From: Catenulispora sp. EB89
GTDB taxonomy: Bacteria > Actinomycetota > Actinomycetes > Streptomycetales > Catenulisporaceae
Direction of reading: 5' to 3'
Assembly: GCF_041261445.1 (NCBI RefSeq)
Contig: NZ_JBGCCU010000010.1
Location: 124,001-188,000, forward strand
DNA: 64,000 nt
Below, one piece after another: positions 1 through 64,000 of this stretch. A program made the translations under genes and the position numbers. Every line of letters starts with the position of its first letter. Position 1 is the stretch's first letter. Below the pieces are notes generated by a model. That model had not been told where the DNA came from. It made no database searches and saw only the letters and a program-made list of their open reading frames with translations.

Positions 1-626
1 TTTTGGCGACCCCGCCCGACGTCGTTCATCTACAGAGCGGCCACGGCCTCGACGACATCGCCCTGGTCAAGGCTGGCGCGCGCCAGGTCATCGGCGTCGA
101 CTTCAGCCAGGTCGCGGCGACGGCGGCGCAACGGCGCGCGGACGAGCTGGGCGCGGCCTGCCACTACGTGGTCGCGGAGCTGCCGGGCGCGCCGCTGCGC
201 GACGCCTGCGCAGACCTCGTCTACACCGGCAAAGGGGCGCTGATCTGGCTCCCGGACCTGCGCGCGTGGGCCGCGGACGTCGCGCGCGTACTGCGCCCCT
301 CAGGGCACCTGTTCGTCTACGAGGCGCACCCGGCCGTGCCCCTGTGGACCTGGGACGAGGACGAGCCCCGGATCCGCCCCGACCGCGGCTACTTCGCACG
401 CTCGCACGTCAACGACACGTTCCCGGCCCACGGAGCGGTCGAGTCGCAGGCCACCCTGGCGGAGATCATCAACGCGGTACTCTCCGCCGGCCTGGAACTA
501 CTGCACGTCGCAGAGTACGCCGAACCCTTCTGGCGCCCCGACCACGTCGCCGCGGCGGCATGGGAAGGCCGGCTCCCGAACGCTTTCTCGCTGCTCGCGC
601 GCCGGAGGCCCGAAGCGATCGGGTAA
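1..626 (+). CDS. SAM-dependent methyltransferase, 5' end cut by the window
   Basis: This is the C-terminal part (about 207 residues) of a class I methyltransferase of the Methyltransf_11/25 type. Its first visible segment, VVHLQSGHGLDDIALVKAG followed by VIGVDFS, is the glycine-rich SAM-binding motif I and the acidic end of strand beta-2. A later stretch, LPDLRAWAADVARVLRPSG, is the usual helix before motif III. The frame is open to the window edge and the glycine motif normally lies 40 to 60 residues from the N-terminus, so the TTG at position 3 is unlikely to be the real start. The substrate cannot be told. The gene ends TAA and is followed by about 150 bases with no clear gene. Confidence 0.8.
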   Translation, partial: LATPPDVVHLQSGHGLDDIALVKAGARQVIGVDFSQVAATAAQRRADELGAACHYVVAELPGAPLRDACADLVYTGKGALIWLPDLRAWAADVARVLRPSGHLFVYEAHPAVPLWTWDEDEPRIRPDRGYFARSHVNDTFPAHGAVESQATLAEIINAVLSAGLELLHVAEYAEPFWRPDHVAAAAWEGRLPNAFSLLARRRPEAIG

Positions 627-650
627 CTACCGCCGCGACCAGGTCGCCGC

Positions 651-771
651 TCAGATCGCCGCCCAGGTCGCCAGGTGATGCCCGGCGACCGCGGCGAACT
701 CGGGGGAGCGCTCGTGGAAGGGCTGGAACGAGATCACGACCTGCGCCGGCGCCGGAGGCCCGAACCGGCGT
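651..771 (-). pseudogene. Possible C-terminal remnant of an unidentified gene
   Basis: A minus-strand frame of about 40 codons runs into a TGA at 651-653 and reads like a natural protein end (QVVISFQPFHERSPEFAAV, then HHLATWAAI). It has no start codon with a ribosome binding site and runs upstream into the Hsp20 stop region, so it cannot be a whole gene. The family is not recognised. It could be a deletion relic or chance coding bias in GC-rich DNA. Confidence 0.25.
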
Positions 772-783
772 GGCGCCGAACCG

Positions 784-1257
784 TCACGTACCGCTGATCG
801 GGACTGTCACGCGCGATGTCTGTCCGGCGCGGGGCACGGTGACGGTCAGCACGCCGTCGGCCAGATCGGCACGGACGTCTTCGCGGTCCGCGTCGGCCGG
901 AAGCGTCGTGCGGTACGCGAAGCTCCCCGCCCGGGCCGCCAGGTAGCTGCTTCCCCCCGCCGCGGCCTCGTCCAGGTCGCCACGAACACACAGCTGGTGG
1001 CCTTCGACCTCGACGAGGATGTGGTCGCGCGGGATCCCGGGCAGCTCCACCCGGACCCGATAGGTGTCCGCGGTCTCGTTCTCCTCAACCGTGGGCGTCC
1101 AGCGTGTGCCGTGCGCTCGGCCCCCGGTGGCCCGCTCGGCCCATCTGCCGAGGCGGTCCACCAGCTCTTCGAGCTCTGCCGGCGGACCCCAGGGCAGGCC
1201 CCAGGTCCGGTCCGATCGTTCTTCGCCTCCGGGATCACGGGAAAAGGGTGAGTTCAT
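784..1257 (-). CDS. Small heat shock protein, Hsp20/alpha-crystallin family
   Basis: A 157-residue ATP-independent holdase chaperone. The alpha-crystallin domain spans about residues 50-145, from the TPTVEENETADTYRVRVELPG strand region to the A-DGVLTVTVPR motif that closes the fold; the tail VTVPISGT carries an I-x-I/V-like oligomerisation element. The N-terminal arm is short and charged, as in actinobacterial Hsp18/HspA types. The ATG at 1257 is preceded by AAAGGAG at good spacing. No CIRCE or HAIR operator was seen upstream. A 24-residue membrane peptide gene on the same strand lies about 85 bases upstream, so shared stress induction is plausible but not shown. Confidence 0.9.
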   Translation of the reverse strand: MNSPFSRDPGGEERSDRTWGLPWGPPAELEELVDRLGRWAERATGGRAHGTRWTPTVEENETADTYRVRVELPGIPRDHILVEVEGHQLCVRGDLDEAAAGGSSYLAARAGSFAYRTTLPADADREDVRADLADGVLTVTVPRAGQTSRVTVPISGT

Positions 1258-1341
1258 GGTGCTTCTCCTTTACCACTGACAATCTTCACTGCATCCGCCT
1301 TATGGCCGGAGCAGTAGTCGCCGAACAACCGCAGGTGCGTC

Positions 1342-1416
1342 TTATCCGCGCCGCAGGAACATGACCACCACGACGATGAGGAGAACGAGGACAACTGTGC
1401 CGGCTCCGATATACAT
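1342..1416 (-). CDS. Tiny 24-residue membrane peptide
   Basis: A 24-codon gene below normal gene-calling length. It starts MYIGAGTVVLVLL, continues as an unbroken hydrophobic helix of valine, leucine, isoleucine and methionine, and ends in a basic FLRRG anchor, which fits a single-pass peptide with its C-terminus in the cytoplasm. The ATG is preceded by GAAGGAGT at ideal spacing, and about 65 bases further upstream lies a SigB-type promoter match. Both signals point to a real, stress-induced gene. Peptides of this look occur in other actinobacteria as uncharacterised proteins; no function is assigned here. Confidence 0.75.
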   Translation of the reverse strand: MYIGAGTVVLVLLIVVVVMFLRRG

Positions 1417-1480
1417 AAGTGACTCCTTCGAAGATGGATAGCGTTCGGTCATACGACGGTTGGTGTGTCGCCGGGTCCGC

Positions 1481-1504
1481 ATACCCACGTTCGGAAAATG
1501 AAAC
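1481..1504 (-). promoter_or_regulatory. SigB/SigF-type stress promoter
   Basis: On the minus strand the sequence reads GTTT, 14 bases, GGGTAT, which matches the general-stress promoter consensus of SigB/SigF-class sigma factors. It lies about 65 bases upstream of the 24-residue peptide start. A match with the same 14-base spacing lies at 9296-9319, and a SigB/F-family sigma factor is encoded at 10703-11614. Confidence 0.6.
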
Positions 1505-1547
1505 AAACAATCGATGTTTTCTGAGCCGGTCTCTCGAACGGGCCGCT

Positions 1548-2414
1548 TTACGACGCGCGCTCCGTGGGCTCCACGCGTTCCGCGAGGAAGGGCATCGAAG
1601 CCTCGTAGGCGCGCTCGATCCGTTCCCGCACCAGGCCCAGCCCGCGCCGCCCGTAGCGGGGCCGCAGATCGGCGGCCGAGTCCGGGGCGCCGGTGGGCAG
1701 CACGAGGACGTCCACACCGGCCACGGGATTGCTCAGCGCGGGCACGTACCGGTGCCGGCGAGCGATCTCGAACGCGACCACGGCGACCTCCCGCGGCGTG
1801 CGCGGGGCCTGCAGCGGCTGGTCGATGGGGCCGACGTGCAGCACGTAGACGGTGCGGGCGCCGGAGGCCAGGGCCCGGCCGACCGGGACGCCGTCCACCA
1901 GCCCGCCGTCCAGGAAGTGCTCGCCGCCGACCAGGACCGCCGGCAGCAGACCCGGTACGGCGGAGGAGGCCAGGACGGCTTCGACCAGCGGGCCCCGCGT
2001 GAACCAGTGCTCGGCGGCCCGCTCGATCGACGCGGCGACGCATTCGAAGGGCACCGTGAGGTCCTCGATCTGCGCGGTGCCGAACTCGCGCTCTATCAGG
2101 CCGCGCAACGCGGCGTTGGAGAACACGTGGGTCCGGCTGCGCAGCGCGGTCCCCAGCTGGGCGAACAGCGTGTCGGCGAACACGCCGTGCTCGCGCAGCG
2201 AGATCCAGAGCTGCTCCAGGCGCGTGACCGCCGCCGGCCGGGGATCGGCGGCGATCATGGCGCCGTTGAGCGCCCCGACCGAGGACCCGAGGATCAGATC
2301 CGGCCGGATCCCGTGCTCCATCAGGGCTTTGAGCATGCCCACTTCGTAGGCGCCCAGCGGACCTCCGCCGCCGAGCACGAACGCCACCGGCCCCGCTCTT
2401 CCCGTTGTCGGCAT
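1548..2414 (-). CDS. Patatin-like phospholipase (RssA-type)
   Basis: A 288-residue serine lipid acyl hydrolase. All patatin signatures are present: the oxyanion loop VLGGGGPLGAYEVG at the N-terminus, the nucleophile elbow GSSVG and the catalytic aspartate in DGGLVDG. The ATG at 2414 is chosen because AGGAGGG lies just upstream and the glycine loop must sit near the N-terminus; the open frame extends further but without family similarity. There is no signal peptide, so it probably acts in the cytoplasm or on the inner membrane face. A divergent small membrane protein starts 169 bases away. The physiological lipid is unknown. Confidence 0.88.
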   Translation of the reverse strand: MPTTGRAGPVAFVLGGGGPLGAYEVGMLKALMEHGIRPDLILGSSVGALNGAMIAADPRPAAVTRLEQLWISLREHGVFADTLFAQLGTALRSRTHVFSNAALRGLIEREFGTAQIEDLTVPFECVAASIERAAEHWFTRGPLVEAVLASSAVPGLLPAVLVGGEHFLDGGLVDGVPVGRALASGARTVYVLHVGPIDQPLQAPRTPREVAVVAFEIARRHRYVPALSNPVAGVDVLVLPTGAPDSAADLRPRYGRRGLGLVRERIERAYEASMPFLAERVEPTERAS

Positions 2415-2583
2415 GCAGATGTCCCTCCTACCTGGGCGGCGCTCGGCGCCGGAGCCTCCGCGTACCCGACACCGCCGAAGTGAATCCGTGCCCCCGTTTC
2501 GAACCGCGCGATCAGGCCATGGTGAGGAAACTGTGACGCTCTTCACGAGAGTGTTCCGCTCCCCACGAGAGAAGGCGTCCACC

Positions 2584-2874
2584 ATGGACGAACGCCGCTC
2601 CGGATCAGGCATCGCCCGCTTCATATCAGCGCTCTTCGCCGTCATCGCGATCATCCTGATCGTGCACATCATCCTCGTCTTCGCCGACGCCTCGACGACC
2701 TCCACGGTCGTGAAGGACATCGGCGACGTGGCCGCCAAGCTGGCCTGGGGCTTCAAGTCCTTGTTCTCCTTCGACAACGCGAAGCTCACCGTCTTCGTCG
2801 ACTACGGCCTGGCAGCGCTGGCCTACCTGCTGGTCGGCGGCGTCGTGGTGCGGCTGTTCCGCACCGCCGCCTAG
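2584..2874 (+). CDS. Small two-helix membrane protein
   Basis: A 96-residue protein with one hydrophobic helix near residues 11-35 (FISALFAVIAIILIVHIILVF) and a second near 75-92, separated by a polar loop. The ATG at 2584 has AGAAGG upstream; longer in-frame starts add a basic, non-conserved leader. It lies 13 bases before the YihY-family gene and is probably cotranscribed with it. The family is not recognised. Confidence 0.65.
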   Translation: MDERRSGSGIARFISALFAVIAIILIVHIILVFADASTTSTVVKDIGDVAAKLAWGFKSLFSFDNAKLTVFVDYGLAALAYLLVGGVVVRLFRTAA

Positions 2875-2887
2875 TCCCGCGGGAACG

Positions 2888-3865
2888 GTGAACCGGATCC
2901 GCGCAGCCGTGCGGCGCTTCGACTCCTACCAGCAGCGGCACCCCTGGGCGGGGTTCCCGGTCGCCGTCGGCAGGAAGTTCAGCGATGACCGGGCCGGCTC
3001 CCTCGGCGCGGTCATCGCCTACTACGCGTTCCTGGCAGTGTTCCCGCTGCTGTTGGTGCTGGTCGTCGTCCTGGGCGTCGTGCTCCACGGCCATCCGGCG
3101 CTTCAGCAGAAGGCGCTCGGTTCCGCGCTCGCGGACTTCCCGGTGATCGGCGGTGCGCTGCGGACGAACGTGTCCGGCCTGCACCGGACCGGGTTGAGCC
3201 TGGTCCTGGGGCTGCTCGGCACGCTGGTCGGCGCCCGGGGCGTCGCGAACGCGGCACAGTACGCCTTCAACACGGTCTGGGCCGTGCCGTACAAGCGCCG
3301 ACCCGGCTTCCCCGGGTCGCAGTTCCGCAGCTTCGCGGCGATCGGGGTGATCGGCCTGGGGGTCCTGACGACCACCGCGCTGTCCGGCATCGCCGAGGGC
3401 GTCTCCCACCTGCCGGTGCTGGTGCAGGCGGGGGTGCGCGCGGCGGCGTTCGCGACGTCGCTGGCGTTGAACATCGCGCTGTTCTGGCTGGGCTTCCGGA
3501 TCACCACGGCCGCCGAGGTGCCCACCCGCGCGCTGCGCACCGGGGCGGTGCTCGCGGCGGTGGCCTGGCAGATCCTGCAGGCCGCGGGCGGCTACCTGAT
3601 CGGCCACGAGCTGCGCCACGCCAGCACGCTGTACGGGGTGTTCGGGCTCGTCCTCGGGCTGCTGTCCTGGCTGCACATCCAGGCACAGCTCACGCTCTTC
3701 GTGGTCGAGGCCGACATGGTGCGTACCAGGGGTCTGTGGCCGCGCAGCCTGCTCCCGCCGCCCTACACCGAAGCCGACCGCGAGTCCTTCACCGCCTACG
3801 CCAAGGTCGAGGAACGGCACGACGAGGTCACCGTGGACGTCACCGTCGACGATGCCGGGCGATGA
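2888..3865 (+). CDS. YihY/BrkB-family inner membrane protein
   Basis: A 325-residue integral membrane protein of the YihY/UPF0761 (old 'ribonuclease BN') family. The family's N-terminal DDRAGSLGAVIAYYAFLAVFP motif (about residues 38-58) opens the first helix, and five further hydrophobic segments follow, ending with GLLSWLHIQAQLTLFVVEAD. A charged tail of about 50 residues is cytoplasmic. It starts at GTG with only a weak purine-rich site. The molecular role of the family is unknown; the ribonuclease name came from a misassignment. It is convergent with the GH130 gene 52 bases away. Confidence 0.88.
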   Translation: MNRIRAAVRRFDSYQQRHPWAGFPVAVGRKFSDDRAGSLGAVIAYYAFLAVFPLLLVLVVVLGVVLHGHPALQQKALGSALADFPVIGGALRTNVSGLHRTGLSLVLGLLGTLVGARGVANAAQYAFNTVWAVPYKRRPGFPGSQFRSFAAIGVIGLGVLTTTALSGIAEGVSHLPVLVQAGVRAAAFATSLALNIALFWLGFRITTAAEVPTRALRTGAVLAAVAWQILQAAGGYLIGHELRHASTLYGVFGLVLGLLSWLHIQAQLTLFVVEADMVRTRGLWPRSLLPPPYTEADRESFTAYAKVEERHDEVTVDVTVDDAGR

Positions 3866-3917
3866 CGAGCCTGCCTTCCAGATCGGTGCGGCTCGGGTGA
3901 CGCGGAAGCCCGCGGCG

Positions 3918-5456
3918 TCATCCGTTCCGCATCGCGTCGATGAGCTCCGGGAGCCGGACGGTGGCGAAACCGATGCCCACATCGCTGAAGCCGTAGGGGA
4001 TGACGAGGTTCTCACCGTGGCGGATCGCACCGCACGAGTACACGACGTTGGGCACATAACCGTCGCGCTCTTCGGCGTCCGGGGTCAGCAGCGGCCCGTT
4101 GAGGCTGCCGACGACCTTCCGGGGATCCTCCAGGTCCAGCATCATCGCGCCGATGCCGTAGACGCGCATCGGACCGACGCCGTGGGTCAGCACCAGCCAC
4201 CCCTCCGGGGTCTCGATGGGCGACCCGCAGTTGCCGCGCTGGACAAGGTCCCAGCTCAGCTCCGGTCTCCTCAGCGGCTGCGCGTCGCCCCAGACGCGTC
4301 CGTCCGCGGAGGTGGCGACGGAGGTGCTCTCGCGGTCCCATCGGGAAAGAGCCATGTGGACTCCGCCGACGAGCCGGGGGAACAGTGCCATGCCCTTGTT
4401 CCGCGCGGCCGGGCCGAGCAGCGGGGAGACGCGGAACACCCGGAGGTCCTCGGTCTCGATCAGCTGGGGTGCGGTGGTGAAGCCGTCGAAGGCGTTGTAG
4501 GTGGCGCGATAACCGGCGGCTCCGCCCTCGTCGACGAAGCGGACGAAGCGGGCGTCTTCCATTCCGCGCGAATCAGTGGGGCTGATCGGCCGCAGCACCC
4601 GCTCGGAGAGGTCGGTGTCCTGGGGGAATTCCAGCACGTACTGGCACGCCGCGACCAGCCGGATGCTCTCGATCGCGGCGTGCGCGCCGTTGCGGGCCAT
4701 CAGACCCGCCGGGACGTCGGCCAGCACGTGTTCGAGGTCTGCGTCGGTGAACTGTGCCGGAAGGCGGTGCAGGAGGTAGGAGTGGACTTCGTTGTCGTCC
4801 CCTGCTGCGGCCAGCCCGTGCTCGAAGAATCTCCGGTCGTACCGCGACGCGCGGGGCCGGCCGGCGCTCGCGAACCGCGACGGCTCGTCCACCGCGACGG
4901 TCCCGTCCGGCCCGATCACGCCGGTGCGGAACTCGACGCAGGACAAGTGTCCTTCGCCGATGGCGCGCGCACTCAGCACGAAGCGGAGACACCCCGGGGC
5001 CAGACCGCTCTGATCGGGGTGTTCGACCAGGGAAGGGTTGGTCAGGGCAGCGGCCTCGATCGCGTATTCGCGGGTGAAGTAGGCGCCGATGAGCAGACGA
5101 CGCCGGTCCGAGACCTGCGCTCCGGCCGCTATGCGATGGCCGACGGTTTCGGAGTGCTCTGCGAACGTCTTCTCCAGATCCCGGTGCCGCGTCGAGAAGT
5201 CCGCCAGGGTGCGGGTGTAGGCGCGGTCGACCGTGTCGTCGTCCAGGGCCATGATGCGCTCGAACACCATCGCCGCGCGCGAGACGCTGCCGGGCAGTTC
5301 CTCGCCGGGGACGAACAGGTCGGTGACGACCCGGCGGGGGTCGTGGCGCAGCCGCGCTCCGCCTCGGACCACGAGGTCCGCCCGGACGCCGTTGTGCGGT
5401 GCGGCATCGAGGGTCTCGATCGTCGGCTCCTCTCGGCGGACCGCCGTCCCGGTCAC
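3918..5456 (-). CDS. GH130-family glycoside phosphorylase/hydrolase
   Basis: A 512-residue protein of the GH130 five-bladed propeller family, whose members phosphorolyse or hydrolyse beta-mannosides. Diagnostic blocks are GMEDARFVRF, the MALFPRLVGG strand and RGNCGSPIETPEGWLVLTHG followed by MRVYGIGAMMLDLEDP. An N-terminal helical region of about 120 residues precedes the propeller, as in the longer GH130 subgroups. It starts at GTG 5456, which overlaps the stop of the glycosyltransferase gene as GTGA, so translation is coupled. No signal peptide is visible, so it is cytoplasmic. Exact linkage and hydrolysis versus phosphorolysis cannot be told. Confidence 0.85.
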   Translation of the reverse strand: MTGTAVRREEPTIETLDAAPHNGVRADLVVRGGARLRHDPRRVVTDLFVPGEELPGSVSRAAMVFERIMALDDDTVDRAYTRTLADFSTRHRDLEKTFAEHSETVGHRIAAGAQVSDRRRLLIGAYFTREYAIEAAALTNPSLVEHPDQSGLAPGCLRFVLSARAIGEGHLSCVEFRTGVIGPDGTVAVDEPSRFASAGRPRASRYDRRFFEHGLAAAGDDNEVHSYLLHRLPAQFTDADLEHVLADVPAGLMARNGAHAAIESIRLVAACQYVLEFPQDTDLSERVLRPISPTDSRGMEDARFVRFVDEGGAAGYRATYNAFDGFTTAPQLIETEDLRVFRVSPLLGPAARNKGMALFPRLVGGVHMALSRWDRESTSVATSADGRVWGDAQPLRRPELSWDLVQRGNCGSPIETPEGWLVLTHGVGPMRVYGIGAMMLDLEDPRKVVGSLNGPLLTPDAEERDGYVPNVVYSCGAIRHGENLVIPYGFSDVGIGFATVRLPELIDAMRNG

Positions 5457-6613
5457 GCGGTGGCCTTGGCCCGAGCGCCGATCAGCGAGGCGGCCAGCGC
5501 GCGGTAGGAGGCCGCGACCGCGGACCATTCCAGGGCCGGGGCGACGCGGCCGGACGCCGCGGTCATCGCCGCCGCCAGCCCGGGGCGGGTCAGCACCGAG
5601 CGCAGGGCCTCGGTCGTGGCGGCGACGTCCCGGTGCGGCACCAGCAGGCCGGCGCCGTCGGCCAGCAGTTCCACCGCGTGCGGGAACCGGGTGGCCACGA
5701 TCGGGCGGCGGGCGGCGACGGCCTCGATGAGCACGCCCGAGGTGGCCTGCTCGGTCGAGTCGTAGGGCAGCAGCACGACGTCGGCCTGCCGGACGAGGTC
5801 GGTCAGCGCGGCGGTGGTGCGGTAGGCGGGATCGAATTCGACGTCGGCGGACACGCCCAGGGCCTGCGCTCGGGCCTTCAGGGAGTCCCGGTACGCCTCG
5901 CCGTCCCGGGCCAGGACCTTGGGGTGGGTCCGGCCCGCGATCAGGTAGCGCGGCGCCGGATCGACGCCGGCCAGGCCGGCGAACGCCTCGATCGCCCATT
6001 CGATGCCCTTGCCGGGTCCGATCAGGCCCCAGGTCAGGATCGTCGGGCGCGGGCGGCTCGGCGCGGGCGGGGCGAACGGGTCGAACGCCGCCGGCGGGGA
6101 CAGCCGCCGGACGCCGGGCGCGCCGTGCGGGATCACCGAGACCTTGCGGGCGTCGACGAGGTAGGACTCGTTCAGCAGCCGGGCGGCCGTGTCGGACATG
6201 ACCACGACCGCCGCGGCGGCGTCCGCGATCCGCTCCAGCACCTGCCGCTGGTGCGGCGAGGGGGCGGAAAGCACCGTGTGCAGCACCACGATCGCCGGAA
6301 CGTTCAGGTGGGTCAGGACCTGGATAACGTCCGCGCCGTCACGGCCGCCGTAGATGCCGTACTCGTGCTGCACGATGGCGACGTCGAAGCGGTCGAGCAC
6401 CCGCGCCACCGCGGCCGGCCCCTCCGGCGAGCCGTTGACCAGCTGCGCGACCACGTCCGGGTAGACCGCCGGCTGCGCGGCGTCGACGATCCGGACGACG
6501 GCGGCCCGGTCGCCCGAGCCCTGGGGCGTGAGGTGCTTCAGCAGCGCCGCGCTGAAGGTCGCCACACCGCATTGGGTGGGCGGGTACGTACTGAGGAATC
6601 CAAAAGCGGTCAT
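5453..6613 (-). CDS. GT4-family glycosyltransferase
   Basis: A 386-residue GT-B glycosyltransferase. The N-terminal Rossmann half starts FLSTYPPTQCGVATFSAAL, typical of GT4 enzymes with a GxG-type loop; the C-terminal half carries the donor-binding region with VLLPYDSTEQATSGVLIEA, including the conserved E-x7-E-like pair of retaining enzymes, then ARRPIVATRFPHAVELL. It overlaps the downstream GH130 gene by four bases, a pairing that suggests synthesis and turnover of one mannose-containing glycan. The ATG at 6613 is preceded by AAGGGCT. Donor and acceptor are unknown. Confidence 0.85.
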   Translation of the reverse strand: MTAFGFLSTYPPTQCGVATFSAALLKHLTPQGSGDRAAVVRIVDAAQPAVYPDVVAQLVNGSPEGPAAVARVLDRFDVAIVQHEYGIYGGRDGADVIQVLTHLNVPAIVVLHTVLSAPSPHQRQVLERIADAAAAVVVMSDTAARLLNESYLVDARKVSVIPHGAPGVRRLSPPAAFDPFAPPAPSRPRPTILTWGLIGPGKGIEWAIEAFAGLAGVDPAPRYLIAGRTHPKVLARDGEAYRDSLKARAQALGVSADVEFDPAYRTTAALTDLVRQADVVLLPYDSTEQATSGVLIEAVAARRPIVATRFPHAVELLADGAGLLVPHRDVAATTEALRSVLTRPGLAAAMTAASGRVAPALEWSAVAASYRALAASLIGARAKATA

Positions 6614-6967
6614 GGCGGAGCCCTTACTGGTTCGGGGAGGTGACAGCGTCGATCGAGGCGTGGACCGAGCACGGCTGACGAGCCTGCGCTCGAGATGGGA
6701 TGTCCGAGGCGATCGCGGTGTCGGGACGACCACGGGCCCTGGCCGGGTACCAAGGGCGCGGAGCAGACTGCTCCGCTGTTCCGGCAGGTTGCACCGTCGC
6801 TGAAGGGCGGTATCGCATCCCACGGTAGCAGGCCTGCGTGCGTCGGACGGACCGTTCCGTTGATACCGCAGTCTTCGGTATATCGAGGTCTAACAGGCGT
6901 AAGGTGTAAATAAGCCCAAGTAGAGCTTTTGTCCCTTCGCGACCGGAGGGAGATCGGTGGTCTCACG
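6614..6967. other. Divergent intergenic region with one inverted repeat
   Basis: About 350 bases between the glycosyltransferase (minus) and a small membrane protein (plus). It holds an inverted repeat, ATACCG-N7-CGGTAT at 6863-6881, that could be an operator, and a purine-rich GGAGGGAG before the plus-strand gene. No open frame with coding character and no RNA gene were seen. Confidence 0.45.
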
Positions 6968-7363
6968 ATGAGACCCGACAGGAACGACGTCATCGGCGCC
7001 CGTAGCCTTCATACGACTGAGTATCGCCAGGTCACCACGCCCGACAACGAAACGCGGGTGCGCGGCGGCGTCCCTCCGCAGTCCTCGCAGTCCTCGCAAT
7101 CTCCCCGACCGCCCCGTTCCGGCCGGGAGCTCAGGCTGAACGAACAGCTCAAGCGGCTGCTCAGCCAGAAGAGGGGCCCGGACGCCGTCATGATCGGCGC
7201 GCTGTCGGTGGCTCTGCTCTGCGGCCTGATCGGCTTCGCCGCGAACTTCATGTGGATCGTCGCCATCGTCGTGCTGGCGCTGGCGCTGGGATTCGTCGTC
7301 GCCGACAGCCGGCGCAACCGCATCGACATCGCCAATCAGCGCGCCGAGGGCAAGGACGGCTGA
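6968..7363 (+). CDS. Small membrane protein of unknown function
   Basis: A protein of about 131 residues with a polar, Ser/Gln/Pro-rich N-terminal half (QSSQSSQSPRPPRSG), a basic LNEQLKRLLSQKRGPD helix, and two adjacent hydrophobic helices (about residues 79-115) followed by a charged tail. The ATG at 6968 is chosen by coding character; GGAGGGAG lies farther upstream than usual, so a TTG at 6929 is an alternative. A strong hairpin follows the stop codon. No family is recognised. Confidence 0.55.
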   Translation: MRPDRNDVIGARSLHTTEYRQVTTPDNETRVRGGVPPQSSQSSQSPRPPRSGRELRLNEQLKRLLSQKRGPDAVMIGALSVALLCGLIGFAANFMWIVAIVVLALALGFVVADSRRNRIDIANQRAEGKDG

Positions 7364-7379
7364 CGAGGAGCGCGGCCTT

Positions 7380-7410
7380 CCCCTCGGCGGATGTTCCGGC
7401 CGCCGAGGGG
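7380..7410 (+). terminator. Hairpin terminator after the small membrane protein
   Basis: CCCCTCGGCGG pairs perfectly with CCGCCGAGGGG across a nine-base loop, 17 bases after the stop. There is no U-run, as is common for actinobacterial terminators. It isolates atpA from upstream transcription. Confidence 0.6.
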
Positions 7411-7481
7411 CTAGAGTGGCGGTACGCCCGGCTGATCCGGGCGGTCCCCTGGACCCTGGTGACGCTTTGCACACCTGCGGC

Positions 7482-7495
7482 ACGTTCTAACGTTC
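7482..7495. promoter_or_regulatory. Direct repeat ACGTTC-TA-ACGTTC upstream of atpA
   Basis: Two ACGTTC copies separated by TA lie about 95 bases before the atpA start, just after a TTGCAC at 7467-7472 that could serve as a -35 element with TAACGT at 7488 as -10 (spacer 15, short). It may be the atpA promoter region; support is weak. Confidence 0.3.
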
Positions 7496-7587
7496 GACAC
7501 CCGCTCGCGCCCTTATGTAGTGGTCGATCTGGCCGGGTTGTACTTCTGTGAACGAAGCGCGTCCCACCCAAGAGGACAGGAACACTC

Positions 7588-9228
7588 ATGACGGAACTCA
7601 CGATCCGTCCGCAGGAGATCCGCGACGCGCTGGAGCGTTTCGTCGACTCCTACAAGACGACGACGGCGCCACGGGACGAGGTCGGGTCCGTCACGGTGAT
7701 CGGTGACGGCATCGCCAAGGTCGACGGTCTGCCCTCGGCCATGACCAACGAGCTGCTGAAGTTCGAGGACGGCACCCTGGGCATCGCCCTGAACCTGGAC
7801 GTCCGCGAGATCGGCGTGGTCGTGCTCGGCGACTACGAGCGAATCGCAGAAGGCCAGTCCGTGCGGCGCACCGGCGAGATCCTGTCCACCCCGGTGGGTG
7901 ACAAGTTCATGGGCCGGGTGGTGAACCCGCTGGGTGAGCCGATCGACGGTCTGGGTCCGATCGAGGCTGAGGGCACCCGCATCCTGGAGCTGCAGGCGCC
8001 TGGTGTCATGGCTCGGCAGTCGGTGAAGGAGCCGTTGCAGACCGGTATCAAGGCCATCGACTCGATGACCCCGATCGGCCGTGGCCAGCGTCAGCTGATC
8101 ATCGGTGACCGGCAGACCGGCAAGACCGCGGTGGCTGTGGACACGATCATCAACCAGAAGCAGAACTGGGCGTCGGGCGATCCGAAGAAGCAGGTCCGCT
8201 GCATCTACGTGGCCATCGGTCAGAAGGGTTCCACCATCGCGGCCGTCAAGGGCGCGCTGGAGGAGGCCGGCGCGATGGAGTACACGACGATCGTGGCCTC
8301 CCCGGCTTCGGACCCGGCGGGTTTCAAGTACCTGGCGCCGTACACCGGCTCGGCCATCGGCCAGCACTGGATGTATGACGGCAAGCACGTTCTGATCGTT
8401 TTCGACGACTTGACCAAGCAGGCTGAGGCCTACCGGTCGATGTCGCTGCTGCTGCGTCGTCCGCCGGGGCGCGAGGCGTACCCGGGTGACGTGTTCTATC
8501 TGCACTCGCGTCTGCTGGAGCGTTGCGCGAAGCTGTCCGATGACATGGGTGCCGGTTCCATGACCGGTCTGCCGGTGATCGAGACCAAGGCGAACGACAT
8601 CTCGGCGTTCATTCCGACCAACGTCATCTCCATCACCGACGGTCAGTGCTTCTTCGAGACCGACTTGTTCAACTCCGGTGTCCGTCCGGCGATCAACGTG
8701 GGTACCTCGGTGTCCCGGGTCGGTGGTTCGGCGCAGGTGCGGGCGATGCGTTCGGTGTCTGGTTCGCTGCGCGTGGACCTGGCCCAGTTCCGTGACCTGG
8801 AGGCGTTCGCTGCTTTCGCCTCGGACCTGGACGACGCCTCCAAGGCCCAGCTGTCCCGCGGCCAGCGGATGGTCGAGCTGCTCAAGCAGGGCCAGTACGA
8901 GCCGTATCCGGTGGAGGAGCAGGTGGCCTCGATCTGGATCGGCACCTCGGGCTCGATCGATGATGTGCCGGTGGCCGACGTGCGCCGCTTCGAGAAGGAG
9001 TTCATCTCCTTCCTGAAGACCGACCACGCCGGTGTGCTGGCCACGATCCGCGAGACCGGTCAGCTCTCCGACGACACCGTCACGGCGTTCAAGGACGGCG
9101 TCGCGCAGTTCAAGCGCGGCTTCGAGCTCGGCGACGGCACACTGCTGGCCGACCAGAGCAAGGTCGACGCGATGGACGAGGACGACGTCGGCCAGCTCAC
9201 CGTCGCCAAGCACGTCAAGGCCCGGTGA
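7588..9228 (+). CDS. atpA: F1F0 ATP synthase subunit alpha, outside any atp operon
   Basis: A complete 546-residue alpha subunit of F1-ATPase. The crown domain fills residues 1-95, the Walker A motif GDRQTGKT is at 173-180, the Walker B region [16 protein letters not shown] is near 268-283, the catalytic-interface arginine is R377 in SVSRVGG, and the C-terminal helical domain is intact. The start ATG follows AAGAGGACAGGAA. Unusually, no atpB/E/F/H/G/D/C gene lies on either side; the neighbours are unrelated and the gene is bounded by hairpins on both flanks. The central two thirds use more GGT and CGT codons than neighbouring genes, like a highly expressed gene, while the 3' end does not. It may be a second copy or the only one, displaced. 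Confidence 0.95.
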
Positions 9229-9232
9229 CGGC

Positions 9233-9267
9233 GGGATCGCCGGACCCGCCGTGGGCCCGGCGATCCG
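9233..9267 (+). terminator. Terminator after atpA
   Basis: GGATCGCCGG at 9234-9243 pairs with CCGGCGATCC at 9257-9266, starting within ten bases of the atpA stop, and GGGGTTTT follows about 20 bases later. It separates atpA from the SigB-type promoter that follows. Confidence 0.6.
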
Positions 9268-9295
9268 GGGCCGTGTGGGGTTTTCGCGCCGCTCT

Positions 9296-9319
9296 GTTTG
9301 GATTCTGCGATTCGGGTAC
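9296..9319 (+). promoter_or_regulatory. SigB/SigF-type stress promoter
   Basis: GTTT, 14 bases, GGGTAC, located 31 bases before the start codon of the following membrane protein. Element order and 14-base spacing equal those of the promoter before the 24-residue peptide at 1416. It probably drives the two-gene operon 9351-10453. Confidence 0.6.
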
Positions 9320-9350
9320 TCATGGGCGACAAGCCCCTTGAGGAGGCCCC

Positions 9351-9932
9351 ATGATCACAGTCGCGATCATCACCATCGTCGTGATCGTCCTGGTCATCGC
9401 CGTCGTGGTGTACACCAGACGGCGAGAGAACGCCAAGCGCCGGATGCGGACCTCGTTCGGGCCCGAATACGCCCGGGCGAGCGCCGAGTACGGCGGCCAG
9501 CAGGCCGCGGACCGGGAACTGGCCCGGCGCAGCCAGATGTACGGCCGGCTGCGCCTGGAACCGATCAGCGCGGCCGACCGGGACTTCTACACCACGTACT
9601 GGGAGAACATCCGCAGCGGCTTCCTCGACGACCCGTCGGCCGCCCTTTCGGGCGCCGAGCAGCTGATCGCCCGGCTGATCGAGGCCCGGGGCTACCCCGT
9701 CGACGACCGCGGCGAGCAGCTGGCGCTGCTCTCGGTCCGGCACGGAGGCGTCCTGGCGAACTACCGCCAGGCGCTGTGGGTCAGCGAACGGGTGCGAACC
9801 GATTCGACGTCGATACCGACCGAGGTGAAGCGCGAAGCCCTGATGCAGTACCAAACGTTCCTCGACGACCTGCTCACCGAGCCCGGCGCCGTGGTTCCGC
9901 GCGGGACCAAGGAATCGGAGGCCACCTTGTGA
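9351..9932 (+). CDS. Membrane-anchored protein with an N-terminal helix
   Basis: A 193-residue protein. One hydrophobic helix at residues 2-21 is followed by a basic stop-transfer TRRRENAKRR and a soluble, mostly helical domain. That domain contains YWENIRSGFLDDPSAALSGA, a block that recurs in the next protein (RWTEIQVGFVEDPAESVRDA), and both end with a short R-x-L/F-x-x-Y-x-x-FL segment, so the two are paralogues. The start has GAGGAGG at good spacing and a SigB-type promoter upstream, so it is probably a stress-regulon membrane protein. Function unknown. Confidence 0.75.
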   Translation: MITVAIITIVVIVLVIAVVVYTRRRENAKRRMRTSFGPEYARASAEYGGQQAADRELARRSQMYGRLRLEPISAADRDFYTTYWENIRSGFLDDPSAALSGAEQLIARLIEARGYPVDDRGEQLALLSVRHGGVLANYRQALWVSERVRTDSTSIPTEVKREALMQYQTFLDDLLTEPGAVVPRGTKESEATL

Positions 9933-10453
9933 GCGCCGAGCCGGTCATGAACCAGGACACCCTCCCGACCGAACCGACCCATCGGTGGGCCGACGACGGG
10001 GGTGTGCTCACCGAGGAGCGGCTGCCGGTGCCGGAGTCGGTGCCGGCACCGGAGCCGGAGACGCCGATGGAGGTGACAACGGAGACGCCCATGGCCGCGG
10101 AGCCCGAGGAGCCGGAGGCGCCGACGGACACGTCGACGGCGGGGCCGACGGACACGACGACGGAGACGACTTCGACCCCTGTCGTCCACGAACCGCTCCT
10201 GAGCCACAAGGCGGAGCAAGCCTTCCGCAGCCGCTGGACCGAGATCCAGGTCGGCTTCGTGGAGGACCCGGCGGAGTCCGTGCGTGACGCCGACGGCTTC
10301 GTCGCCGAGATCGCCGCGGCCCTGCTGAGCTCCTTCCAGGCGCGCAGGACCGATCTGGCGGCCGCCTGGCAGCAGGGCAGTCCCGGAACCGAGGACCTGC
10401 GCCAGGCCCTGCGGCGCTACCGCGCTTTCCTCGGCGTCGTCCTCCCCGAGTAG
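9929..10453 (+). CDS. Soluble paralogue with a Pro/Glu/Thr-rich arm
   Basis: A 174-residue protein starting at GTG 9929, which overlaps the previous stop as GTGA and has GGAGG seven bases upstream. Residues 20-90 form a low-complexity arm rich in Pro, Glu and Thr, with no membrane segment. The last 80 residues (AFRSRWTEIQVGFVEDPAES onward) are homologous to the soluble domain of the preceding membrane-anchored protein. A membrane-bound and a free partner with the same domain, translationally coupled, suggest that they interact. Function unknown. Confidence 0.7.
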   Translation: MSAEPVMNQDTLPTEPTHRWADDGGVLTEERLPVPESVPAPEPETPMEVTTETPMAAEPEEPEAPTDTSTAGPTDTTTETTSTPVVHEPLLSHKAEQAFRSRWTEIQVGFVEDPAESVRDADGFVAEIAAALLSSFQARRTDLAAAWQQGSPGTEDLRQALRRYRAFLGVVLPE

Positions 10454-10465
10454 GCACCCCTGGAC

Positions 10466-10500
10466 CGATGCCGCGTCTCACCCCGCGAGGCGCGGCATCG
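10466..10500 (+). terminator. Terminator of the 9351-10453 operon
   Basis: CGATGCCGCG pairs perfectly with CGCGGCATCG across a 15-base loop, 13 bases after the stop codon. No U-run follows. The 200 bases between it and the next gene hold no clear promoter match. Confidence 0.6.
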
Positions 10501-10702
10501 CTGCACGCTGGGCACGAAGTATGGACGCTGTATACGCGCCCTACCGATCGGCGCTACTCTGACAGTAACTTCATACGCCCCAGACTTTGGCGCCGTGAAT
10601 TCCGACGCGCCGTATGCGGTCGGGGCAGGCACCGGTTTCACCTTGGCCGCGAAAGCCCTCCCACGCAGCCGACGCCCCATATGCGAAAGCGTAGGGCGTT
10701 CC

Positions 10703-11614
10703 ATGGGCACAACCTCTGTCAGCACACCGACACACGAGGTCCGACCACACGCTTCACGAGATCAACCGCACCGTTCGCGGACGGACCGGCGGAGCCGGCT
10801 CGGCGGGTGCGCGGCGGAGCCGCGGATCGTCCGCGGTCTCGATCGCAACGGCCGCGACCGGACCGATCAGCGGGCCGCGGCGCTGCGGTCTTTGGACCGG
10901 ATGCACCGCCTGCCCCCCGGCGACGCCGAACGGGCCGCTCTGCGGGTCGCCGTGATCACCGAGTACATGCCCTACGCGCGCCACCTGGCGTCCCGCTACG
11001 GCGTGCGCGGCCAGTCCGCGGAGGACTTCCTGCAGGCCGCCTACGTCGGCCTGGTCAAGGCGGTCGACCACTTCGACCCCGACTTCGGCGCCGGGTTCCT
11101 CGCCTTCGCCACCCCCACGATCCTCGGGGAGCTCAAGCGCTACTTCCGGGACACGACCTGGGCGGTCCACGTGCCGCGGCGGGTCCAGGAACTCGCCGGC
11201 GAGCTGCGGGACGCCACCGAGGACCTCTCGCAGCGGCTGCACCGGGCTCCGACCGTCCAGGAACTGGCGGTGCCGCTGGGCGTCGACGCGGCCGCGGTCG
11301 TCGACGCGATCGAGGCGTCCGGGCTGCACGCCCTGGCGTCCCTGGACGTGCCGACCGCCGTCGAGGACGGAGGCGGCTCTTTGCTGAGCGACCTGCTGGG
11401 CGCCGACGACCGCGGCATCCAGAACGTCATCGACCGGGAGACCCTGCGGCCGCTGCTGGCGACACTGTCCGAACGGGAGAAGAAGATCCTGCTCATGCGC
11501 TTCTTCCGGGGCATGACGCAGACCGAGATCAGCGCGGAGCTCGGAGTCTCGCAGATGCAGGTCTCCCGTCTCCTCGCCCAGATCCTCGGCCGGCTCAGAG
11601 CGCACGCCGGCTGA
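10703..11614 (+). CDS. RNA polymerase sigma factor, SigB/SigF/SigG family
   Basis: A group 3 sigma factor of about 303 residues. Region 2 includes ARHLASRYGVRGQSAEDFLQAA and FDPDFGAGFLAFATPTILGELKRYFRD, which carries the region 2.4 promoter-reading helix; region 3 has VPRRVQELAGEL; region 4 ends with LSEREKKILLMRFFRGMTQ and the helix-turn-helix TEISAELGVSQMQVSRLLA. The ATG at 10703 has only a weak AGGGCG, and the first 70 residues are basic and non-conserved, so a later start is possible. Factors of this class read GTTT/GGGTAT promoters such as the two in this window. No anti-sigma factor gene is adjacent, but a protein with an RsbW-like kinase domain is encoded at 14211. Confidence 0.9.
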   Translation: MGTTSVSTPTHEVRPHASRDQPHRSRTDRRSRLGGCAAEPRIVRGLDRNGRDRTDQRAAALRSLDRMHRLPPGDAERAALRVAVITEYMPYARHLASRYGVRGQSAEDFLQAAYVGLVKAVDHFDPDFGAGFLAFATPTILGELKRYFRDTTWAVHVPRRVQELAGELRDATEDLSQRLHRAPTVQELAVPLGVDAAAVVDAIEASGLHALASLDVPTAVEDGGGSLLSDLLGADDRGIQNVIDRETLRPLLATLSEREKKILLMRFFRGMTQTEISAELGVSQMQVSRLLAQILGRLRAHAG

Positions 11615-11738
11615 TCCCGCCGGTCTACAGTCCCGCAGTCCTGCACTTTCACAGCCCCGCCGGTCCCGGGCGCGGCCGGCAGCGGTGTCGACCGCGCCCG
11701 CCGAAACCCCGGCGGCCACTTCCGAGGAGAACCCTTCG

Positions 11739-12140
11739 ATGAGCGTTTCCGACCCGTCCCGACACCATCCAGCCGTCGCCGCGCACCACGCCACCAGGGC
11801 TGCCGACGTCCAGCTGCGCATCGCCGACGCGATCACCAAGTTCGCCGGCTCCATGATGTTCGTCTACCTGCACGCGGTGATCTTCGTCGGCTGGATGCTG
11901 TTCGTCGAGACCAACCCCTGGCCCACGCTGACCCTGGTGGTGTCCCTGGAGGCGATCTTCCTGTCGACGTTCGTCATGATCGGCCAGAACCGGCAGGCGT
12001 CCTTCCAACAGGCCAAGGCCGACCACGACTTCGTCGAGTCGGAACTGGAGCTCAAGTCCAACACCGACCTGACCCGGGCCATCCACGCCATGACCACCGA
12101 GCTCCACAACCGGCTGCCGGCGGGATCGGAAACGCGATAG
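11739..12140 (+). CDS. DUF1003-family membrane protein
   Basis: A 133-residue protein with the DUF1003 core: two hydrophobic helices around residues 35-85 (FAGSMMFVYLHAVIFVGWML and TLTLVVSLEAIFLSTFVMI) and a charged coiled tail with QNRQASFQQAKADHDF. The ATG at 11739 follows GAGGAG; a GTG at 11685 would add a Thr/Pro-rich leader. It probably sits in the cytoplasmic membrane. The biochemical role of DUF1003 is unknown. It is convergent with the large sigma factor gene. Confidence 0.85.
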   Translation: MSVSDPSRHHPAVAAHHATRAADVQLRIADAITKFAGSMMFVYLHAVIFVGWMLFVETNPWPTLTLVVSLEAIFLSTFVMIGQNRQASFQQAKADHDFVESELELKSNTDLTRAIHAMTTELHNRLPAGSETR

Positions 12141-12192
12141 TGCCGCACAGAACGGGCCGCCGCGGGCTGGTCCGTTCGCCGAGTACCGGCTG

Positions 12193-14049
12193 TCAGGACC
12201 CTGCACCCACCTCCGAACGCTGAGGCACATCCGTCGGCTTGGCGGGCGTGGCCCGCGTGAGGTACTGCGGGACCGGCGCCGCGTCCGTGCCGGTGTCGCG
12301 CACCAGGCCGTAGCGGACGATGCCGTGGCCGTCGGGGGCGGCGTCGATGTCCTGGGTGACCTGCGCCCACGTGAACGGCGTCACGCTGAGGTTGTAGTCG
12401 GCGTAGCCCTCGGTCTCGTGCAGGGTGACGGTGCCGTCGAGGTAGAAGAACTCGTTGTTCCACATCTGCTGCGCGCCCGGCGGCAGCGTGATGTAGCCGG
12501 CCTTCGGGTTGCCCATCCAGGTGACGTCCGTGGGCTGGCCGGCCCCGTTGTCGTCCATGCGCCGCCCGCCGCCGGAGGCGACGTGGAACAGCTTGCCCCG
12601 CAGGCCCGTCCAGGTCGGCATCACCATCCCGCCGACGCGGTTGAACCACGCGATCTCGTAGCGGACGCGGAAGTAGCCTGTGCCGGTGATCGTGACGCTC
12701 TGTCCGTTCCAGAACATCAGGTACGTGCCGCCGAGCGAGCCCTTGAACGGCTGCGAGTAGTTGCCGGTGGCGGTGATCGGCACGGTTTCGGGGCGCCGGG
12801 GCAGCGGTCCGGGCTTGGCGAGGCGGTCGGGCGCTGCGTCGACCGTGTCGACGGTCTGGCCGTAGACCGGCCCCGCCGGGGTCACCGAAGGGCGCACCGA
12901 AGGGGAAGGGGAGGGGGACGTGCTCGTCGCGGAAGCCGCCGGTGTCGGGGTGCCCGGCGCTGGCGTCGATGAAGCGGGGGTCGGCGTCGCGAGGCTGGTC
13001 GGAGCCGGCGAAGCAGCCGACGTCCCGGCCACCCCGCCGACCGTGGACCGGTCAGCCACCGGACCGGCATTCGGCGACGTCGTCGACCCACTGCCCGCCA
13101 TCGCGATCGCGGCGCTCACCCCCAGAACCGCGACCGCCGCCGAGGCGACGACCAGCTTGCTCGTCGGCAGCAAGGACCGGCCGACGTTCGGATGCCGCCG
13201 TGCCGGCTTCCGCCAGGCGCGGCCGCCGAGATACGCACCCGTGAGCGTGAGCGGCAGCGGCAGCAAAGCGACCCCGGCCAGCAAGCTCTCGGCCGGCACC
13301 AATCCCCGCTGGAACTCCGAACACTCACCGCACTCCCGTACATGCCGGGCCAGGCGCTTGCGCCACAGCGGCGACGGACGCCCGTCCCAGTCCCGGATCG
13401 CCGCGTCCAACCCTCCGCACCGCGGCGTCGCCCACACCGCGCGCACCACCGCCCGAGCCGTCTCCAGCTGCGCCTTCATCCGCTGCACCCGCACCGCGGC
13501 GTACGCAGGCGTCTCCTCCAACGCCGCCGCCAGCTCGCCGCGCGTGATCTGACCCGCGGCCTCCAGCCACCACAACGCGAGCAGGTCGCGATCCGCCTCG
13601 TCCAGCCAGCGCGTCGCCTCCGCAGTCTCCCGCCGCTGGTCGGACAGGCCGAGCCGGAGGATCGTCAGGTCGACGAAGTCCGCCCCGGGATCCGCGACGC
13701 CCTGCAATTCCTCCAGACCGCCGCCGTAGCCACTGTCACCACCGACCGGCCGCTGCCGGCTCTGGTTCTGGCTCCGGCTCCGGCTCCGATTCCGGCTGTC
13801 CCGCACCTCGCGGATGGCGATCGACACCAGCCAGGACCGGAACGCCGCCGGGTCACGCAGCCCGGCCAGGCCGTTGACCACCCTCAGCATCGTCTCCTGG
13901 ACCACGTCGTCCACATCCGCGTGCCCCTGCAGCGCACGGCCGACGATGTTGTAGACCAGCGGCAGGTACGCGGCGATCAACGCGTCGAGCGCCTGCTGGT
14001 CGCCACGCTGAGCAGCGAGGATCAGGTGTGGATCGAGATTGTCCGCCAT
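12193..14049 (-). CDS. Transmembrane ECF sigma factor with fused anti-sigma zinc finger and outside domain
   Basis: A 618-residue one-polypeptide signalling protein. Residues 8-85 are sigma region 2 (LVYNIVGRALQGHADVDDVVQETMLRV); about 140-205 are region 4; residues 236-243 form the H-x3-C-x2-C zinc motif (HVRECGEC) of ZAS anti-sigma domains; one membrane helix lies near 299-317; a Ser/Thr/Pro linker spans about 320-395; and an outside beta-rich domain of about 220 residues with Trp/Tyr-rich strands ends the protein. A short SRSRSQNQSR tract interrupts the region 2/4 linker. Fused ECF groups of this plan exist in actinobacteria. The outside domain may bind a glycan or wall component (inference). 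The ATG follows GGCGGAGAC. Confidence 0.8.
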   Translation of the reverse strand: MADNLDPHLILAAQRGDQQALDALIAAYLPLVYNIVGRALQGHADVDDVVQETMLRVVNGLAGLRDPAAFRSWLVSIAIREVRDSRNRSRSRSQNQSRQRPVGGDSGYGGGLEELQGVADPGADFVDLTILRLGLSDQRRETAEATRWLDEADRDLLALWWLEAAGQITRGELAAALEETPAYAAVRVQRMKAQLETARAVVRAVWATPRCGGLDAAIRDWDGRPSPLWRKRLARHVRECGECSEFQRGLVPAESLLAGVALLPLPLTLTGAYLGGRAWRKPARRHPNVGRSLLPTSKLVVASAAVAVLGVSAAIAMAGSGSTTSPNAGPVADRSTVGGVAGTSAASPAPTSLATPTPASSTPAPGTPTPAASATSTSPSPSPSVRPSVTPAGPVYGQTVDTVDAAPDRLAKPGPLPRRPETVPITATGNYSQPFKGSLGGTYLMFWNGQSVTITGTGYFRVRYEIAWFNRVGGMVMPTWTGLRGKLFHVASGGGRRMDDNGAGQPTDVTWMGNPKAGYITLPPGAQQMWNNEFFYLDGTVTLHETEGYADYNLSVTPFTWAQVTQDIDAAPDGHGIVRYGLVRDTGTDAAPVPQYLTRATPAKPTDVPQRSEVGAGS

Positions 14050-14145
14050 GGGGTCTCCGCCTTTGCAGGAATGAGCGAGCGTCGGTTCACCTTTGGAGAC
14101 CCGGCACCACCGCAGCGGATATCACTTCCTGAGCGATCCGCGAGC

Positions 14146-14169
14146 ATACCCTCACCCGAGCGACGGAAC
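14146..14169 (-). promoter_or_regulatory. Weak SigB-type promoter match before the fused sigma factor
   Basis: On the minus strand: GTTC, 14 bases, GGGTAT, about 100 bases before the fused ECF sigma gene. The -10 is perfect and the -35 has one mismatch. Weaker than the two other sites of this type. Confidence 0.35.
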
Positions 14170-14197
14170 GCGGCCGGAGGATATCGTCCTCAATCGG

Positions 14198-14203
14198 TAC
14201 AAT
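14198..14203 (+). promoter_or_regulatory. -10 element for a leaderless transcript
   Basis: TACAAT ends seven bases before the ATG at 14211, and no Shine-Dalgarno sequence lies between. This spacing puts the transcription start at or next to the A of the start codon, the usual arrangement of actinobacterial leaderless mRNAs. No good -35 hexamer is visible. Confidence 0.5.
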
Positions 14204-14210
14204 TCGGTGT

Positions 14211-16628
14211 ATGGCGACAGCCGAGTGCGTCGTCGACGCCCAAGGCCGGGTGACGCGCTGGAACCAGGGTGCGCAAAGCCTGCTCGGCTACCCGGCCGCC
14301 GAGATCGTCGGCCACCCCGCCGCCGAACTGATGGCCGAACCCGCCTCAAAGGCGGATTTCCTGCACGCCGTCGGCACCGACCCCGAACGCTGGAGCGGCG
14401 AGCTCGCGCTGCGCCACCGCGACGGCCGGCGCGTCGACGTGGTCGTCGTCGCGCACCACGGCGCCCCGGGATCCGGCCCGGACGCCTGGCGCGTCGTCAG
14501 CCCCCTGGACGGCACGCAGCCGCGCCCCGAGGACGACGACCTCGCACACTGGGCCCTCGACCAACTACCGCGCTGTTCCGTCTCCCTCTACGACGCAGAC
14601 CTCAGATACCGCCGCTCCAACCAGTCCATGGAAACCGTCGTCGGCCTGCCGGACGCCGCGATCCGAGGCCTCCCCATCCACGACATCACCACGCAGCCGC
14701 AGACGTCGGCCCTGGCCGACGGCCTGCGCAGTGCCGTCGACAGCGGTGAACCCTGCCGCCTGGAAAGCTTCCAGCGCACCGGCGGACAACGGCGCTCGCA
14801 CGCGTGGTCCGTCGACTTCGCGCCGCTCAAGGACCCCGGCGGCGAGGTGCGAGGAGTGGCGCTCGTCGCCCACGACATCACCGAGCAGTACTGGGCCCGC
14901 AAACGCCTCGTCCTGCTCAACGAGGCCGCCAGCCGCATCGGCAGCACGCTGGACGTCGCGCAGACCGCGCGGGAGCTGATGGAGGTGACGGTTCCGGAGC
15001 TGGCGGACTTCGCAAGCGTCGACCTCCTCACGGCTCTGGAGAGCGATGCAGAAGTGGGGGAGGAGGCTCTGCACGGCACCGTCACGTTGCGCCGCGTCGC
15101 GCACCGCTTCGCCCCCGGCAGCAGCCCGGCGCTGAAGACCGTGCTCGACATCGGCGTCGCGGACAGCTATCCCGAGTTCACACCTCCGGCGCGCGCCCTC
15201 GCCGGCGGTGCGGGAGTTCTGAGCAACGCCGAGGACGCCGAGTTCGTGGAGTGGATGCGTACGGACTCGGTGCGCGCCGCTCGGATCCGCGAGCAGGGGT
15301 ACCACTCGATGCTGGCCGTGCCGCTGCGTGCCCGAGGCGCGACGTTGGGCGTCGCAGTGTTCTACCGCCGCAGTCGTCAGGACCGGATGGAACGGTTCGA
15401 CCACGACGACCTGCTTCTCGCCGAGGAACTTTCGGCGCGCGCGGCGGTGGCGATCGACAACGCGCGCAGATACACGCGCGAGCGCGAGACGGCTCTGTCG
15501 CTGCAACGCAGCCTTCTGCCTCGGCGGTTTCCCGACCACAGCGCGGTCGAGGTCGCCACCCGGTATCTGCCGGCGGGGGCGCAGCCGGGGATCGGGGGCG
15601 ACTGGTTCGACGTGATCACGCTGTCCGGGGCGCGGGTCGCGCTGGTCGTCGGCGACGTCGTCGGGCACGGTATTCAGGCCTCGGCGACGATGGGGCGGCT
15701 GCGCACGGCGGTGCGGACGCTGGCCGACGTGGACCTGCCGCCCGACGAGTTGCTGACGCATCTTGACGACCTGGTCGTGCGGTTGTCCGACGAAGCCGAG
15801 GCCGGAGCCGGGGCCGCGACCACGGGGAACGGTGCCGCGCGCGTCGGCAGCGAGGTCGGCGCCACCTGCTGCTACGCCGTGTACGACCCGGTGTCCCGCA
15901 CCTGCACCCTGGCCAGCGCCGGCCACCCGCCGCCGGTCATCGTGCCGCCGGGCGGCCCGGCCACGGTGCTGCCGATCTCGGTCGGGCCGCCGCTCGGCAT
16001 CGGCGGCCTGCCCTTCGAGGCGACGGTCGTCGAGTTGGCGGAGCACAGCGTCCTGGCCCTTTACTCCGACGGTCTCATCGAGACCAGGGAGCGTGACCTC
16101 GACGAGGGGATGGCGAAGCTGTGCGACGTCCTCAACGCTGCCGACGGGCCGTTGGACGAGTCGTGCGACGCCGTGCTGAGCACGTTGATCACCGGCCGAC
16201 CGCAGGACGACGTCGCGCTGCTCCTCACGCGTACCCGGGCGTTGGACGCGGGGCGGGTTGCGGCGTGGGACGTGGTGTCGGATCCGGTCGCGGTCAGCCA
16301 GACCCGGAAGGACGTCAGCGGGCGGTTGTCCGCGTGGGGTTTGGAGGACCTGAGCTTTGCCACCGAGCTGATCGTCAGCGAGCTCGTGACCAACGCGATC
16401 CGTTACGGGGCACCACCGATTACTTTGCGGCTGATCCAGGACAACACTCTCATCTGCGAGGTGTCCGACTGCAGCAGTACCGCTCCGCACCTGCGCCGTG
16501 CGCGCGTGTTCGACGAGGGCGGTCGAGGCCTGATGCTCGTCGCCCAGTTCGCGCGGAGCTGGGGGACCCGGCACACGCCTACCGGGAAGACGATCTGGGC
16601 CGAGCAGAACCTGATGCCCACTGAGTGA
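14211..16628 (+). CDS. PAS-PAS-GAF-SpoIIE phosphatase with C-terminal HATPase (RsbU/RsbW hybrid)
   Basis: An 805-residue cytoplasmic regulator. Two PAS domains lie near residues 1-95 (VVDAQGRVTRWNQGAQSLLGYPAAEIVG in part) and 115-230, a GAF domain at about 235-420, a PP2C-type SpoIIE phosphatase at about 440-660 (GGDWFDVITLSG and ALYSDGLIETRERDLDEG carry metal-binding aspartates), and an RsbW-like ATPase at about 670-800 (LIVSELVTNAIRYG, N-box; GRGLMLVAQFARSWG, G-box). It combines the anti-anti-sigma phosphatase and anti-sigma kinase activities of partner-switching systems, which suits control of a SigB/F-type factor such as the one at 10703. No cognate STAS protein is encoded nearby. The gene appears leaderless. 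Confidence 0.88.
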   Translation: MATAECVVDAQGRVTRWNQGAQSLLGYPAAEIVGHPAAELMAEPASKADFLHAVGTDPERWSGELALRHRDGRRVDVVVVAHHGAPGSGPDAWRVVSPLDGTQPRPEDDDLAHWALDQLPRCSVSLYDADLRYRRSNQSMETVVGLPDAAIRGLPIHDITTQPQTSALADGLRSAVDSGEPCRLESFQRTGGQRRSHAWSVDFAPLKDPGGEVRGVALVAHDITEQYWARKRLVLLNEAASRIGSTLDVAQTARELMEVTVPELADFASVDLLTALESDAEVGEEALHGTVTLRRVAHRFAPGSSPALKTVLDIGVADSYPEFTPPARALAGGAGVLSNAEDAEFVEWMRTDSVRAARIREQGYHSMLAVPLRARGATLGVAVFYRRSRQDRMERFDHDDLLLAEELSARAAVAIDNARRYTRERETALSLQRSLLPRRFPDHSAVEVATRYLPAGAQPGIGGDWFDVITLSGARVALVVGDVVGHGIQASATMGRLRTAVRTLADVDLPPDELLTHLDDLVVRLSDEAEAGAGAATTGNGAARVGSEVGATCCYAVYDPVSRTCTLASAGHPPPVIVPPGGPATVLPISVGPPLGIGGLPFEATVVELAEHSVLALYSDGLIETRERDLDEGMAKLCDVLNAADGPLDESCDAVLSTLITGRPQDDVALLLTRTRALDAGRVAAWDVVSDPVAVSQTRKDVSGRLSAWGLEDLSFATELIVSELVTNAIRYGAPPITLRLIQDNTLICEVSDCSSTAPHLRRARVFDEGGRGLMLVAQFARSWGTRHTPTGKTIWAEQNLMPTE

Positions 16629-16642
16629 ATGGAGTCGCGATC

Positions 16643-18235
16643 ATGTCCAGCCCGTCTGCGAGTGTTGGTGCGCGTGCCGTTGTGCTCAGCGATCGGCAAG
16701 GCTTCAATCGGCGGTGGTTCGCGCCGAAGCTTGAGGCTGTTTTTGTCCCGAGGAATGATGCCGAGGCGGTCGCGCAGATCGGCGAGGCGATTTCCCGCTT
16801 CGGGCGCGACGTCAAGGTCGTGTCCGGGCGGCATTGCTATGAGGACTTCGCATACAACGGCACTACCAGGGCCGTTGTGGACATGTCCTCGATGAGCCGT
16901 GTCGGCTGGGATGAGGGTCGTGCTGCTTTCTTCGTCGAGGCGGGTTGTGAGAACTGGACCGTTTACCGGACGTTGTTGAACGGTTTCAACAAGACGCTTC
17001 CTGCCGGAAGCTGCTACTCGGTCGGTGCCGGCGGTCACATCACCGGTGGCGGGTATGGGCTTTTGTCGCGAATGCACGGTTTGATGGTCGATCATCTCAG
17101 TGCGGTCGACATCGTGACGTGGAACGCGTCGTCGAAGAGTGCTGAGCTGCATCACGTGTCGGCGGCGAGTTCGTCGAGTGACGAACGAGATCTCTTCTGG
17201 GCTCTGCAAGGGGCTGGGTGCGGAAACTTCGGCGTCATTCTGCGCTACTACTTCGACGCGCTGCCCGACGCCCCGGAGTTCGCCTCGATCTACACCCTGT
17301 CATGGGACTGGACGGCGATCGATGCGCAATCCTTCGCGAACTTGCTCGCTGAATACGCGGAGTTCGTACAGAGCCTGCCCGAGACCGATTTCAGCTTGTT
17401 GAAGCTGATGCACGTGTCGGCCGGGCAGATCGGGATGGTCGTGCAAGCCGTGTCCCCCGCAGGGGCGACGCTGCTCGAACACCGGGCCGAGGTCGAGCGT
17501 CGGTATGGGGAGGCGCGCACGCGTTTCGGGGCGATCGTCGAACCCGCGCCGCTGCGGTACCCGCTCGGCGGGCATCCGGGGTGGACGACGTCGGTCGTGG
17601 GGAACGACAGCGTGCAGAACGTCACGTATCTCGAGGCGCTGCAGACCATGAACAGCTCGGGGCCGAACCAGTTCGGGAAGTACAAGTCCGCGTATATGAA
17701 TAGGGGTTTCCCGTCGAATCAGGTCGCTGCGATCTACCACTGGCTCCACACGACTCCGAACGGCGTCTCGGAGTCGGACATGAGCCAGAGCCTGCTCCAG
17801 GTGGACAGCTACGGAGGGGCCATCAACCGGGTCGCCTCCACCGCGACGGCGGTGCCGCAGCGCGACGCGATCATGAAGCTCCAGTACCAGACGTACTGGC
17901 TCAACGCCTCGCGCCCCGGCGAGGGAGCCCAGCCCCCGTACGACGTCCAGACCGACGCACACCTGCGGTGGATCAACGACTTCTACCGGGAGGTCTACGT
18001 GGAGTACGGCGGGACCCCCGACCCGGCCAACGACCCGACGGGCACGGTCGCGGGCGCGTACTACAACTACCCGGACAACGTCCTCGGCACCCACTCCAAG
18101 GGCGACGTCGACCACGCGCTGTGGCTGTACTTCCTCGACAACTTCCGCAAGAACCCGCGGAACCTGGTCGCGGTGAAGCGGCGGTGGGATCCGGCGGATG
18201 TCTTCCATCACGAGCAGTCGATTCCGGTGGTTTGA
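16643..18235 (+). CDS. Berberine-bridge-type FAD oxidoreductase, bicovalent flavin
   Basis: A 530-residue BBE-like oxidase. The FAD-binding PP-loop region contains SGRHCYEDF, with H64 as the 8-alpha-histidyl attachment residue, and LPAGSCYSVGAGGHITGGG, with C124 as the 6-S-cysteinyl residue; having both predicts bicovalent FAD. The C-terminal BBE segment ends ALWLYFLDNFRKNPRNLVAV, then WDPADVFHHEQSIP, the usual family end. No signal peptide is seen. Relatives oxidise sugars or antibiotic intermediates; the substrate is not predictable. It starts 14 bases after the phosphatase stop with GGAG upstream, so it is possibly cotranscribed. Confidence 0.88.
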   Translation: MSSPSASVGARAVVLSDRQGFNRRWFAPKLEAVFVPRNDAEAVAQIGEAISRFGRDVKVVSGRHCYEDFAYNGTTRAVVDMSSMSRVGWDEGRAAFFVEAGCENWTVYRTLLNGFNKTLPAGSCYSVGAGGHITGGGYGLLSRMHGLMVDHLSAVDIVTWNASSKSAELHHVSAASSSSDERDLFWALQGAGCGNFGVILRYYFDALPDAPEFASIYTLSWDWTAIDAQSFANLLAEYAEFVQSLPETDFSLLKLMHVSAGQIGMVVQAVSPAGATLLEHRAEVERRYGEARTRFGAIVEPAPLRYPLGGHPGWTTSVVGNDSVQNVTYLEALQTMNSSGPNQFGKYKSAYMNRGFPSNQVAAIYHWLHTTPNGVSESDMSQSLLQVDSYGGAINRVASTATAVPQRDAIMKLQYQTYWLNASRPGEGAQPPYDVQTDAHLRWINDFYREVYVEYGGTPDPANDPTGTVAGAYYNYPDNVLGTHSKGDVDHALWLYFLDNFRKNPRNLVAVKRRWDPADVFHHEQSIPVV

Positions 18236-18260
18236 GGGTGCGGTCGGGCTGGGGGTGGCA

Positions 18261-19364
18261 TCAGCGGCCCGCAGCGTCCAGCCCCCGCCGCAGCGCCCGC
18301 AGGAACCCCCGCCCGAAGTGCCGGTCCGGCTCCATCACCGAGCCCTCGGCCCATTCGTTCCACGACTTGACGAACACCATCCGCGGCCCCGGCATCTCCT
18401 GCTCCCGGCGTGCCGCCTTCGTCACCGCGGCCTCGAAGATCTCCGGATCGGGATCGTGCAGCAGTACACCGCGTCGCCCTGAACGCGGGGTGTTGTCGAA
18501 GCCTGGCACGACGCACGGATGCCGCCGGATCGGCGCGCCGCACCCGTCCAACAGCCAGTCCGCGTAGATCCCGTCGTAGCGGTACGTCCGGGGCGCCTCG
18601 TGCAGCGGCGTGCCGCCGAACGCCGCCTCCAGCGGGTGGCCGGCGGGCGGCGGCGCGGGGTTGAACACCGCCGCGTCCAGCTGCGGGTCGGGGGTGTGCA
18701 CCCAGGCGCCGTCGGCGTCGCCGACCAGGTACAGGCCGGGCAGGCCGGCATCGGTGGCCATCCGGCGCCACAGTGCGACCAGGCGGGGGAGGTCGGGGAT
18801 GTCGTCGGGGCGGAAGAGGTAGAACACCGGGCGGCCGTCGACGGTCAGGTAGCGCTCGTCCGTGAAGTGCGGGAGCAGGCACTTGAAGTGCTCGATGTCG
18901 TCGGCTTCGCCCGGGTAGTCCTGGCGTTGCAGCACCTCGTCGCCGCGGCCGTGCCAGACGCCGGTCCAGGACTGGTTCGCCCACGCCAGGCAGTACCGGT
19001 GCGGCAGGCCCGGGTCGTTCAGCAGGTCCGTCTCGGGGCGCTCCAGCAGCCGCACGCCGCCGAACCAGTAGTGCCAGTAGCACAGCGCGCTCACGCCGTA
19101 CTCGGCGGCGAGCTCCCACTGGGCCCGGCGGCTCTCGCGCAGCCGCAGGTCGTAGAACCCCAGGTCGGCGGGTAGGCGCGGCTGGAGATGGCCGTCGAAC
19201 AGTGGACGCGCCGCCGCCGCGTGCGTCCACTCGGTGAAGCCCGGTCCCCACCAGCGGTCGTTCTCCGGGATCGGGTGGAACTGCGGGAGGAAGAAGGCCA
19301 CGACCTCAAGAGGAGAGACGTCGTGGGCCCCGCCATCAGTACCCTCATCAGCCTCGTCAGCCAT
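18261..19364 (-). CDS. WbsX/GH99-like protein
   Basis: A 367-residue protein of the glycosyltransferase WbsX (GH99-like TIM barrel) family: VVAFFLPQFHPIPENDRWWG and GFTEWTHAAAA at the N-terminus, then GVSALCYWHYWFGGVRLLE, WANQSWTGVWHG, and near the end FVKSWNEWAEGSVMEPDR. Proteins of this family occur in polysaccharide gene clusters and may be endo-acting hydrolases rather than transferases. It overlaps the upstream condensation-domain gene by eight bases, so the two are coupled. Without a signal peptide it probably acts in the cytoplasm. The pairing with a condensation domain is unusual. Confidence 0.82.
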   Translation of the reverse strand: MADEADEGTDGGAHDVSPLEVVAFFLPQFHPIPENDRWWGPGFTEWTHAAAARPLFDGHLQPRLPADLGFYDLRLRESRRAQWELAAEYGVSALCYWHYWFGGVRLLERPETDLLNDPGLPHRYCLAWANQSWTGVWHGRGDEVLQRQDYPGEADDIEHFKCLLPHFTDERYLTVDGRPVFYLFRPDDIPDLPRLVALWRRMATDAGLPGLYLVGDADGAWVHTPDPQLDAAVFNPAPPPAGHPLEAAFGGTPLHEAPRTYRYDGIYADWLLDGCGAPIRRHPCVVPGFDNTPRSGRRGVLLHDPDPEIFEAAVTKAARREQEMPGPRMVFVKSWNEWAEGSVMEPDRHFGRGFLRALRRGLDAAGR

Positions 19365-20840
19365 GCGCCGGTACCTCGTGCCGCCCGGGCGCTCCGCCGA
19401 CGCCGAGCGCGGCGGCCACCACGACCGCTTCCATCTCCAGCGCCAGCGCCTCGATCTGCCGCCGCGCGAAAGCCCGGGTGTCGGTCCAGATCTCCAGGTG
19501 AACCGCAGGCGGCGCCGCCCCGGGAACATGCCGCTCGGGAACCAAGGGCTCGGAGTCGACCTGGATGAACAAGGAGCCGTCGAACACCGGCGTCTTACGC
19601 CCCCAGTACCACCTGCTCAGCGGCAGCACCCGGGCCACGTCCCACACCTCGGGCACGAAGCGGTCGCCCTCGCCCGCCCCGGTCTTGTCCCGCCGGTCGT
19701 TGAGATGCCACGTGATGTCCAGCGCCCGCCCACGGCGAGCGCCCGCCTCGGCCAACAGCGCGTCGCACTCGACCGGGTCGTAGTACCCGGCGAAGCAGGC
19801 TCCTGTCACGGCCTTCTCGGCACGCGCCACGACCTCGTCGAACCCGGCGCCCGCGACGTCGACCACGCAGATCCCGTGTTGCGACACCTGCGAGACCAGC
19901 TCGGCGAAACCCGGCCGGAACCGGTTGCCGACCACGATCTGCGCCACGCCCGGATCCCGCCCGAACACCCGGGCCACCGCCACCGCGTACGCGGCCAGCA
20001 GCACGTGGGTCGTGCCCGCCCCGGTGCGCGCCGCGACCGCGCGCATCCCCAGTTCCATCGCGGGGGAGTAGCCGACCAGCTCCCAATGGCGCGGCTCCTG
20101 CTCCTGCGGCGGGTCGGGGGCCGGCCAGTCGGTCAGCCGGTCGAGTTGCGCGGCCCAGTGCCGGACGGCGCGGCTGCTCTGCCGACGCCCCGCAGCCGTG
20201 GCCTGCGCCTGTGCCACGTCCAGAGCGCTGGGCGGCGCGGGCGGCGGCGCGGTCGCCACCCCGGACGCCCCGGAGGCCCGGTTGAAGTGCTCCAGATCCC
20301 GCGCCAGCGCACGGATCGCGGCCCCGTCCACGAAGACATGGCTGTAGCCGATCACCAGATGCGCCGCCGTCCCGGACCGCGTGACGACCGCCATCCGCAC
20401 CGGGAACTCGTGCTCGTAGTCGAAGGACTCGAGCTCGTACCGCGACCGCAGCTCGTCCACGACCCCGGCGGCGTCCTCATCGTCCCCGATCTCGACGACC
20501 CGCAGCGGCACGACCCCGAGCCCGCGACGACCTGCACCGGACGCCGCCCTCCGTCCGGATCCGGCACGAACCGCAGCCGCGTGCGCAGTGCCGGATGCCG
20601 TCCGACCAGGAAGCGCAGCATCCCGACCAGCTCCGCCACCGGCGTGCCGTCCGCCATCGGCACGGCCACGACCAGGTTCATCGTCCGGCCGGTCTGCCGG
20701 GTTCGGCGCCAGATGCCGAGCTGTCCCCACGTCAGCTCGCCCACCCCGGCGCCGTCACCCTCGAACGCCACCGGAATCTCCTGCACAGTGCCAGCCACAC
20801 CCGGTCTCCCCTCCAGGCGGCACGCGGATTCCGTTCTCAC
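19357..20840 (-). pseudogene. Stand-alone NRPS-type condensation-domain protein, frameshifted
   Basis: Two overlapping frames together make one condensation-domain protein of about 480 residues. The N-terminal part (LTWGQLGIWRRTRQ, then MADGTPVAELVGMLRFLVGRHPALRTRLR) runs from the 5' end to about position 20520; the rest, from LGVVPLRVVEIGDDED onward, is in the other frame. One missing base near 20518-20524 would restore a continuous reading. The acyltransfer motif reads SHVFVDG in place of HHxxxDG: the second, catalytic histidine is kept. Start candidates are GTG 20840 and GTG 20798 (better site, GGAGGGGAG). No adenylation or carrier domain is nearby. It is either a true frameshift or a sequencing error; the intact 3' frame favours a recent event. 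Confidence 0.75.
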
Positions 20841-20927
20841 CTAAGGGCTCCGGCGCGTAGCGTGCAAGCGGCGCACGAGCCGCGTACGAGCGCGGCGCCG
20901 TGACCTCCGGGCCCGGTGCCGCCGACG

Positions 20928-20940
20928 GTGAAAGTTTCAC
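20928..20940. promoter_or_regulatory. Perfect palindrome GTGAAAGTTTCAC before the expansin gene
   Basis: GTGAAA-G-TTTCAC is an exact inverted repeat 67 bases upstream of the expansin-like gene. Close variants lie upstream of the esterase (42053-42065) and the GH48 cellulase (46732-46744), which suggests an operator for a shared regulator of secreted enzymes. Confidence 0.55.
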
Positions 20941-21007
20941 GGCAACCTTTCGGCCCTCCCGGACCACATGACTGGCGCAAGGTATCCGATCGCTCGAAGG
21001 GGGGCCT

Positions 21008-21994
21008 GTGAAGGCCACGCATCTGACCACGCCGCACCACAAGCCGCGCACCAGGCGGCTGCCGAAATCCGCCGCGGCGTTGCTCGTGGTCGTAGGACTG
21101 ATAGCCGGCCTGGCTGCGTGTTCGTCCGCGCAGCACCAGGCGGACCCGGGCTTCGCGGTGCCTGGTGCAACGGCGCCGGGCACGTCCGGGACTCCGACGA
21201 GCGCCGGACCGACCGCCACCCCGACCTCCGCACAGTCGGCAGTGCCCACGGGGACCACGGCACCTTCATCCGCAAGCCCCGCCTCGGCGCACAAGTCACC
21301 CACGGGCACCGCCACGACCTCGCAGACCTCTGCCACCCCCGCCCACAGCGCTTCCACGAGCGAGACGAACACGTCCCTGGCCGGACGGATCCAGCCTGGC
21401 GTCGCCTACCAAGGCGTCGCCACGGAATACGCCGCCGCCGACGGCAACGGCGCCTGCCTGTTCGGCCCCGCCGCCGACATGATGATCGCGGCGATGAACG
21501 AGCTCGACTACCAGAACTCCGAAGCGTGCGGAGCCCACATCCTGGTCCGCGCGGCCAACGGCGCCACGGTCACGGTCCTGATCACCAACGAGTGCCCCTA
21601 TCCCTGCGCCCCCGGCCAACTCGACCTCAGCCAGCAGGCCTTCGCCAAGATCGCCGACCCCAAGGCCGGCCGGATCTCCATCAGCTGGCAGCTGATCAGC
21701 CCCGCCACGAGCAACAACATCTCCATCCGCTACAAGGCCGGCTCAAGCCAGTACTGGTGCGGCATCCAGGTCATCGGCGAACGCAACCCGGTCGGCCGCC
21801 TGGAGATCAGCACCGGCAGCGGCTGGCAGCAGCTGCCGCGCGCCAGCTACAACTACTTCCTGTCGGCGAGCGGCGTCGGCTGCGGCAAGGCGATCAGGAT
21901 CACCGACATCTTCGGCGAGCAGCTGACCACCGCTGCCTTCCCCGTCGAACCGGACGTGGTCCAACCCGCCCAGGCCCAGTTCGCGCAGCACTGA
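21008..21994 (+). CDS. Expansin-like (EXLX/DPBB) lipoprotein
   Basis: A 328-residue exported protein. An N-terminal basic-hydrophobic signal ends in the lipobox LAAC (about residues 35-38); a Ser/Thr/Pro/Ala-rich spacer of about 80 residues follows, then a double-psi beta-barrel (GVATEYAAADGNGACLFG, with NECPYPCAPGQLDLSQQAF) and a C-terminal immunoglobulin-like domain with aromatic surface residues (SSQYWCGIQVIGERNPVGRL in part). This is the two-domain plan of bacterial expansins, which loosen cellulose/xyloglucan contacts without hydrolysis. It starts at GTG after a G-rich site. A strong terminator follows. Confidence 0.85.
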   Translation: MKATHLTTPHHKPRTRRLPKSAAALLVVVGLIAGLAACSSAQHQADPGFAVPGATAPGTSGTPTSAGPTATPTSAQSAVPTGTTAPSSASPASAHKSPTGTATTSQTSATPAHSASTSETNTSLAGRIQPGVAYQGVATEYAAADGNGACLFGPAADMMIAAMNELDYQNSEACGAHILVRAANGATVTVLITNECPYPCAPGQLDLSQQAFAKIADPKAGRISISWQLISPATSNNISIRYKAGSSQYWCGIQVIGERNPVGRLEISTGSGWQQLPRASYNYFLSASGVGCGKAIRITDIFGEQLTTAAFPVEPDVVQPAQAQFAQH

Positions 21995-22004
21995 GCGGGT
22001 GGAG

Positions 22005-22039
22005 TCCGCCGGGCCGGGCGACCGTCCCGGCCCGGCGGA
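22005..22039. terminator. Bidirectional terminator between expansin and GH3 genes
   Basis: TCCGCCGGGCCGGG pairs perfectly with CCCGGCCCGGCGGA around a seven-base loop, a 14-bp stem centred between two convergent genes. Confidence 0.7.
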
Positions 22040-22061
22040 GTTCGGGGGTACGAACGCACCG

Positions 22062-24494
22062 TCAGCCCTCGACGACACTCACCCCCGGCTGGAACGCACG
22101 ATCGAAGCCGACCTGCCGGGGCGGCCCGACCAGGCGGGCGGCGAGTCGCCCGCGGATGTCCCGGCTGGAGGCGCCGATCCACAGTTCCACCTCGCCCGGC
22201 TCGACGATCCGATGGCCGGCGCGCCCGGTGTAGGAGGTCGCGTCGGCGGGCAGGTCGATGGTCACCGTGCGGGTCGCCCCCGGTGCCAGATCGACCCGAG
22301 GCGCGGCGATCAGCTGCTGCACGGGACGCGCCACCTCGGCCTGCGGATCGTGCAGGTAGACCTGGACCACTTCGCTGGTGGGGGACAGGCCGTCGTTTCG
22401 CAGGGTCACCGCGAGCCGTAGCGTGCCGTCCGTCGGCCAGGTCGGGCCCTCGGGCAGCTCAGTCTCCGTCCAGACCGCCGGGTTGTACGACAGGCCGTGG
22501 CCGAACGGGTACAACGGCGTCGGGTCCACGGTGCTCACGTCGCTGCGCAGGCCGAGCGTGGCCGTGAGGTACGTCGAGGGCTGATTCGCCCCCTCCGCCG
22601 GGAACCCCACCGGCAGCCGCCCGGCCGGGTCCACGCGCCCGGACAGCACGTCCGCCAGCGCGTTCGCGCCCTCCTCGCCGGGCAGGAAGCCGCAGACGAC
22701 GGCCGCGAGCCGGTCGGCGTACCGGGACAGCTCGTACGGTCGGCCCACCAGCAGCACCAGGACGACCGGCGTCCCGGTCTCCAGCAGCGCCTCCAGCAGC
22801 TCGCCTTGCCGTCCGGGCAGGTGCAGGTCGGAGGCGTCGCAGCCCTCGCCGGACGTTCCGTTGCCGAACAGGCCCGAGACGTCGCCGAGCACTGCGACAC
22901 ACACCTCTGACGAGCGCGCCGCCGCGACCGCCTCGGCGATCTGCCGGTCCCCGAAGTCCCGCACGGCCGCGTCGTCGGTGACGCTCGCGACGTCGGCCGC
23001 CGACCCGCCCTCGGCGGCCGCGCGCTCGGCCCGCAGCCGGACGGAGCTCGCGGTATCGGGGACCGGGCAGCCCTGCGCGTAAGTGACCTGATAACCGGCC
23101 GGATCGGCTTGCAGCGCCTCAAGAACCGTGCGCGCCTCGATGCCCAGCGCGACATCCGGATGGTGCACGCCGATGTGCCGCGGGAACGAGTAGCAGCCGA
23201 ACGCGGCGTCCGCGACGTGCGCACGCGGTCCGACGACCGCCACGCGCTGGCCCGGAGCCAGCGGCAGCACGCCGTTCTCGTTGCGCAGCAGGACTATCGC
23301 GCGCCGCGCCAAGCGTCCGGCCAACGCCCGGGATTCCTCGTCGTCCAGGCGCGGGTCCTGCTCGGTGAGGATCGGCGGCTCGGGCGACCAGTCCGCGTCG
23401 AGCAGCCCGAGCTCGCACTTCTGCAGCAGCACCCGCTCCAGCGCGCGGTCCACCAGCGCCATGTCCGCTTCGCCGGCCTCCAGCGCGGCGATCAGCGGGC
23501 CGCCGAAGCAGTCCAGGGTCGGCAGCTCGACGTCGATGCCGGCGGCCAGAGCCTGCGCGGCGGCCTGCCCCTTGGAGCCCGCGGTGCGGTGCAGGCGCTG
23601 CAGGAAGACCACCGAGAAATAGTCCGAGACCACCGTCCCGCTGAAGCTGTAAGTTCCCCGCAGCAGGTCGGTGAGCAGCGCCGGGTCGGCGGCCACCGGT
23701 AGGCCGTCGTTGTCGGCGTAGGAGTTCATCACCGAGCGCGCCCCGGCGTGCAGCGCCATCTCGAACGGGGGCAGGATCACGTCCGCCAGCTCCCGCGGAC
23801 CGATCGACACCGGAGCGAGATTGCGTCCCGCGCGCGAAGCGCTGTATCCGGCGAAGTGCTTCAGGGTCGCGATGACGCCGGTGGACTCAAGGCCCTGAAC
23901 GTATGCCGCGCCGAGCGTGCCGACCAGGTACGGATCCTCCGCGATGGTCTCCTCGACCCGCCCCCAACGCAGGTCCCGTGCGACGTCCAGCACCGGCGCC
24001 AGACCCTGGTGCACGCCGAGCCGCCGCATCGTCGTGCCGATCCGTTCGCCGACCTGCCGCACCAGCTCCGGGTCGAAACTCGCGCCCCAGCACAGCGGCG
24101 CCGGGTAGACGGTGGCCTGCCAGGCTCCCAGCCCGGTCAGGCATTCCTCGTGCACCAGCGCCGGGATCCCCAGGCCCGCTTTGGCGAGCTCGCGCTGGGT
24201 GTTGGCCACCGCGCGCGCCCCGGTCACCGGGTCCACCGGCGCGGTGCCGAAGGGCCGGGTCAGCTGCCCGACGCCGTCGCGCAGCACGTCGGACCAGTCC
24301 GCGGCCGGCGCCTCCGAGGAGTGCTGGAACGGCGCGACCTGCCCGGAGGTGGCATCGGCGCCGACCCAGACCCCGTACAGCTGCGCCACCTTCTCCCGCA
24401 CCGACATGCGCGGTATCAGATCCTTGATCCGGTCGGCGGCCGGGGCGGCGGAGTCGCGCCAGAGTTCGACGACGGCGGTGTGTTCTATGGCCAT
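22062..24494 (-). CDS. GH3 family beta-glycosidase (beta-xylosidase/glucosidase type)
   Basis: An 810-residue three-domain GH3 enzyme. The TIM-barrel domain holds GLAPVLDVARDLRWGRVEET and LKHFAGYSASRAGRN; the nucleophile is D291 in VVSDYFSV. The alpha/beta sandwich follows from about residue 390, and the C-terminal FnIII-like domain (TVTIDLPADATSYTGRAGH) closes the protein. There is no signal peptide, so it cleaves imported oligosaccharides in the cytoplasm. It lies 50 bases downstream of the LacI gene on the same strand, and shares the divergent control region with an importer and a GH51 arabinofuranosidase. Beta-xylosidase activity fits this context; beta-glucosidase cannot be excluded. Confidence 0.9.
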   Translation of the reverse strand: MAIEHTAVVELWRDSAAPAADRIKDLIPRMSVREKVAQLYGVWVGADATSGQVAPFQHSSEAPAADWSDVLRDGVGQLTRPFGTAPVDPVTGARAVANTQRELAKAGLGIPALVHEECLTGLGAWQATVYPAPLCWGASFDPELVRQVGERIGTTMRRLGVHQGLAPVLDVARDLRWGRVEETIAEDPYLVGTLGAAYVQGLESTGVIATLKHFAGYSASRAGRNLAPVSIGPRELADVILPPFEMALHAGARSVMNSYADNDGLPVAADPALLTDLLRGTYSFSGTVVSDYFSVVFLQRLHRTAGSKGQAAAQALAAGIDVELPTLDCFGGPLIAALEAGEADMALVDRALERVLLQKCELGLLDADWSPEPPILTEQDPRLDDEESRALAGRLARRAIVLLRNENGVLPLAPGQRVAVVGPRAHVADAAFGCYSFPRHIGVHHPDVALGIEARTVLEALQADPAGYQVTYAQGCPVPDTASSVRLRAERAAAEGGSAADVASVTDDAAVRDFGDRQIAEAVAAARSSEVCVAVLGDVSGLFGNGTSGEGCDASDLHLPGRQGELLEALLETGTPVVLVLLVGRPYELSRYADRLAAVVCGFLPGEEGANALADVLSGRVDPAGRLPVGFPAEGANQPSTYLTATLGLRSDVSTVDPTPLYPFGHGLSYNPAVWTETELPEGPTWPTDGTLRLAVTLRNDGLSPTSEVVQVYLHDPQAEVARPVQQLIAAPRVDLAPGATRTVTIDLPADATSYTGRAGHRIVEPGEVELWIGASSRDIRGRLAARLVGPPRQVGFDRAFQPGVSVVEG

Positions 24495-24544
24495 GTGCGG
24501 CTTTCCTTAATCGGGGAGCATCGTTGGTGCGAAAGGGGAATCCA

Positions 24545-25546
24545 TCAGGCCGGGGCGGTGGACCCGCGCACGACCAACTCCGTGGCCAGCGTCAGGTGGG
24601 TGCGTTCCACGGGCTCCCCGCGGATCAGCCGGATCAGCATCTCCACCGCGCGCTCGCCCATCGTGCGGATCGGCTGGTTGACGGTGGTCAGTTGCGGGAC
24701 GCACAGCGCGGACTCGGGGATGTTGTCGAAACCGACGACCGAGACGTCCTCGGGTACCCGCAGCCCCAGGTCCCGGGCCACCGCGATGGTGGCGATCGCG
24801 GTCACGTCGTTGGCGGCGAACACCGCGGTCGGGCGGTGCGGCAAGGTCAGCAACTCGTGGGCGGCGAGCGCCGAGACGTCCGCGTCGTAGCCGCCGACCC
24901 GGACCAGCGACTCCTCGAACGGCACGCCGGCCGCCGCGAGCGCCTCGCGGTAGCCCTGCTCGCGCAGCTTCGCCGACTCCAGGTCCTTGCGGCCGGTCAG
25001 CATCGCGATCCGCCGGTGCCCGAGGGCCAGCAGGTGCTCGGTCGCCAGGTGCGCGCCGCGCAGGCTGTCGGCGTCCACGGTCGGGAAGCTCGAGGAGCCC
25101 GCGTGCGGATCGACCGCGACGACCGGTGCGCCGTAGTTCACGTCCACGACGGTGGGGGTGACCAGCACCGCGCCGTCCACCAGGGTGCCGGACAGCCGCG
25201 AGAGGTAGCGCCGCTCCCAGCCCACCACGTCGCCGGTGCGGCCGCCGGCGCTGTAGACGACCAGCTCGAAACCGCTGCCGCGGATCGCGTCCGCCGCGCC
25301 CTTGAGCAGTTCGGTGCTGAACGGTTCGAGGTCCGCGACCAGGATGCCGATCACGTTCGTGCGGTGGTTGCGCAGACTCTGCGCGACCAGGCTCGCCTCG
25401 TAGCCGAGTTCGTCGATGACCGCCTGGACGCGCGCCGTGGTGTCCGCGGCCACGCCGTAGCGCTGGTTGATGACCTTGGACACGGTGGCGACCGAGACGC
25501 CAGCCTGTTCGGCGACGTCCCTGATGGTGACTCTGGGTTGCTGCAC
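24545..25546 (-). CDS. LacI family transcriptional repressor of the arabinoside locus
   Basis: A 333-residue LacI/GalR regulator. The DNA-binding helix-turn-helix is VTIRDVAEQAGVSVATVSKVINQ with the hinge helix near YEASLVAQSLRNH; the rest is a periplasmic-binding-protein fold ending ELVVRGSTAPA. It starts at GTG without a clear ribosome binding site. A TTGTCG-N17-TAACGT promoter ends six bases before that GTG, so the mRNA may be leaderless. The single palindromic operator at 25565-25576 lies inside this promoter's spacer and beside the divergent operon's -35, so it probably represses both directions until an arabino- or xylo-oligosaccharide binds. Confidence 0.9.
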   Translation of the reverse strand: MQQPRVTIRDVAEQAGVSVATVSKVINQRYGVAADTTARVQAVIDELGYEASLVAQSLRNHRTNVIGILVADLEPFSTELLKGAADAIRGSGFELVVYSAGGRTGDVVGWERRYLSRLSGTLVDGAVLVTPTVVDVNYGAPVVAVDPHAGSSSFPTVDADSLRGAHLATEHLLALGHRRIAMLTGRKDLESAKLREQGYREALAAAGVPFEESLVRVGGYDADVSALAAHELLTLPHRPTAVFAANDVTAIATIAVARDLGLRVPEDVSVVGFDNIPESALCVPQLTTVNQPIRTMGERAVEMLIRLIRGEPVERTHLTLATELVVRGSTAPA

Positions 25547-25552
25547 GCCGCC

Positions 25553-25613
25553 ACGTTAGCGATAGAAAACGTTATCGACAACGATTGACACGACGGAAAC
25601 GTGCGCGCAAACT
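25553..25613. promoter_or_regulatory. Divergent promoters with one shared LacI-type operator
   Basis: The near-perfect palindrome GAAAACGTTATC (25565-25576) has the CG-centred form of LacI-family operators. To its left on the minus strand, TTGTCG (25581-25576) and TAACGT (25558-25553) with a 17-base spacer form the regulator's promoter. To its right, TTGACA (25585-25590) and CAAACT (25608-25613), also spaced 17, form the importer promoter. Confidence 0.6.
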
Positions 25614-25722
25614 CATCGCCATCCCCTGGGGACCCGGTGTCCCCGGAGCTCTCATGAATCCCATCGCCCCCGTTGCCCCGGGGCCAGGTGTTGACCATGA
25701 CTACGGACAAGGAGTTTCCACA

Positions 25723-27030
25723 GTGACGAGGAAAACACGCACCGTGATGGCCGGCCTGGTCGGCTTGAGCGCGGCTCTGGCCGCCGCCGGCTGTGCCGGA
25801 GGCAGCAGCAACGGCGGCGGAAGCGGCGGCAGCGGTTCCAGCGGCGGCCAGGTCAAGCTGACGATCTGGCAGAACTCGACGACCGGCCCGGGTCAGCAGT
25901 TCTTCCTGACCGCCGCGAAGGACTACCACACGCTGCACCCGAACGTCACGATCAACGTCCAGACGATCCAGAACGAGGACATGGACGGCAAGCTGCAGAC
26001 CGCGCTCAACTCCAACTCCGCGCCGGACATCTTCCTGCAGCGCGGCGGCGGCAAGATGCAGGCGATGGTCAACGCCGACCAGGTCCAGGCGCTGAACCTG
26101 ACCGCCACCGACAAGGCGAACATCGGCGCGGCGGCCCTCGCGGCCGAGTCGATCGACGGCACGGTCTACGCGGTCCCGATGGACACCCAGCCGGAGGGCT
26201 TCTACTACAGCAAGAACCTGTTTCAGCAGGCCGGAATCGCCTCGACGCCGACGACGATCGACGAGCTGGAGGCCGACGTCGCCAAGCTCAAGGCGATCAA
26301 CGTCGCGCCGATCGCGGTCGGGGCCAAGGACGCCTGGCCGGCGGCGCACTGGTACTACAACTTCGCGCTGCGCGAGTGCAGTCAGGCCACGATGACCAGC
26401 ACGGCCAAGTCGCTGAAGTTCAGCGATCCGTGCTGGACCAAGGCCGGCGACGACGTGGCCGCGTTCCTGAAGACGAGCCCGTTCCAGAAGGGCTTCCTGA
26501 CCACCTCGGCGCAGCAGGGCGCCGGCTCCTCGGCCGGCCTGCTCGCGAACCACAAGGCCGGCATGGAGCTGATGGGCAACTGGGACCCCGGCGTGATCGC
26601 CAGCCTGACCCCGGACCAGAAGCCGCTGCCGGACCTGGGCTGGTTCCCGTTCCCGGCGGTGGCCGGCGGCCAGGGCGACCCGACCGCCATCATGGGCGGC
26701 GCGGACGGCTACTCGGTGTCGAAGAAGGCGCCGAAGGAGGCCTTCGAGTTCCTGGAGTTTCTGGCGACCAAGCCCGAGCAGGAGGCCTACGCCAAGGCCT
26801 TCGACGCGATCCCGGTGAACCCGGCGGCGCAGGACGCGGTCACCGATCCCTACAACGTCTCGACGCTGCAGGCGTTCAGCAAGGCCGCCTACGCGATGCA
26901 ATACCTTGACACGCAGTTCGGGCAGAACGTCGGCAACGCCATGAACACCGCCGTGGTGAACCTGATGGCCGGCCAGGGCAGCGCCGCCGGCATCGTCTCG
27001 GCCACCAACAGCGCCGCCGCGAGAGGCTGA
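25723..27030 (+). CDS. ABC transporter sugar-binding lipoprotein (CUT1)
   Basis: A 435-residue extracellular solute-binding protein, family 1. The signal peptide ends in a lipobox LAAAGC, followed by a Gly/Ser-rich linker, then KLTIWQNSTTGPGQQFF and further two-lobed binding-fold blocks such as AGMELMGNWDPGVIASLTP. GTG 25723 is chosen because AAGGAG precedes it and the signal sequence starts there; upstream in-frame codons have no signal character. It is the first gene of the importer operon with two permeases and GH51. Ligand is probably an arabino-oligosaccharide (inferred from the GH51 and GH3 neighbours). No ATPase is encoded here; a shared MsiK-type ATPase elsewhere is likely. Confidence 0.9.
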   Translation: MTRKTRTVMAGLVGLSAALAAAGCAGGSSNGGGSGGSGSSGGQVKLTIWQNSTTGPGQQFFLTAAKDYHTLHPNVTINVQTIQNEDMDGKLQTALNSNSAPDIFLQRGGGKMQAMVNADQVQALNLTATDKANIGAAALAAESIDGTVYAVPMDTQPEGFYYSKNLFQQAGIASTPTTIDELEADVAKLKAINVAPIAVGAKDAWPAAHWYYNFALRECSQATMTSTAKSLKFSDPCWTKAGDDVAAFLKTSPFQKGFLTTSAQQGAGSSAGLLANHKAGMELMGNWDPGVIASLTPDQKPLPDLGWFPFPAVAGGQGDPTAIMGGADGYSVSKKAPKEAFEFLEFLATKPEQEAYAKAFDAIPVNPAAQDAVTDPYNVSTLQAFSKAAYAMQYLDTQFGQNVGNAMNTAVVNLMAGQGSAAGIVSATNSAAARG

Positions 27031-27041
27031 GTACCAAGACG

Positions 27042-28076
27042 ATGAGCGACACCGTGGGTACCGACACGGGCCTCGAGCGCCACGCGAAGCACCCGGCCGA
27101 GGCCGGGGGCGCGGTCACTCCGCCGTCCCCGGCCTCGGCCCCGGCCCCAGTCCCGGACGCGCGGCGCCGCCGGGGCCGCGGCCGGATGCGACTGGAGATA
27201 GCGCTCCTGTCCGGACCGCCGATCCTGGTCTTCGTGGCGTTCGTGATCTTCCCGGTCGTGCTCGCCGCGTACTACGGCTTCTACCGATGGCAGGGCTACG
27301 GCGCGGCCACCGACTGGGTCGGCCTGAACAACTACCGGCTGATCCTCACCGACCCGGCGTTCCAGCAGGTGCTCTGGCACAGCCTGCTGATCCTGGTGCT
27401 CTCGCTGGTCATCCAGGGACCGCTGGCGATCTTCCTGGCGGTCCTGCTCAACCAGCGGATCCGCGGCCGCGCGGTGATCCGGGTCCTGATATTCGTGCCC
27501 TACGTCATCTCCGAGGTGATCGTCGGCACCGGCTGGTCGCTGATGCTGCAGAGCACCGGCGCCCTCAACGACCTGCTGAAACACATCGGCCTCGGCTCCT
27601 GGCAGAAGGACTGGATCGCCGATCCGAAGCTCGCCATCTGGACCCTGATGGCCATCATCTCCTGGAAGTACATCGGCTTCGCGGTGATCCTGATGCTCGC
27701 CGGCCTGCAGTCGATCCCCGACGAGCTCTTCGAGGCCGCGCAGATCGACGGCGCCTCCTACTGGCAGATGCAGCGCCGCATCACCCTGCCGCTGCTGGGG
27801 CCGACGATCCGCATCTGGGCCTTCCTGTCGATCATCGGCTCGCTGCAGTTGTTCGACCTCGTCTACATCATCTGGGGCCAGTACGTCTCGGGCACCGCGG
27901 GCACCTCGACCATGGCGATCTACATGGTCGCCCAGGGCCGGTCCGCGGGCAACTACGGGTACGGCAGCGCCGTCGCCGTCGTGATGTTCCTGATCACGCT
28001 CGTCGTCGCGCTGGTCTACCAGCGCTTCGTCCTGCGCCGGGACCTCCGGGGCGCCATCACCGAAGGAGTCAGCTGA
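27042..28076 (+). CDS. ABC sugar permease, MalF type
   Basis: A 344-residue inner membrane permease with a Pro/Ala-rich N-terminal arm of about 55 residues, six predicted membrane helices and the EAA loop ELFEAAQIDGASYWQMQRRITLPLL that docks the ATPase. It is the first of two permeases of the arabinoside importer, starting 11 bases after the binding-protein gene and overlapping the next permease by one base. Confidence 0.9.
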   Translation: MSDTVGTDTGLERHAKHPAEAGGAVTPPSPASAPAPVPDARRRRGRGRMRLEIALLSGPPILVFVAFVIFPVVLAAYYGFYRWQGYGAATDWVGLNNYRLILTDPAFQQVLWHSLLILVLSLVIQGPLAIFLAVLLNQRIRGRAVIRVLIFVPYVISEVIVGTGWSLMLQSTGALNDLLKHIGLGSWQKDWIADPKLAIWTLMAIISWKYIGFAVILMLAGLQSIPDELFEAAQIDGASYWQMQRRITLPLLGPTIRIWAFLSIIGSLQLFDLVYIIWGQYVSGTAGTSTMAIYMVAQGRSAGNYGYGSAVAVVMFLITLVVALVYQRFVLRRDLRGAITEGVS

Positions 28077-28975
28077 TGAGCACGCGGACCGCCGACTGGC
28101 TCGGATCGGCCGCGAAGCCGAAGGCGCCCGGCAGACGGCGCGACGACCGGGACAGACCGGCGAAGTGGGGCAGCCCCGCGGTCTACTTCGCCGCGCTGGT
28201 GTTCATCGCGGTCTGCGTCGCGCCGGTGCTCTACATCGTGCTCGGCGGATTCCGCACCAACGCTCAGATCACCACCAGCCCGGCCGGCCTGCCGCATCCC
28301 TGGGTCTTCAGCAACTATGCCAACGTCCTGAAGTCGAACACGTTCTGGGGCGAGTTCGCCAACTCCGTCGTCGTCGCCCTCGCCAGCACCGTCGGCATCG
28401 TCATCCTCGGCCTGATGGTGAGCTTCGTGCTCGCGCGCTACGACTTCAAACTCAAGGGCGCGATGTACTCGCTGTTCGCCGCCGGCCTGATGTTCCCGCT
28501 GGTCATCGCGATCACCCCGCTGTACATCGTGATCAAGGACCTCGGCCTGGTCGACAACCTGGCCGGCGTGATCATCCCGGAGATCGCGTTCGGGCTGCCG
28601 ACGACCGTCATCATCCTGGTGCCGTTCCTGCGCGCCATCCCGAAGGAGATCGAGGAGGCCGCCACGATCGACGGGGCCGGCCGGCTCGGGTTCTTCTTCC
28701 GCATGGTGATGCCGCTGTCGCTGCCGGGCGTGGTGACGGTCGGGATCTTGGCGTTCATCGGCAGCTGGAACAACTACGTCCTGCCGCTGTACATCCTCAA
28801 CTCGCAGGCCAACTTCACCCTGCCGCTCGGCGTCCAGGCGTTCTCCTCGCAGTACTCGCAGGACACTGCGAAGGTGCTCGCGTTCACGTCGCTGGCGATG
28901 CTGCCCGCGCTGGTCTTCTTCTCCATCTTCCAGAAGCGGATCGTCGGCGGTCTCACCGGCGCCGTGAAGGGATGA
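28076..28975 (+). CDS. ABC sugar permease, MalG type
   Basis: A 299-residue permease. ATG 28076 overlaps the previous stop (TGATG). It has six hydrophobic segments, with the EAA motif EIEEAATIDGAGRLGFFFRMVMPLS near residue 200. It pairs with the MalF-type permease to form the channel of the CUT1 importer and is followed five bases later by the GH51 gene. Confidence 0.9.
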   Translation: MSTRTADWLGSAAKPKAPGRRRDDRDRPAKWGSPAVYFAALVFIAVCVAPVLYIVLGGFRTNAQITTSPAGLPHPWVFSNYANVLKSNTFWGEFANSVVVALASTVGIVILGLMVSFVLARYDFKLKGAMYSLFAAGLMFPLVIAITPLYIVIKDLGLVDNLAGVIIPEIAFGLPTTVIILVPFLRAIPKEIEEAATIDGAGRLGFFFRMVMPLSLPGVVTVGILAFIGSWNNYVLPLYILNSQANFTLPLGVQAFSSQYSQDTAKVLAFTSLAMLPALVFFSIFQKRIVGGLTGAVKG

Positions 28976-28979
28976 GGCC

Positions 28980-30494
28980 TTGCCCCGCGCACACATCACG
29001 CTCGACCGGCAGGCCGTCATCGCTCCGGTGCGGCGCCGCACCTTCGGCTCGTTCGTCGAACACCTCGGACGCTGCGTGTACACCGGGATCCACGAGCCCG
29101 GGCATCCGAGCGCGAACGCGGACGGGTTCCGGATGGACGTCGTGGAGCTCGTCCGGGAGCTCGGCAGCACGACCATCCGCTACCCGGGCGGCAACTTCGT
29201 CTCCGGATTCCGCTGGGAGGACTCGATCGGCCCGCGCGAGAAACGCCCGGTACGCCGCGACCTCGCCTGGCACTCGCTGGAGTCGAACCAGGTCGGCCTC
29301 GACGAGTTCGCCCGGTGGCTCAAGCTCACCGACGCGGAGCTGATGCTCGCGGTCAACGTCGCCACGCGCGGCATCCTGCCCGCGCTGGACCTGCTGGAGT
29401 ACGCCAACCACCCGTCCGGCACCGCCCTGTCGGACCTGCGCGTCGCCAACGGCACGCCGGAGCCGCACGACGTGCGCATGTGGTGCCTCGGCAACGAGAT
29501 GGACGGACCCTGGCAGACCGGCTTCATGACCGCGGAGGACTACGGAAAGGCCGCCGCGCGCACCGCCGCCGCGATGAAGATGGCTGACAAGGACCTGGAG
29601 CTCGTCGTCTGCGGCTCGTCCGGGTCCGGCATGCCGACCTTCGGCGACTGGGAGCGCACGGTCCTGGAGCACAGCTACGAGCACGTCGACTACATCTCGT
29701 GCCATGCGTACTACCAGGTACACGACGGCGATCTCGGCTCGTTCCTCGCCTCAGCGGTCGACATGGACTACTTCATCGACACCGTCGTCGCGACCGCCGA
29801 CCACGTCGGCTACAAGAAGCGCTCCAGCAAGAAGATCGACGTCTCCTTCGACGAGTGGAACGTCTGGTACCTCAAGGAGCACCAGGAATCCCAGGAGGCC
29901 AATTCTGAGGCGGTCAACGCCGAGTGGCGGCACGCTCCCCGGCAGCTGGAGGACGTCTACACCGTGGCGGACGCCGTTGTGGTCGGCAACCTGCTGATGA
30001 CGCTGCTCAAACGCAGCGATCGGGTCGCCTCGGCCTCGCTCGCGCAGCTGGTCAACGTGATCGCGCCGATCATGACCGAGCCCGGCGGCCCGGCCTGGCG
30101 GCAGACCACGTTCTACCCCTTCTCGATCACCAGCCGGCTCGCTGCGGGGGAGGTGATCAGACCCCTGATCGAGGCGCCGATGTACACGACGGCGCGCCAT
30201 GGCGAGGCGTCGGTCATCGACGCCGTCGCGACGGTGGACGAGGACCGGGTCGCGGTGTTCCTGGTCAACCGCGACCTGACGCAGGCCGTGCAGGTGGCGG
30301 TCGACGTGCGCGGTCTCGGCTCGGCACGGGTCGTCGAGGCGGTTACGCTCGCCGATGCGGATGTCTACGCGAAGAACACGCTGGCCGAGCCGCAGCGGGT
30401 GGTTCCGAAGGCGAACTCGAGTGTGACGCTCGCTGACGGCGTGCTCAGCATCGAGCTGCCGCCGGTGTCGTGGACGGCGATCGCGCTGCGCTGA
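28980..30494 (+). CDS. GH51 alpha-L-arabinofuranosidase
   Basis: A 504-residue GH51 enzyme. The (beta/alpha)8 barrel carries TTIRYPGGNFVSGFRWEDSI, the acid/base E173 in CLGNEMDGPWQ, and the nucleophile E292 in SFDEWNVWYLKE; a C-terminal beta-sandwich ends with PPVSWTAIALR. No signal peptide, so it releases arabinose from imported oligosaccharides in the cytoplasm. It starts at TTG 28980 with GGGATGAGG upstream and is the last gene of the importer operon. Length and motifs are complete. Confidence 0.93.
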   Translation: MPRAHITLDRQAVIAPVRRRTFGSFVEHLGRCVYTGIHEPGHPSANADGFRMDVVELVRELGSTTIRYPGGNFVSGFRWEDSIGPREKRPVRRDLAWHSLESNQVGLDEFARWLKLTDAELMLAVNVATRGILPALDLLEYANHPSGTALSDLRVANGTPEPHDVRMWCLGNEMDGPWQTGFMTAEDYGKAAARTAAAMKMADKDLELVVCGSSGSGMPTFGDWERTVLEHSYEHVDYISCHAYYQVHDGDLGSFLASAVDMDYFIDTVVATADHVGYKKRSSKKIDVSFDEWNVWYLKEHQESQEANSEAVNAEWRHAPRQLEDVYTVADAVVVGNLLMTLLKRSDRVASASLAQLVNVIAPIMTEPGGPAWRQTTFYPFSITSRLAAGEVIRPLIEAPMYTTARHGEASVIDAVATVDEDRVAVFLVNRDLTQAVQVAVDVRGLGSARVVEAVTLADADVYAKNTLAEPQRVVPKANSSVTLADGVLSIELPPVSWTAIALR

Positions 30495-30540
30495 GTCTTA
30501 CTGATTCGAGCTGCGGCGACCCGGGGAAACAGGCGCTGCT

Positions 30541-30630
30541 GCTTGGTGTGGGTGGCTGGGGTGTGGCGGGTGCGGTTCTGTTGGTGGGTTTTAAGAGCTT
30601 TTTGCGGCTTCGCCTAAGGTTTGGTGACCT
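30541..30630 (+). repeat. Outer left arm of a large imperfect palindrome
   Basis: This 90-base stretch is the inverted copy of 32508-32619: both contain, in the same order, GGCTGGGG, GGGTGCGGTT, TTGGTGGGTTTTA, GAGCTTTTT and CGGCTTCGCCTAAGGTTTGG. It ends in GGTGACCT, the exact point where the IS3 element begins. No gene is carried. Confidence 0.75.
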
Positions 30631-30684
30631 TGAATCGCTCCGGATTTGATCCAGACTCGATCGGTTTGTAAGGATCAAGTCGTT

Positions 30685-31011
30685 ATGCCTCATGTCAAGC
30701 CATACCCCGCCGACCTGCGGGACCGGGCAGTCCGCCTGGTTTTGCAGACGACCGACCAGTACCCGTCCCGGGATGCCGCGATCAAGTCGATCGCGGCGAA
30801 GTTGGGGATCGGGACCGCGCAGACGCTGCGCAACTGGGTCCGCCAAGCCGAGATCGACGCCGGCGCCCGCCCCGGTGTGACCACCGAGGAAGCCGCCCGG
30901 ATCAAGGCGCTGGAGCAGGAGAACGCCGAGCTACGGCGGGCCAACGAGATCCTCAAAGCCGCGGCGTCTTTCTTCGCGGCCGAGCTCGACCGGCCACTAA
31001 GACGCTCGTAG
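30685..31011 (+). CDS. IS3 transposase OrfA
   Basis: A 108-residue DNA-binding protein: a helix-turn-helix of the HTH_Tnp_1 type (YPADLRDRAVRLVL to KLGIGTAQTLRNWVRQAE) followed by a leucine-zipper helix (ARIKALEQENAELRRANEIL). It ends with the family's FFAAELDRP shortly before the stop, where frameshifting into OrfB occurs. The ATG has AAGGA upstream. Confidence 0.88.
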   Translation: MPHVKPYPADLRDRAVRLVLQTTDQYPSRDAAIKSIAAKLGIGTAQTLRNWVRQAEIDAGARPGVTTEEAARIKALEQENAELRRANEILKAAASFFAAELDRPLRRS

Positions 31012-31928
31012 CCTTCATCGACGAGCACCGGGACCGCTTCGGCGGCGTCGAGCCGATCTGCACCACCCTCACCCAGCACGGCTGCAGCATCGACCCCTCC
31101 ACCTACTACCACTTCAAGAAACGCCCGCCCTCGGCCCGGACCATCCGCGACACCGAGCTGAAGAAACTCATCGCCGATATCCACGCCGACAACTACAGCG
31201 TCTACGGCGCCCGCAAGATCTGGGCCGCACTGAACCGGCAAGGAGAGCAGGTCGCCCGCTGCACCGTGGAGCGGTTGATGCGCGAGTTGGGCCTGGCCGG
31301 AGCGACCCGCGGCCGCCGCAAAATCCGCACCACCGTGCCGGATCCGGCCGCCGACCGGGCACCGGACCTGCTCAATCGCGCCTTCGTCGCCCCGGCACCC
31401 AACCGTGTGTGGGTTGCCGACTTCACCTATGTGCCCACGCACGCCGGCACCGTCTACGTGGCCTTCGTCCTGGACACCTTCTCCCGGCGGATCATCGGCT
31501 GGTCCGCTGCCACCAGCAAGACCACACCCCTGGTGCTCGCCGCGCTGGAGATGGGCCTGTGGCAACGCGACCGCACCGGCGAGCCGCGCCACGGACTGAT
31601 CCACCACTCCGATGCCGGATCGCAATACACGAGCTTCCGGCTCGCCGCACACCTGGCCGTCGAAGGCATCGCCGCCTCCATCGGATCAGTCGGCGACGCC
31701 TACGACAACGCGCTCATGGAATCAGCCATCGGCCTGTTCAAGACCGAACTGATCAACCGACACGGCCTCTGGCGCACCCTGACCGACATCGAACTCGCCA
31801 CCGCCGAATGGACCGACTGGTACAACAACCGCCGACTCCACGGTGAGATAGGACACAAACCACCCGCAGAATACGAAACAGAGTTCTACCAAAACCAGCC
31901 AACAACCCAGCTCACAACCCAACACTAG
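30996..31928 (+). CDS. IS3 transposase OrfB, DDE integrase domain (by -1 frameshift)
   Basis: About 310 residues in the -1 frame relative to OrfA. It holds the HTH_21 region (KLIADIHADNYSVYGARKIW) and the rve integrase core with the DDE triad: D in WVADFTYV, D in HHSDAGSQYTS and E in ESAIGLFKTE. The frame joins naturally after ELDRP of OrfA to continue TKTLVAFIDEHRD, as in fused OrfAB proteins. No A-rich heptamer is present at the join, so slippage would happen on a CCACTAAG-type site. An internal start near 31266 gives only a truncated product. The stop overlaps the right terminal repeat. Confidence 0.85.
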   Translation, partial: TKTLVAFIDEHRDRFGGVEPICTTLTQHGCSIDPSTYYHFKKRPPSARTIRDTELKKLIADIHADNYSVYGARKIWAALNRQGEQVARCTVERLMRELGLAGATRGRRKIRTTVPDPAADRAPDLLNRAFVAPAPNRVWVADFTYVPTHAGTVYVAFVLDTFSRRIIGWSAATSKTTPLVLAALEMGLWQRDRTGEPRHGLIHHSDAGSQYTSFRLAAHLAVEGIAASIGSVGDAYDNALMESAIGLFKTELINRHGLWRTLTDIELATAEWTDWYNNRRLHGEIGHKPPAEYETEFYQNQPTTQLTTQH

Positions 31929-31958
31929 AGTCTGGACCCCTCCCGGGGCGGTTCACCT

Positions 31959-32619
31959 CGCTGGGTGGCGCAGTTCGGTGGTGTGCCGCTGGTAGCGCTG
32001 GCGGCCGGCGGTCGTTCTTGTGCACGACCGCGCACAGGTCCGAGTCACTGCGCACACCTGCGGGCGGTGACGTGGCGTGCCCAAGACGCGGGAATCCTTC
32101 CCACAGGTGGGGTTGTCCCGGATCCCTCGTCGCTGTCGGCGGTGCTTGCACAACCAGCCCGGACTGGCGGGGTCAAGCCGGACGAAAGCCAACCACAGCA
32201 GCGTGTGATGCGGCTTTACCCCGCCAGGCCGGGATGGTTCCCTTTAGGGCGACGACAGCGACGAGGGATCCGGGACGAGGTGACCAACACTCGGACCGCC
32301 GCCGAGGCGGGGGGTTGGGGATCCCTCAGAGCCTCGAGTGCCCCCGCCGGAGGCGCCTGCCTTTGATCTTAGGCACCCACCACGCCCAACGATCGCCGCC
32401 TACGCAACGCGTGCGCAGTGACTCGGACCGGTGCGCGGTCGTGCCCAGCAACACCCGCCGGCCGCCAGCGCAACCTGCGGCACACCACCGAACTGCGTCC
32501 CCCTGCGAGGTCACCAAACCTTAGGCGAAGCCGTAAAAAGCTCCTAAAACCCACCAACAAACCGCACCCGACGCACCCACCGCACCCCAGCCATCCACAC
32601 CCACACCCACACATCAAGC
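31959..32619. repeat. Body of the large palindrome: inner left arm, centre and right arm
   Basis: About 660 bases with no convincing gene. Three nested pairs fold on a centre near 32195: 32115-32180 with 32211-32276 (24 bases identical at the outer end), 31959-32055 with 32411-32507, and the outer right arm 32508-32619 with 30541-30630 across the IS element. The right half has about 75 extra bases, so the palindrome is imperfect. Both halves give weakly similar short frames only because they are inverted copies. Possible identities are a dispersed non-coding repeat, a MITE-like element, or a replication or recombination relic. Confidence 0.7.
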
Positions 32620-32659
32620 AAGAGCACCGGAAAACAGTCCCCTCCAGACATGTGCCGGC

Positions 32660-33730
32660 TCAGCCCGCAGGAGCCGGGATCTCCCCGGAGCCCCGCGCGA
32701 TGTAGCGCGTGGGCACGATCGTGTGCCGCGCCGCCCCCTCGTAGCCGTCCAGCCGCGCGAACAGCAGGCTCGCGGCTTCGCGCCCCAGCTGCGCCGGGTC
32801 CTGCGCGATGACCGACACCCCCGGCGTCAGCAGGTCCGCCAGCGGGAAGTCGTCGAACCCCACCAGCGCGATCCGGTGCTCCAGTCCGGCCTCCTGCAAT
32901 GCGCGGCGGATGCCGATGGTGATCAGGTTCTGGCCGGACACGAACGCGGTCGGCGGCTCGGGGGCGGCCAGCGCCTCGCGCGCCGCCTGCTCGGCCTGCT
33001 CGATGCTGGTCAGGCCGCGGACGACCGGGATGGCTGCGTTGGCCGGCCCGGCCGGGCCGACCGAGCCGGCCGGGGTCTGCGGGAAGACGTCGAAGAACCC
33101 TGCGAGGCGCTCTCCAGCCGTCCAGATACTCGGCTGGTCGCCGAAGTACGCGACCCGGCGGTGCCCGGCGGCGCGCAGGCGCTCGGCGGCCGCCGCGGTG
33201 CCCTCGCGGTTGTCGACGGTGACGGTGTCGACGCCGGTCAGGTCGACCATCCGGTCCACCGCCACCAGCGGTGTGCCGAAGCTCTGCGCGGCCCGCAGGG
33301 CGTCGTCCGCGCGGCCGGTGGGGACCACGATCAGGCCGTCGGCGCGGCGCGCGGTGAACGTCTCGACCAGATCCCGCTCGCGGAGCGGGTTCTCGTCGCT
33401 GCTTCCGGACAGCACCAGGATGCCGCGCTCGGAGGCGGCGTCGGTGATCGCGCGCTGCAACGCGGAGGAGAAGGGGTTCGCGACGTCTTCCAGGACCAGC
33501 GCGACCGTGTCGGTGCGCCGGTCGGCGCGGCGCAGGCTGCTGGCCGTGGCGTCGTGGCGGTAGCCGAGGTCGCGGGCCGCCTCGCGCACCTTGTCCGCGA
33601 GGTCCGGGGCGACGCTCGCCCCGCCGTTGACCACCCGCGAGACGGTGGCCAGGCCCACGCCGGCGCGCTCGGCCACGTCGCGCATGGTGACGCTGCGCCC
33701 GGCCCCGGTCTGCCGACGGCCTTCGGCCAC
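32660..33730 (-). CDS. LacI family repressor of the fructan locus
   Basis: A 356-residue LacI/GalR regulator. The helix-turn-helix VTMRDVAERAGVGLATVSRVVN is near residues 14-36, with a hinge at YRHDATASSLRR; the effector domain ends with ARHTIVPTRYIARGSGE. GTG 33730 is chosen because AAGGGGGAA lies just before it. It is divergent from the fructose-type importer operon, and three copies of GGAAACGTTTCC in between are its probable operators. The inducer is likely fructose or a short fructan (inference). Confidence 0.9.
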   Translation of the reverse strand: MAEGRRQTGAGRSVTMRDVAERAGVGLATVSRVVNGGASVAPDLADKVREAARDLGYRHDATASSLRRADRRTDTVALVLEDVANPFSSALQRAITDAASERGILVLSGSSDENPLRERDLVETFTARRADGLIVVPTGRADDALRAAQSFGTPLVAVDRMVDLTGVDTVTVDNREGTAAAAERLRAAGHRRVAYFGDQPSIWTAGERLAGFFDVFPQTPAGSVGPAGPANAAIPVVRGLTSIEQAEQAAREALAAPEPPTAFVSGQNLITIGIRRALQEAGLEHRIALVGFDDFPLADLLTPGVSVIAQDPAQLGREAASLLFARLDGYEGAARHTIVPTRYIARGSGEIPAPAG

Positions 33731-33837
33731 GGTTCCCCCTTGCCTCGCCCACGGCGGTGTCGGAAACGGAACAGTCACGATCGACTTCGATTCTCGCCTA
33801 CCCCTGGACAGCGCGTCACATCAGCCCTACGGTACCA

Positions 33838-33886
33838 GGAAACGTTTCCAGGGAAACGTTTCCAGAGACCTTGTGGAAACGTTTCC
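33838..33886. promoter_or_regulatory. Three perfect LacI-family operators
   Basis: GGAAACGTTTCC occurs three times: 33838-33849, 33852-33863 and 33875-33886, each a perfect 12-bp palindrome. Starts are 14 and 23 bases apart. They lie between the LacI gene and the divergent importer operon and fit cooperative autoregulation and operon repression. Confidence 0.85.
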
Positions 33887-34010
33887 CTTCCTTTCTCCAC
33901 CGAGAACGCGCAGGTCGGCCCCACCCACACAGCCGGACGCCGCGTTGCCCACCGCACAGCAGCAGGTCCCGAAACCGACCCGAAACCCCATCCGAACAGG
34001 GAGCATCCCC

Positions 34011-35045
34011 ATGTCATCGCGGCTCACTTCCCAAGCGATAATTTCGCTCGCGGTCGCCGCCGGCCTCGTCGCCGGTCTGACCGCCTGCGGCTCCGGCGGT
34101 TCGTCGAGCGCCGGCTCTGGTTCCGGAGGCTCCGGAGGCTCCGGCTCGATCACCGTCGGGCTGATCACCAAGACCGAGACCAACCCCTACTTCGTCACCA
34201 TGAAGAAGGGCGCGCAGGCCGAGGCCGCCAAGGACGGCGTCAAGCTGCTGACCGCGGCCGGCGCCTACGACGGCGACAACTCCGGCCAGGTCACCGCGGT
34301 GCAGAACATGATCGCGGCCGGGGTGAAGGGCATCCTGATCACCCCGAGCGACCCCAAGGCGATCGCGCCGACCCTGGACCGCGCGCGCCAGCAGGGCGTC
34401 GTGGTGATCGCCCTGGACACCCCGCCGGACCCGCAGAACTCCGCCGACGCGCTGTTCGCCACGAACAACACGACCGCCGGCAAGCTGATCGGCCAGTTCG
34501 CCAAGGCCAAGGAGGCCGGCAGGCCGGTGAAGATCGCCATGCTGGACCTGACGCCCGGCGTGGACGTCGGCGTGCAGCGGCACGACGGCTTCCTGGCCGG
34601 CTTCGGGATCGCCGAGGGCGACCCGTCGATCGCCTGCGAGGCGGACACCGGCGGCGACCAGGCCAAGGGGCAGACCGCGATGGAGAACTGCCTGCAGAAG
34701 GCCCCTGACATCAACCTCGTATACGCGATCAACGAGCCCGCCGCGATGGGTGCCTACCAGGCGCTCAAGGCGGCCGGCAAGGACAAGTCGGCGACCATCG
34801 TGACCATCGACGGCTCCTGCACCGGGGTCAGCGCCCTGGCGCAGGGCGAGTTCGTCGCCGACTCGATGCAGTTCCCGCTGAAGATGGCCTCGCTCGGGGT
34901 GGACGCCGTCAGGGACTTCGCCAAGACCGGCAAGAAGCCCAGCGGCTACACCGACACCGGCGTGGACCTGATCGCGCCGTCGCCGATCACCGGCGTCGAC
35001 TCCAAGGACACGGCCTTCGGCCAGTCCAACTGCTGGGGATCGTGA
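34011..35045 (+). CDS. ABC transporter fructose/ribose-type binding lipoprotein
   Basis: A 344-residue periplasmic-binding-protein type 1 (Peripla_BP_4) sugar receptor. The signal ends in the lipobox LTAC, with a Gly/Ser linker and then TVGLITKTETNPYFVTMKKG. Later blocks GILITPSDPKAIAP and YAINEPAAMGAYQALKAAG match FrcB/RbsB-like receptors. The ATG follows CAGGGAG. It heads an operon of permease, ATPase, PfkB kinase and levanase, so free fructose released by the GH32 enzyme is the likely ligand. Confidence 0.9.
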   Translation: MSSRLTSQAIISLAVAAGLVAGLTACGSGGSSSAGSGSGGSGGSGSITVGLITKTETNPYFVTMKKGAQAEAAKDGVKLLTAAGAYDGDNSGQVTAVQNMIAAGVKGILITPSDPKAIAPTLDRARQQGVVVIALDTPPDPQNSADALFATNNTTAGKLIGQFAKAKEAGRPVKIAMLDLTPGVDVGVQRHDGFLAGFGIAEGDPSIACEADTGGDQAKGQTAMENCLQKAPDINLVYAINEPAAMGAYQALKAAGKDKSATIVTIDGSCTGVSALAQGEFVADSMQFPLKMASLGVDAVRDFAKTGKKPSGYTDTGVDLIAPSPITGVDSKDTAFGQSNCWGS

Positions 35046-35052
35046 GGCCGCG

Positions 35053-36075
35053 ATGAGTTCTGTGAGTACCACGACCGCCGAGCGCGCCGCCTCCGCGGCG
35101 CCGCCGGCCGAAGCGCCCGGGAGCAGGGTCGGTGCCCTGCTCCGGGTCCCCACCCTCGGCCCGCTCGGTGCCCTGCTGCTGGCCTGCCTGTACTTCTCCT
35201 TCGCCTCCGACCGGTTCCTGACCGGCGGCAACCTGTCGCTGGTCCTGCAGCAGGTGATGGTGGTCGGGACGCTGGCCGTCGGCCAGTCCGCGATCATCCT
35301 CACCGCCGGGATCGACCTGTCCAACGGCGCCGTGATGGCGTTCGGGTCGATCGTCATGACCAAGCTCGCGGTCGCCGGCGGCCTGCCGGCCTGGCTCGCG
35401 ATCGCCGCCGGAATCGGGGTCTGCGCGCTGTTCGGCGCGGTGAACGGCTCGCTGGTGACGCTGGCCAAGCTGCCGCCGTTCATCGTCACGCTGGGGACGC
35501 TGAACATCGCGATGGCGCTGACGCACATCACGTCGAAGGAGCAGACCGTCACCGGGCTGCCCACGGTGCTGACCAAGCTCGGCGACACGTTCCCGCTCGG
35601 TCAGACCCGGGTCACCTACGGCTCGGTGCTGATGCTGGCGCTGTTCGCGGTGGCCTGGTACGTGCTGCGGCACACCGCGGCCGGCCGCCACCTGTACGCG
35701 GTCGGCGACAACCCGGACGCGGTGCGGCTGGCCGGCGTCGACGTCCGGCGCCAGCTGATCACGGTGTACACGATCGCCGGGGCGCTGTACGGCGTCGCGG
35801 CGCTGCTGCTGGTCGCCCGGACCGGCGTCGGCGACCCGCAGGCCGGCCAGACGGAGAACCTGGACTCGATCACCGCGGTGGTGCTCGGCGGCATCAGCCT
35901 GTTCGGCGGCCGCGGCTCGATCGTCGGCGCGCTGTACGGGGCGCTGCTGGTCGGCGTGATCCGCAACGGATTGCAGCTGACCGGGGTCGACTCGGTCTAC
36001 CAGATCCTCATCACCGGCATCCTGGTCATCGCGGCCGTGGCAGTGGACCAGCTCGCTCGCAGGAGGCGCAAGTGA
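35053..36075 (+). CDS. ABC permease, RbsC/FrcC type
   Basis: A 340-residue permease of the CUT2 class with 8 to 10 hydrophobic segments and the family blocks ILTAGIDLSNGAVMAFGS and GGISLFGGRGSIVGALYGALL. It starts seven bases after the receptor gene and overlaps the ATPase gene by four bases (GTGA). Confidence 0.9.
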   Translation: MSSVSTTTAERAASAAPPAEAPGSRVGALLRVPTLGPLGALLLACLYFSFASDRFLTGGNLSLVLQQVMVVGTLAVGQSAIILTAGIDLSNGAVMAFGSIVMTKLAVAGGLPAWLAIAAGIGVCALFGAVNGSLVTLAKLPPFIVTLGTLNIAMALTHITSKEQTVTGLPTVLTKLGDTFPLGQTRVTYGSVLMLALFAVAWYVLRHTAAGRHLYAVGDNPDAVRLAGVDVRRQLITVYTIAGALYGVAALLLVARTGVGDPQAGQTENLDSITAVVLGGISLFGGRGSIVGALYGALLVGVIRNGLQLTGVDSVYQILITGILVIAAVAVDQLARRRRK

Positions 36076-36896
36076 CCGCGCAGACGACGACGTCCTCCGA
36101 ATCAGGAGGCGCAGCAGCCGGGCAGCCCGCGGAGCCCGTGCTGCAAGCCCGAGGCCTGGTGAAGCGCTACGGCCACGTCACCGCCCTGGACGGCTGCGAC
36201 TTCGAACTACTGCCGGGGGAGATCCTGGCGGTGATCGGCGACAACGGCGCCGGCAAGTCCAGCCTGATCAAGGCGCTGTCGGGCGCGCTCACCCCGGATT
36301 CCGGCGAGCTGCTGCTGGACGGCAAGCCGGTGCGCTTCCACGGCCCGGCCGACGCGCGCCGCGCCGGGATCGAGACCGTGTATCAGGATCTTGCGGTCGC
36401 CCCGGCGCTGGACATCGCCTCGAATCTGTTCCTGGGGCGGGAGAAGCGGCGCAAGGGGGTGCTCGGCACGGTGTTCCGCATGCTCGACCGCGACCGGATG
36501 CAGAGCGAGGCGGCCGGGCACATGGCCGAGCTGAAGATCGGCATCCGCTCGATGAAGCAGGCCGTGGAGACGCTGTCCGGCGGCCAGCGGCAGGGCGTGG
36601 CGGTGGCGCGGAGCGCGGCGTTCGCGCGGCACGTGGTGATCATGGACGAGCCGACGGCCGCCCTGGGAGTCAAGGAGACGGGGATGGTCCTGGACCTGAT
36701 CCGCCAGGTGCGCGAACGCGGGTTGCCGGTGGTGCTGATCAGCCACGACATGCCGGCGGTCTTCGACGTCGCGGACCGGGTGCACGTCCAGCGCCTGGGG
36801 CGGCGCGTGGCGGTGGTGCGGCCGGGCGAGATCGAGATGTCGGACGCGGTCGCGATCATGACCGGCGCCGCTCCCGGCAACCTGGTGGCCGGGTGA
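36072..36896 (+). CDS. ABC importer ATPase with a single nucleotide-binding domain
   Basis: A 274-residue ATPase: Walker A GDNGAGKSS, Q-loop near ETVYQDLAVAP, signature LSGGQRQGVAVARS, Walker B VVIMDEPTAALG and the switch histidine in LISHDMP. CUT2 sugar importers of the RbsA type have two fused domains; this one has a single domain like FrcA. It probably works as a homodimer with the permease encoded just upstream. The GTG start overlaps the permease stop. Confidence 0.92.
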   Translation: MTAQTTTSSESGGAAAGQPAEPVLQARGLVKRYGHVTALDGCDFELLPGEILAVIGDNGAGKSSLIKALSGALTPDSGELLLDGKPVRFHGPADARRAGIETVYQDLAVAPALDIASNLFLGREKRRKGVLGTVFRMLDRDRMQSEAAGHMAELKIGIRSMKQAVETLSGGQRQGVAVARSAAFARHVVIMDEPTAALGVKETGMVLDLIRQVRERGLPVVLISHDMPAVFDVADRVHVQRLGRRVAVVRPGEIEMSDAVAIMTGAAPGNLVAG

Positions 36897-37924
36897 TGGG
36901 ACGGGAACAGGGCGCTGTCGCCGCTGCTGCGGTCGCTGCGGAAGCTGCGATTTCTGCGATAGCCGTGGTCGGCGAGGCGCTGATCGACCTGATCCCGGTC
37001 GGGGGATCGGGTGGACGCACGGATGTTCAGGATCTGTATCAAGGGGTGCCGGGGGGTTCACCGGCGAATGTGGCTGTGGGCTTGGCGCGGCTCGGCGTGC
37101 CGGTCCGGATGGCGGCGCGGGTTTCGGGTGATCCGCCGGGGCGGATCATGCGGCGGCGGTTCGCTGAGGCGGGGGTTGATATGCGCGGGGTTGTCGCGGC
37201 GGGGGAGGCGTCGTCGGTGGCGCTGGTCTCTCATGGCGCCGAGGGTCCGCACTACGACCTGCGGCTCCATGGGACCGCCGACTGGCAGTGGACCGAGGCC
37301 GAGCTCGCGCGGGTCGAGCCCGCGTCACTGGCCGCGCTGCACGTCGGCTCGCTCGCCGCGGTGCTGCCGCCGGGCGCGCATGAGATCGCGGCGTTGGTGC
37401 GGCGGGTTCGGCGTACGGCGACGATCAGCTATGACCCCAATGTGCGCCCCGAGCACATGGCTGCGGTCCCCGACGCGCGTGGCCGAATCAGCACGCTTCT
37501 CGGGCTGGCCGATGTGGTCAAGCTCAGCGACGCGGACTTGGCATGGTTGCTGCCGGGGACGTCGCCGGCCGCCTTCGCGCGGCGCCGAGTCTCGGAGGGC
37601 GCGGCAGTCTGCGTGGTGACGCTTGGCGCGGCGGGCGCGGTCGCGGCTTGTGGGGTGGGTGTGGTGGAGGTGCCGGCGTTCCCGGTCGAGGTGGTCGACA
37701 CGGTGGGGGCTGGCGATGCGTATATGAGCGCTCTGCTAGCCGGCTTGCATGACCGGCACTTCCTCGGCGCGTCGGAACGCGACACCCTGCGGGCCGTTGA
37801 CCTCGACACGCTCACCGCACTCCTCACCGACGCCGCACTCGCCGCAGCCATCACCTGCGGACGCCGCGGATCCGACCCACCCACCAGAGCCGAACTCGAT
37901 ACGCCAGCAGCGGCTTTTCTCTAA
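36893..37924 (+). CDS. PfkB-family carbohydrate kinase (fructokinase)
   Basis: A 343-residue ribokinase-fold kinase. An Ala-rich leader precedes AVVGEALIDLIP; the sugar-binding PfkB-1 motif is GVPGGSPANVAVGLARLG and the ATP/anion-hole PfkB-2 motif is DTVGAGDAYMSALLAGL, with the catalytic aspartate inside GAGD. It starts at GTG 36893 overlapping the ATPase stop; ATG 36896 is an alternative. Being between a fructose-type importer and a levanase, it most likely makes fructose 6-phosphate (or 1-phosphate). Confidence 0.9.
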   Translation: MMGREQGAVAAAAVAAEAAISAIAVVGEALIDLIPVGGSGGRTDVQDLYQGVPGGSPANVAVGLARLGVPVRMAARVSGDPPGRIMRRRFAEAGVDMRGVVAAGEASSVALVSHGAEGPHYDLRLHGTADWQWTEAELARVEPASLAALHVGSLAAVLPPGAHEIAALVRRVRRTATISYDPNVRPEHMAAVPDARGRISTLLGLADVVKLSDADLAWLLPGTSPAAFARRRVSEGAAVCVVTLGAAGAVAACGVGVVEVPAFPVEVVDTVGAGDAYMSALLAGLHDRHFLGASERDTLRAVDLDTLTALLTDAALAAAITCGRRGSDPPTRAELDTPAAAFL

Positions 37925-37956
37925 GCCAGCAGCTCTTCTTTACGAAGGAGGTACCA

Positions 37957-40539
37957 ATGCCCAGACGCCGCATCAGCCTTCTCGCAGCCTGCCTTGCCCT
38001 GTTCTTCGCGACTGCTGTCTCCGGCGCGCCGGCCTCGGCCGACGCCGTCTACCACGAGCCCTACCGTCCGCAGTTCCACTTCTCGCCTCAGCAGAACTGG
38101 ATGAACGACCCCAACGGCCTCATCTATTACAAGGGCCAGTACCACCTCTTCTTCCAGTACAACCCGAGCGGTGACACGTGGGGCAACATGTCCTGGGGTC
38201 ACGCCGTGAGCACCGATCTCGTGCACTGGAAGCAGCTGCCGCTGGCAATTCCGCAGGACGACAACGAGATGGTCTTCTCCGGCAGCGTCGTGTTCGACCG
38301 AACTGATTCCTCCGGGCTTGGCACGGCCGCGAACTTGCCGCTCGTGGCGATCTACACCAGCGCCTACAAGGCCACCGGCAAGCAGGCCCAGTCGCTCGCC
38401 TACAGCCTCGACGGCGGCATGACCTGGACCAAGTACAGCGGGAACCCGGTGCTGGACATCGGGTCGCAGAACTTCCGCGATCCGAAGGTCTTTTGGTATC
38501 AGCCCACGCGGTCCTGGCTGATGACCGTCGCGCTTTCGGATCAGCACAAGGTGTCGTTCTACAGCTCGAAGGATCTGAAGTCCTGGACGCATCTGTCGGA
38601 CTTCGGCCCGGCCGGGGCGGTCGGCGGCGCGTGGGAGTGCCCTGACTTGTTCCCGCTGCCCGTGGACGGGGATCCGGCGCATACCAAGTGGGTGCTCGTC
38701 GTCGGGACCAATCCTGGCGCGGTGGCTGGTGGGTCCGGCGTGCAGTACTTCGTCGGTGGCTTCGATGGCACCAGCTTCACCAGCGACGATCGGCCCTACA
38801 CGCCGCCTCCGGGTGTCACTCTCCAAGACTTCGACACGCCAGGTTCTGGTTCCGGTTCTGGTTCCGGCTACGGTGACTGGACGGCAACCGGCACCGCCTT
38901 CGGCACCGGCCCCGCCGCCGGCACGCTCCCCGGCCAGCAGCCCGTCACCGGCTTCACCCCGCCCGGCCTGGTGAACTCCTTCAACGGCGGCGACGCCTCC
39001 ACCGGCGAGTTGACCTCGCCGACGTTCACCGTCACCAAGCCCTACCTCAACTTCTTGGTAGGTGGCGGCGACCATCCCTACGTCCCGGGTGCTGGCGACG
39101 GCGGCCCGCCGCCCGGAACCCTGTTCCAGGACTGGTCGGCTGGCACCAGCTACGCCGACGAAGGCTGGACCGCCACCGGCGACTTCGCCAGCTCCGGTCC
39201 GTTCACCGAGCAGCTGCCGAACCAACTGACGCCGCGGGTCCTCGACACGTTCTCGCCAGCCGGTGACCCCGGCACCGGGACTATTACTTCACCGACGTTC
39301 ACCATCGGCACCCACTACATCGCCCTACAAGTCGCCGGCGGCGACCACCCCTTCGGCGCTGCCGGACCCACCGCCGTCAACCTACTGATCGGCGGCAAGG
39401 TTGTGGCCAGCGCCACCGGCACCAACAGCGGGGCGCTTGACTGGACCAACTGGGACGTCGGCGCTTACGCCGGCCGTCAGGCGCAGATCCAGGTCGTGGA
39501 CTCGGCAACCGGGGGCTGGGGCCACCTGATGGTCGGCGACATCGTGTTCTCCGACCAGAAGGCCGAGCCGAGGGACGATCAGACCTCGGTGAACCTCGTC
39601 GTCGGCGGCCGCGTCGTGCGCTCGGCCACCGGCTCCAACAGCGAGAACCTGGACTGGACGTCCTGGGACCTGCGCGACCTGATCGGCAAGCCGGCGCAGA
39701 TCCAGATCGTCGACCACAACACCGGCGGCTGGGGCCACATCCTCGCCGACGACTTCACGGCCGCCCCCGCCCCGGCCCTGTCGGCGATCCAGCGCGCACA
39801 CTGGATCGACTACGGCCCCGACTTCTACGCCAGCAGCACGTTCAACGACACCCCGGACGGCAGCCGCATCATGGTGGGCTGGATGAACGACTGGCAGTAC
39901 GGCCAGAGCATCCCGACCGCGCCCTGGCGCAGCGCGGACACCCTGCCGAGGCGCCTGAGCCTGCGCACCATCGACGGGCGGGTGCAGCTGACGCAGCAGC
40001 CGATCTCGCTCAGCGCGCTGCGCCAGTCGCAGTATTCGAGCTCGGCGATCAACCTCGGCGCCGCGACCGCGCCGATCCCGGTCGGGACCAGGTCCGACTC
40101 CAGCGCCGACTCCGCGACGGTCCCGATCCCAGCCGACGCCAGCGCTGAGTTCGAGGCGCAGGTCAGCCTCGTGCCACACGGCGCGCGCCAGCTCGGCTTG
40201 GACGTGCGGACCGGGCCGACCGGCCAGCGCACCCGCATCGGCTACGACGCGACCACCGGCCGCCTGTTCGTGGACCGCACCGCCTCGGGCGACGTCGGCT
40301 TCGACCCGGCCTTTCCGTCGGTGGCGTCGGCGCCGGTGGCGCTGCACGACGGGGCGCTCGCGCTGCACATCCTCGTCGACGCCTCGTCCGTCGAGGTCTA
40401 CACCGCCGACGGGACCCGCGTGCTCACCGCGCAGATCTTCCCCGACCCGTCGAGCACCGGTCTGGACGCCTTCGCCGACGGTGGGCGCGGCACCGTCGCG
40501 GGGCTGCATGTGTGGGGGCTGGCCTCGATCTGGCCGTGA
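37957..40539 (+). CDS. GH32 levanase/fructan beta-fructosidase with inserted beta modules
   Basis: An 860-residue secreted enzyme with signal peptide (residues 1-29, cut near ASADA). Catalytic residues are the nucleophile D51 in WMNDPNG, the transition-state D175 in FRDPK and the acid/base E227 in WECPDLF. The propeller is interrupted at about residues 283-605 by two similar modules: each has a WTATG...GGGDHP half and a VNL-GG-VV-SATG...GGWGH half, and the second lies between the halves of the first. The propeller resumes at HWIDYGPDFYASSTF and ends in the GH32 beta-sandwich. A perfect GAAGGAGGT precedes the ATG. It feeds the importer and kinase encoded upstream. Confidence 0.92.
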   Translation: MPRRRISLLAACLALFFATAVSGAPASADAVYHEPYRPQFHFSPQQNWMNDPNGLIYYKGQYHLFFQYNPSGDTWGNMSWGHAVSTDLVHWKQLPLAIPQDDNEMVFSGSVVFDRTDSSGLGTAANLPLVAIYTSAYKATGKQAQSLAYSLDGGMTWTKYSGNPVLDIGSQNFRDPKVFWYQPTRSWLMTVALSDQHKVSFYSSKDLKSWTHLSDFGPAGAVGGAWECPDLFPLPVDGDPAHTKWVLVVGTNPGAVAGGSGVQYFVGGFDGTSFTSDDRPYTPPPGVTLQDFDTPGSGSGSGSGYGDWTATGTAFGTGPAAGTLPGQQPVTGFTPPGLVNSFNGGDASTGELTSPTFTVTKPYLNFLVGGGDHPYVPGAGDGGPPPGTLFQDWSAGTSYADEGWTATGDFASSGPFTEQLPNQLTPRVLDTFSPAGDPGTGTITSPTFTIGTHYIALQVAGGDHPFGAAGPTAVNLLIGGKVVASATGTNSGALDWTNWDVGAYAGRQAQIQVVDSATGGWGHLMVGDIVFSDQKAEPRDDQTSVNLVVGGRVVRSATGSNSENLDWTSWDLRDLIGKPAQIQIVDHNTGGWGHILADDFTAAPAPALSAIQRAHWIDYGPDFYASSTFNDTPDGSRIMVGWMNDWQYGQSIPTAPWRSADTLPRRLSLRTIDGRVQLTQQPISLSALRQSQYSSSAINLGAATAPIPVGTRSDSSADSATVPIPADASAEFEAQVSLVPHGARQLGLDVRTGPTGQRTRIGYDATTGRLFVDRTASGDVGFDPAFPSVASAPVALHDGALALHILVDASSVEVYTADGTRVLTAQIFPDPSSTGLDAFADGGRGTVAGLHVWGLASIWP

Positions 40540-40562
40540 GGCGGTACCGGCACCTGGTACGC

Positions 40563-40578
40563 TTAACGCATCGGTTAA
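40563..40578. promoter_or_regulatory. ArsR-type operator TTAAC-N6-GTTAA
   Basis: The inverted repeat TTAACGCATCGGTTAA lies 16 bases before the ArsR-family gene, overlapping its likely -10 region. Autorepression is expected for this regulator type. Confidence 0.6.
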
Positions 40579-40594
40579 ATGAAGGGACCTCCCG

Positions 40595-40984
40595 ATGCCT
40601 GGCACCGATCAGCTCAGCGCGGTCTTCTCCGCCTTGTCCGACCCGACTCGGCGGGCGATCATCGCTGAGTTGGCCGTGCGCGATGCGACGGTCACCGAGC
40701 TCACCGCTCCGCTGTCGATCTCGATGCCGGCGGTGTCGCGGCACCTGAAGGTGCTCGAGCGTGCGGCGCTCATTTCGCGGTCGAAGTCGGGGAAGTGGCG
40801 GGCGAGTCGGCTTGAGGCCGCGCCGTTGCGGGAGGCGGCCGACTGGATAGAGCGCTACCGGCGGTTCTGGGACGAGTCCCTCGACCGCCTCGATGTGCAC
40901 CTCGCCGCGGTGCAGGCTGCCGAGCGGGCCGTGGACCGGGTGGCTGTGGACCGGGTGGCCGAGGACCATGGGGAGACCGAATGA
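40595..40984 (+). CDS. ArsR-family transcriptional regulator
   Basis: A 129-residue winged-helix protein: LSAVFSALSDPTRRAIIAEL and the recognition region LSISMPAVSRHLKVLERAAL. No metal-binding CxC motif is present, so it belongs to the non-metal subgroup usually paired with an AHSA1/SRPBCC gene, as here. Its stop overlaps the next start (ATGA). An inverted-repeat operator lies just upstream. Confidence 0.9.
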   Translation: MPGTDQLSAVFSALSDPTRRAIIAELAVRDATVTELTAPLSISMPAVSRHLKVLERAALISRSKSGKWRASRLEAAPLREAADWIERYRRFWDESLDRLDVHLAAVQAAERAVDRVAVDRVAEDHGETE

Positions 40985-42009
40985 ATGCCGACACGCCGCA
41001 GGTCGTCGTCTCGCGCGTGTTCGACGCGCCGCGGCGGCTCCTCTACCGGGCTTTCACCGAGCCCGAGCATCTGGCGGCGTGGTGGGGGCCCGTGGGGAAC
41101 TCGTTGCCGCGCGATGAGATCGAGTTCGATGTGCGCCCCGGTGGCTTTCTGCGGTGGACCGAGGTCAACGCGGCCGAGCCCGAGCTCCGCGTGCGCGTCC
41201 GCGTCGACCTCACCGATGTCGCCGACGGCGAGCTCCTGGACGGCGTCATGTACGTCAGCGGCCGGCTGCCGGAGGGTGTCGAGCCCTTCGAGACGCGGAT
41301 GCGGGTCGAGTTCTACGACGAATCCGACGGACGGACGCGGCTGGAGATCCGCCAGTGGCTCCCCGGACATCTGAGGTCCCACGCCAAGGAGGGCTGGCGC
41401 CAGGCGTTCACCAAGTTGGACGCCGCGCTGGCGAACGCCAGAGGCATGGCAAAGCTCATCTACGCGACGAACATGTCGCTTGACGGCTACATCGAAGACG
41501 AACGCGGCGCCTTCGACTGGTTCCCCGTCGACGACGAGGTCTTCGCCGTCCACACCGAACTCCTGCGCTCTGCGGGCACGTTCCTCTACGGCCGGCGCCT
41601 GTACGAGGCGATGTCCGTGTGGGAGACCGACCCTGCTTTGGCGGCGCTGTCGGACCTTATGGGCGGCTTCGCGACCGCGTGGCGGGCGGCGAGCAAAGTC
41701 GTGTACTCCACGACCCTCGACAAGGTGTCGACTGCCGATACCAGGCTGGAACGCAGTTTCGATCCCGACCGAGTGCGTGACCTGAAGGCTACGGCCACCA
41801 GCGACCTCATCGTGGGAGGTGCGAACCTCGCCGCGCAGGCCTTCCAAGCCGGGCTGGTCGACGAGTGCCAGCTGTTCGTCCTGCCTGTCGTCGTCGGCGG
41901 GGGCAAGCCGGGGTTGCCGACCGGTATGCGCGTCGACCTGGAGCTCCTGGACGAGCGCCGATTCCGCAACGGCGTTGTGCGTCTCCGCTACCGCACGGTC
42001 GGGCAGTGA
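40981..42009 (+). CDS. SRPBCC (AHSA1) domain fused to a RibD-C/DHFR-like domain
   Basis: A 342-residue two-domain protein. Residues 1-150 are an AHSA1-like SRPBCC fold (VSRVFDAPRRLLYRAFTEPE, then LAAWWGP, and the family end HAKEGWRQAFTKLDAAL). Residues 154-342 are a RibD C-terminal/dihydrofolate-reductase-like domain starting MAKLIYATNMSLDGYIED and ending near LFVLPVVVGGGKPGLP. The join ALANARGMAKLIYATN looks like loss of a stop codon between two formerly adjacent genes, because the second domain still begins with its own methionine. A ligand-binding domain with a reductase fold suggests small-molecule detoxification; substrate unknown. Confidence 0.88.
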   Translation: MNADTPQVVVSRVFDAPRRLLYRAFTEPEHLAAWWGPVGNSLPRDEIEFDVRPGGFLRWTEVNAAEPELRVRVRVDLTDVADGELLDGVMYVSGRLPEGVEPFETRMRVEFYDESDGRTRLEIRQWLPGHLRSHAKEGWRQAFTKLDAALANARGMAKLIYATNMSLDGYIEDERGAFDWFPVDDEVFAVHTELLRSAGTFLYGRRLYEAMSVWETDPALAALSDLMGGFATAWRAASKVVYSTTLDKVSTADTRLERSFDPDRVRDLKATATSDLIVGGANLAAQAFQAGLVDECQLFVLPVVVGGGKPGLPTGMRVDLELLDERRFRNGVVRLRYRTVGQ

Positions 42010-42052
42010 AAGACAGCCCGCTGATCACGCACCGCCCGCCGCTCTGAGCGGG

Positions 42053-42065
42053 GTGAAAGTTTCCG
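42053..42065. promoter_or_regulatory. GTGAAAGTTTCCG, second copy of the secreted-enzyme palindrome
   Basis: Matches GTGAAAGTTTCAC (20928-20940) in 11 of 13 positions, with the GAAAGTTTC core intact. It lies about 180 bases upstream of the secreted esterase gene. Confidence 0.45.
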
Positions 42066-42195
42066 CCGTGTGTCGCCGCGCCGCCATCCCCGCCGCGCGG
42101 CGAACCGGCAGGTCGCTCCGCCTTCTCCGAATCGGTTCGACGCAGGTCCCGCATCCGCGTGCCGATGCCGTCGTTGACGGCCAGTCCAGGGCCGG

Positions 42196-42219
42196 GCTAA
42201 CTCCCTGTTAGCGCTAACA
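42196..42219. promoter_or_regulatory. LacI-type operator cluster GCTAAC / TGTTAGCGCTAACA
   Basis: A perfect 14-bp palindrome TGTTAGCGCTAACA (42206-42219) with an extra GCTAAC half-site nine bases to its left (42196-42201), all within 50 bases of the esterase start. CG-centred palindromes of this kind are typical of LacI-family repressors of sugar genes. No LacI gene is adjacent, so the regulator acts from elsewhere. Confidence 0.65.
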
Positions 42220-42243
42220 TCCGCCCCCGGACTAAGAGGTCCC

Positions 42244-43890
42244 ATGCTGCGATCCCGCCCCCTGAAATCCCGCCTGCTCGGTCTCTTCGTGGCGGTCGCG
42301 GCCGCAGTCGGTGTGAGCCTGCCCGCCGCGCCGCAGGCCGCCGCCGCCTCGCTGACCCCCGCCGTTTCGTTGATACAGATCACGAACTTCGGCACCAACC
42401 CCAGCAACCTGGCGATGTACCTCTACGTGCCGAACAACGTCAAGCCGAACCCGCCGATCCTCCTGGCGCTGCACGGCTGTCAGGGCTCTGGCCCGTACCT
42501 GTACTCCAGCACCGATTTCGGCTCCCTGGCCGACCAGTACGGCTTCGTCGTCATCTACCCCTCGACCAACCCCGGCGGCAGTTGCTGGGACGTTTCCTCC
42601 GACCAGGCCCTGATGCGCAACGGCGGCAGCGACCCGGTCGGGCTGATGTCGATGGTCACGTACACCGAGCAGCACGACGGCGGGAACCCCAACGCCGTCT
42701 ACGTCACCGGCGAGTCCTCCGGCGGGATGATGACCAACGTCATGCTCGCCGACTACCCGGACGTGTTCAAAGCCGGCGCGGCGTTCATGGGCGTCCCCTA
42801 CCACTGCTTCTACACCGGCACCGTGCGCGGCTGGAACGGCCCCTGCGCCGGCGGCCAGGTCTCCATGACCCCGCAGCAGTGGGGCGACCTCGCCCGCGGC
42901 GCGGATCCCGGCTACACCGGACCGCGCCCCAGGATGCAGCTGTGGCACGGCACCGCCGACACCACCCTGAACTACAACAACCTCGGCGAAGAGATCAAGC
43001 AGTGGACGAACGTGCTCGGCGTGAGTCAGACCCCGTCGTCGAGCGACACTCCGGTCGCCAACTGGAACCGGACCCGCTATAACAACAGCGCCGGCGTCAC
43101 GCAGGTCGAGGCCTACAGCATCGTCGGCGCCGGGCACCAGCTCCCGATCCAGGGCACGCCGATGGCCGCCTACGCCATCCACTTCATGGGCCTGGACGGC
43201 AGCTCCACCGGCGGCGACACGGTCAGCGTCACCAGCCCCGGCAACCAGAGCGCGGCCTCCGGCACCCCGATCAGCGCCCTGCAGATCCACGCCACCGACT
43301 CGGCGTCCGGCCAGACCCTGGCCTACAGTGCGACCGGTCTGCCGCCGGGCCTGTCGATCTCGTCCAGCGGCCTGATCTCCGGCACTCCCACCAGCGGCGG
43401 AAGCTTCACCACCGTCGTGAGTGCGAGCGACACCACCGGCGCCTCGGGTTCGACGAGCTTCGCCTGGACGGTCAGCGGCACGACCGGCGGCGGCAGCACC
43501 GGCGCGCTGCACGCGGTGGGCGCGGGCAAGTGTCTGGACGACCCGAACTCGACCACCACCCTGGGTGCCCAGCAGCAGATCTACGACTGCAACGGCCAGG
43601 CCAACCAGACCTGGACGCACAACTCCTCGAACGAGCTGACCGTCACGGTCGGCGGCAGCATCCTGTGCCTGGACGCCAACAACAAGGGCACCAGCAACGG
43701 CACCAAGGCGATCCTGTGGTCCTGCAACGGCCAGACCAACCAGCAGTGGACCCTCAACCCCAACGGCACCATCACCGGAGTGCAATCAGGGCTCTGCCTG
43801 GACGTCACCGGAGCCTCCACCGCCAACGGCGCGCTGGTCGAACTCTGGACCTGCAACGGCGGCAGCAACCAGCAGTGGACCCTCGGATAG
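42244..43890 (+). CDS. Secreted CE1/PHB-depolymerase-type esterase with Ig-like and CBM13 modules
   Basis: A 548-residue exported enzyme with a signal peptide ending near QAAAA (residue 35). The alpha/beta-hydrolase domain (about 40-325) has the oxyanion-region LALHGCQGSG, nucleophile S158 in GESSGG, aspartate in WHGTADTT and histidine in GAGHQLP. A He_PIG/cadherin-like module follows (about 335-415, VTSPGNQSAASGTPISALQ), then a ricin-type CBM13 with QQW repeats ending SNQQWTLG. This plan is shared by acetylxylan/feruloyl esterases and short-chain PHA depolymerases; the xylan-degrading neighbours favour a hemicellulose esterase. Confidence 0.87.
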   Translation: MLRSRPLKSRLLGLFVAVAAAVGVSLPAAPQAAAASLTPAVSLIQITNFGTNPSNLAMYLYVPNNVKPNPPILLALHGCQGSGPYLYSSTDFGSLADQYGFVVIYPSTNPGGSCWDVSSDQALMRNGGSDPVGLMSMVTYTEQHDGGNPNAVYVTGESSGGMMTNVMLADYPDVFKAGAAFMGVPYHCFYTGTVRGWNGPCAGGQVSMTPQQWGDLARGADPGYTGPRPRMQLWHGTADTTLNYNNLGEEIKQWTNVLGVSQTPSSSDTPVANWNRTRYNNSAGVTQVEAYSIVGAGHQLPIQGTPMAAYAIHFMGLDGSSTGGDTVSVTSPGNQSAASGTPISALQIHATDSASGQTLAYSATGLPPGLSISSSGLISGTPTSGGSFTTVVSASDTTGASGSTSFAWTVSGTTGGGSTGALHAVGAGKCLDDPNSTTTLGAQQQIYDCNGQANQTWTHNSSNELTVTVGGSILCLDANNKGTSNGTKAILWSCNGQTNQQWTLNPNGTITGVQSGLCLDVTGASTANGALVELWTCNGGSNQQWTLG

Positions 43891-43932
43891 CGCCGAAATC
43901 TACTCGAACCCATAGCGGAAAGGAGCATGAGC

Positions 43933-46008
43933 ATGCTCGTACTGACAAGACGCACCGACCGCACCGACCGCCGCAAGATCGTGTCCCTCGCGGCAAGCCT
44001 GAGCGTCCTCGGCGCGTGCGCACTGACGATCGTGGTCCCGTCGGCACCGGCCTACGCGGCCGACAGCGCCTCGATCAACGGAGCCACCACCTACCAGACC
44101 ATCGCCGGCTTCGGCGCCTCCGAGGCGTTCGGCGAGGCGGCCAGCGTCATGAACGCCCCGTCGGCGGCCCAGCAGCAGGCGCTGGCCGACCTCTACAGCC
44201 CGACCACCGGGGCCGGGCTGACCATCCTGCGCAACGAGATCGGCGCGGACCAGGGCAACACGATCGAGCCGAACAACCCCGGCGGACCGAACGCGGCGCC
44301 GAACTACGTACCGATGTCGCAGACCAACCAGGACCAGGGCCAGCTGTGGTTCGCGCAGCAGATCAAGGCCCGCTACGGCGTGACGAACGTCTACGCCGAC
44401 GCCTGGAGCGCCCCGGGCTACATGAAGACCAACAACTCCGCGGACAACGGCGGCCAGGTCTGCGGCTCGGCGGGGGCCTCCTGCTCCAGCGGCGACTGGC
44501 GCCAGGCCTATGCGAACTACCTGGTGCAGTACGCCAAGGACTACGCCGCCGCCGGCGTGCCGCTGACCTACGTCGGCCCGTCGAACGAGCCCGACTACAC
44601 CGCCAACTACGACAGCATGACGATGAGCCCGGCGCAGATGGCCAGCGTGCTCGACGTCCTCGGCCCGACCGTGAAGAACTCCGGCCTGGCCACGCAGGTC
44701 TCCTGCTGTGCCGCCACCGGCTGGCCGAAGGCCGGCCAGTACGCCGCCGCGATCGAGTCCGACCCGACCGCGCTGGCCGACACCGCCGTGGCGACCAGCC
44801 ACGGCTACAGCGGCGAGCCGAACTCGCCGCTGCCGGGCTGGACCAAGCCGGCGTGGGAGACCGAATGGTCGACCTTCGAAGGCTTCAGCAGCGCCTGGGA
44901 CGACGGCTCCGACGCCTCCGGCATGACCTGGGCCCAGCACATCTACACCGGCCTGACTCAGGCGAACCTGAGCGCGTACATGTACTGGTGGGGGAGTACC
45001 ACGCCCTCCGAGAACGGCGACAACGAGGGGTTGCTGGAGATCAACGGCAACTCGGTGATCCCCACCGGCCGGCTGTGGGCCTTCGCCAACTACAGCCGCT
45101 ATATCCACCCCGGCGCCGTCCGCATCGGCGCGAGCAGTTCCAGCGGCGCGGTCCAGCTGAGCGCGTTCAAGAACCCTGACGGCTCGCTGGCGATCGTGGC
45201 GCTCAACACCGGCAGCGGCTCCGACACGATCAACTACGCGCTGGCCAACACCGGCGTCGCCAACGGCGCCACGGTGACGCCGTACCTGACCAACACCTCG
45301 AACACCGTCGCGGCTCAGAGCACGACGACGGTCGCCGGCGGCGCGTTCAGCGCGACCGTGCCGGGCCGGTCGCTGGTGACGTACGTGATCCCCGGCGGCA
45401 CGGTGACCGGCGGCAACACCGTCACGGTGAGCAGCCCGGGCAACCAGGCCGGAACGGTCGGCAAGGCTGTCGGCAGCGTGCAGATTCAGGGCACTGACTC
45501 CGGGTCCGGACAGACGCTGACGTACACGGCCGCCGGGCTTCCTGCCGGGCTGTCGATCTCCTCGTCCGGTCTGATCACCGGGACGCCGACGACGGCTGGA
45601 ACTTCCACCGTGACGGTGACCGCGACCGATTCCACCGGCGCGTCCGGATCGGCGAGCTTCACGTGGACGGTCTCCGGCAGCACCACAGGCGGCGGCACCT
45701 GCCATGTCGACTACGCCAGAACGAATGAATGGCCGGGAGGCTTCACGGCCAACGTCACCATCACCGACACCGGAACGACCGGGATCAACGGCTGGACCCT
45801 GACCTGGACCTTCCCCGGCGACCAGAAGATCACCAACGCCTGGAGCGCCACCACCACCCAGAACGGCGCCGCCGTCACCGCTACGAATGCCGCCTACAAC
45901 GGCTCGATCGCGCCGGGGGCGAACACCTCGTTCGGGTTCCAGGGCACGTTCACCTCGAACGACAGCTCTCCGGCCAGCTTCACCGTCAACGGGGCCGCAT
46001 GTACCTGA
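43933..46008 (+). CDS. Secreted GH30 enzyme (xylanase/glucanase type) with Ig-like module and CBM2
   Basis: A 691-residue exported enzyme. After a signal peptide (cut near AYAAD), a GH30 (beta/alpha)8 plus side-sheet catalytic region runs to about residue 490: TIAGFGASEAFGEAAS, acid/base E219 in VGPSNEPDY and probable nucleophile E311 in WETEWSTF. Then a He_PIG module (VSSPGNQAGTVGKAVGSV) nearly like that of the preceding esterase, and a C-terminal CBM2 (NEWPGGFTANVTITDTG). The second ATG (43933) is preferred because AAAGGAG is at correct distance from it; the ATG at 43927 is too close. Glucuronoxylanase or xylobiohydrolase activity is likely. Confidence 0.87.
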   Translation: MLVLTRRTDRTDRRKIVSLAASLSVLGACALTIVVPSAPAYAADSASINGATTYQTIAGFGASEAFGEAASVMNAPSAAQQQALADLYSPTTGAGLTILRNEIGADQGNTIEPNNPGGPNAAPNYVPMSQTNQDQGQLWFAQQIKARYGVTNVYADAWSAPGYMKTNNSADNGGQVCGSAGASCSSGDWRQAYANYLVQYAKDYAAAGVPLTYVGPSNEPDYTANYDSMTMSPAQMASVLDVLGPTVKNSGLATQVSCCAATGWPKAGQYAAAIESDPTALADTAVATSHGYSGEPNSPLPGWTKPAWETEWSTFEGFSSAWDDGSDASGMTWAQHIYTGLTQANLSAYMYWWGSTTPSENGDNEGLLEINGNSVIPTGRLWAFANYSRYIHPGAVRIGASSSSGAVQLSAFKNPDGSLAIVALNTGSGSDTINYALANTGVANGATVTPYLTNTSNTVAAQSTTTVAGGAFSATVPGRSLVTYVIPGGTVTGGNTVTVSSPGNQAGTVGKAVGSVQIQGTDSGSGQTLTYTAAGLPAGLSISSSGLITGTPTTAGTSTVTVTATDSTGASGSASFTWTVSGSTTGGGTCHVDYARTNEWPGGFTANVTITDTGTTGINGWTLTWTFPGDQKITNAWSATTTQNGAAVTATNAAYNGSIAPGANTSFGFQGTFTSNDSSPASFTVNGAACT

Positions 46009-46042
46009 CCTGCGGGCCGGGCGAGGCTGAGCCCAGCGCTTG

Positions 46043-46064
46043 TTAGCTGAGCCTTACCTAATAT
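46043..46064 (+). promoter_or_regulatory. IdeR/DmdR/DtxR iron box overlapping a -10 element
   Basis: TTAGCTGAGCCTTACCTAA (46043-46061) matches the 19-bp DtxR-family consensus TTAGGTTAGGCTAACCTAA in 15 positions. TAATAT at 46059-46064 is a good -10 element that overlaps it, nine bases before the GTG at 46074. Iron-dependent repression of that gene is expected. Confidence 0.65.
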
Positions 46065-46073
46065 CATGCGTCC

Positions 46074-46700
46074 GTGACCTCCGTGAAAGCCGTGACCGAG
46101 ACGCCGTCGTCCACCGACCATGCCGTGCCGGGCCTCGGGGCCCGGCCGGTGTGGCGTTCGGCGTTCCCGTCGACGCGCGCCTTCGACTCCGACCGCGCCG
46201 CCTGGCACGCGGTCGCGGTGTGCCTGGGCTGGTCGGCGATGATCGTCGCGGCTCATCAGACGCGGACCGGGCCGGCCGGCCACCGCGTCGCGCTCGCGGT
46301 GCACCTGGTCAGCCTCGCGGTCGGTTTCGGCACCGTGCTCGCCGTCGACGCCTGCGGCCTGGCGGTGCTGGCCGGACGCCGCACGATCGCGGAGATGCTG
46401 CGCTTCTCCGCGCGCGCCGACGTCCTCATCTGGGCCGGCTTCACAGGGCTCGGCGTCTCAGGGGTCTTCCTGGACCCGAAGTTCGGCGACGCGGCCACCC
46501 TCCTGAACCTCTACGCGGTCCTGATCCTCGGGCTCAACGGCGTCTACGCCCGCACTGTCCGCGACCGCCTTCCGGCGCTCGCCGGCGACGCCGGGGTCCC
46601 GGACCTGCCCCGTCCGCTTCTGCTGCGCGCCCTGGGTTCCGGCTTGCTGTCGCAGGCGGCGTGGTGGACCTCCATCGTGATCGGCACTTTCGCCTCCTGA
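46074..46700 (+). CDS. Iron-regulated membrane protein of unknown function
   Basis: A 208-residue protein with four to five hydrophobic helices (for example HAVAVCLGWSAMIVAAHQT and VALAVHLVSLAVGFGTVLAV), several carrying histidines that could bind heme or metal. The GTG start has no ribosome binding site and lies nine bases after a -10 element, so the transcript is nearly leaderless. A DtxR-type iron box covers the promoter, so expression should rise under iron limitation. A role in siderophore handling or ferric reduction is a guess from regulation only; the family is not recognised. Confidence 0.65.
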   Translation: MTSVKAVTETPSSTDHAVPGLGARPVWRSAFPSTRAFDSDRAAWHAVAVCLGWSAMIVAAHQTRTGPAGHRVALAVHLVSLAVGFGTVLAVDACGLAVLAGRRTIAEMLRFSARADVLIWAGFTGLGVSGVFLDPKFGDAATLLNLYAVLILGLNGVYARTVRDRLPALAGDAGVPDLPRPLLLRALGSGLLSQAAWWTSIVIGTFAS

Positions 46701-46731
46701 CCGGCGAGCCTCCCCCGCCGGAGTTGCGCGG

Positions 46732-46744
46732 GTGTAACTTTCAC
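46732..46744. promoter_or_regulatory. GTGTAACTTTCAC, third copy of the secreted-enzyme palindrome
   Basis: Matches the reverse complement of GTGAAAGTTTCAC (20928-20940) in 12 of 13 positions; GGTG and CACC extend the symmetry. It lies about 250 bases before the GH48 start. Confidence 0.5.
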
Positions 46745-46841
46745 CGCCGACGCGGCCCCGCCCGCCCTGGCCCAACTCTTGATCATGGCTCCTACCTGCG
46801 CTTTCTCGCTTCACTAAGACGGCTGCGAAGCTCCGAGCGTG

Positions 46842-46899
46842 TTGACAGCGTGTGTCGCCGAGCCGAACATCACCGGTGTTCGAGCCGTTGACGTCAACG
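46842..46899 (+). promoter_or_regulatory. Promoter and palindromes upstream of the GH48 gene
   Basis: TTGACA at 46842-46847 with GAACAT 17 bases later forms a plausible promoter. CGAACA-N7-TGTTCG (46864-46882) overlaps that -10, and the perfect palindrome CGTTGACGTCAACG follows at 46886-46899. Two distinct operators are suggested. None is the TGGGAGCGCTCCCA box of CebR. Confidence 0.45.
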
Positions 46900-46993
46900 C
46901 CGACACCAGCGCCGGGGCAGCACCCCCGGCGCCACCAGCAGCCCACTTTCTGCCGGTCCGCATCTCGGCAGGTCCCCGAAGCAGAGGTCCAAC

Positions 46994-49630
46994 ATGACCA
47001 AACAGCTGTCTCGCAGGCAGTTCGCGACCGCGGCCGGCGGCGCCCTCCTGGCGTCGGCCATCGCCCCCGCCGTCTCGCGGGCGGCCAGTGCCGCCCCCGA
47101 CGCGACGTCGGCCGCCACGGATGCCTACACCCAGCAGTTCCTCACCCAGTACAAGAAGATCAAGGATCCTGCGAACGGCTACTTCAGCGCGTCAGGGATC
47201 CCTTACCACAGCGTCGAGACCCTGATCGTCGAGGCGCCGGACTACGGGCACCAGACGACGTCGGAGGCGTTCAGCTTCTGGATGTGGCTGGAGGCGACGT
47301 ACGGCCGGGTCACCGGCGACTGGACGGCGTTCAACAACGCCTGGACGACGGCCGAGCACTACATCATCCCGCAGCACGTCGACCAGCCGACGAACAGCTC
47401 CTACAACCCGAGCTCCCCGGCGACCTACGCCCCGGAGTGGCCGGACCCCAGCAGCTACCCCAGCCCGCTGAACACCTCGGTGTCGGTCGGCCAGGACCCG
47501 CTGGCGAACGAGCTGACGTCGACGTACGGCACCTCGGACATTTACGGGATGCACTGGCTGATGGACGTCGACAACAAGTACGGCTACGGCAACACGCCGG
47601 GCACCGGCGGAGAGGCCGGGCCCACGGCGACCGGGCCGTCGTTCATCAACAGCTACCAGCGCGGCGCGGCCGAATCGGTGTGGAAGACGATCCCGCAGCC
47701 GACCACGGACCAGTTCAAGTACGGCGGTCCGAACGGCTACCTCGACCTGTTCGTCGCGCAGTCCGGCGCCTACTCCAAGCAGTGGAAGTACACGACCGCC
47801 CCCGACGCCGACGCGCGTGCCGTCCAGGCGGCGTATTGGGCCTACCACTGGGCTTCGGCGCAGGGCAACCAGGGCCAGATCGCCGCCTCGGTGGCGAAGG
47901 CCGCCAAGATGGGCGACTTCCTGCGGTACTCGCTGTTCGACAAGTACTTCAAGCAGATCGGCAACTGCACCAACGCCTCCACCTGCGCGGCCGGCACCGG
48001 CCGCGGCTCCGAGCACTACCTGCTGGCCTGGTACTACGCCTGGGGCGGGGCCGAGCCCGGGGGCGGCTGGGCCTGGCGGATCGGCGACGGCGCCGCGCAC
48101 CAGGGGTACCAGAACCCGTTGGCGGTCTGGGCGATGTCGAACGTGGCCGCGCTGACTCCCATGTCCCCGACCGCGAAGACCGACTGGACCGCCAGCCTGA
48201 CGCGGCAGATGGAGTTCTACCAGTGGCTCCAGTCGGCCGAAGGCGCCATCGCCGGCGGCTGCACGAACAGCTGGGAGGGGCAGTACGCGGTGCCGCCGTC
48301 GGGCGACTCGACGTTCTACGGCATGGCCTACGACTGGGAGCCGGTCTACCACGACCCGCCGAGCAACAACTGGTTCGGCATGCAGGCCTGGTCGATGGAA
48401 CGGCTCGCGGAGTACTACTACGTGACCGGCAACGCCACCGCCAAGACGATCCTGCGCAAGTGGGTCGCCTGGGCCTCCTCCGTCACCACGGTCACCGCGA
48501 CCACCTTCTCGATCCCCTCCACCCTCGGTTGGACCGGCCAGCCGGACACCTGGAACCCGGCGAGCCCGGGCGGCAACTCCGGGCTGCACGTCTCGGTCGC
48601 CGAGTACGGCAGCGACGTCGGCGTCGCGGCGGCCTACGTCAAGACCCTGACGTACTACGCCGCCAAGTCCGGCGACACCGCGTCCGCGGTGCTGGCCAAG
48701 AGCCTGCTCGACGTGATGGCGACGTTCGCCGACACCGCGGGCATCACCACGCCCGAGACGCGCACCGACTACAGCCAGTTCAACGACACGGTGTACGTGC
48801 CGTCCGGCTGGTCGGGCAAGATGCCCAACGGCGACCCGGTCGCGCCCGGGGCGACGTTCATCTCCATCCGCTCCTGGTACAAGAGCGACCCGGCCTGGCC
48901 GAAGGTGCAGGCCTACCTCAACGGCGGGGCCGCGCCGGTGTTCACCTACCACCGCTTCTGGGCGCAGGCGGACATCGCCATGGCGTACGCGGTGTACGCC
49001 GAACTGATCGTCAACGGCGGCGGTGGCGGCGGCGACACGACCCCGCCGAGCGTGCCGACCGGGCTGACCGTCACCGGCACCACCAGCAGCAGTGTCTCGC
49101 TGAAGTGGACGGCGTCGACCGACAACGTCGCGGTGACCGGCTACAACGTGTACCGGGGCACGACGCTGGCCGGGACGTCGACCACGACGACGTTCACCGA
49201 CTCGGGGCTGACGGCCTCGACGCAGTACAGCTACACGGTCTCGGCGTACGACGCGGCGGGGAACGTCTCGGCGGCGTCCACCGCGGTCACCGCGACGACC
49301 AGCGCCGGCTCCACCGGCGGCGGCGGACCGGCGTGCACCGCGACGTACACGGTCAGCAGCGACTGGGGCAACGGCTTCAACGCCAACGTGACCATCACGA
49401 ACACGGGCACGACGGCGACGAAGTCGTGGACGGTGACCTGGACGTGGGCGGGCAACCAGACCGTCACGAACATGTGGAACGCCAGCGATACGCAGGTCGG
49501 CAAGGTCGTGACCGCGACCAACGCCCCGTACAACAACGTCATCGCGCCCGGGGCCAGCACCAGCTTCGGCTTCGGCGCCAGCTACTCCGGGACCAACGTC
49601 GCGCCCACGGTCACGGTCACCGCGACCTGA
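46994..49630 (+). CDS. GH48 cellulase (reducing-end cellobiohydrolase) with FnIII and CBM2
   Basis: An 878-residue exported processive cellulase. The N-terminus SRRQFATAAGGALLASAIAP is a twin-arginine-type signal, suggesting Tat export of a folded protein. The GH48 (alpha/alpha)6 barrel spans about residues 42-672 and opens with VETLIVEAPDYGHQTTSEAF, where the glutamate of TTSEA (E91) is the likely acid. A Gly linker, one FnIII module (about 680-770) and a C-terminal CBM2 (YTVSSDWGNGFNANVTITNT) follow. GH48 enzymes release cellobiose from chain ends and define strong cellulolytic systems. A GTGTAACTTTCAC palindrome and other operators lie upstream, and a terminator follows. Confidence 0.94.
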   Translation: MTKQLSRRQFATAAGGALLASAIAPAVSRAASAAPDATSAATDAYTQQFLTQYKKIKDPANGYFSASGIPYHSVETLIVEAPDYGHQTTSEAFSFWMWLEATYGRVTGDWTAFNNAWTTAEHYIIPQHVDQPTNSSYNPSSPATYAPEWPDPSSYPSPLNTSVSVGQDPLANELTSTYGTSDIYGMHWLMDVDNKYGYGNTPGTGGEAGPTATGPSFINSYQRGAAESVWKTIPQPTTDQFKYGGPNGYLDLFVAQSGAYSKQWKYTTAPDADARAVQAAYWAYHWASAQGNQGQIAASVAKAAKMGDFLRYSLFDKYFKQIGNCTNASTCAAGTGRGSEHYLLAWYYAWGGAEPGGGWAWRIGDGAAHQGYQNPLAVWAMSNVAALTPMSPTAKTDWTASLTRQMEFYQWLQSAEGAIAGGCTNSWEGQYAVPPSGDSTFYGMAYDWEPVYHDPPSNNWFGMQAWSMERLAEYYYVTGNATAKTILRKWVAWASSVTTVTATTFSIPSTLGWTGQPDTWNPASPGGNSGLHVSVAEYGSDVGVAAAYVKTLTYYAAKSGDTASAVLAKSLLDVMATFADTAGITTPETRTDYSQFNDTVYVPSGWSGKMPNGDPVAPGATFISIRSWYKSDPAWPKVQAYLNGGAAPVFTYHRFWAQADIAMAYAVYAELIVNGGGGGGDTTPPSVPTGLTVTGTTSSSVSLKWTASTDNVAVTGYNVYRGTTLAGTSTTTTFTDSGLTASTQYSYTVSAYDAAGNVSAASTAVTATTSAGSTGGGGPACTATYTVSSDWGNGFNANVTITNTGTTATKSWTVTWTWAGNQTVTNMWNASDTQVGKVVTATNAPYNNVIAPGASTSFGFGASYSGTNVAPTVTVTAT

Positions 49631-49664
49631 GCGGTGACCTGATCGTGAGCGGGTAGGGCCGATC

Positions 49665-49696
49665 GCCGGGCGGTACGGGTTTCCGTGCCGCCCGGC
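49665..49696. terminator. Strong bidirectional terminator after GH48
   Basis: GCCGGGCGG pairs with CCGCCCGGC and the stem continues with ACGG/CCGT around a short T-rich loop, about 14 bp in all, between two convergent genes. Confidence 0.7.
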
Positions 49697-49736
49697 GTGC
49701 TGCTTTCGTCAGCCGCGCGCCACTACCGGCGGGCAA

Positions 49737-50411
49737 CTACCGACGCGCGGTCATCCCGTCCAACAGCAAGTCGATGCCGGCCAGGAACTGCTCCCGGTCG
49801 TCGTGGTCGGCCAGTTGCGCGGCCACCCGGTGCAGGAAGGGGTGCTGCGCGGGGTCCAGTTGTGTCCAACGCGCGGCCAGGGCGGACAGGAAGGCCGACC
49901 GCTCCGTCCCGGGTGCGAGTTGGCGGACGGCCGCGGCGTATTGCGCGGCCAGGCCGAGGATGTGGCTCAGCAGTGCCGAGGCGCTGTCGAACTGCGCCGG
50001 CTCCGGCACACCAAGTGCCGGGAGATGCGCGCCCAGGCTTTCGAAGATCCGGAGCGCCGCTTCCTGCCACGGTTCGAGGCACACCTGTGTCCCGACCCAG
50101 GGGTGGGCGTCGATCGCGTCGAACAGCTGGCGGGCGATGGCGCGGATGCTCTGCTGCGGACTCGCCGCGTCCGCCGGCGCCTCGCTCAGGGCCCGCTCGA
50201 CGACCTCCTCGGTGGCGGCCTGGAGCAGCTCGTCCTTGGTCGCTATGTGCCACTGGATGGCGCCGTGCCCGGTCTGCAGGCGCGCGGCCAGGGCGCGGAA
50301 CGTGAGGCCGGCCTCGCCGTGCGCGTCCAGGAGCTCGATCGACGCGGCGACCAGCCGCTCGCGGGTGAGTGCGTCGGAGCGCCGCGCGGCGGTGCCGGTG
50401 GTTTTGGCCAT
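49737..50411 (-). CDS. TetR family repressor
   Basis: A 224-residue TetR regulator: helix-turn-helix in LTRERLVAASIELLDAHGEAGLTFRALAARLQTGHGAIQWHI (residues about 15-57), then a TetR_C-like helical ligand domain. It is divergent from an FAD monooxygenase gene, and two identical operator-like repeats lie in the 108-base gap. By analogy with TetR/TetX-like pairs it probably senses the monooxygenase substrate. Confidence 0.9.
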   Translation of the reverse strand: MAKTTGTAARRSDALTRERLVAASIELLDAHGEAGLTFRALAARLQTGHGAIQWHIATKDELLQAATEEVVERALSEAPADAASPQQSIRAIARQLFDAIDAHPWVGTQVCLEPWQEAALRIFESLGAHLPALGVPEPAQFDSASALLSHILGLAAQYAAAVRQLAPGTERSAFLSALAARWTQLDPAQHPFLHRVAAQLADHDDREQFLAGIDLLLDGMTARR

Positions 50412-50429
50412 GCCTCATCCTGGCACGGC

Positions 50430-50466
50430 TGGTACGGTGTACCAAACTTCTTGGTACGGTGTACCA
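50430..50466. promoter_or_regulatory. Two identical TetR operators
   Basis: TGGTACGGTGTACCA occurs at 50430-50444 and 50452-50466; each is a TGGTAC-N3-GTACCA palindrome. The 22-base period puts both dimers on the same DNA face. They lie between the divergent TetR and monooxygenase genes. Confidence 0.85.
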
Positions 50467-50519
50467 GTCATGAGGCGCCGGCCGCGGGTCGGACCGTCTC
50501 CGATCTGAGAGGAAGCACC

Positions 50520-51665
50520 ATGGCCACTTCCGTCACTCCCGTCACGATCGTCGGCGCCGGACTCGGCGGCCTCACCCTCGCCCGCGTTCTGCACGTCAAC
50601 GGCATCCCGGCCACGATCTACGAGGCCGAGCCCTCGGCCGCGGCCCGGACCCAGGGCGGGCAACTGGACATCCACGACTACAACGGGCAGCTGGCGCTCG
50701 CCGCGGCCGGCCTCACCGACGAGTTCCGGGCGATCATCCACGTCGGCGGCGAGGCCGCGCACGTCCTCGACCCGGACGGCACGGTGCTGCTCGACGAGCC
50801 CGACGACGGCAGCGGCGGCCGCCCCGAGGTGCTGCGCGGCGACCTGCGCCGGATCCTGCTCGACTCGCTGCCCGAGGGGACGATCCAGTGGGGACGCAAG
50901 GTCACCGGCGTGCGGTCCCTCGGCGACGGCCGGCACGAGCTGGCCTTCACCGACGGCACGACCGCCACCACCGAGCTCCTGGTCGGTGCCGACGGCGCCT
51001 GGTCGAAGATCCGCCCGCTGCTGTCCGACGCCGAGCCCGAATACGTCGGCATCTCCTTCATCGAGACCTACCTGCACGACGCCGACCGGCGCCACCCTGA
51101 GGCGGCGAAGGCGATGGGCGGCGGCGCCCTGTTCGCGCTGGCTCCGGGCAAGGGGATCCTCGGGCACCGGGAACCCGGCGGCGTGCTGCACACCTACGTC
51201 GCGCTGTCCGTGCCGCCGAGCTGGATCGAGGACATCAGCGCCGCCGATCCGGCCACGGTCACCGCGCGGGTCGCGGCGGAGTTCGCCGACTGGGCGCCGG
51301 GGCTCACCGCGTTGATCACCGAGGGGGACGAGGCCCCCGTTCTGCGCATGATCAACGCCCTGCCGATCGGCCACCGCTGGGACCGCGTCCCCGGCGTCAC
51401 CCTCGTCGGCGACGCGGCCCACCTGATGTCGCCGTTCGCCGGCGAAGGCGCCAACCTCGCGATGTTCGACGGCTCCGAACTCGCCCGGGCCATCGCCGCC
51501 CACCCCGGCGACGTCGAGGCGGCCCTGGCGCAGTACGAGCAGGACCTCTTCCCCCGCGCCGCCGAACTCGCCGCCGAATCCGCTCAGAACCACCGGCAGA
51601 TGTTCGGCGACGACACTCCCGACGGTCTGCTCAAGCTGCTCACCGGGCAGGAACCGCCGGCGTGA
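50520..51665 (+). CDS. FAD-dependent monooxygenase (TetX-like, PHBH fold)
   Basis: A 381-residue group A flavoprotein monooxygenase: dinucleotide motif VTIVGAGLGGLTLARVLHVNG, the middle DG motif region ELLVGADGAWSKIR and the FAD-ribose GD motif VTLVGDAAHLMSPFAGEGANLAMFDG. It hydroxylates aromatic or polyketide-like compounds with NAD(P)H and oxygen. Sequence style resembles TetX-type and related detoxifying enzymes, but the natural substrate is unknown. The ATG at 50520 follows GAGAGGAAG. It is controlled by the divergent TetR gene. Confidence 0.9.
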   Translation: MATSVTPVTIVGAGLGGLTLARVLHVNGIPATIYEAEPSAAARTQGGQLDIHDYNGQLALAAAGLTDEFRAIIHVGGEAAHVLDPDGTVLLDEPDDGSGGRPEVLRGDLRRILLDSLPEGTIQWGRKVTGVRSLGDGRHELAFTDGTTATTELLVGADGAWSKIRPLLSDAEPEYVGISFIETYLHDADRRHPEAAKAMGGGALFALAPGKGILGHREPGGVLHTYVALSVPPSWIEDISAADPATVTARVAAEFADWAPGLTALITEGDEAPVLRMINALPIGHRWDRVPGVTLVGDAAHLMSPFAGEGANLAMFDGSELARAIAAHPGDVEAALAQYEQDLFPRAAELAAESAQNHRQMFGDDTPDGLLKLLTGQEPPA

Positions 51666-51686
51666 GCCCGGGCGGCGGCCCTGGTG

Positions 51687-51709
51687 GGTACAGTTCACTA
51701 ACTAGTACC
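51687..51709. promoter_or_regulatory. Operator before the HxlR-type gene
   Basis: GGTAC-AGTT-CACT-AACT-A-GTACC is a nested inverted repeat 21 bases upstream of the GTG at 51731. It probably binds the HxlR-type protein itself, and its position argues against the upstream GTG at 51662. Confidence 0.55.
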
Positions 51710-51730
51710 GACCCGCAACCGGGAGATACC

Positions 51731-52195
51731 GTGACGAAAGACTCAGGGCCCGTCGTCTTCGAGCCCGGCCAGACCTTCCTCGCGGTCATCTCCGAGCGCT
51801 GGAACTATCAGATCCTGCGCGAGATCTTCTTCGGCACGACCCGGTTCGGGGAGATCAAGCGGACCCTCGGCATCTCGGCGAACATCCTGACCAGCCGGCT
51901 CACCGACCTCACGGCGGCCGGCCTGCTCAGCAAGCGGGCCTACCGGGAGGACAAGCCCTGGTTCGAGTACGAACTCACCGATGCCGCCCGCGAGCTGGTG
52001 GTGCCGGCGATCGTGGCGATCACCCGGTGGGCCGAGGTCCGCGCGCCCGGGGCGGATGGCAGCCACGCCCCGCACCGGCCGCTGCTGCACACCACCTGCG
52101 GCAACGAGACAGACCCCTACCTCGCCTGCAGCGCCTGCCATGAACCCATCGCCGCGTCGAACCTGGTCCCGGTCGTCACCGACAGCCTGAACTGA
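51731..52195 (+). CDS. HxlR-family winged-helix regulator with a C-terminal zinc-ribbon-like tail
   Basis: A 154-residue regulator: FLAVISERWNYQILREIFFGTTRFGEIKRTLGISANILTSRL in blocks is the HxlR DNA-binding domain. The C-terminal 45 residues contain TTCG followed by LACSACHEP, a C-x(n)-C-x2-C pattern that may bind a metal or act as a thiol sensor. GTG 51731 follows GGGAGATACC; a GTG overlapping the previous stop is possible but would put the operator inside the gene. Confidence 0.85.
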   Translation: MTKDSGPVVFEPGQTFLAVISERWNYQILREIFFGTTRFGEIKRTLGISANILTSRLTDLTAAGLLSKRAYREDKPWFEYELTDAARELVVPAIVAITRWAEVRAPGADGSHAPHRPLLHTTCGNETDPYLACSACHEPIAASNLVPVVTDSLN

Positions 52196-52211
52196 GCGGC
52201 TGAACGGTCGG

Positions 52212-52247
52212 CGCTTCGGACGCTTCGGGCGCTTCGGACGCTTCGGC
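52212..52247. repeat. Four tandem 9-bp repeats CGCTTCGGN
   Basis: CGCTTCGGA, CGCTTCGGG, CGCTTCGGA and CGCTTCGGC follow one another without gaps in the non-coding space after the HxlR gene. Each unit can form a CTTCGG-type tetraloop, but no larger stem is seen. The period is a multiple of three, yet no coding frame is credible. Confidence 0.7.
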
Positions 52248-52425
52248 TCAACGACCCGGGAGGCATCTCACCGTCGCGCATCGGGGTCGGTGTGGCTGTG
52301 ATCTCCACGAACGCGGGACCGGTCCACCTCGGCCACCTCCCACCGGGTCAGCTCCGGGTGGCGCATCGCAGAGTGCGCACGAGACGGTGGCCTCGGTGAC
52401 TCCCAGCGAACGAGAGTGATGCGAG

Positions 52426-53454
52426 ATGTCCGAGCAGAGTGCTGTGCCGAGCCCGCCGCCGACCGCTGTGATGATGCAGCTGCTGGGCGGTTTCCAGATC
52501 TCCCAGGCCCTGTACGCGATCGCGGATCTGGGCGTGCCGACGATCCTCGACGAGCAGGGTCCCACCACCGTGGCCGTGCTGGCCGAGCGCACGAACGCGA
52601 ACCCCGACGCCCTGCGCCGGGCCGTCCGCGCCCTGGCGACGGTCGGGGTGTTCACCACGGACGGCGAGACCGTGCACCTCACACCGCTCGGGGCCACCCT
52701 GTCGGAGAAGCACCCGCATTCACTGCACGGTCTCGCCCGGGCCGGGATCGAGTTCCACTACCTGCCGTTCAGCGAGTTGCGGCACACCCTGCGCACCGGC
52801 CAGCCCGCGGTCGAGAAGTACCACGGCATGCCCTACTTCGAGTGGCTCGCCGCCGACCCCGCCCGCGCGAGCCTGTTCAGCCAGGCCATGGCGACGTTGG
52901 GCGGCACCGCGCGCGCCGGCATGTTCGACGGCTACCGGCTCCCGCCCGGCCGAACGATCGCCGACATCGGCGGAGCCGACGGCAAGACGCTGGCCGACCT
53001 GCTCAGCCGGGACGACGATCCGACGCGCCGCGGCATCGTCCTCGACCGACCGGTGACGATCGAGGCCGCACGCTCCTCGGAGACAGCCGCCCGCCTCGGC
53101 GACCGCGTGGAGTTCGTCGCCGGCGACTTCTTCACCGCCGTACCGACGGCGGACATCTACATCCTCGGCTGGATCCTGCACGACTGGAGCGACGAAGACT
53201 GCCGACGCATCCTCGGCTCCATCGCCACCGCCGCCGAGCCGGGAACCAGAGTGCTGATCCTCGAAGGCCTGGTCCCCCCGGGAGACCAGCCCCACCCCAT
53301 CAAGTCCATGGACCTGACCATGCTCGGCATCCTCAGCGGCAAGGAGCGCACCGAGCAGGAGTACCGCGACCTGCTCGACAGCGCCGGTTTCACCCTCGAC
53401 CGAGCCGTGGCCACCCCCAGCCCGTACTCGATCCTCGAAGCCGGCCTGCGCTGA
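52426..53454 (+). CDS. O-methyltransferase, acetylserotonin/polyketide type
   Basis: A 342-residue class I SAM methyltransferase of the Methyltransf_2 family. The N-terminal winged-helix dimerisation domain (about residues 10-100) is followed by the SAM site IADIGGADGKTLADLL, YILGWILHDWSDEDCRRIL with the catalytic-type His-Asp pair, and ILEGLVPPGDQPHPIKSMDL. Relatives methylate hydroxyls of secondary metabolites. It stands alone between regulators, with only a weak purine-rich site before the ATG. Confidence 0.87.
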   Translation: MSEQSAVPSPPPTAVMMQLLGGFQISQALYAIADLGVPTILDEQGPTTVAVLAERTNANPDALRRAVRALATVGVFTTDGETVHLTPLGATLSEKHPHSLHGLARAGIEFHYLPFSELRHTLRTGQPAVEKYHGMPYFEWLAADPARASLFSQAMATLGGTARAGMFDGYRLPPGRTIADIGGADGKTLADLLSRDDDPTRRGIVLDRPVTIEAARSSETAARLGDRVEFVAGDFFTAVPTADIYILGWILHDWSDEDCRRILGSIATAAEPGTRVLILEGLVPPGDQPHPIKSMDLTMLGILSGKERTEQEYRDLLDSAGFTLDRAVATPSPYSILEAGLR

Positions 53455-53485
53455 GCACGCAAATCGTCGTGGTCAGTCGAAGAGA

Positions 53486-54262
53486 TCAGCCGAACAATCG
53501 CCGCTGTATCTCCCGCCGATAGTCCTCCAACGTCTTGTCCAGATGCACCCCCGCCGCCGCGGCCGCCGCCTCCGGGTCGCCGCGGCGGATCGCCTCGTAG
53601 ATCGCGGCGTGCTCGGTGATCGCCTCGGCGGCGTGGCTGCCGAGCGCGCCGTGCAGGCCGATGGTGCTGGACTGGCGTTGCAGGCGGCGGGCCTCGCGGA
53701 CCGCCGCGAGCAGGAACGGGTTGTGCGAGGCGGTGGCGATGCCGAGGTGGAACTCGTCGTCGCCGCGGTCGAACAGGGCGGTCTGGTCGGTCAGGTGGCC
53801 CTGTTCGCACAGCTGCGCCGCGGACTCGATGGCGCGGAGTTCGGCCGGGGTCGCCCGGGTCGCGGCCAGCTTGCTGGCTGCGGTCTCCTGGACCCGCCGG
53901 AACTCGAAGAGCATGTAGACGTGGTCCAGGTCGGTCGGCAGGAAGAAGCCGCCCCACCGGGAGGAGCCCAGCATGCCCTCGTCGTCGGCGACGTAGAGGC
54001 CGCGGCCCTTCTGGGCGCGGACCCGGCCGACGGCCGACAGGATCTTGATCGCCTCGCGGACCACGGTCCGGCTGGCGCCGAGGCGCTCGGCCAGCTCCTT
54101 CTCGGTCGGCATGCGGTCGCCCGGCTGGAGCCGTGATTCGGCGATCAGCTGCAGGATCTGTTCCGCGATCAGTTCATAGCCCGGACGGTAGGTGTCGGTC
54201 CGGGCCTCTTCCAGTTTTCCCGTGGACGCGCCGTCCTCCGCCAGGACGGGTGTGCCGTCCAC
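53486..54262 (-). CDS. GntR-family (FadR/FCD) regulator of the fucose-type locus
   Basis: A 258-residue regulator: GntR winged helix (YELIAEQILQLIAESRLQPG to EKELAERLGASRTVVREAI) and an FCD helical ligand domain with metal-binding histidine and aspartate positions (HLGIATASHNPFLLAAVREA). GTG 54262 is preferred because GAGGGAGG sits just before it; GTG 54277 is an alternative. It is divergent from a sugar importer operon, so it likely responds to a sugar acid or lactone of the same pathway. Confidence 0.88.
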   Translation of the reverse strand: MDGTPVLAEDGASTGKLEEARTDTYRPGYELIAEQILQLIAESRLQPGDRMPTEKELAERLGASRTVVREAIKILSAVGRVRAQKGRGLYVADDEGMLGSSRWGGFFLPTDLDHVYMLFEFRRVQETAASKLAATRATPAELRAIESAAQLCEQGHLTDQTALFDRGDDEFHLGIATASHNPFLLAAVREARRLQRQSSTIGLHGALGSHAAEAITEHAAIYEAIRRGDPEAAAAAAGVHLDKTLEDYRREIQRRLFG

Positions 54263-54282
54263 CGTGGCCTCCCTCACTGCTG

Positions 54283-54301
54283 CTTGGTATCAAGTGCCAA
54301 G
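54283..54301. promoter_or_regulatory. Inverted repeat before the GntR gene
   Basis: CTTGG-N9-CCAAG (CTTGGTATCAAGTGCCAAG) lies 20 to 40 bases upstream of the GntR start. It is a candidate site for autoregulation, although it is not the exact FadR-subfamily TNGTNNNACNA form. Confidence 0.4.
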
Positions 54302-54641
54302 GAGCATACATGTGGGTCTCGTTCGGGACTAGATGGATCCTACATATATGACGACCGACGGCGCTCAAACGGTGAGCAAGTCGGGCATAAGTCCGGTCCA
54401 GATGACGCGCGCGTAAAAGAATCTTGAAGAGATGCGCCCGGCCCCCTTGACGCACACCTCCCTGCGCAGCTGTTATGTGTGCCACAGGTCACCGCCTTAG
54501 GTGTGTTACCGGTAACCGGTCGGCAACATCGGCGCGGCGGCCCGAAACCGAGTCACGTCGACCCGATGAGTAGGACACATATCTCCATTTCCGGTCCGCC
54601 CAGTCGCAGCTCGGCGGTGCCCCAGTGCAGGGGAGTCGTTC
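54302..54641 (+). promoter_or_regulatory. Long leader/promoter region of the fucose-type importer
   Basis: About 340 bases without a gene. TTGACG (54447-54452) and TGTTAT (54471-54476), spaced 18, are a reasonable promoter, which would leave a leader of about 155 bases. A perfect palindrome GTTACCGGTAAC lies at 54505-54516, downstream of that promoter, in a roadblock position. No riboswitch fold was recognised. Confidence 0.45.
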
Positions 54642-55982
54642 ATGACAGTGAAATTCCGCGCCGCGCTCGTGGCGGTCGGAGCCGTGCTCGCGCTCGGTGC
54701 CGCCGCCTGCGGCGGCTCGAGCTCCGGGAAGGCCGGCACGGCCGGTAGCGGCGGCACCTTCAAGCCCGCCGCGCAGACCGGCGGCACGCTGACGGTCTGG
54801 GTCGACTCGACCCGACTGGCCGCCGCGCAGCTGTACCAGAAGCAACACCCCGAGGTGAAGATGGACATCGTCACCTACGACGGGGACGCCAACGGCTCCA
54901 ACTACCTCCAGACCAAGGTCTCGCTGTTCAACCGGACCGGTTCGGGCTGGCCGGACGTCGTCTTCAGCGCGGAGAACAACGAGGCCGCCTGGGCGGTCCC
55001 GGCCGGCTTCACCGCCCCGCTGAACAAGGGCCTGATCCCGCAGGCCACGCTGGACGGCTGGGCCACCAACGCCAACGCCCCGTGCACCGTGGACGGCACC
55101 GTCTACTGCCTGCGCAACGACCTGTCGCAGACCGTCCTCTGGTACAACGACAAGCTCATGAAGCAGTGGGGCTACCAGGTCCCCACGACCTGGGAGCAGT
55201 ACCAGGCACTCGGCCAGAAGGTCGCCACCGAGCACCCCGGCTACCTGGTCGGCGCCGCCGGCGACACCTTCACCCCCGAGGTCTACATGTGGGCCGGCAA
55301 GTGCGGCGCCAACCAGATCACCGGCGCCAAGGCCGTCACCGTCGACACCACCAGCGCGAACTGCACCAAGATGGCGGGGCTGCTCGACACGCTGATCCTG
55401 GACAAGACCATGTCGACCTCGAGCGTGTTCAGCTCGGACTTCGACAAGAACGAGGCCGACAAGATCCTGATGATGCCCGGCCCGTCGTGGTACGGCGGCG
55501 CGCTGTTCCAGGGCACCTTCAAGACCCCGGCCGGCCAGATCGGTGTCGCGCCGATGCCGCAGTGGGCCGGCGACTCCAGCCCCTCGGTGGGCAACGTCGG
55601 CGGCGGCACCTGGCTGGTCTCCGCGCACAGCAAGAACCTCAAGGCCGCGACCGACTTCCTGACCTGGGCCACGACCTCGGACGACTACCAGGGCAAGCTG
55701 GCCCCGGGCTACCCGGCCTACACGGCGGCGGCCAAGACCTGGCTGGCCGCGCAGTCGGCCTCCGGCTACTACGCCGACGACATCACCGCGCCGCTGACAG
55801 CCGCGGCCGACCAGGTGTGGACGGGCTGGGGCTACGGCCAGTTCAGCCAGGAGGCGATCTGGGCGGCCACGGTCACCCCGGGCGTCAACGCCGGCAAGAC
55901 CATCACCTCCCTGCTGCCGGCCTGGCACGACTCGATCGTGAACTACGCCAAGACCGACGGATACCAGGTGGCGTCGAAGTGA
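54642..55982 (+). CDS. ABC transporter sugar-binding lipoprotein (CUT1)
   Basis: A 446-residue family 1 solute-binding protein. Signal and lipobox LGAAAC lead to a Gly/Ser linker and the mature fold (TLTVWVDSTRLAAAQLYQ; VVFSAENNEAAWAVP; GAPMPQWAGD-like closing blocks). The ATG follows GGGGAG. It is the first gene of a run of four overlapping or closely spaced genes. Fucose or rhamnose, or their glycosides, are the likely ligands by context (mutarotase and GH29 further on); this is inferred. Confidence 0.9.
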   Translation: MTVKFRAALVAVGAVLALGAAACGGSSSGKAGTAGSGGTFKPAAQTGGTLTVWVDSTRLAAAQLYQKQHPEVKMDIVTYDGDANGSNYLQTKVSLFNRTGSGWPDVVFSAENNEAAWAVPAGFTAPLNKGLIPQATLDGWATNANAPCTVDGTVYCLRNDLSQTVLWYNDKLMKQWGYQVPTTWEQYQALGQKVATEHPGYLVGAAGDTFTPEVYMWAGKCGANQITGAKAVTVDTTSANCTKMAGLLDTLILDKTMSTSSVFSSDFDKNEADKILMMPGPSWYGGALFQGTFKTPAGQIGVAPMPQWAGDSSPSVGNVGGGTWLVSAHSKNLKAATDFLTWATTSDDYQGKLAPGYPAYTAAAKTWLAAQSASGYYADDITAPLTAAADQVWTGWGYGQFSQEAIWAATVTPGVNAGKTITSLLPAWHDSIVNYAKTDGYQVASK

Positions 55983-56896
55983 GCACGCCCTCCGCGACCA
56001 CCGGCCGGACCACAGCGCGGCGCGGCCTGCGCGCGCTGTGGCCCGGCCGGGCCGGCCACGGCTTCGTCGCCGCCTACGTGGTGCTGCTGATCGCCTTCGG
56101 CGTGGTGCCCACGGGCTACGCCGTGTACTTCGCCTTCACCGACGGGAACGCCCGCTTCACCGGTCTGTCGAACTTCTCCCGGGCCGCCTCCGACTTCCGC
56201 TTCGTCCCGGCCGTCGAGCACGTCGCGCTGTACCTGGTGTTCTGGCTGGCGTCGCTGGTGATCCTCGTCGTCGGCCTGTCCTTGCTGCTGCAAAGGATGT
56301 CCGCGCGCGGTGTGAGCAAGGCCCTGAGGTTCCTGTACTACATCCCGGGCGCGCTGGCCGGCGCGGCCGGCGTGATGGTGTGGCTGTTCGTGCTCGACCC
56401 CACGGTGAGCCCGGTGAGCTTCCTGCTCCGGGCGATGGGCTTCGACACCTTCGGCCAGGTCGTCGCCCCGGGCCAGCTGCCGGTCCTGTTCACCCTGATC
56501 GCGTTCTGGACCGGCGCGGGCGGGTGGATCGTGGTGATGCACGGCGCGCTCAACAACATCCCGCACGAGGTCATCGAGGCCGCGCGGATCGACGGCGCGA
56601 GCGCCTGGCAGACGGCGCGGCGCATCCAGATCCCGATGCTGCGCAAGTGGATCATCTACATGGTGATCCTGGCCTTCGCCGGGGGCACCCAGCTGTTCGT
56701 CGAACCGCAGCTGCTCGCGCAGGCCAGCGTCGGCGTCGCGGGCCGCGACTACTCGCTGAACCAGCTCTCCTACGACTTCGCCTTCCAGAACAACGACGTC
56801 AACACCGCCGCGGCCATCTCGGTCGAGCTCCTGCTCGTCGGCCTGGTCGTCGCCGCCGTGTTCGTCGCCAGATCGGGGTTCTTCGATGCCGACTGA
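55979..56896 (+). CDS. ABC sugar permease, MalF type
   Basis: A 305-residue permease starting at GTG 55979, overlapping the binding-protein stop as GTGA. Six membrane helices are predicted and the EAA loop is EVIEAARIDGASAWQTARRIQIPML. It pairs with the next permease, whose start lies 11 bases inside this gene. Confidence 0.9.
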   Translation: MSTPSATTGRTTARRGLRALWPGRAGHGFVAAYVVLLIAFGVVPTGYAVYFAFTDGNARFTGLSNFSRAASDFRFVPAVEHVALYLVFWLASLVILVVGLSLLLQRMSARGVSKALRFLYYIPGALAGAAGVMVWLFVLDPTVSPVSFLLRAMGFDTFGQVVAPGQLPVLFTLIAFWTGAGGWIVVMHGALNNIPHEVIEAARIDGASAWQTARRIQIPMLRKWIIYMVILAFAGGTQLFVEPQLLAQASVGVAGRDYSLNQLSYDFAFQNNDVNTAAAISVELLLVGLVVAAVFVARSGFFDAD

Positions 56897-57848
56897 GGGA
56901 CACCCCGGCGTGTCGACCTTCCGGACCCGGACCGAGACGGCCGCCCCGCGCGCCGGCTCCGGACCGCGCCGCAGTGCCGCCGCCCGCCGCCGCAAGCCGG
57001 GCAACCCGCTGCCCGCGCTGGTGCTCGGACTGTTCGTGGTCTTCTTCGTGCTGCCGGTGCTCTGGCTGGTGCTCGCGGCGACCAAGACCGACGACCAGCT
57101 CGTGCACGGCAACCCGCTGGCGTTCGGGTCCTGGCACGCGCTGCGCGCCAACTGGGACGCGCTGACGTCCTACCAGGGCGACGCCATGTTCCAGTGGCTG
57201 CGCAACTCCGCGCTCTACTCGTTCGCGGCGCTGGTGATCACCCTGGCCGTGGCGATCCCGGCCGGCTACGCGCTGGCCATGACCGAGTTCCGCGGCCGCC
57301 GCATGCTGCTGATCGCCACCCTCGTGGTGATGCTCATGCCGAACGCCACGCTGGTCGTGCCGCTGTTCCTGGAAGTCAACGCGGTACACCTGATCGGGTC
57401 GATGTGGTCGATCATCCTCCCGTACGCGTTCTATCCGTTCGGCGTGTATCTGGCCTACATCTACTTCAGCACCGCGCTTCCCAGGGAACTGCTGGAGGCC
57501 GCGCGACTGGACGGCTGCAGCGAGCTCGGCGTCTTCCGCCGGGTCGCGCTGCCGCTGGCCGCGCCGATCGTGGCGCTCGTCGGGTTCTTCAGCTTCGTGG
57601 CCAACTGGACCAACTACTTCCTGCCCTACGTCATGCTGCCGCAGAGCAACCAGCTCCCGGTCCAGGTGGGCCTGGGCACGCTGCTGGACGACGTGCCGCA
57701 GTTCAACCCGACCGTCGGCAGCCTGGCCGTGCAACGTCCGGAGCTCGCGCTGGCGACGCTGCTGGCGATCACCCCGGTGCTCATCGTGTTCCTGTTCTCC
57801 CAGCGCTTCCTGGTGACCGGCATGCTCGCCGGCGCCACCAAGAGCTGA
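56886..57848 (+). CDS. ABC sugar permease, MalG type
   Basis: A 320-residue permease with a Pro/Arg-rich cytoplasmic arm of about 40 residues, six membrane helices and the EAA loop ELLEAARLDGCSELGVFRRVALPLA. Its ATG overlaps the preceding gene by 11 bases. As in the arabinoside locus no ATPase gene is linked, so a shared MsiK-like ATPase is probable. Confidence 0.9.
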   Translation: MPTEGHPGVSTFRTRTETAAPRAGSGPRRSAAARRRKPGNPLPALVLGLFVVFFVLPVLWLVLAATKTDDQLVHGNPLAFGSWHALRANWDALTSYQGDAMFQWLRNSALYSFAALVITLAVAIPAGYALAMTEFRGRRMLLIATLVVMLMPNATLVVPLFLEVNAVHLIGSMWSIILPYAFYPFGVYLAYIYFSTALPRELLEAARLDGCSELGVFRRVALPLAAPIVALVGFFSFVANWTNYFLPYVMLPQSNQLPVQVGLGTLLDDVPQFNPTVGSLAVQRPELALATLLAITPVLIVFLFSQRFLVTGMLAGATKS

Positions 57849-57881
57849 ACATCCTGCAACGTCCAAACGGAGATACCTTTC

Positions 57882-59819
57882 ATGCATCCCGTCATCAAAG
57901 CCTCTGTCCCGGTGCTCGAGCCTCCCGGCTGGGCGCTGGCCGAGCGCGAGCTCTTCGATCTGCTGGACCGGTCGTGGCGGCGGTTCGCCGAGGACTTCAC
58001 CGGGCCCGGCGGCGAGCTCAGATACCACGGGACGCTTTCCACCCGCGACGGCGGCGACGACTTCTACGAGGTCTTCTTCAACTGGCCGCAGCTGTATCTG
58101 CTCGGCGGCGCCGACGACCTGCTGGCCGCCTCCGAGCGGCACTGGGAGGGCGTGACCCGCCAGCTCACGGAGCTCGGCATGCTGCGCGACGAGTACGAGC
58201 GCGGATACGACTGGTTCCACCAGGGCGAGAGCCTGCTCCTGTTCTACTTCCTGTGCATGGCCGACCCCGAGCGCTGGCGCGAGCGCGCGGTCCGCTTCGC
58301 AGAGCTCTACGTCGACTCGGTGCACCGCAACTACGACGCCGAACACCGCATCATCCGGCGCCCGCACAACGGCAGCGACCCGGACCGGGAAGGCCTGTTC
58401 GACGGCGAGTACTACCCGTGGCTGCCCAAGGAAGCCGAGATGTACGGCTTCCCCCTGAACTGGATCCTGCCGGCGGGCGCCGAAACCCCGCCGCTGGACC
58501 AGGATCCGCGTCTGGGCGAGCAGATGCGGCTGCGCACAGGGGTCGGCGACACCGCGGTCAACCTGGCGGCCACCAACCTCGCCCTCAACGCCCTGATCCT
58601 CACCGGTGAGGAGCGCTACCGGGACTGGATCGTCGAGTACGTCGGCGCCTGGCGCGAGCGGGCTGCCGCCAACGACGGCGTCATACCCGACAACGTCGCC
58701 CCGGACGGAACCGTCGGCGGCCTGCTGGAGGGCCGCTGGTACGGCGGCCACTACGGCTGGAACTGGCCGCACGGCTGGCACAGCGTGGGACCCGCCGCGG
58801 CGGTCGCGGCGCTGGCCGCGGCCACCGTCACCGGCGACGACTCCTACCTGGACCTGGTCGGCCCGGCGCTCGACGAGCTCATCGCGCGCGGCAAGACGAT
58901 GGCCTTCGCCGACGCGGACTCCAGCTTGCAGTCCAAGTGGACCATCCAGCTGCTCGACGACGTCCGGACCCCGACCTTCCACGTCCCGTACCGGCACGGC
59001 GACGAGGGCTGGTTCGACTACAACCCGATGCCGCTGGTCGTGCCCGCCGCGCTGTGGCACCACACCGCCTCCGACGCCGACCGCGAGCGCATCGAGCAGC
59101 TGCGCGAGGCCTCCGGCATCGACTGGAGCGTCATCCGGCCGTTCCGCAGCAAGGAGGAATCAGGGCACGAAGAGCCCTGGTTCGCCTTCCTGGCCGGCGA
59201 CGACCCCGGCTACCCCGAGCGCATCCTGGCCACCGCGCAGGCCCAGACGCGCCACCGCCTGACCCGCATGGAGCGCTACCGCGACCTGGACGTGCCCGAG
59301 GCCGACATCCACCTGTGGCAGCAGTCGAACCCGGTGGCCACCGAGGCCCTGGTCCAGCTCACCTGGGGCGGGCCGCAGGTGCTGTACAACGGCGGCCTCC
59401 AGCAGGCGCGCGTGCGCTACTACGACGCCGAATCGCGCCGCCCGGGCCTGCCGCCGTCGGTCGCGGCACTGGTGTCCAGCATCGATCCGCGCGCCACGGT
59501 CGTGGAGCTGGTGAACCTCGACCCGGAGCAGGCGCGCACGGTGATCGTGCAGGCTGGCCCGTTCGCGGAGCACACCATCGCCGCCGTCGAGTACACGGCC
59601 TGCGAGGACTCGTCGTGGATCGGCGACCTCTACGACTACGGACACCGGCCGCCGATCGAGACGTCGGAGTCGGCCGAGGTCGGCGGGCCGTGGCTCACCG
59701 TCGAGCTGCCGCGCTCCACGCGGGTGCGGCTGACGCTGCGCCTGGAGCTGCGTACGCGGCAGCCGTCCTACCGCACGCCATTCGACGCCGAGCCCGCGCG
59801 GACGGACGGCTCGGCGTGA
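57882..59819 (+). CDS. Unrecognised 645-residue protein of the fucose-type locus
   Basis: A large soluble protein with no signal peptide and no family I can name. It is rich in aromatic residues and repeated amphipathic helices (FYEVFFNWPQLYLLGGADDL; YDWFHQGESLLLFYFLCMAD; WYGGHYGWNWPHGWHSVGP), which suits an (alpha/alpha)6 toroid like six-hairpin glycosidases or lyases. HQGE, DGEYYPW and HYGWNWPHGWH are candidate active-site blocks. The last 130 residues look like a beta-sandwich. It is cotranscribed after the importer and before a mutarotase, so it may cleave the imported glycoside or uronate-linked sugar in the cytoplasm. Confidence 0.7.
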   Translation: MHPVIKASVPVLEPPGWALAERELFDLLDRSWRRFAEDFTGPGGELRYHGTLSTRDGGDDFYEVFFNWPQLYLLGGADDLLAASERHWEGVTRQLTELGMLRDEYERGYDWFHQGESLLLFYFLCMADPERWRERAVRFAELYVDSVHRNYDAEHRIIRRPHNGSDPDREGLFDGEYYPWLPKEAEMYGFPLNWILPAGAETPPLDQDPRLGEQMRLRTGVGDTAVNLAATNLALNALILTGEERYRDWIVEYVGAWRERAAANDGVIPDNVAPDGTVGGLLEGRWYGGHYGWNWPHGWHSVGPAAAVAALAAATVTGDDSYLDLVGPALDELIARGKTMAFADADSSLQSKWTIQLLDDVRTPTFHVPYRHGDEGWFDYNPMPLVVPAALWHHTASDADRERIEQLREASGIDWSVIRPFRSKEESGHEEPWFAFLAGDDPGYPERILATAQAQTRHRLTRMERYRDLDVPEADIHLWQQSNPVATEALVQLTWGGPQVLYNGGLQQARVRYYDAESRRPGLPPSVAALVSSIDPRATVVELVNLDPEQARTVIVQAGPFAEHTIAAVEYTACEDSSWIGDLYDYGHRPPIETSESAEVGGPWLTVELPRSTRVRLTLRLELRTRQPSYRTPFDAEPARTDGSA

Positions 59820-59968
59820 CCTCGGAGTATCAGAACCCTGTGGTTCTGGATTCGCGGCTTCACTTCTGGGACCCGCGCGGGAGCATCAGCTGCCCGAGCG
59901 TCGGACTCGTCGCCGCCTGCCCGCAGACGCGCCCCTTCGACAGGAAAGCCCTGACATGCAGCGCATAG
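59817..59968 (+). pseudogene. 5' remnant of an amidohydrolase (sugar lactonase type)
   Basis: Starting at GTG 59817, which overlaps the preceding stop as GTGA, the first 21 codons read VVLDSRLHFWDPR-like sequence: the metal-binding N-terminus (D-x-H-x-H/F-W-D-P) of amidohydrolase-2 enzymes such as L-fucono- and L-rhamnono-lactonases. After about 59880 the similarity is lost and the frame runs out at 59968, inside the mutarotase gene. A normal enzyme has about 280 residues, so most of the gene has been deleted. The second metal histidine position is already changed to arginine (DSRLHF). Confidence 0.6.
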
Positions 59969-60297
59969 CCCAAGTCGCCCGGCTGCGACCCGAGCTGCGC
60001 GAGGAATACCTCGCCCTGCACCGCGAAGTCTGGCCGGGTGTCGAGGCCGCACTGCGCGCGGCGCACATCCGCAAATACAGCATCTATCTCCACGGCGACC
60101 TGCTCTTCGCCTACTACGAGTACCACGGCGCGGACTTCGCCGCCGACCTGGAAGGGATCATCAAGGCCGATCCCGAGACGCAGCGGTGGTGGACCTTCAC
60201 CGACCCCTGCCAGGTCCCGTGGCCGGACTCCGCCGACGGCAGCCGCTGGTCGGACCTGCCGGAGATCTGGCATCTCAGCGACGAACCACGCGTGTGA
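59956..60297 (+). CDS. L-rhamnose/L-fucose mutarotase (RhaM family)
   Basis: A 113-residue DUF718/RhaM protein that interconverts alpha and beta anomers of 6-deoxy-L-sugars. Family marks are LRPELREEYLALHREVWPGV, the catalytic-pocket IRKYSIYLHGDLLFAYYEY and WWTFTDPCQVPWP near the C-terminus. The ATG is preceded by AGGAAAG. It supports the view that the locus handles L-fucose or L-rhamnose. Both flanks carry gene scars, while this gene is intact. Confidence 0.9.
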   Translation: MQRIAQVARLRPELREEYLALHREVWPGVEAALRAAHIRKYSIYLHGDLLFAYYEYHGADFAADLEGIIKADPETQRWWTFTDPCQVPWPDSADGSRWSDLPEIWHLSDEPRV

Positions 60298-60338
60298 CCG
60301 CTAACATCGCGCACAACCAGCAGTGGAACCTCGGCTGA
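60297..60338 (+). pseudogene. 3' remnant of a CBM13 (ricin-type) protein
   Basis: Immediately at the mutarotase stop, a short frame reads TANIAHNQQWNLG and stops (TGA 60336-60338). This is the standard end of a ricin-type CBM13, as in SNQQWTLG at the end of the esterase in this window. No start or upstream part exists, so it is the tail of a deleted secreted enzyme gene. Confidence 0.5.
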
Positions 60339-60362
60339 CCGTCCGCCGCACCAGACCTCTGT

Positions 60363-60393
60363 CCGGGGCCGTGACCGACGCCCCCGGCCCCGG
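60363..60393 (+). terminator. Terminator following the CBM13 remnant
   Basis: CCGGGGCCG pairs perfectly with CGGCCCCGG across a 13-base loop, 25 bases after the remnant's stop. It was probably the terminator of the lost gene and now separates the mutarotase from the dehydrogenase. Confidence 0.55.
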
Positions 60394-60464
60394 GCAGAGC
60401 CCGATTCCCGTCACCACCGACGGCACCGCGCCGTCTGCTCTCCGCAAAGAAGGACGCTGACACC

Positions 60465-61541
60465 ATGACGACGCCGCTGGCCGTGCGGTACACCGCCGCC
60501 CGCACCCTGACGACCGGCCCGGCCGAAACCGCGGCCCCGGGGCCCGGAGAGGTGGAACTCGCCCCCGCCTACGTCGGGATCTGCGGCATCGACCTGCACA
60601 TCTTCCACGGCGACATGGACGCGCGGGTCAAGACGCCGGCCGTCATCGGACACGAGATGTCCGGGCGGGTGCTCCGCGTCGGCCCCGGCGTCGCGGGCTT
60701 CGCGCCCGGCGATCCGGTCACGGTGATGCCGCTGCGCTGGGACGGCACCTGCCCGGCCTGCCTCCGCGGGCATCGGCACGTGTGCCAGAACCTTGATTTC
60801 CTCGGCATCGACTCGCCCGGCGCGCTGCAGCAGCGCTGGACCGTGCCCGCCTCGACGCTGGTCCGGCTGCCGGAGTCGCTGCCGCTGGACCGGGCGGCGC
60901 TGGTGGAGCCCACGGCCGTGGCCGTGCACGACGTCGCCCGCGCCGGCGTGCGCGACGGCGACCGGGTCGTCGTGGTCGGGGCCGGACCGGTCGGCGTGCT
61001 GATCGCCGTGGTGGCGCGGGCCGCCGGCGGCGACGTGCGGGTCGTGGAGCCGAACGCGCACCGTCGGCGGCTGGCCGAACGGCTGGGGCTGCGGACGTGG
61101 GACCCCAGCGCGGATTCCGCCGACGGCGCCGGCGATGGCGGCGGCGCCGTGCTTGAGCGCGTCCGCGAATGGACCGGGGACGCCGGCGCGGACGTCGCGT
61201 TCGAAGTCTCCGGCGCCGAGGCCGGCGTCCAGACCGCGGTGGACGTGCTCGCGGTGCGCGGCCGGCTGTGCCTGGTCGCCAGCCACCCCCGGCCCCGGCC
61301 GGTGAACCTGCACCGCTTCTTCTGGCGGGAACTGACGCTGATCGGCGCCCGGTTGTACGACCGCGAGGACTTCGAGACCGCCGTGCGCCTGGTCGCCGAG
61401 GGCACCGTCCCGGCCGAGCAGCTGATAAGCAGGGTCGTGCCACTCGCCGACGCGCTCGGCGCCTTCCAGTCGCTGGAAGCCGGCCACGACGTCAAGGTCC
61501 TGGTGGACTGCACCGACTCCTCTTCGGAAGGCCTGGCATGA
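60465..61541 (+). CDS. Zinc-dependent medium-chain dehydrogenase (sorbitol/threonine DH type)
   Basis: A 358-residue MDR enzyme. Catalytic zinc ligands are C in GICGIDLH, H-E in GHEMSG and E in VEPTAVAVHD; NAD binding uses VVVVGAGPVGVLIAVVARAAGG. The structural zinc lobe reads WDGTCPACLRGHRHVC: three cysteines, with the usual first one replaced by Asp, so that site may be weakened or lost. It starts at ATG 60465 (AAAGAAGGACG upstream) and overlaps the next fragment as ATGA. It likely oxidises a sugar or sugar-acid hydroxyl in the 6-deoxy-sugar pathway. Confidence 0.88.
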   Translation: MTTPLAVRYTAARTLTTGPAETAAPGPGEVELAPAYVGICGIDLHIFHGDMDARVKTPAVIGHEMSGRVLRVGPGVAGFAPGDPVTVMPLRWDGTCPACLRGHRHVCQNLDFLGIDSPGALQQRWTVPASTLVRLPESLPLDRAALVEPTAVAVHDVARAGVRDGDRVVVVGAGPVGVLIAVVARAAGGDVRVVEPNAHRRRLAERLGLRTWDPSADSADGAGDGGGAVLERVREWTGDAGADVAFEVSGAEAGVQTAVDVLAVRGRLCLVASHPRPRPVNLHRFFWRELTLIGARLYDREDFETAVRLVAEGTVPAEQLISRVVPLADALGAFQSLEAGHDVKVLVDCTDSSSEGLA

Positions 61542-61739
61542 GCACGAACCGATTCGACCTCACCGGGCGCCTGGCCGTCGTCGAGCGTCCGGTCGACATC
61601 CTGGTCAACAACGCCGGCACCATCGCGCGCACCCCCGCCGCTCGGCACTCAGGTCGCCCGGAATATCGAGCTGTACCGGGCGAGCGTTCCCGAAGCCCTG
61701 TGGTCCTCCTTACGGTCCCTGGGTCTGATCAGCGTTTAA
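61538..61739 (+). pseudogene. Fused remnants: SDR N-terminus (internally deleted) and aldo-keto reductase C-terminus
   Basis: ATG 61538 starts FDLTGRLAVV, the first strand of a KduD-like SDR, but the TGxxxGIG motif and about 60 further residues are missing and the frame jumps to ERPVDILVNNAGTIARTPAA, the SDR NNAG strand. At about 61638 it joins, in another frame, TQVARNIELYRASVPEALW and SSLRSLGLISV with stop TAA 61737-61739, the usual C-terminus of D-threo-aldose/L-fucose dehydrogenases. At least two deletions are needed. Both parent enzymes belong to oxidative 6-deoxy-hexose breakdown. Confidence 0.65.
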
Positions 61740-61778
61740 TCATTGGCCGCGATGGGAGATCGCTGGTAGACATCCGTC

Positions 61779-62558
61779 GTGTATACGACTCCCGAGCTGC
61801 CTGAGCTGCTCAAGCTGATCGACGACCGGTCCTCCGCCTTCCGCGCCGCGGTGCAGTCCGCGCCTGATCTCGAGGCGGAGGTCGCGGGCTGCCCCGGGTG
61901 GACGCTGATGGTCCTGGCGCGGCACCTGGGCGGCGTGCAGCGCCGGTGGGCCGCCATCGTCGCGGCCGGCCCGGCCGACGAGCCGCCGGCCGGGACCTGG
62001 CAGACGGCGGCCGAGTCGGCGCCGGAGGAGCGCGAGGCCCTGCTCGACTGGCTCGCCGAGTCGACCCGGCAGCTGGTCGACGCGCTGCGCGAGGCCGGTC
62101 CGGACCGGGGCTGCTGGACCTGGTGGGGCGACACCCAGTCGCCGGAGACCTCCGGCGCCGTCGCCCGGCACCAGGTGCAGGAGGCAGCGGTTCACACCTA
62201 CGACGCCCAGCTCGCGGCCGGTGTCGCGGAGCCGCCGGCGCTGCCGACGGAGGCGGCGATCGACGGCGTCGAGGAGTTCAACACCACCTGCGGCACCACC
62301 GAGACGCCCTGGCCGCACGAGCCCGCGACCCTCGATGTCCACGTCACCGAGGGCCACTCCTGGCGCCTCACGCTGTCCGCCGACGGCTCGAAGGTGCGCC
62401 AACTGTCGGACGCCGACGCGGGTTCGGAGGCGACCGCCTTCATCCGAGGCACGGCGAGCGACGTGGTCCTCGCGTGCTACGACCGGATCCCGATGGACCA
62501 GCTGGAGCTCGGCGGCGACGTGAGCGTTGTCGAACGGCTCCGCGCCTGGGATTTCTAG
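61779..62558 (+). CDS. Maleylpyruvate isomerase-family, mycothiol-dependent-type protein
   Basis: A 259-residue protein of the TIGR03083/MDMPI family, DinB-like four-helix bundle: PGWTLMVLARHLGGVQRRW supplies the first metal histidine and RHQVQEAAVHTYDAQLAAG the E-x3-H pair; a C-terminal SCP2-like domain ends LELGGDVSVVERL. Such enzymes use mycothiol as thiol cofactor, an actinobacterial trait. The GTG start has no ribosome binding site in front of it. The reaction is unknown. It separates the scarred operon from the convergent fucosidase. Confidence 0.85.
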   Translation: MYTTPELPELLKLIDDRSSAFRAAVQSAPDLEAEVAGCPGWTLMVLARHLGGVQRRWAAIVAAGPADEPPAGTWQTAAESAPEEREALLDWLAESTRQLVDALREAGPDRGCWTWWGDTQSPETSGAVARHQVQEAAVHTYDAQLAAGVAEPPALPTEAAIDGVEEFNTTCGTTETPWPHEPATLDVHVTEGHSWRLTLSADGSKVRQLSDADAGSEATAFIRGTASDVVLACYDRIPMDQLELGGDVSVVERLRAWDF

Positions 62559-62571
62559 CCGGGCACAGGTT

Positions 62572-64000
62572 CTATAGGGACGGGTCGAAGAACGGCCGGT
62601 CGTAGACCTCGAACAAGCGGATCGAGGCCCAGCACCCGGCGTCGAGGGCGGTGACCGTGACCCGGAGGTGGCGCGTGGTCGCGGCGAAGCCGACGGTCTG
62701 GACCTGCGCGGTACCGGCGGTCGCGGTCAGGTCGGCGAGGGTGGTCCAGGACGAGCCGTCGGTGGAGGCGCCGATCCGGTAGCTGTAGCGGTGGCCGTCG
62801 AATTCCCAGGCCAGGCGCGCCCCGGTGACGGGGGTGACGCTGCCGAGGTCGACGCTCAGCCAGTGGCCGGTGGCACCGTCGGCCGCGCACCAGCGGGTGG
62901 CGGTGTCGCCGTCGACGGCGTTGGCGGCGAGGTTGCCGTGCGCGGTTTCGATGCTGTCGGCGCTGGTCGCGCGGGTGCGGGCGATGTCGGTGGGGATGAC
63001 GGCTCGGTCCAGGACGATCGCGATGACGGTGTCATCCGGGTAGCGGGTGCGGTCGATGCCGGTGATCGTGGCCTGGTTTCCGGCGCCGGCGCTACCACCG
63101 GTGCCGATGCTGAGCTGGAGCGGCGCGTGCGAGACCACGTCGTAGGCCCGTACCGCGTGGGCGTCGCCGAGAGCAGGCGTGGTGAACGTGCTTCCGGAGT
63201 AGCCGGGTAGCAGGTGGACGTAGACGGTGTTCGTGCTGAAGGTGAAGCCGTACTGGCCGTCCACCGGGTCCCACGGTCCGCCGCGCGTGTTGTAGACCGC
63301 CTCCCCGTTGGCCTTCATGAACGTGCCGAGCTGCTGCATCAGCGCGGCCTGATTGGGCCCCAGGTGCTGCCGACGCTGAACGTCTTTCTGCACCAGGTGC
63401 CCGGACCGCAGCCGGCCGGTGGGCACCGCGCCGCCCTCGTCGACGTCGTAGTCGCCGATCCAGCCCGATCGCGGGGTGGCGGTCGCGGTCGGCTGGGACT
63501 GGCGCACCAAGCCGGTCAGTCCCAACGGCAGTCCGGTGCCGGTCTCCGTCGCGCCGTAGGCGGCGTCCACCGGCCAGCCGTTGCCGGAGTCCCGGTAGCG
63601 GCCCGGCTCCCAGAAGAACGAGGCGTCGGCGTCAGTGCCCTGCTCGGCCAGCCAGCCGCCGTCCCACCAGAAGTCGTCCAGCGCGCCGTACTGGGTGACC
63701 AGCTCCTTGACGCACTGGTACACCTCCTCCTTCATCAGCCGGGCGTTCTCGCGGTGCGCCGGGTCGGTGCCGGTGACGTCGTAGTAGCCGGGGTAGCGCC
63801 AGTTGATGGGGGAGTAGTAGAGGCCGACCCGCAGTCCTGCGGCGCGCACCGCGGCGACGTATTCCCTGACGAAATCGCGCTTCAGCGGTGCCTGTCCGGC
63901 GTTCCAGCTCAAGGGATAGCTGCTCGGCCACAGGGCGAAGCCGTCGTGGTGCCGGGCCGTCAGCACGGTGTAGCCGGCGCCGAGCTGCTGGGCCAGCCGG
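62572..64000 (-). CDS. GH29 alpha-L-fucosidase with F5/8 (discoidin) domain, 5' end cut by the window
   Basis: The last 476 residues of a GH29 fucosidase; the frame is open to the window edge. The barrel shows VLTARHHDGFALWPSSYPLSW, VGLYYSPINWRYPGY and the nucleophile aspartate in FWWDGGW. A beta-sandwich follows and an F5/8-type carbohydrate-binding domain (GDTATRWCAADGATGHWLSV) ends the protein. It removes terminal L-fucose from glycans; a signal peptide would lie outside the window. With the mutarotase and the importer it points to L-fucose as the locus substrate. It is convergent with the mycothiol-type gene. Confidence 0.9.
   Translation of the reverse strand, partial: RLAQQLGAGYTVLTARHHDGFALWPSSYPLSWNAGQAPLKRDFVREYVAAVRAAGLRVGLYYSPINWRYPGYYDVTGTDPAHRENARLMKEEVYQCVKELVTQYGALDDFWWDGGWLAEQGTDADASFFWEPGRYRDSGNGWPVDAAYGATETGTGLPLGLTGLVRQSQPTATATPRSGWIGDYDVDEGGAVPTGRLRSGHLVQKDVQRRQHLGPNQAALMQQLGTFMKANGEAVYNTRGGPWDPVDGQYGFTFSTNTVYVHLLPGYSGSTFTTPALGDAHAVRAYDVVSHAPLQLSIGTGGSAGAGNQATITGIDRTRYPDDTVIAIVLDRAVIPTDIARTRATSADSIETAHGNLAANAVDGDTATRWCAADGATGHWLSVDLGSVTPVTGARLAWEFDGHRYSYRIGASTDGSSWTTLADLTATAGTAQVQTVGFAATTRHLRVTVTALDAGCWASIRLFEVYDRPFFDPSL

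Follow-up and report, generated by a model that had tools for sequence, protein, structure and literature searches.

Gene remnants between intact genes at a sugar locus of Catenulispora sp. EB89 point to deletional decay of a longer catabolic operon

Gene order and remnants in EB89

The window, the whole stretch of 64,000 nucleotides that was analysed, covers positions 124,001 to 188,000 of contig NZ_JBGCCU010000010.1 in the assembly of the soil actinomycete EB89 (G000; 11.9 Mb, 100% complete), with a GC content of ~72% at the locus. The comparison took in C. rubra, two Catenulispora MAGs and further genomes of the genus that carry the locus (8 in total). The following features are found.

53486..54277, minus strand: GntR/FCD regulator, intact (Pfam FCD and GntR above cut-off; dN/dS 0.10 to C. 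rubra)
54642..55982, plus strand: ABC sugar-binding protein, intact (SBP_bac_1; dN/dS 0.28)
55979..56896, plus strand: ABC permease 1, frame intact (305-aa open frame; homologue in 72/80 GHx loci)
56886..57848, plus strand: ABC permease 2, intact (BPD_transp_1; dN/dS 0.24)
57882..59819, plus strand: GHx, a 645-aa putative alpha-toroid glycoside hydrolase, intact (dN/dS 0.14)
59816..59896, plus strand: stub 1, N-terminus of a lactonase-type amidohydrolase, ~27 codons (tblastn of the L025 protein, E 1.5e-6)
59956..60297, plus strand: RhaM-family mutarotase, intact (Pfam rhaM, E 4.9e-28; dN/dS 0.11)
60315..60338, plus strand: stub 2, final 7 codons and stop of a GH141-like/CBM13 protein (ending as in the L025 and C. 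rubra genes)
60355..60400, plus strand: conserved GC hairpin without a T-run, in the gap between the CBM13 stub and MDR (-32.6 kcal/mol, z -4.85)
60465..61541, plus strand: MDR zinc-dependent dehydrogenase, intact (ADH_N and ADH_zinc_N; dN/dS 0.14)
61538..61582, plus strand: stub 3a, SDR codons 1-15, the ATG overlapping the MDR stop (sequence comparison)
61583..61649, plus strand: stub 3b, SDR codons 86-108, the 210 bp before them having been deleted in frame (sequence comparison)
61650..61739, plus strand: stub 4, codons 294-322 and stop of an aldo-keto reductase (AKR), after a 1321-bp deletion and out of frame with stub 3 (sequence comparison)
61779..62558, plus strand: MDMPI_N gene (mycothiol-dependent maleylpyruvate isomerase-like), frame intact (Pfam; dN/dS 0.43)
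62572..64000, minus strand: GH29 alpha-L-fucosidase with F5/8C, eroded (121 bp deleted at 63356/63357, 33 bp near 63765-63770, ~184 bp more lost past the window)

GHx, RhaM and MDR are under purifying selection (dN/dS 0.11-0.14 against C. rubra). GHx and MDR are full length and stop-free in all eight Catenulispora genomes with the locus and RhaM in seven of them, the exception being C. pinisilvae (G008), with a premature internal stop at codon 75. In the case of GHx, no Pfam match above cut-off and no NCBIfam or PDB-sequence match was found. The AlphaFold2 model (pLDDT 60.6, pTM 0.68) is of modest confidence and gave no Foldseek match in the PDB at E<=0.001; the best ones were GH127, GH76 and GH88-like, and GHx can be called no more than a probable alpha-toroid hydrolase.

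All four gene stubs named in the preliminary description are present among the intact genes, and the comparison with C. rubra and the Catenulispora MAGs shows them to be remains of longer genes. The amidohydrolase stub, with a GTG at 59816 overlapping the GHx stop, is indeed of the lactonase type, but ~27 codons rather than 21 match the full-length L025 gene. The CBM13 stub keeps the last 7 codons and the stop, ending in the same way as the 803-aa GH141-like/CBM13 protein of L025; what had been called its terminator is a strong GC hairpin, not picked up by a scan for T-run terminators. This hairpin beside MDR also occurs in L025 and C. rubra (L022); as it is found next to whole genes too, it was not produced by the deletions. 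The SDR has, as proposed, lost its cofactor motif, since codons 16-85 (TGARRGIG included) are gone in frame, and the AKR C-terminus was likewise correctly recognised.

Set against C. rubra, the CBM13 (60313/60314), SDR and AKR stubs and the 121-bp deletion in GH29 all show sharp breakpoints, which excludes chance for these four. The amidohydrolase junction cannot be placed in this comparison, because C. rubra has lost that N-terminus. Direct repeats were also sought at five junctions. The SDR junction has 8 bp in register (reached in 0.6% of random placements, uncorrected) and the CBM13 junction 5 bp (5.3%), while the values for SDR-AKR, GH29-121 and GH29-33 are 87, 43 and 29%, respectively. 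With an in-register repeat beyond chance at one junction out of five, repeat-mediated deletion was not adopted as a general mechanism.

The GH29 gene, listed earlier among those that remain, is itself damaged. Its losses (121 and 33 bp in the window, ~184 bp just past it) had escaped the preliminary description, and the Pfam profile is matched over positions 25-217 of 345, against 25-345 in C. rubra, so that the barrel is incomplete. A compensating 1-bp insertion keeps the frame, which is odd under free drift; one chance in three would suffice for it.

Counterparts in relatives and elsewhere in the genome

At the corresponding position, relatives carry full-length homologues of the stubs and not merely the same short frames. 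The same gene order is present at full length in L025 and, over two contigs, in genome G003. SDR and AKR are whole in C. rubra, G003, G004, G005 (AKR up to the contig end) and G006, and the amidohydrolase and the GH141-like protein are whole in G003 and G005. The stubs are thus very probably dead gene fragments left from a longer catabolic operon, once whole and broken up by deletions whatever the driver, which comprised the regulator, the ABC importer, GHx, lactonase, RhaM, the GH141-like/CBM13 protein, MDR, a KduD-type SDR, an Eda aldolase, a PfkB kinase and AKR. This complete ancestor is a composite, as the G005 contig ends in AKR and G003 is a two-contig MAG grouping with Streptacidiphilus. 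Among the eight Catenulispora genomes with the locus the kinase is found in one and the aldolase in two, both being missing from C. rubra; a gain of either gene in G003 or G005 fits these absences equally well.

The serial deletions were taken to be recent, and those of SDR and AKR do postdate the split from C. rubra, which keeps both genes whole. The locus tree pairs EB89 with C. rubra (support 0.974 for protein, 1.000 for nucleotide sequences), so the losses in EB89, G007 and G008 are separate. Their remnants differ as well: G007 keeps AKR codons 1-45, and G008 keeps SDR codons 1-15 and AKR codons 123-156. Within Catenulispora this makes at least three losses of AKR and two of SDR. The lactonase pieces left in EB89 and C. 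rubra do not overlap, which implies that each deleted this gene on its own. Outside the genus, among 80 loci picked by GHx, partial copies number 8 for MDR, 4 for SDR and 6 for AKR (an AKR fragment of four short matches in L048 and a partial MDR near a contig end in L078 are included), against none for RhaM, SBP and GntR, 1 for permease 1 and 2 for permease 2.

The pathway had been described as one of fucose/rhamnose oxidation, which the fuller clusters do not support, as they hold the KduD-type SDR, the Eda aldolase and the PfkB kinase. The latter three adjoin one another in G003. For all three SDR proteins compared the best NCBIfam match is TIGR01832 (KduD), at 336.9 bits in C. rubra, 338.2 in G003 and 332.3 in L099, each just below the cut-off of 338.85. 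The L025 lactonase reaches 151.7 bits with the L-fucono-1,5-lactonase model, far under its cut-off of 400.

The make-up of an L-fucose/L-rhamnose route, as far as sequence similarity indicates, is met instead on contig C4 of EB89 (571-577 kb), where AKR, SDR, an enolase-type dehydratase, an FAH hydrolase and LutB lie together; sugar oxidation need not be lost. All these enzymes except LutB score under the curated NCBIfam cut-offs, so that redundancy with the decayed module is putative. Searched with tblastn, 11 stretches holding the cluster (those of L025, L112 and L131 bounded by contig ends) gave no match to the dehydratase or the hydrolase at E<=1e-5.

The suggestion that the missing step moved elsewhere holds in a weak sense, for the C4 locus and for a second GH141-like/CBM13 gene; the KduD-type SDR is without a close replacement. 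The best other AKR in the assembly reaches 55% and the best other amidohydrolase 34%, and no match to the SDR body at E<=1e-40 was found among 150 scored of 206 candidates. The GH141-like/CBM13 protein has a full-length homologue (73%) at C10:240867-243230, and the genome contains many CBM13 domains (80 matches). The CBM13 body has therefore not just disappeared, and of all the junctions this one is most open to misassembly. A replacement on contig C8 was considered, where there is a second RhaM-like match (C8:407714, 38%) and where an AKR (C8:389451, 49%) follows importer genes, but the genes called in 375-420 kb, set against the reference proteins, include no similar oxidation cluster.

Course of decay and alternative explanations

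The locus is best read as a redundant module that deletions have taken apart step by step, with its ends protected by adjoining genes on which selection still acts. The lower steps were probably being lost from the module earlier, given that C. rubra and most of the genus lack both the kinase and the aldolase. With these gone, and with the C4 locus and the second GH141-like gene present in the genome, selection on the oxidising genes would have been relaxed. The comparison of assembled sequences shows at least four separate deletions after the split from C. rubra, in which lactonase, the CBM13 protein and SDR lost their bodies and the SDR-AKR junction was removed; further deletions struck GH29. 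Random deletions would then remove the unprotected gene interiors. Gene ends may last longest owing to neighbours under purifying selection, as they overlap or abut selected genes: the starts of lactonase and SDR lie in the stops of GHx and MDR, respectively, and AKR ends beside the gene that follows.

The same pattern could arise if the genes were intact in the strain and at least five stretches of GC-rich DNA had collapsed in the assembly. The ~72% GC content and the repetition of CBM13 domains across the genome are in line with this, as is the shorter length of EB89 relative to C. rubra at 6.1-18.6 kb of the window (compared with G001:C194; ~3.3 kb in sum, two whole genes missing). Of the four stretches compared in length with C. 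rubra, however, EB89 is longer in two (13.2 kb on C4 and 14.7 kb on C8) and shorter in one, the fourth containing the decayed locus. The AKR and SDR bodies were not found elsewhere in the assembly (for SDR, among the 150 scored of 206 candidates), and the same genes are absent or eroded in independently sequenced species, single-contig G004 included, the remaining pieces having other breakpoints. Such an artefact is therefore improbable. It is very improbable that the ancestor was already broken and that C. rubra re-acquired SDR and AKR horizontally. The left SDR breakpoint (after codon 15) is common to EB89 and G008, but the right sides are unlike (the EB89 sequence continues from codon 86, that of G008, as read by eye, from about codon 108 and codon 245 and then from AKR codon 123), and the divergence between C. 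rubra and G004 is ordinary (dS of 0.29 for SDR and 0.35 for AKR, 0.31 for GHx). A function of the stubs as leader peptides, regulatory RNA or in translational coupling would agree with their starts and stops overlapping intact neighbours and with the strong conserved hairpin beside MDR; it is scarcely credible, as different AKR pieces are kept (the N-terminus in G007, the middle in G008, the C-terminus in EB89) and the hairpin accompanies whole genes as well.

A further alternative concerns the driver and overlaps with stepwise decay: the MDR-SDR-AKR module, with lactonase, aldolase and kinase, beside the importer and the unclassified hydrolase, would have been removed repeatedly by different deletions across actinobacterial genera because its loss was favoured, for example by a toxic or wasteful intermediate once the kinase and aldolase were gone, while the importer, GHx and MDR, mostly with RhaM, were re-wired to feed another aldose route. 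The repeated independent erosion in the genus and the partial MDR, SDR and AKR copies elsewhere, set against the 0-2 of the five neighbours, speak for it, as does the purging of Salmonella pseudogenes faster than neutrally expected, as reported in one study (PMC2916853). Neutral decay after redundancy would nevertheless yield the same pattern. Moreover, MDR decays in other genera and the G008 RhaM has a stop, so that no remnant is universally protected beyond GHx, itself the criterion by which the loci were picked. Both for the favoured removal and for the re-wiring that goes with it, the odds are rather low, though not negligible.

Relation to known systems

The genus offers a natural series of intermediate operon states (nearly whole, aldolase gone, lactonase eroded, AKR and SDR eroded). 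As close relatives polarise the later steps, the order of pathway dismantling, the protection of gene ends by neighbours, and redundancy versus cost as the driver can be asked about. For annotation, RhaM, MDR and a sugar importer together do not amount to a working local oxidation pathway. Stepwise deletional decay looks like a known process, with the recurrence as the striking part; pseudogene attrition and deletional bias in bacteria are reportedly the subject of Mira et al. (2001) and Kuo and Ochman (2009). Among the matches listed, judged by title and start of abstract, no paper describes the decay of such an operon in Catenulispora or Streptomyces.

KduD, 2-keto-3-deoxygluconate kinase and Eda form a known pathway, which the neighbouring KduD-like SDR, Eda aldolase and PfkB kinase of G003 resemble; the cluster described here differs in coupling it with AKR, lactonase, RhaM and MDR. 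The non-phosphorylative Route III of L-fucose and L-rhamnose includes a lactonase step. For this route an L-fucose/D-arabinose dehydrogenase of the AKR type and keto-deoxy-acid dehydrogenases of the SDR type have been described (PMC6336799), and its make-up is matched by the separate C4 locus and not by the decayed cluster, whose relatives carry the KduD-type SDR, aldolase and kinase without the dehydratase and hydrolase in the 11 stretches. The decay itself is like the attrition of bacterial pseudogenes under deletional bias, in which unselected genes are inactivated and removed largely by deletions (PMC2916853). Unlike what is described there, EB89 keeps operon members in between the remnants, and one and the same module is decaying separately in different lineages.

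Gene content and deletion junctions

The assembly of Catenulispora sp. EB89 comprises 11.9 Mb in 70 contigs and is rated 100% complete; the window is positions 124001–188000 of its contig C10. The closest named match to the window is Catenulispora rubra, with 93% DNA identity over 53149–59840 and a GHx (a 645-aa putative glycoside hydrolase) of 97% protein identity. The locus is arranged as follows.

Upstream of the importer, minus: GntR regulator
54642–57848, plus: ABC importer
57882–59819, plus: GHx
Between GHx and RhaM, plus: amidohydrolase (lactonase-type) stub
59956–60297, plus: RhaM (mutarotase)
Between RhaM and MDR, plus: CBM13 stub, then a hairpin
60465–61541, plus: MDR (zinc-dependent dehydrogenase)
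After MDR, plus: SDR stub
Ending at 61739, plus: aldo-keto reductase (AKR) stub
After the AKR stub, plus: MDMPI_N gene
After MDMPI_N, minus: GH29

Separate deletions have removed the bodies of the AKR, SDR and lactonase genes, the neighbouring genes are conserved, and the losses are repeated among relatives. The serial deletion stubs between intact genes proposed in the preliminary description are correct, and better supported than could be known from the window. With respect to C. rubra, the CBM13 gene has lost 851 bp (break 60313/60314) and the SDR 210 bp in frame (codons 16–85, break 61581/61582), while 1321 bp are missing from SDR to AKR (break 61649/61650). GH29, said to remain, is not intact, having lost 121 bp (break 63356/63357), 33 bp near 63765–63770 and ~184 bp at 64246–64251. 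About 27 N-terminal codons of the amidohydrolase are left by comparison with L025 (the locus of a Catenulispora MAG), and this junction has no placement against C. rubra. An in-register repeat beyond chance is found at one of the five junctions tested. An alpha/beta-hydrolase gene at 66.2–66.4 kb (L103 6204–6444; C. rubra counterpart L106:4407–5345) lacks 100, 22 and ~560 bp and persists as remnants only, so the decay zone extends beyond the window end. On the other side of the locus, ~3.4 kb (49643–53148) have no counterpart at this place in C. rubra; the frames there, judged by eye, are FAD-dependent oxygenase-, HxlR- and methyltransferase-like.

At the equivalent site, L025 encodes, in order, GHx, amidohydrolase (290 aa, Amidohydro_2), RhaM, a CBM13-bearing protein (803 aa, with a sub-threshold GH141 match), MDR, KduD-like SDR, Eda aldolase and AKR, on a contig that begins with GHx and ends within AKR. 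Another MAG, G003, has this set split over two contigs, with a PfkB kinase inserted after the aldolase and before the AKR; its contigs C384 and C237 give two copies of the segment of the module made up of SDR, aldolase and kinase. In C. rubra SDR and AKR are whole and the aldolase is absent, the CBM13 gene is internally deleted (codons 1–160 and 639–803 of the L025 protein left), and the lactonase is reduced to pieces 118–166 and 193–290.

Recurrence of the losses

Genes in the eight Catenulispora genomes having the locus
Amidohydrolase: complete in 2, fragmentary in 3, undetected in 3
GH141-like/CBM13: complete in 2, fragmentary in 2, 7-codon end in 1 (the window; visible by DNA alignment only), undetected in 3
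SDR: complete in 6, fragmentary in 2
AKR: complete in 5 (in one as far as its contig runs), fragmentary in 3
Aldolase: complete in 2, absent from 6
Kinase: present in 1, absent from 7 (nothing at E<=1e-30)

The AKR pieces differ (294–322 in EB89, 1–45 in the relative G007, 123–156 in C. pinisilvae), and the SDR left breakpoint, after codon 15, is common to EB89 and C. pinisilvae, with different right sides. The AKR paralogue at a separate locus on contig C4 served as control: a near full-length counterpart occurs in 10/10 genus genomes, with an internal TGA in one (G003).

Genes at the best 80 of 306 stretches of species genomes encoding a GHx relative (presence limit 75% coverage; control genes belong to the same retained set)
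MDR: present 28, partial 8, contig end 4, absent 40
SDR: present 26, partial 4, contig end 1, absent 49
Aldolase: present 12, partial 1, contig end 0, absent 67
AKR: present 19, partial 6, contig end 0, absent 55
RhaM (control): present 52 (one with a stop), partial 0
Sugar-binding protein (control): present 72 (one frameshifted), partial 0
GntR (control): present 71 (one frameshifted), partial 0
Permease 1 (control): present 72, partial 1
Permease 2 (control): present 72, partial 2

Six of the 80 loci carry a Catenulispora or Catenulisporales name, a few genomes contribute two loci, and the six partial AKR copies include that of C. pinisilvae, already in the genus count. GHx is no control because the loci were picked by it. 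As a measure of scale, PMC3035231 gives 142 pseudogenes besides 9,122 genes in the C. acidiphila annotation. Stubs of MDR, SDR or AKR of the same type are seen in Kitasatospora and Streptomyces (L089 14271–14701, L061 13250–13790, L074 13161–13780), and at a second GHx locus of a Catenulisporales MAG (L060) both permeases are short remnants and GHx is whole.

Assembly, timing and constraint

Wrong assembly could mimic such stubs, and EB89 is shorter than C. rubra by ~3.3 kb in sum, two whole genes included, on the stretch matching its contig G001:C194 (window 6.1–18.6 kb). On C4 (13.2 kb) and on C8 (14.7 kb) EB89 is the longer of the two; gene gain and loss therefore go both ways and an artefact is unlikely, and the AKR, SDR (150 of 206 candidates scored) and amidohydrolase bodies are not found elsewhere in EB89.

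The SDR and AKR losses are dated by sequence comparison after the split from C. rubra, since both genes are whole there and the locus tree joins it with EB89 (support 0.974 protein, 1.000 nucleotide); the synonymous distance is 0.11–0.17 over the six intact genes measured. Twelve of the 67 surviving SDR and AKR codons differ from C. rubra (9 synonymous, 3 nonsynonymous), a faint hint of recent loss, because some of the differences arose in the lineage of C. rubra, which still has both genes entire.

The dN/dS values against C. rubra are 0.10 for GntR, 0.11 for RhaM, 0.14 for MDR and GHx, 0.24 for permease 2 and GH29, 0.28 for the sugar-binding protein and 0.43 for MDMPI_N. In 8/8 Catenulispora genomes having the locus, GHx and MDR keep their full length and contain no stops, as does RhaM in 7/8; in C. 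pinisilvae a premature stop at codon 75, present in both records (L110; L023 10272–10640), shows that decay there reaches a gene kept by the other seven. A GHx match is absent in two (G002, G009) of the ten genus genomes searched. This conserved protein has no Pfam match above cut-off, no NCBIfam match and no PDB-sequence match; its structure, modelled with low confidence, points to an alpha-toroid hydrolase that also carries a beta-sandwich and may belong to an unclassified glycoside hydrolase family.

A possible sugar-oxidation route elsewhere and the proposed course of decay

LutB and a LutA-like protein (LutAB have a role in the use of lactate) are encoded at C4, 571–577 kb, with an AKR (55% to that of C. 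rubra), an SDR, a dehydratase of the enolase superfamily and a hydrolase of the FAH family; this hydrolase scores best against the model for 2,4-didehydro-3-deoxy-L-rhamnonate hydrolase (307 bits vs cut-off 500). By its make-up the locus would be an L-fucose/L-rhamnose-type route, a qualified reading because only LutB is above its NCBIfam cut-off and all other enzymes are below curated cut-offs. PMC6336799 describes such enzymes as able to take L-fucose/L-rhamnose to pyruvate and lactate. Import and trimming of the sugar without oxidation, as first suggested, is therefore unlikely, and the fucose/rhamnose label holds in part: the cluster SDR is KduD-like, and the route-type enzyme set lies at C4.

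The KduD-type SDR has no counterpart in EB89 at E<=1e-40 (150 of 206 candidates scored), nor the kinase at 1e-30; aldolase-family genes are present (37% and 46%). A homologue of the GH141-like/CBM13 protein, of full length and 73% identity, is encoded at C10:240867–243230, ~53 kb past the window, within a region (C10:167378–278068) of many CBM13-bearing frames.

Selection may have relaxed after the lower steps were lost, and the C4 locus and second GH141-like gene may also have relaxed it. The gene ends would survive through overlap with, or direct contact to, genes that selection maintains; three overlaps are visible (amidohydrolase GTG inside the GHx stop, SDR ATG inside the MDR stop and, in G007, the AKR start inside the stop of the intact SDR). 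The decay process itself is already known; the recurrence of loss is the unusual part, and it is open to testing for selection.
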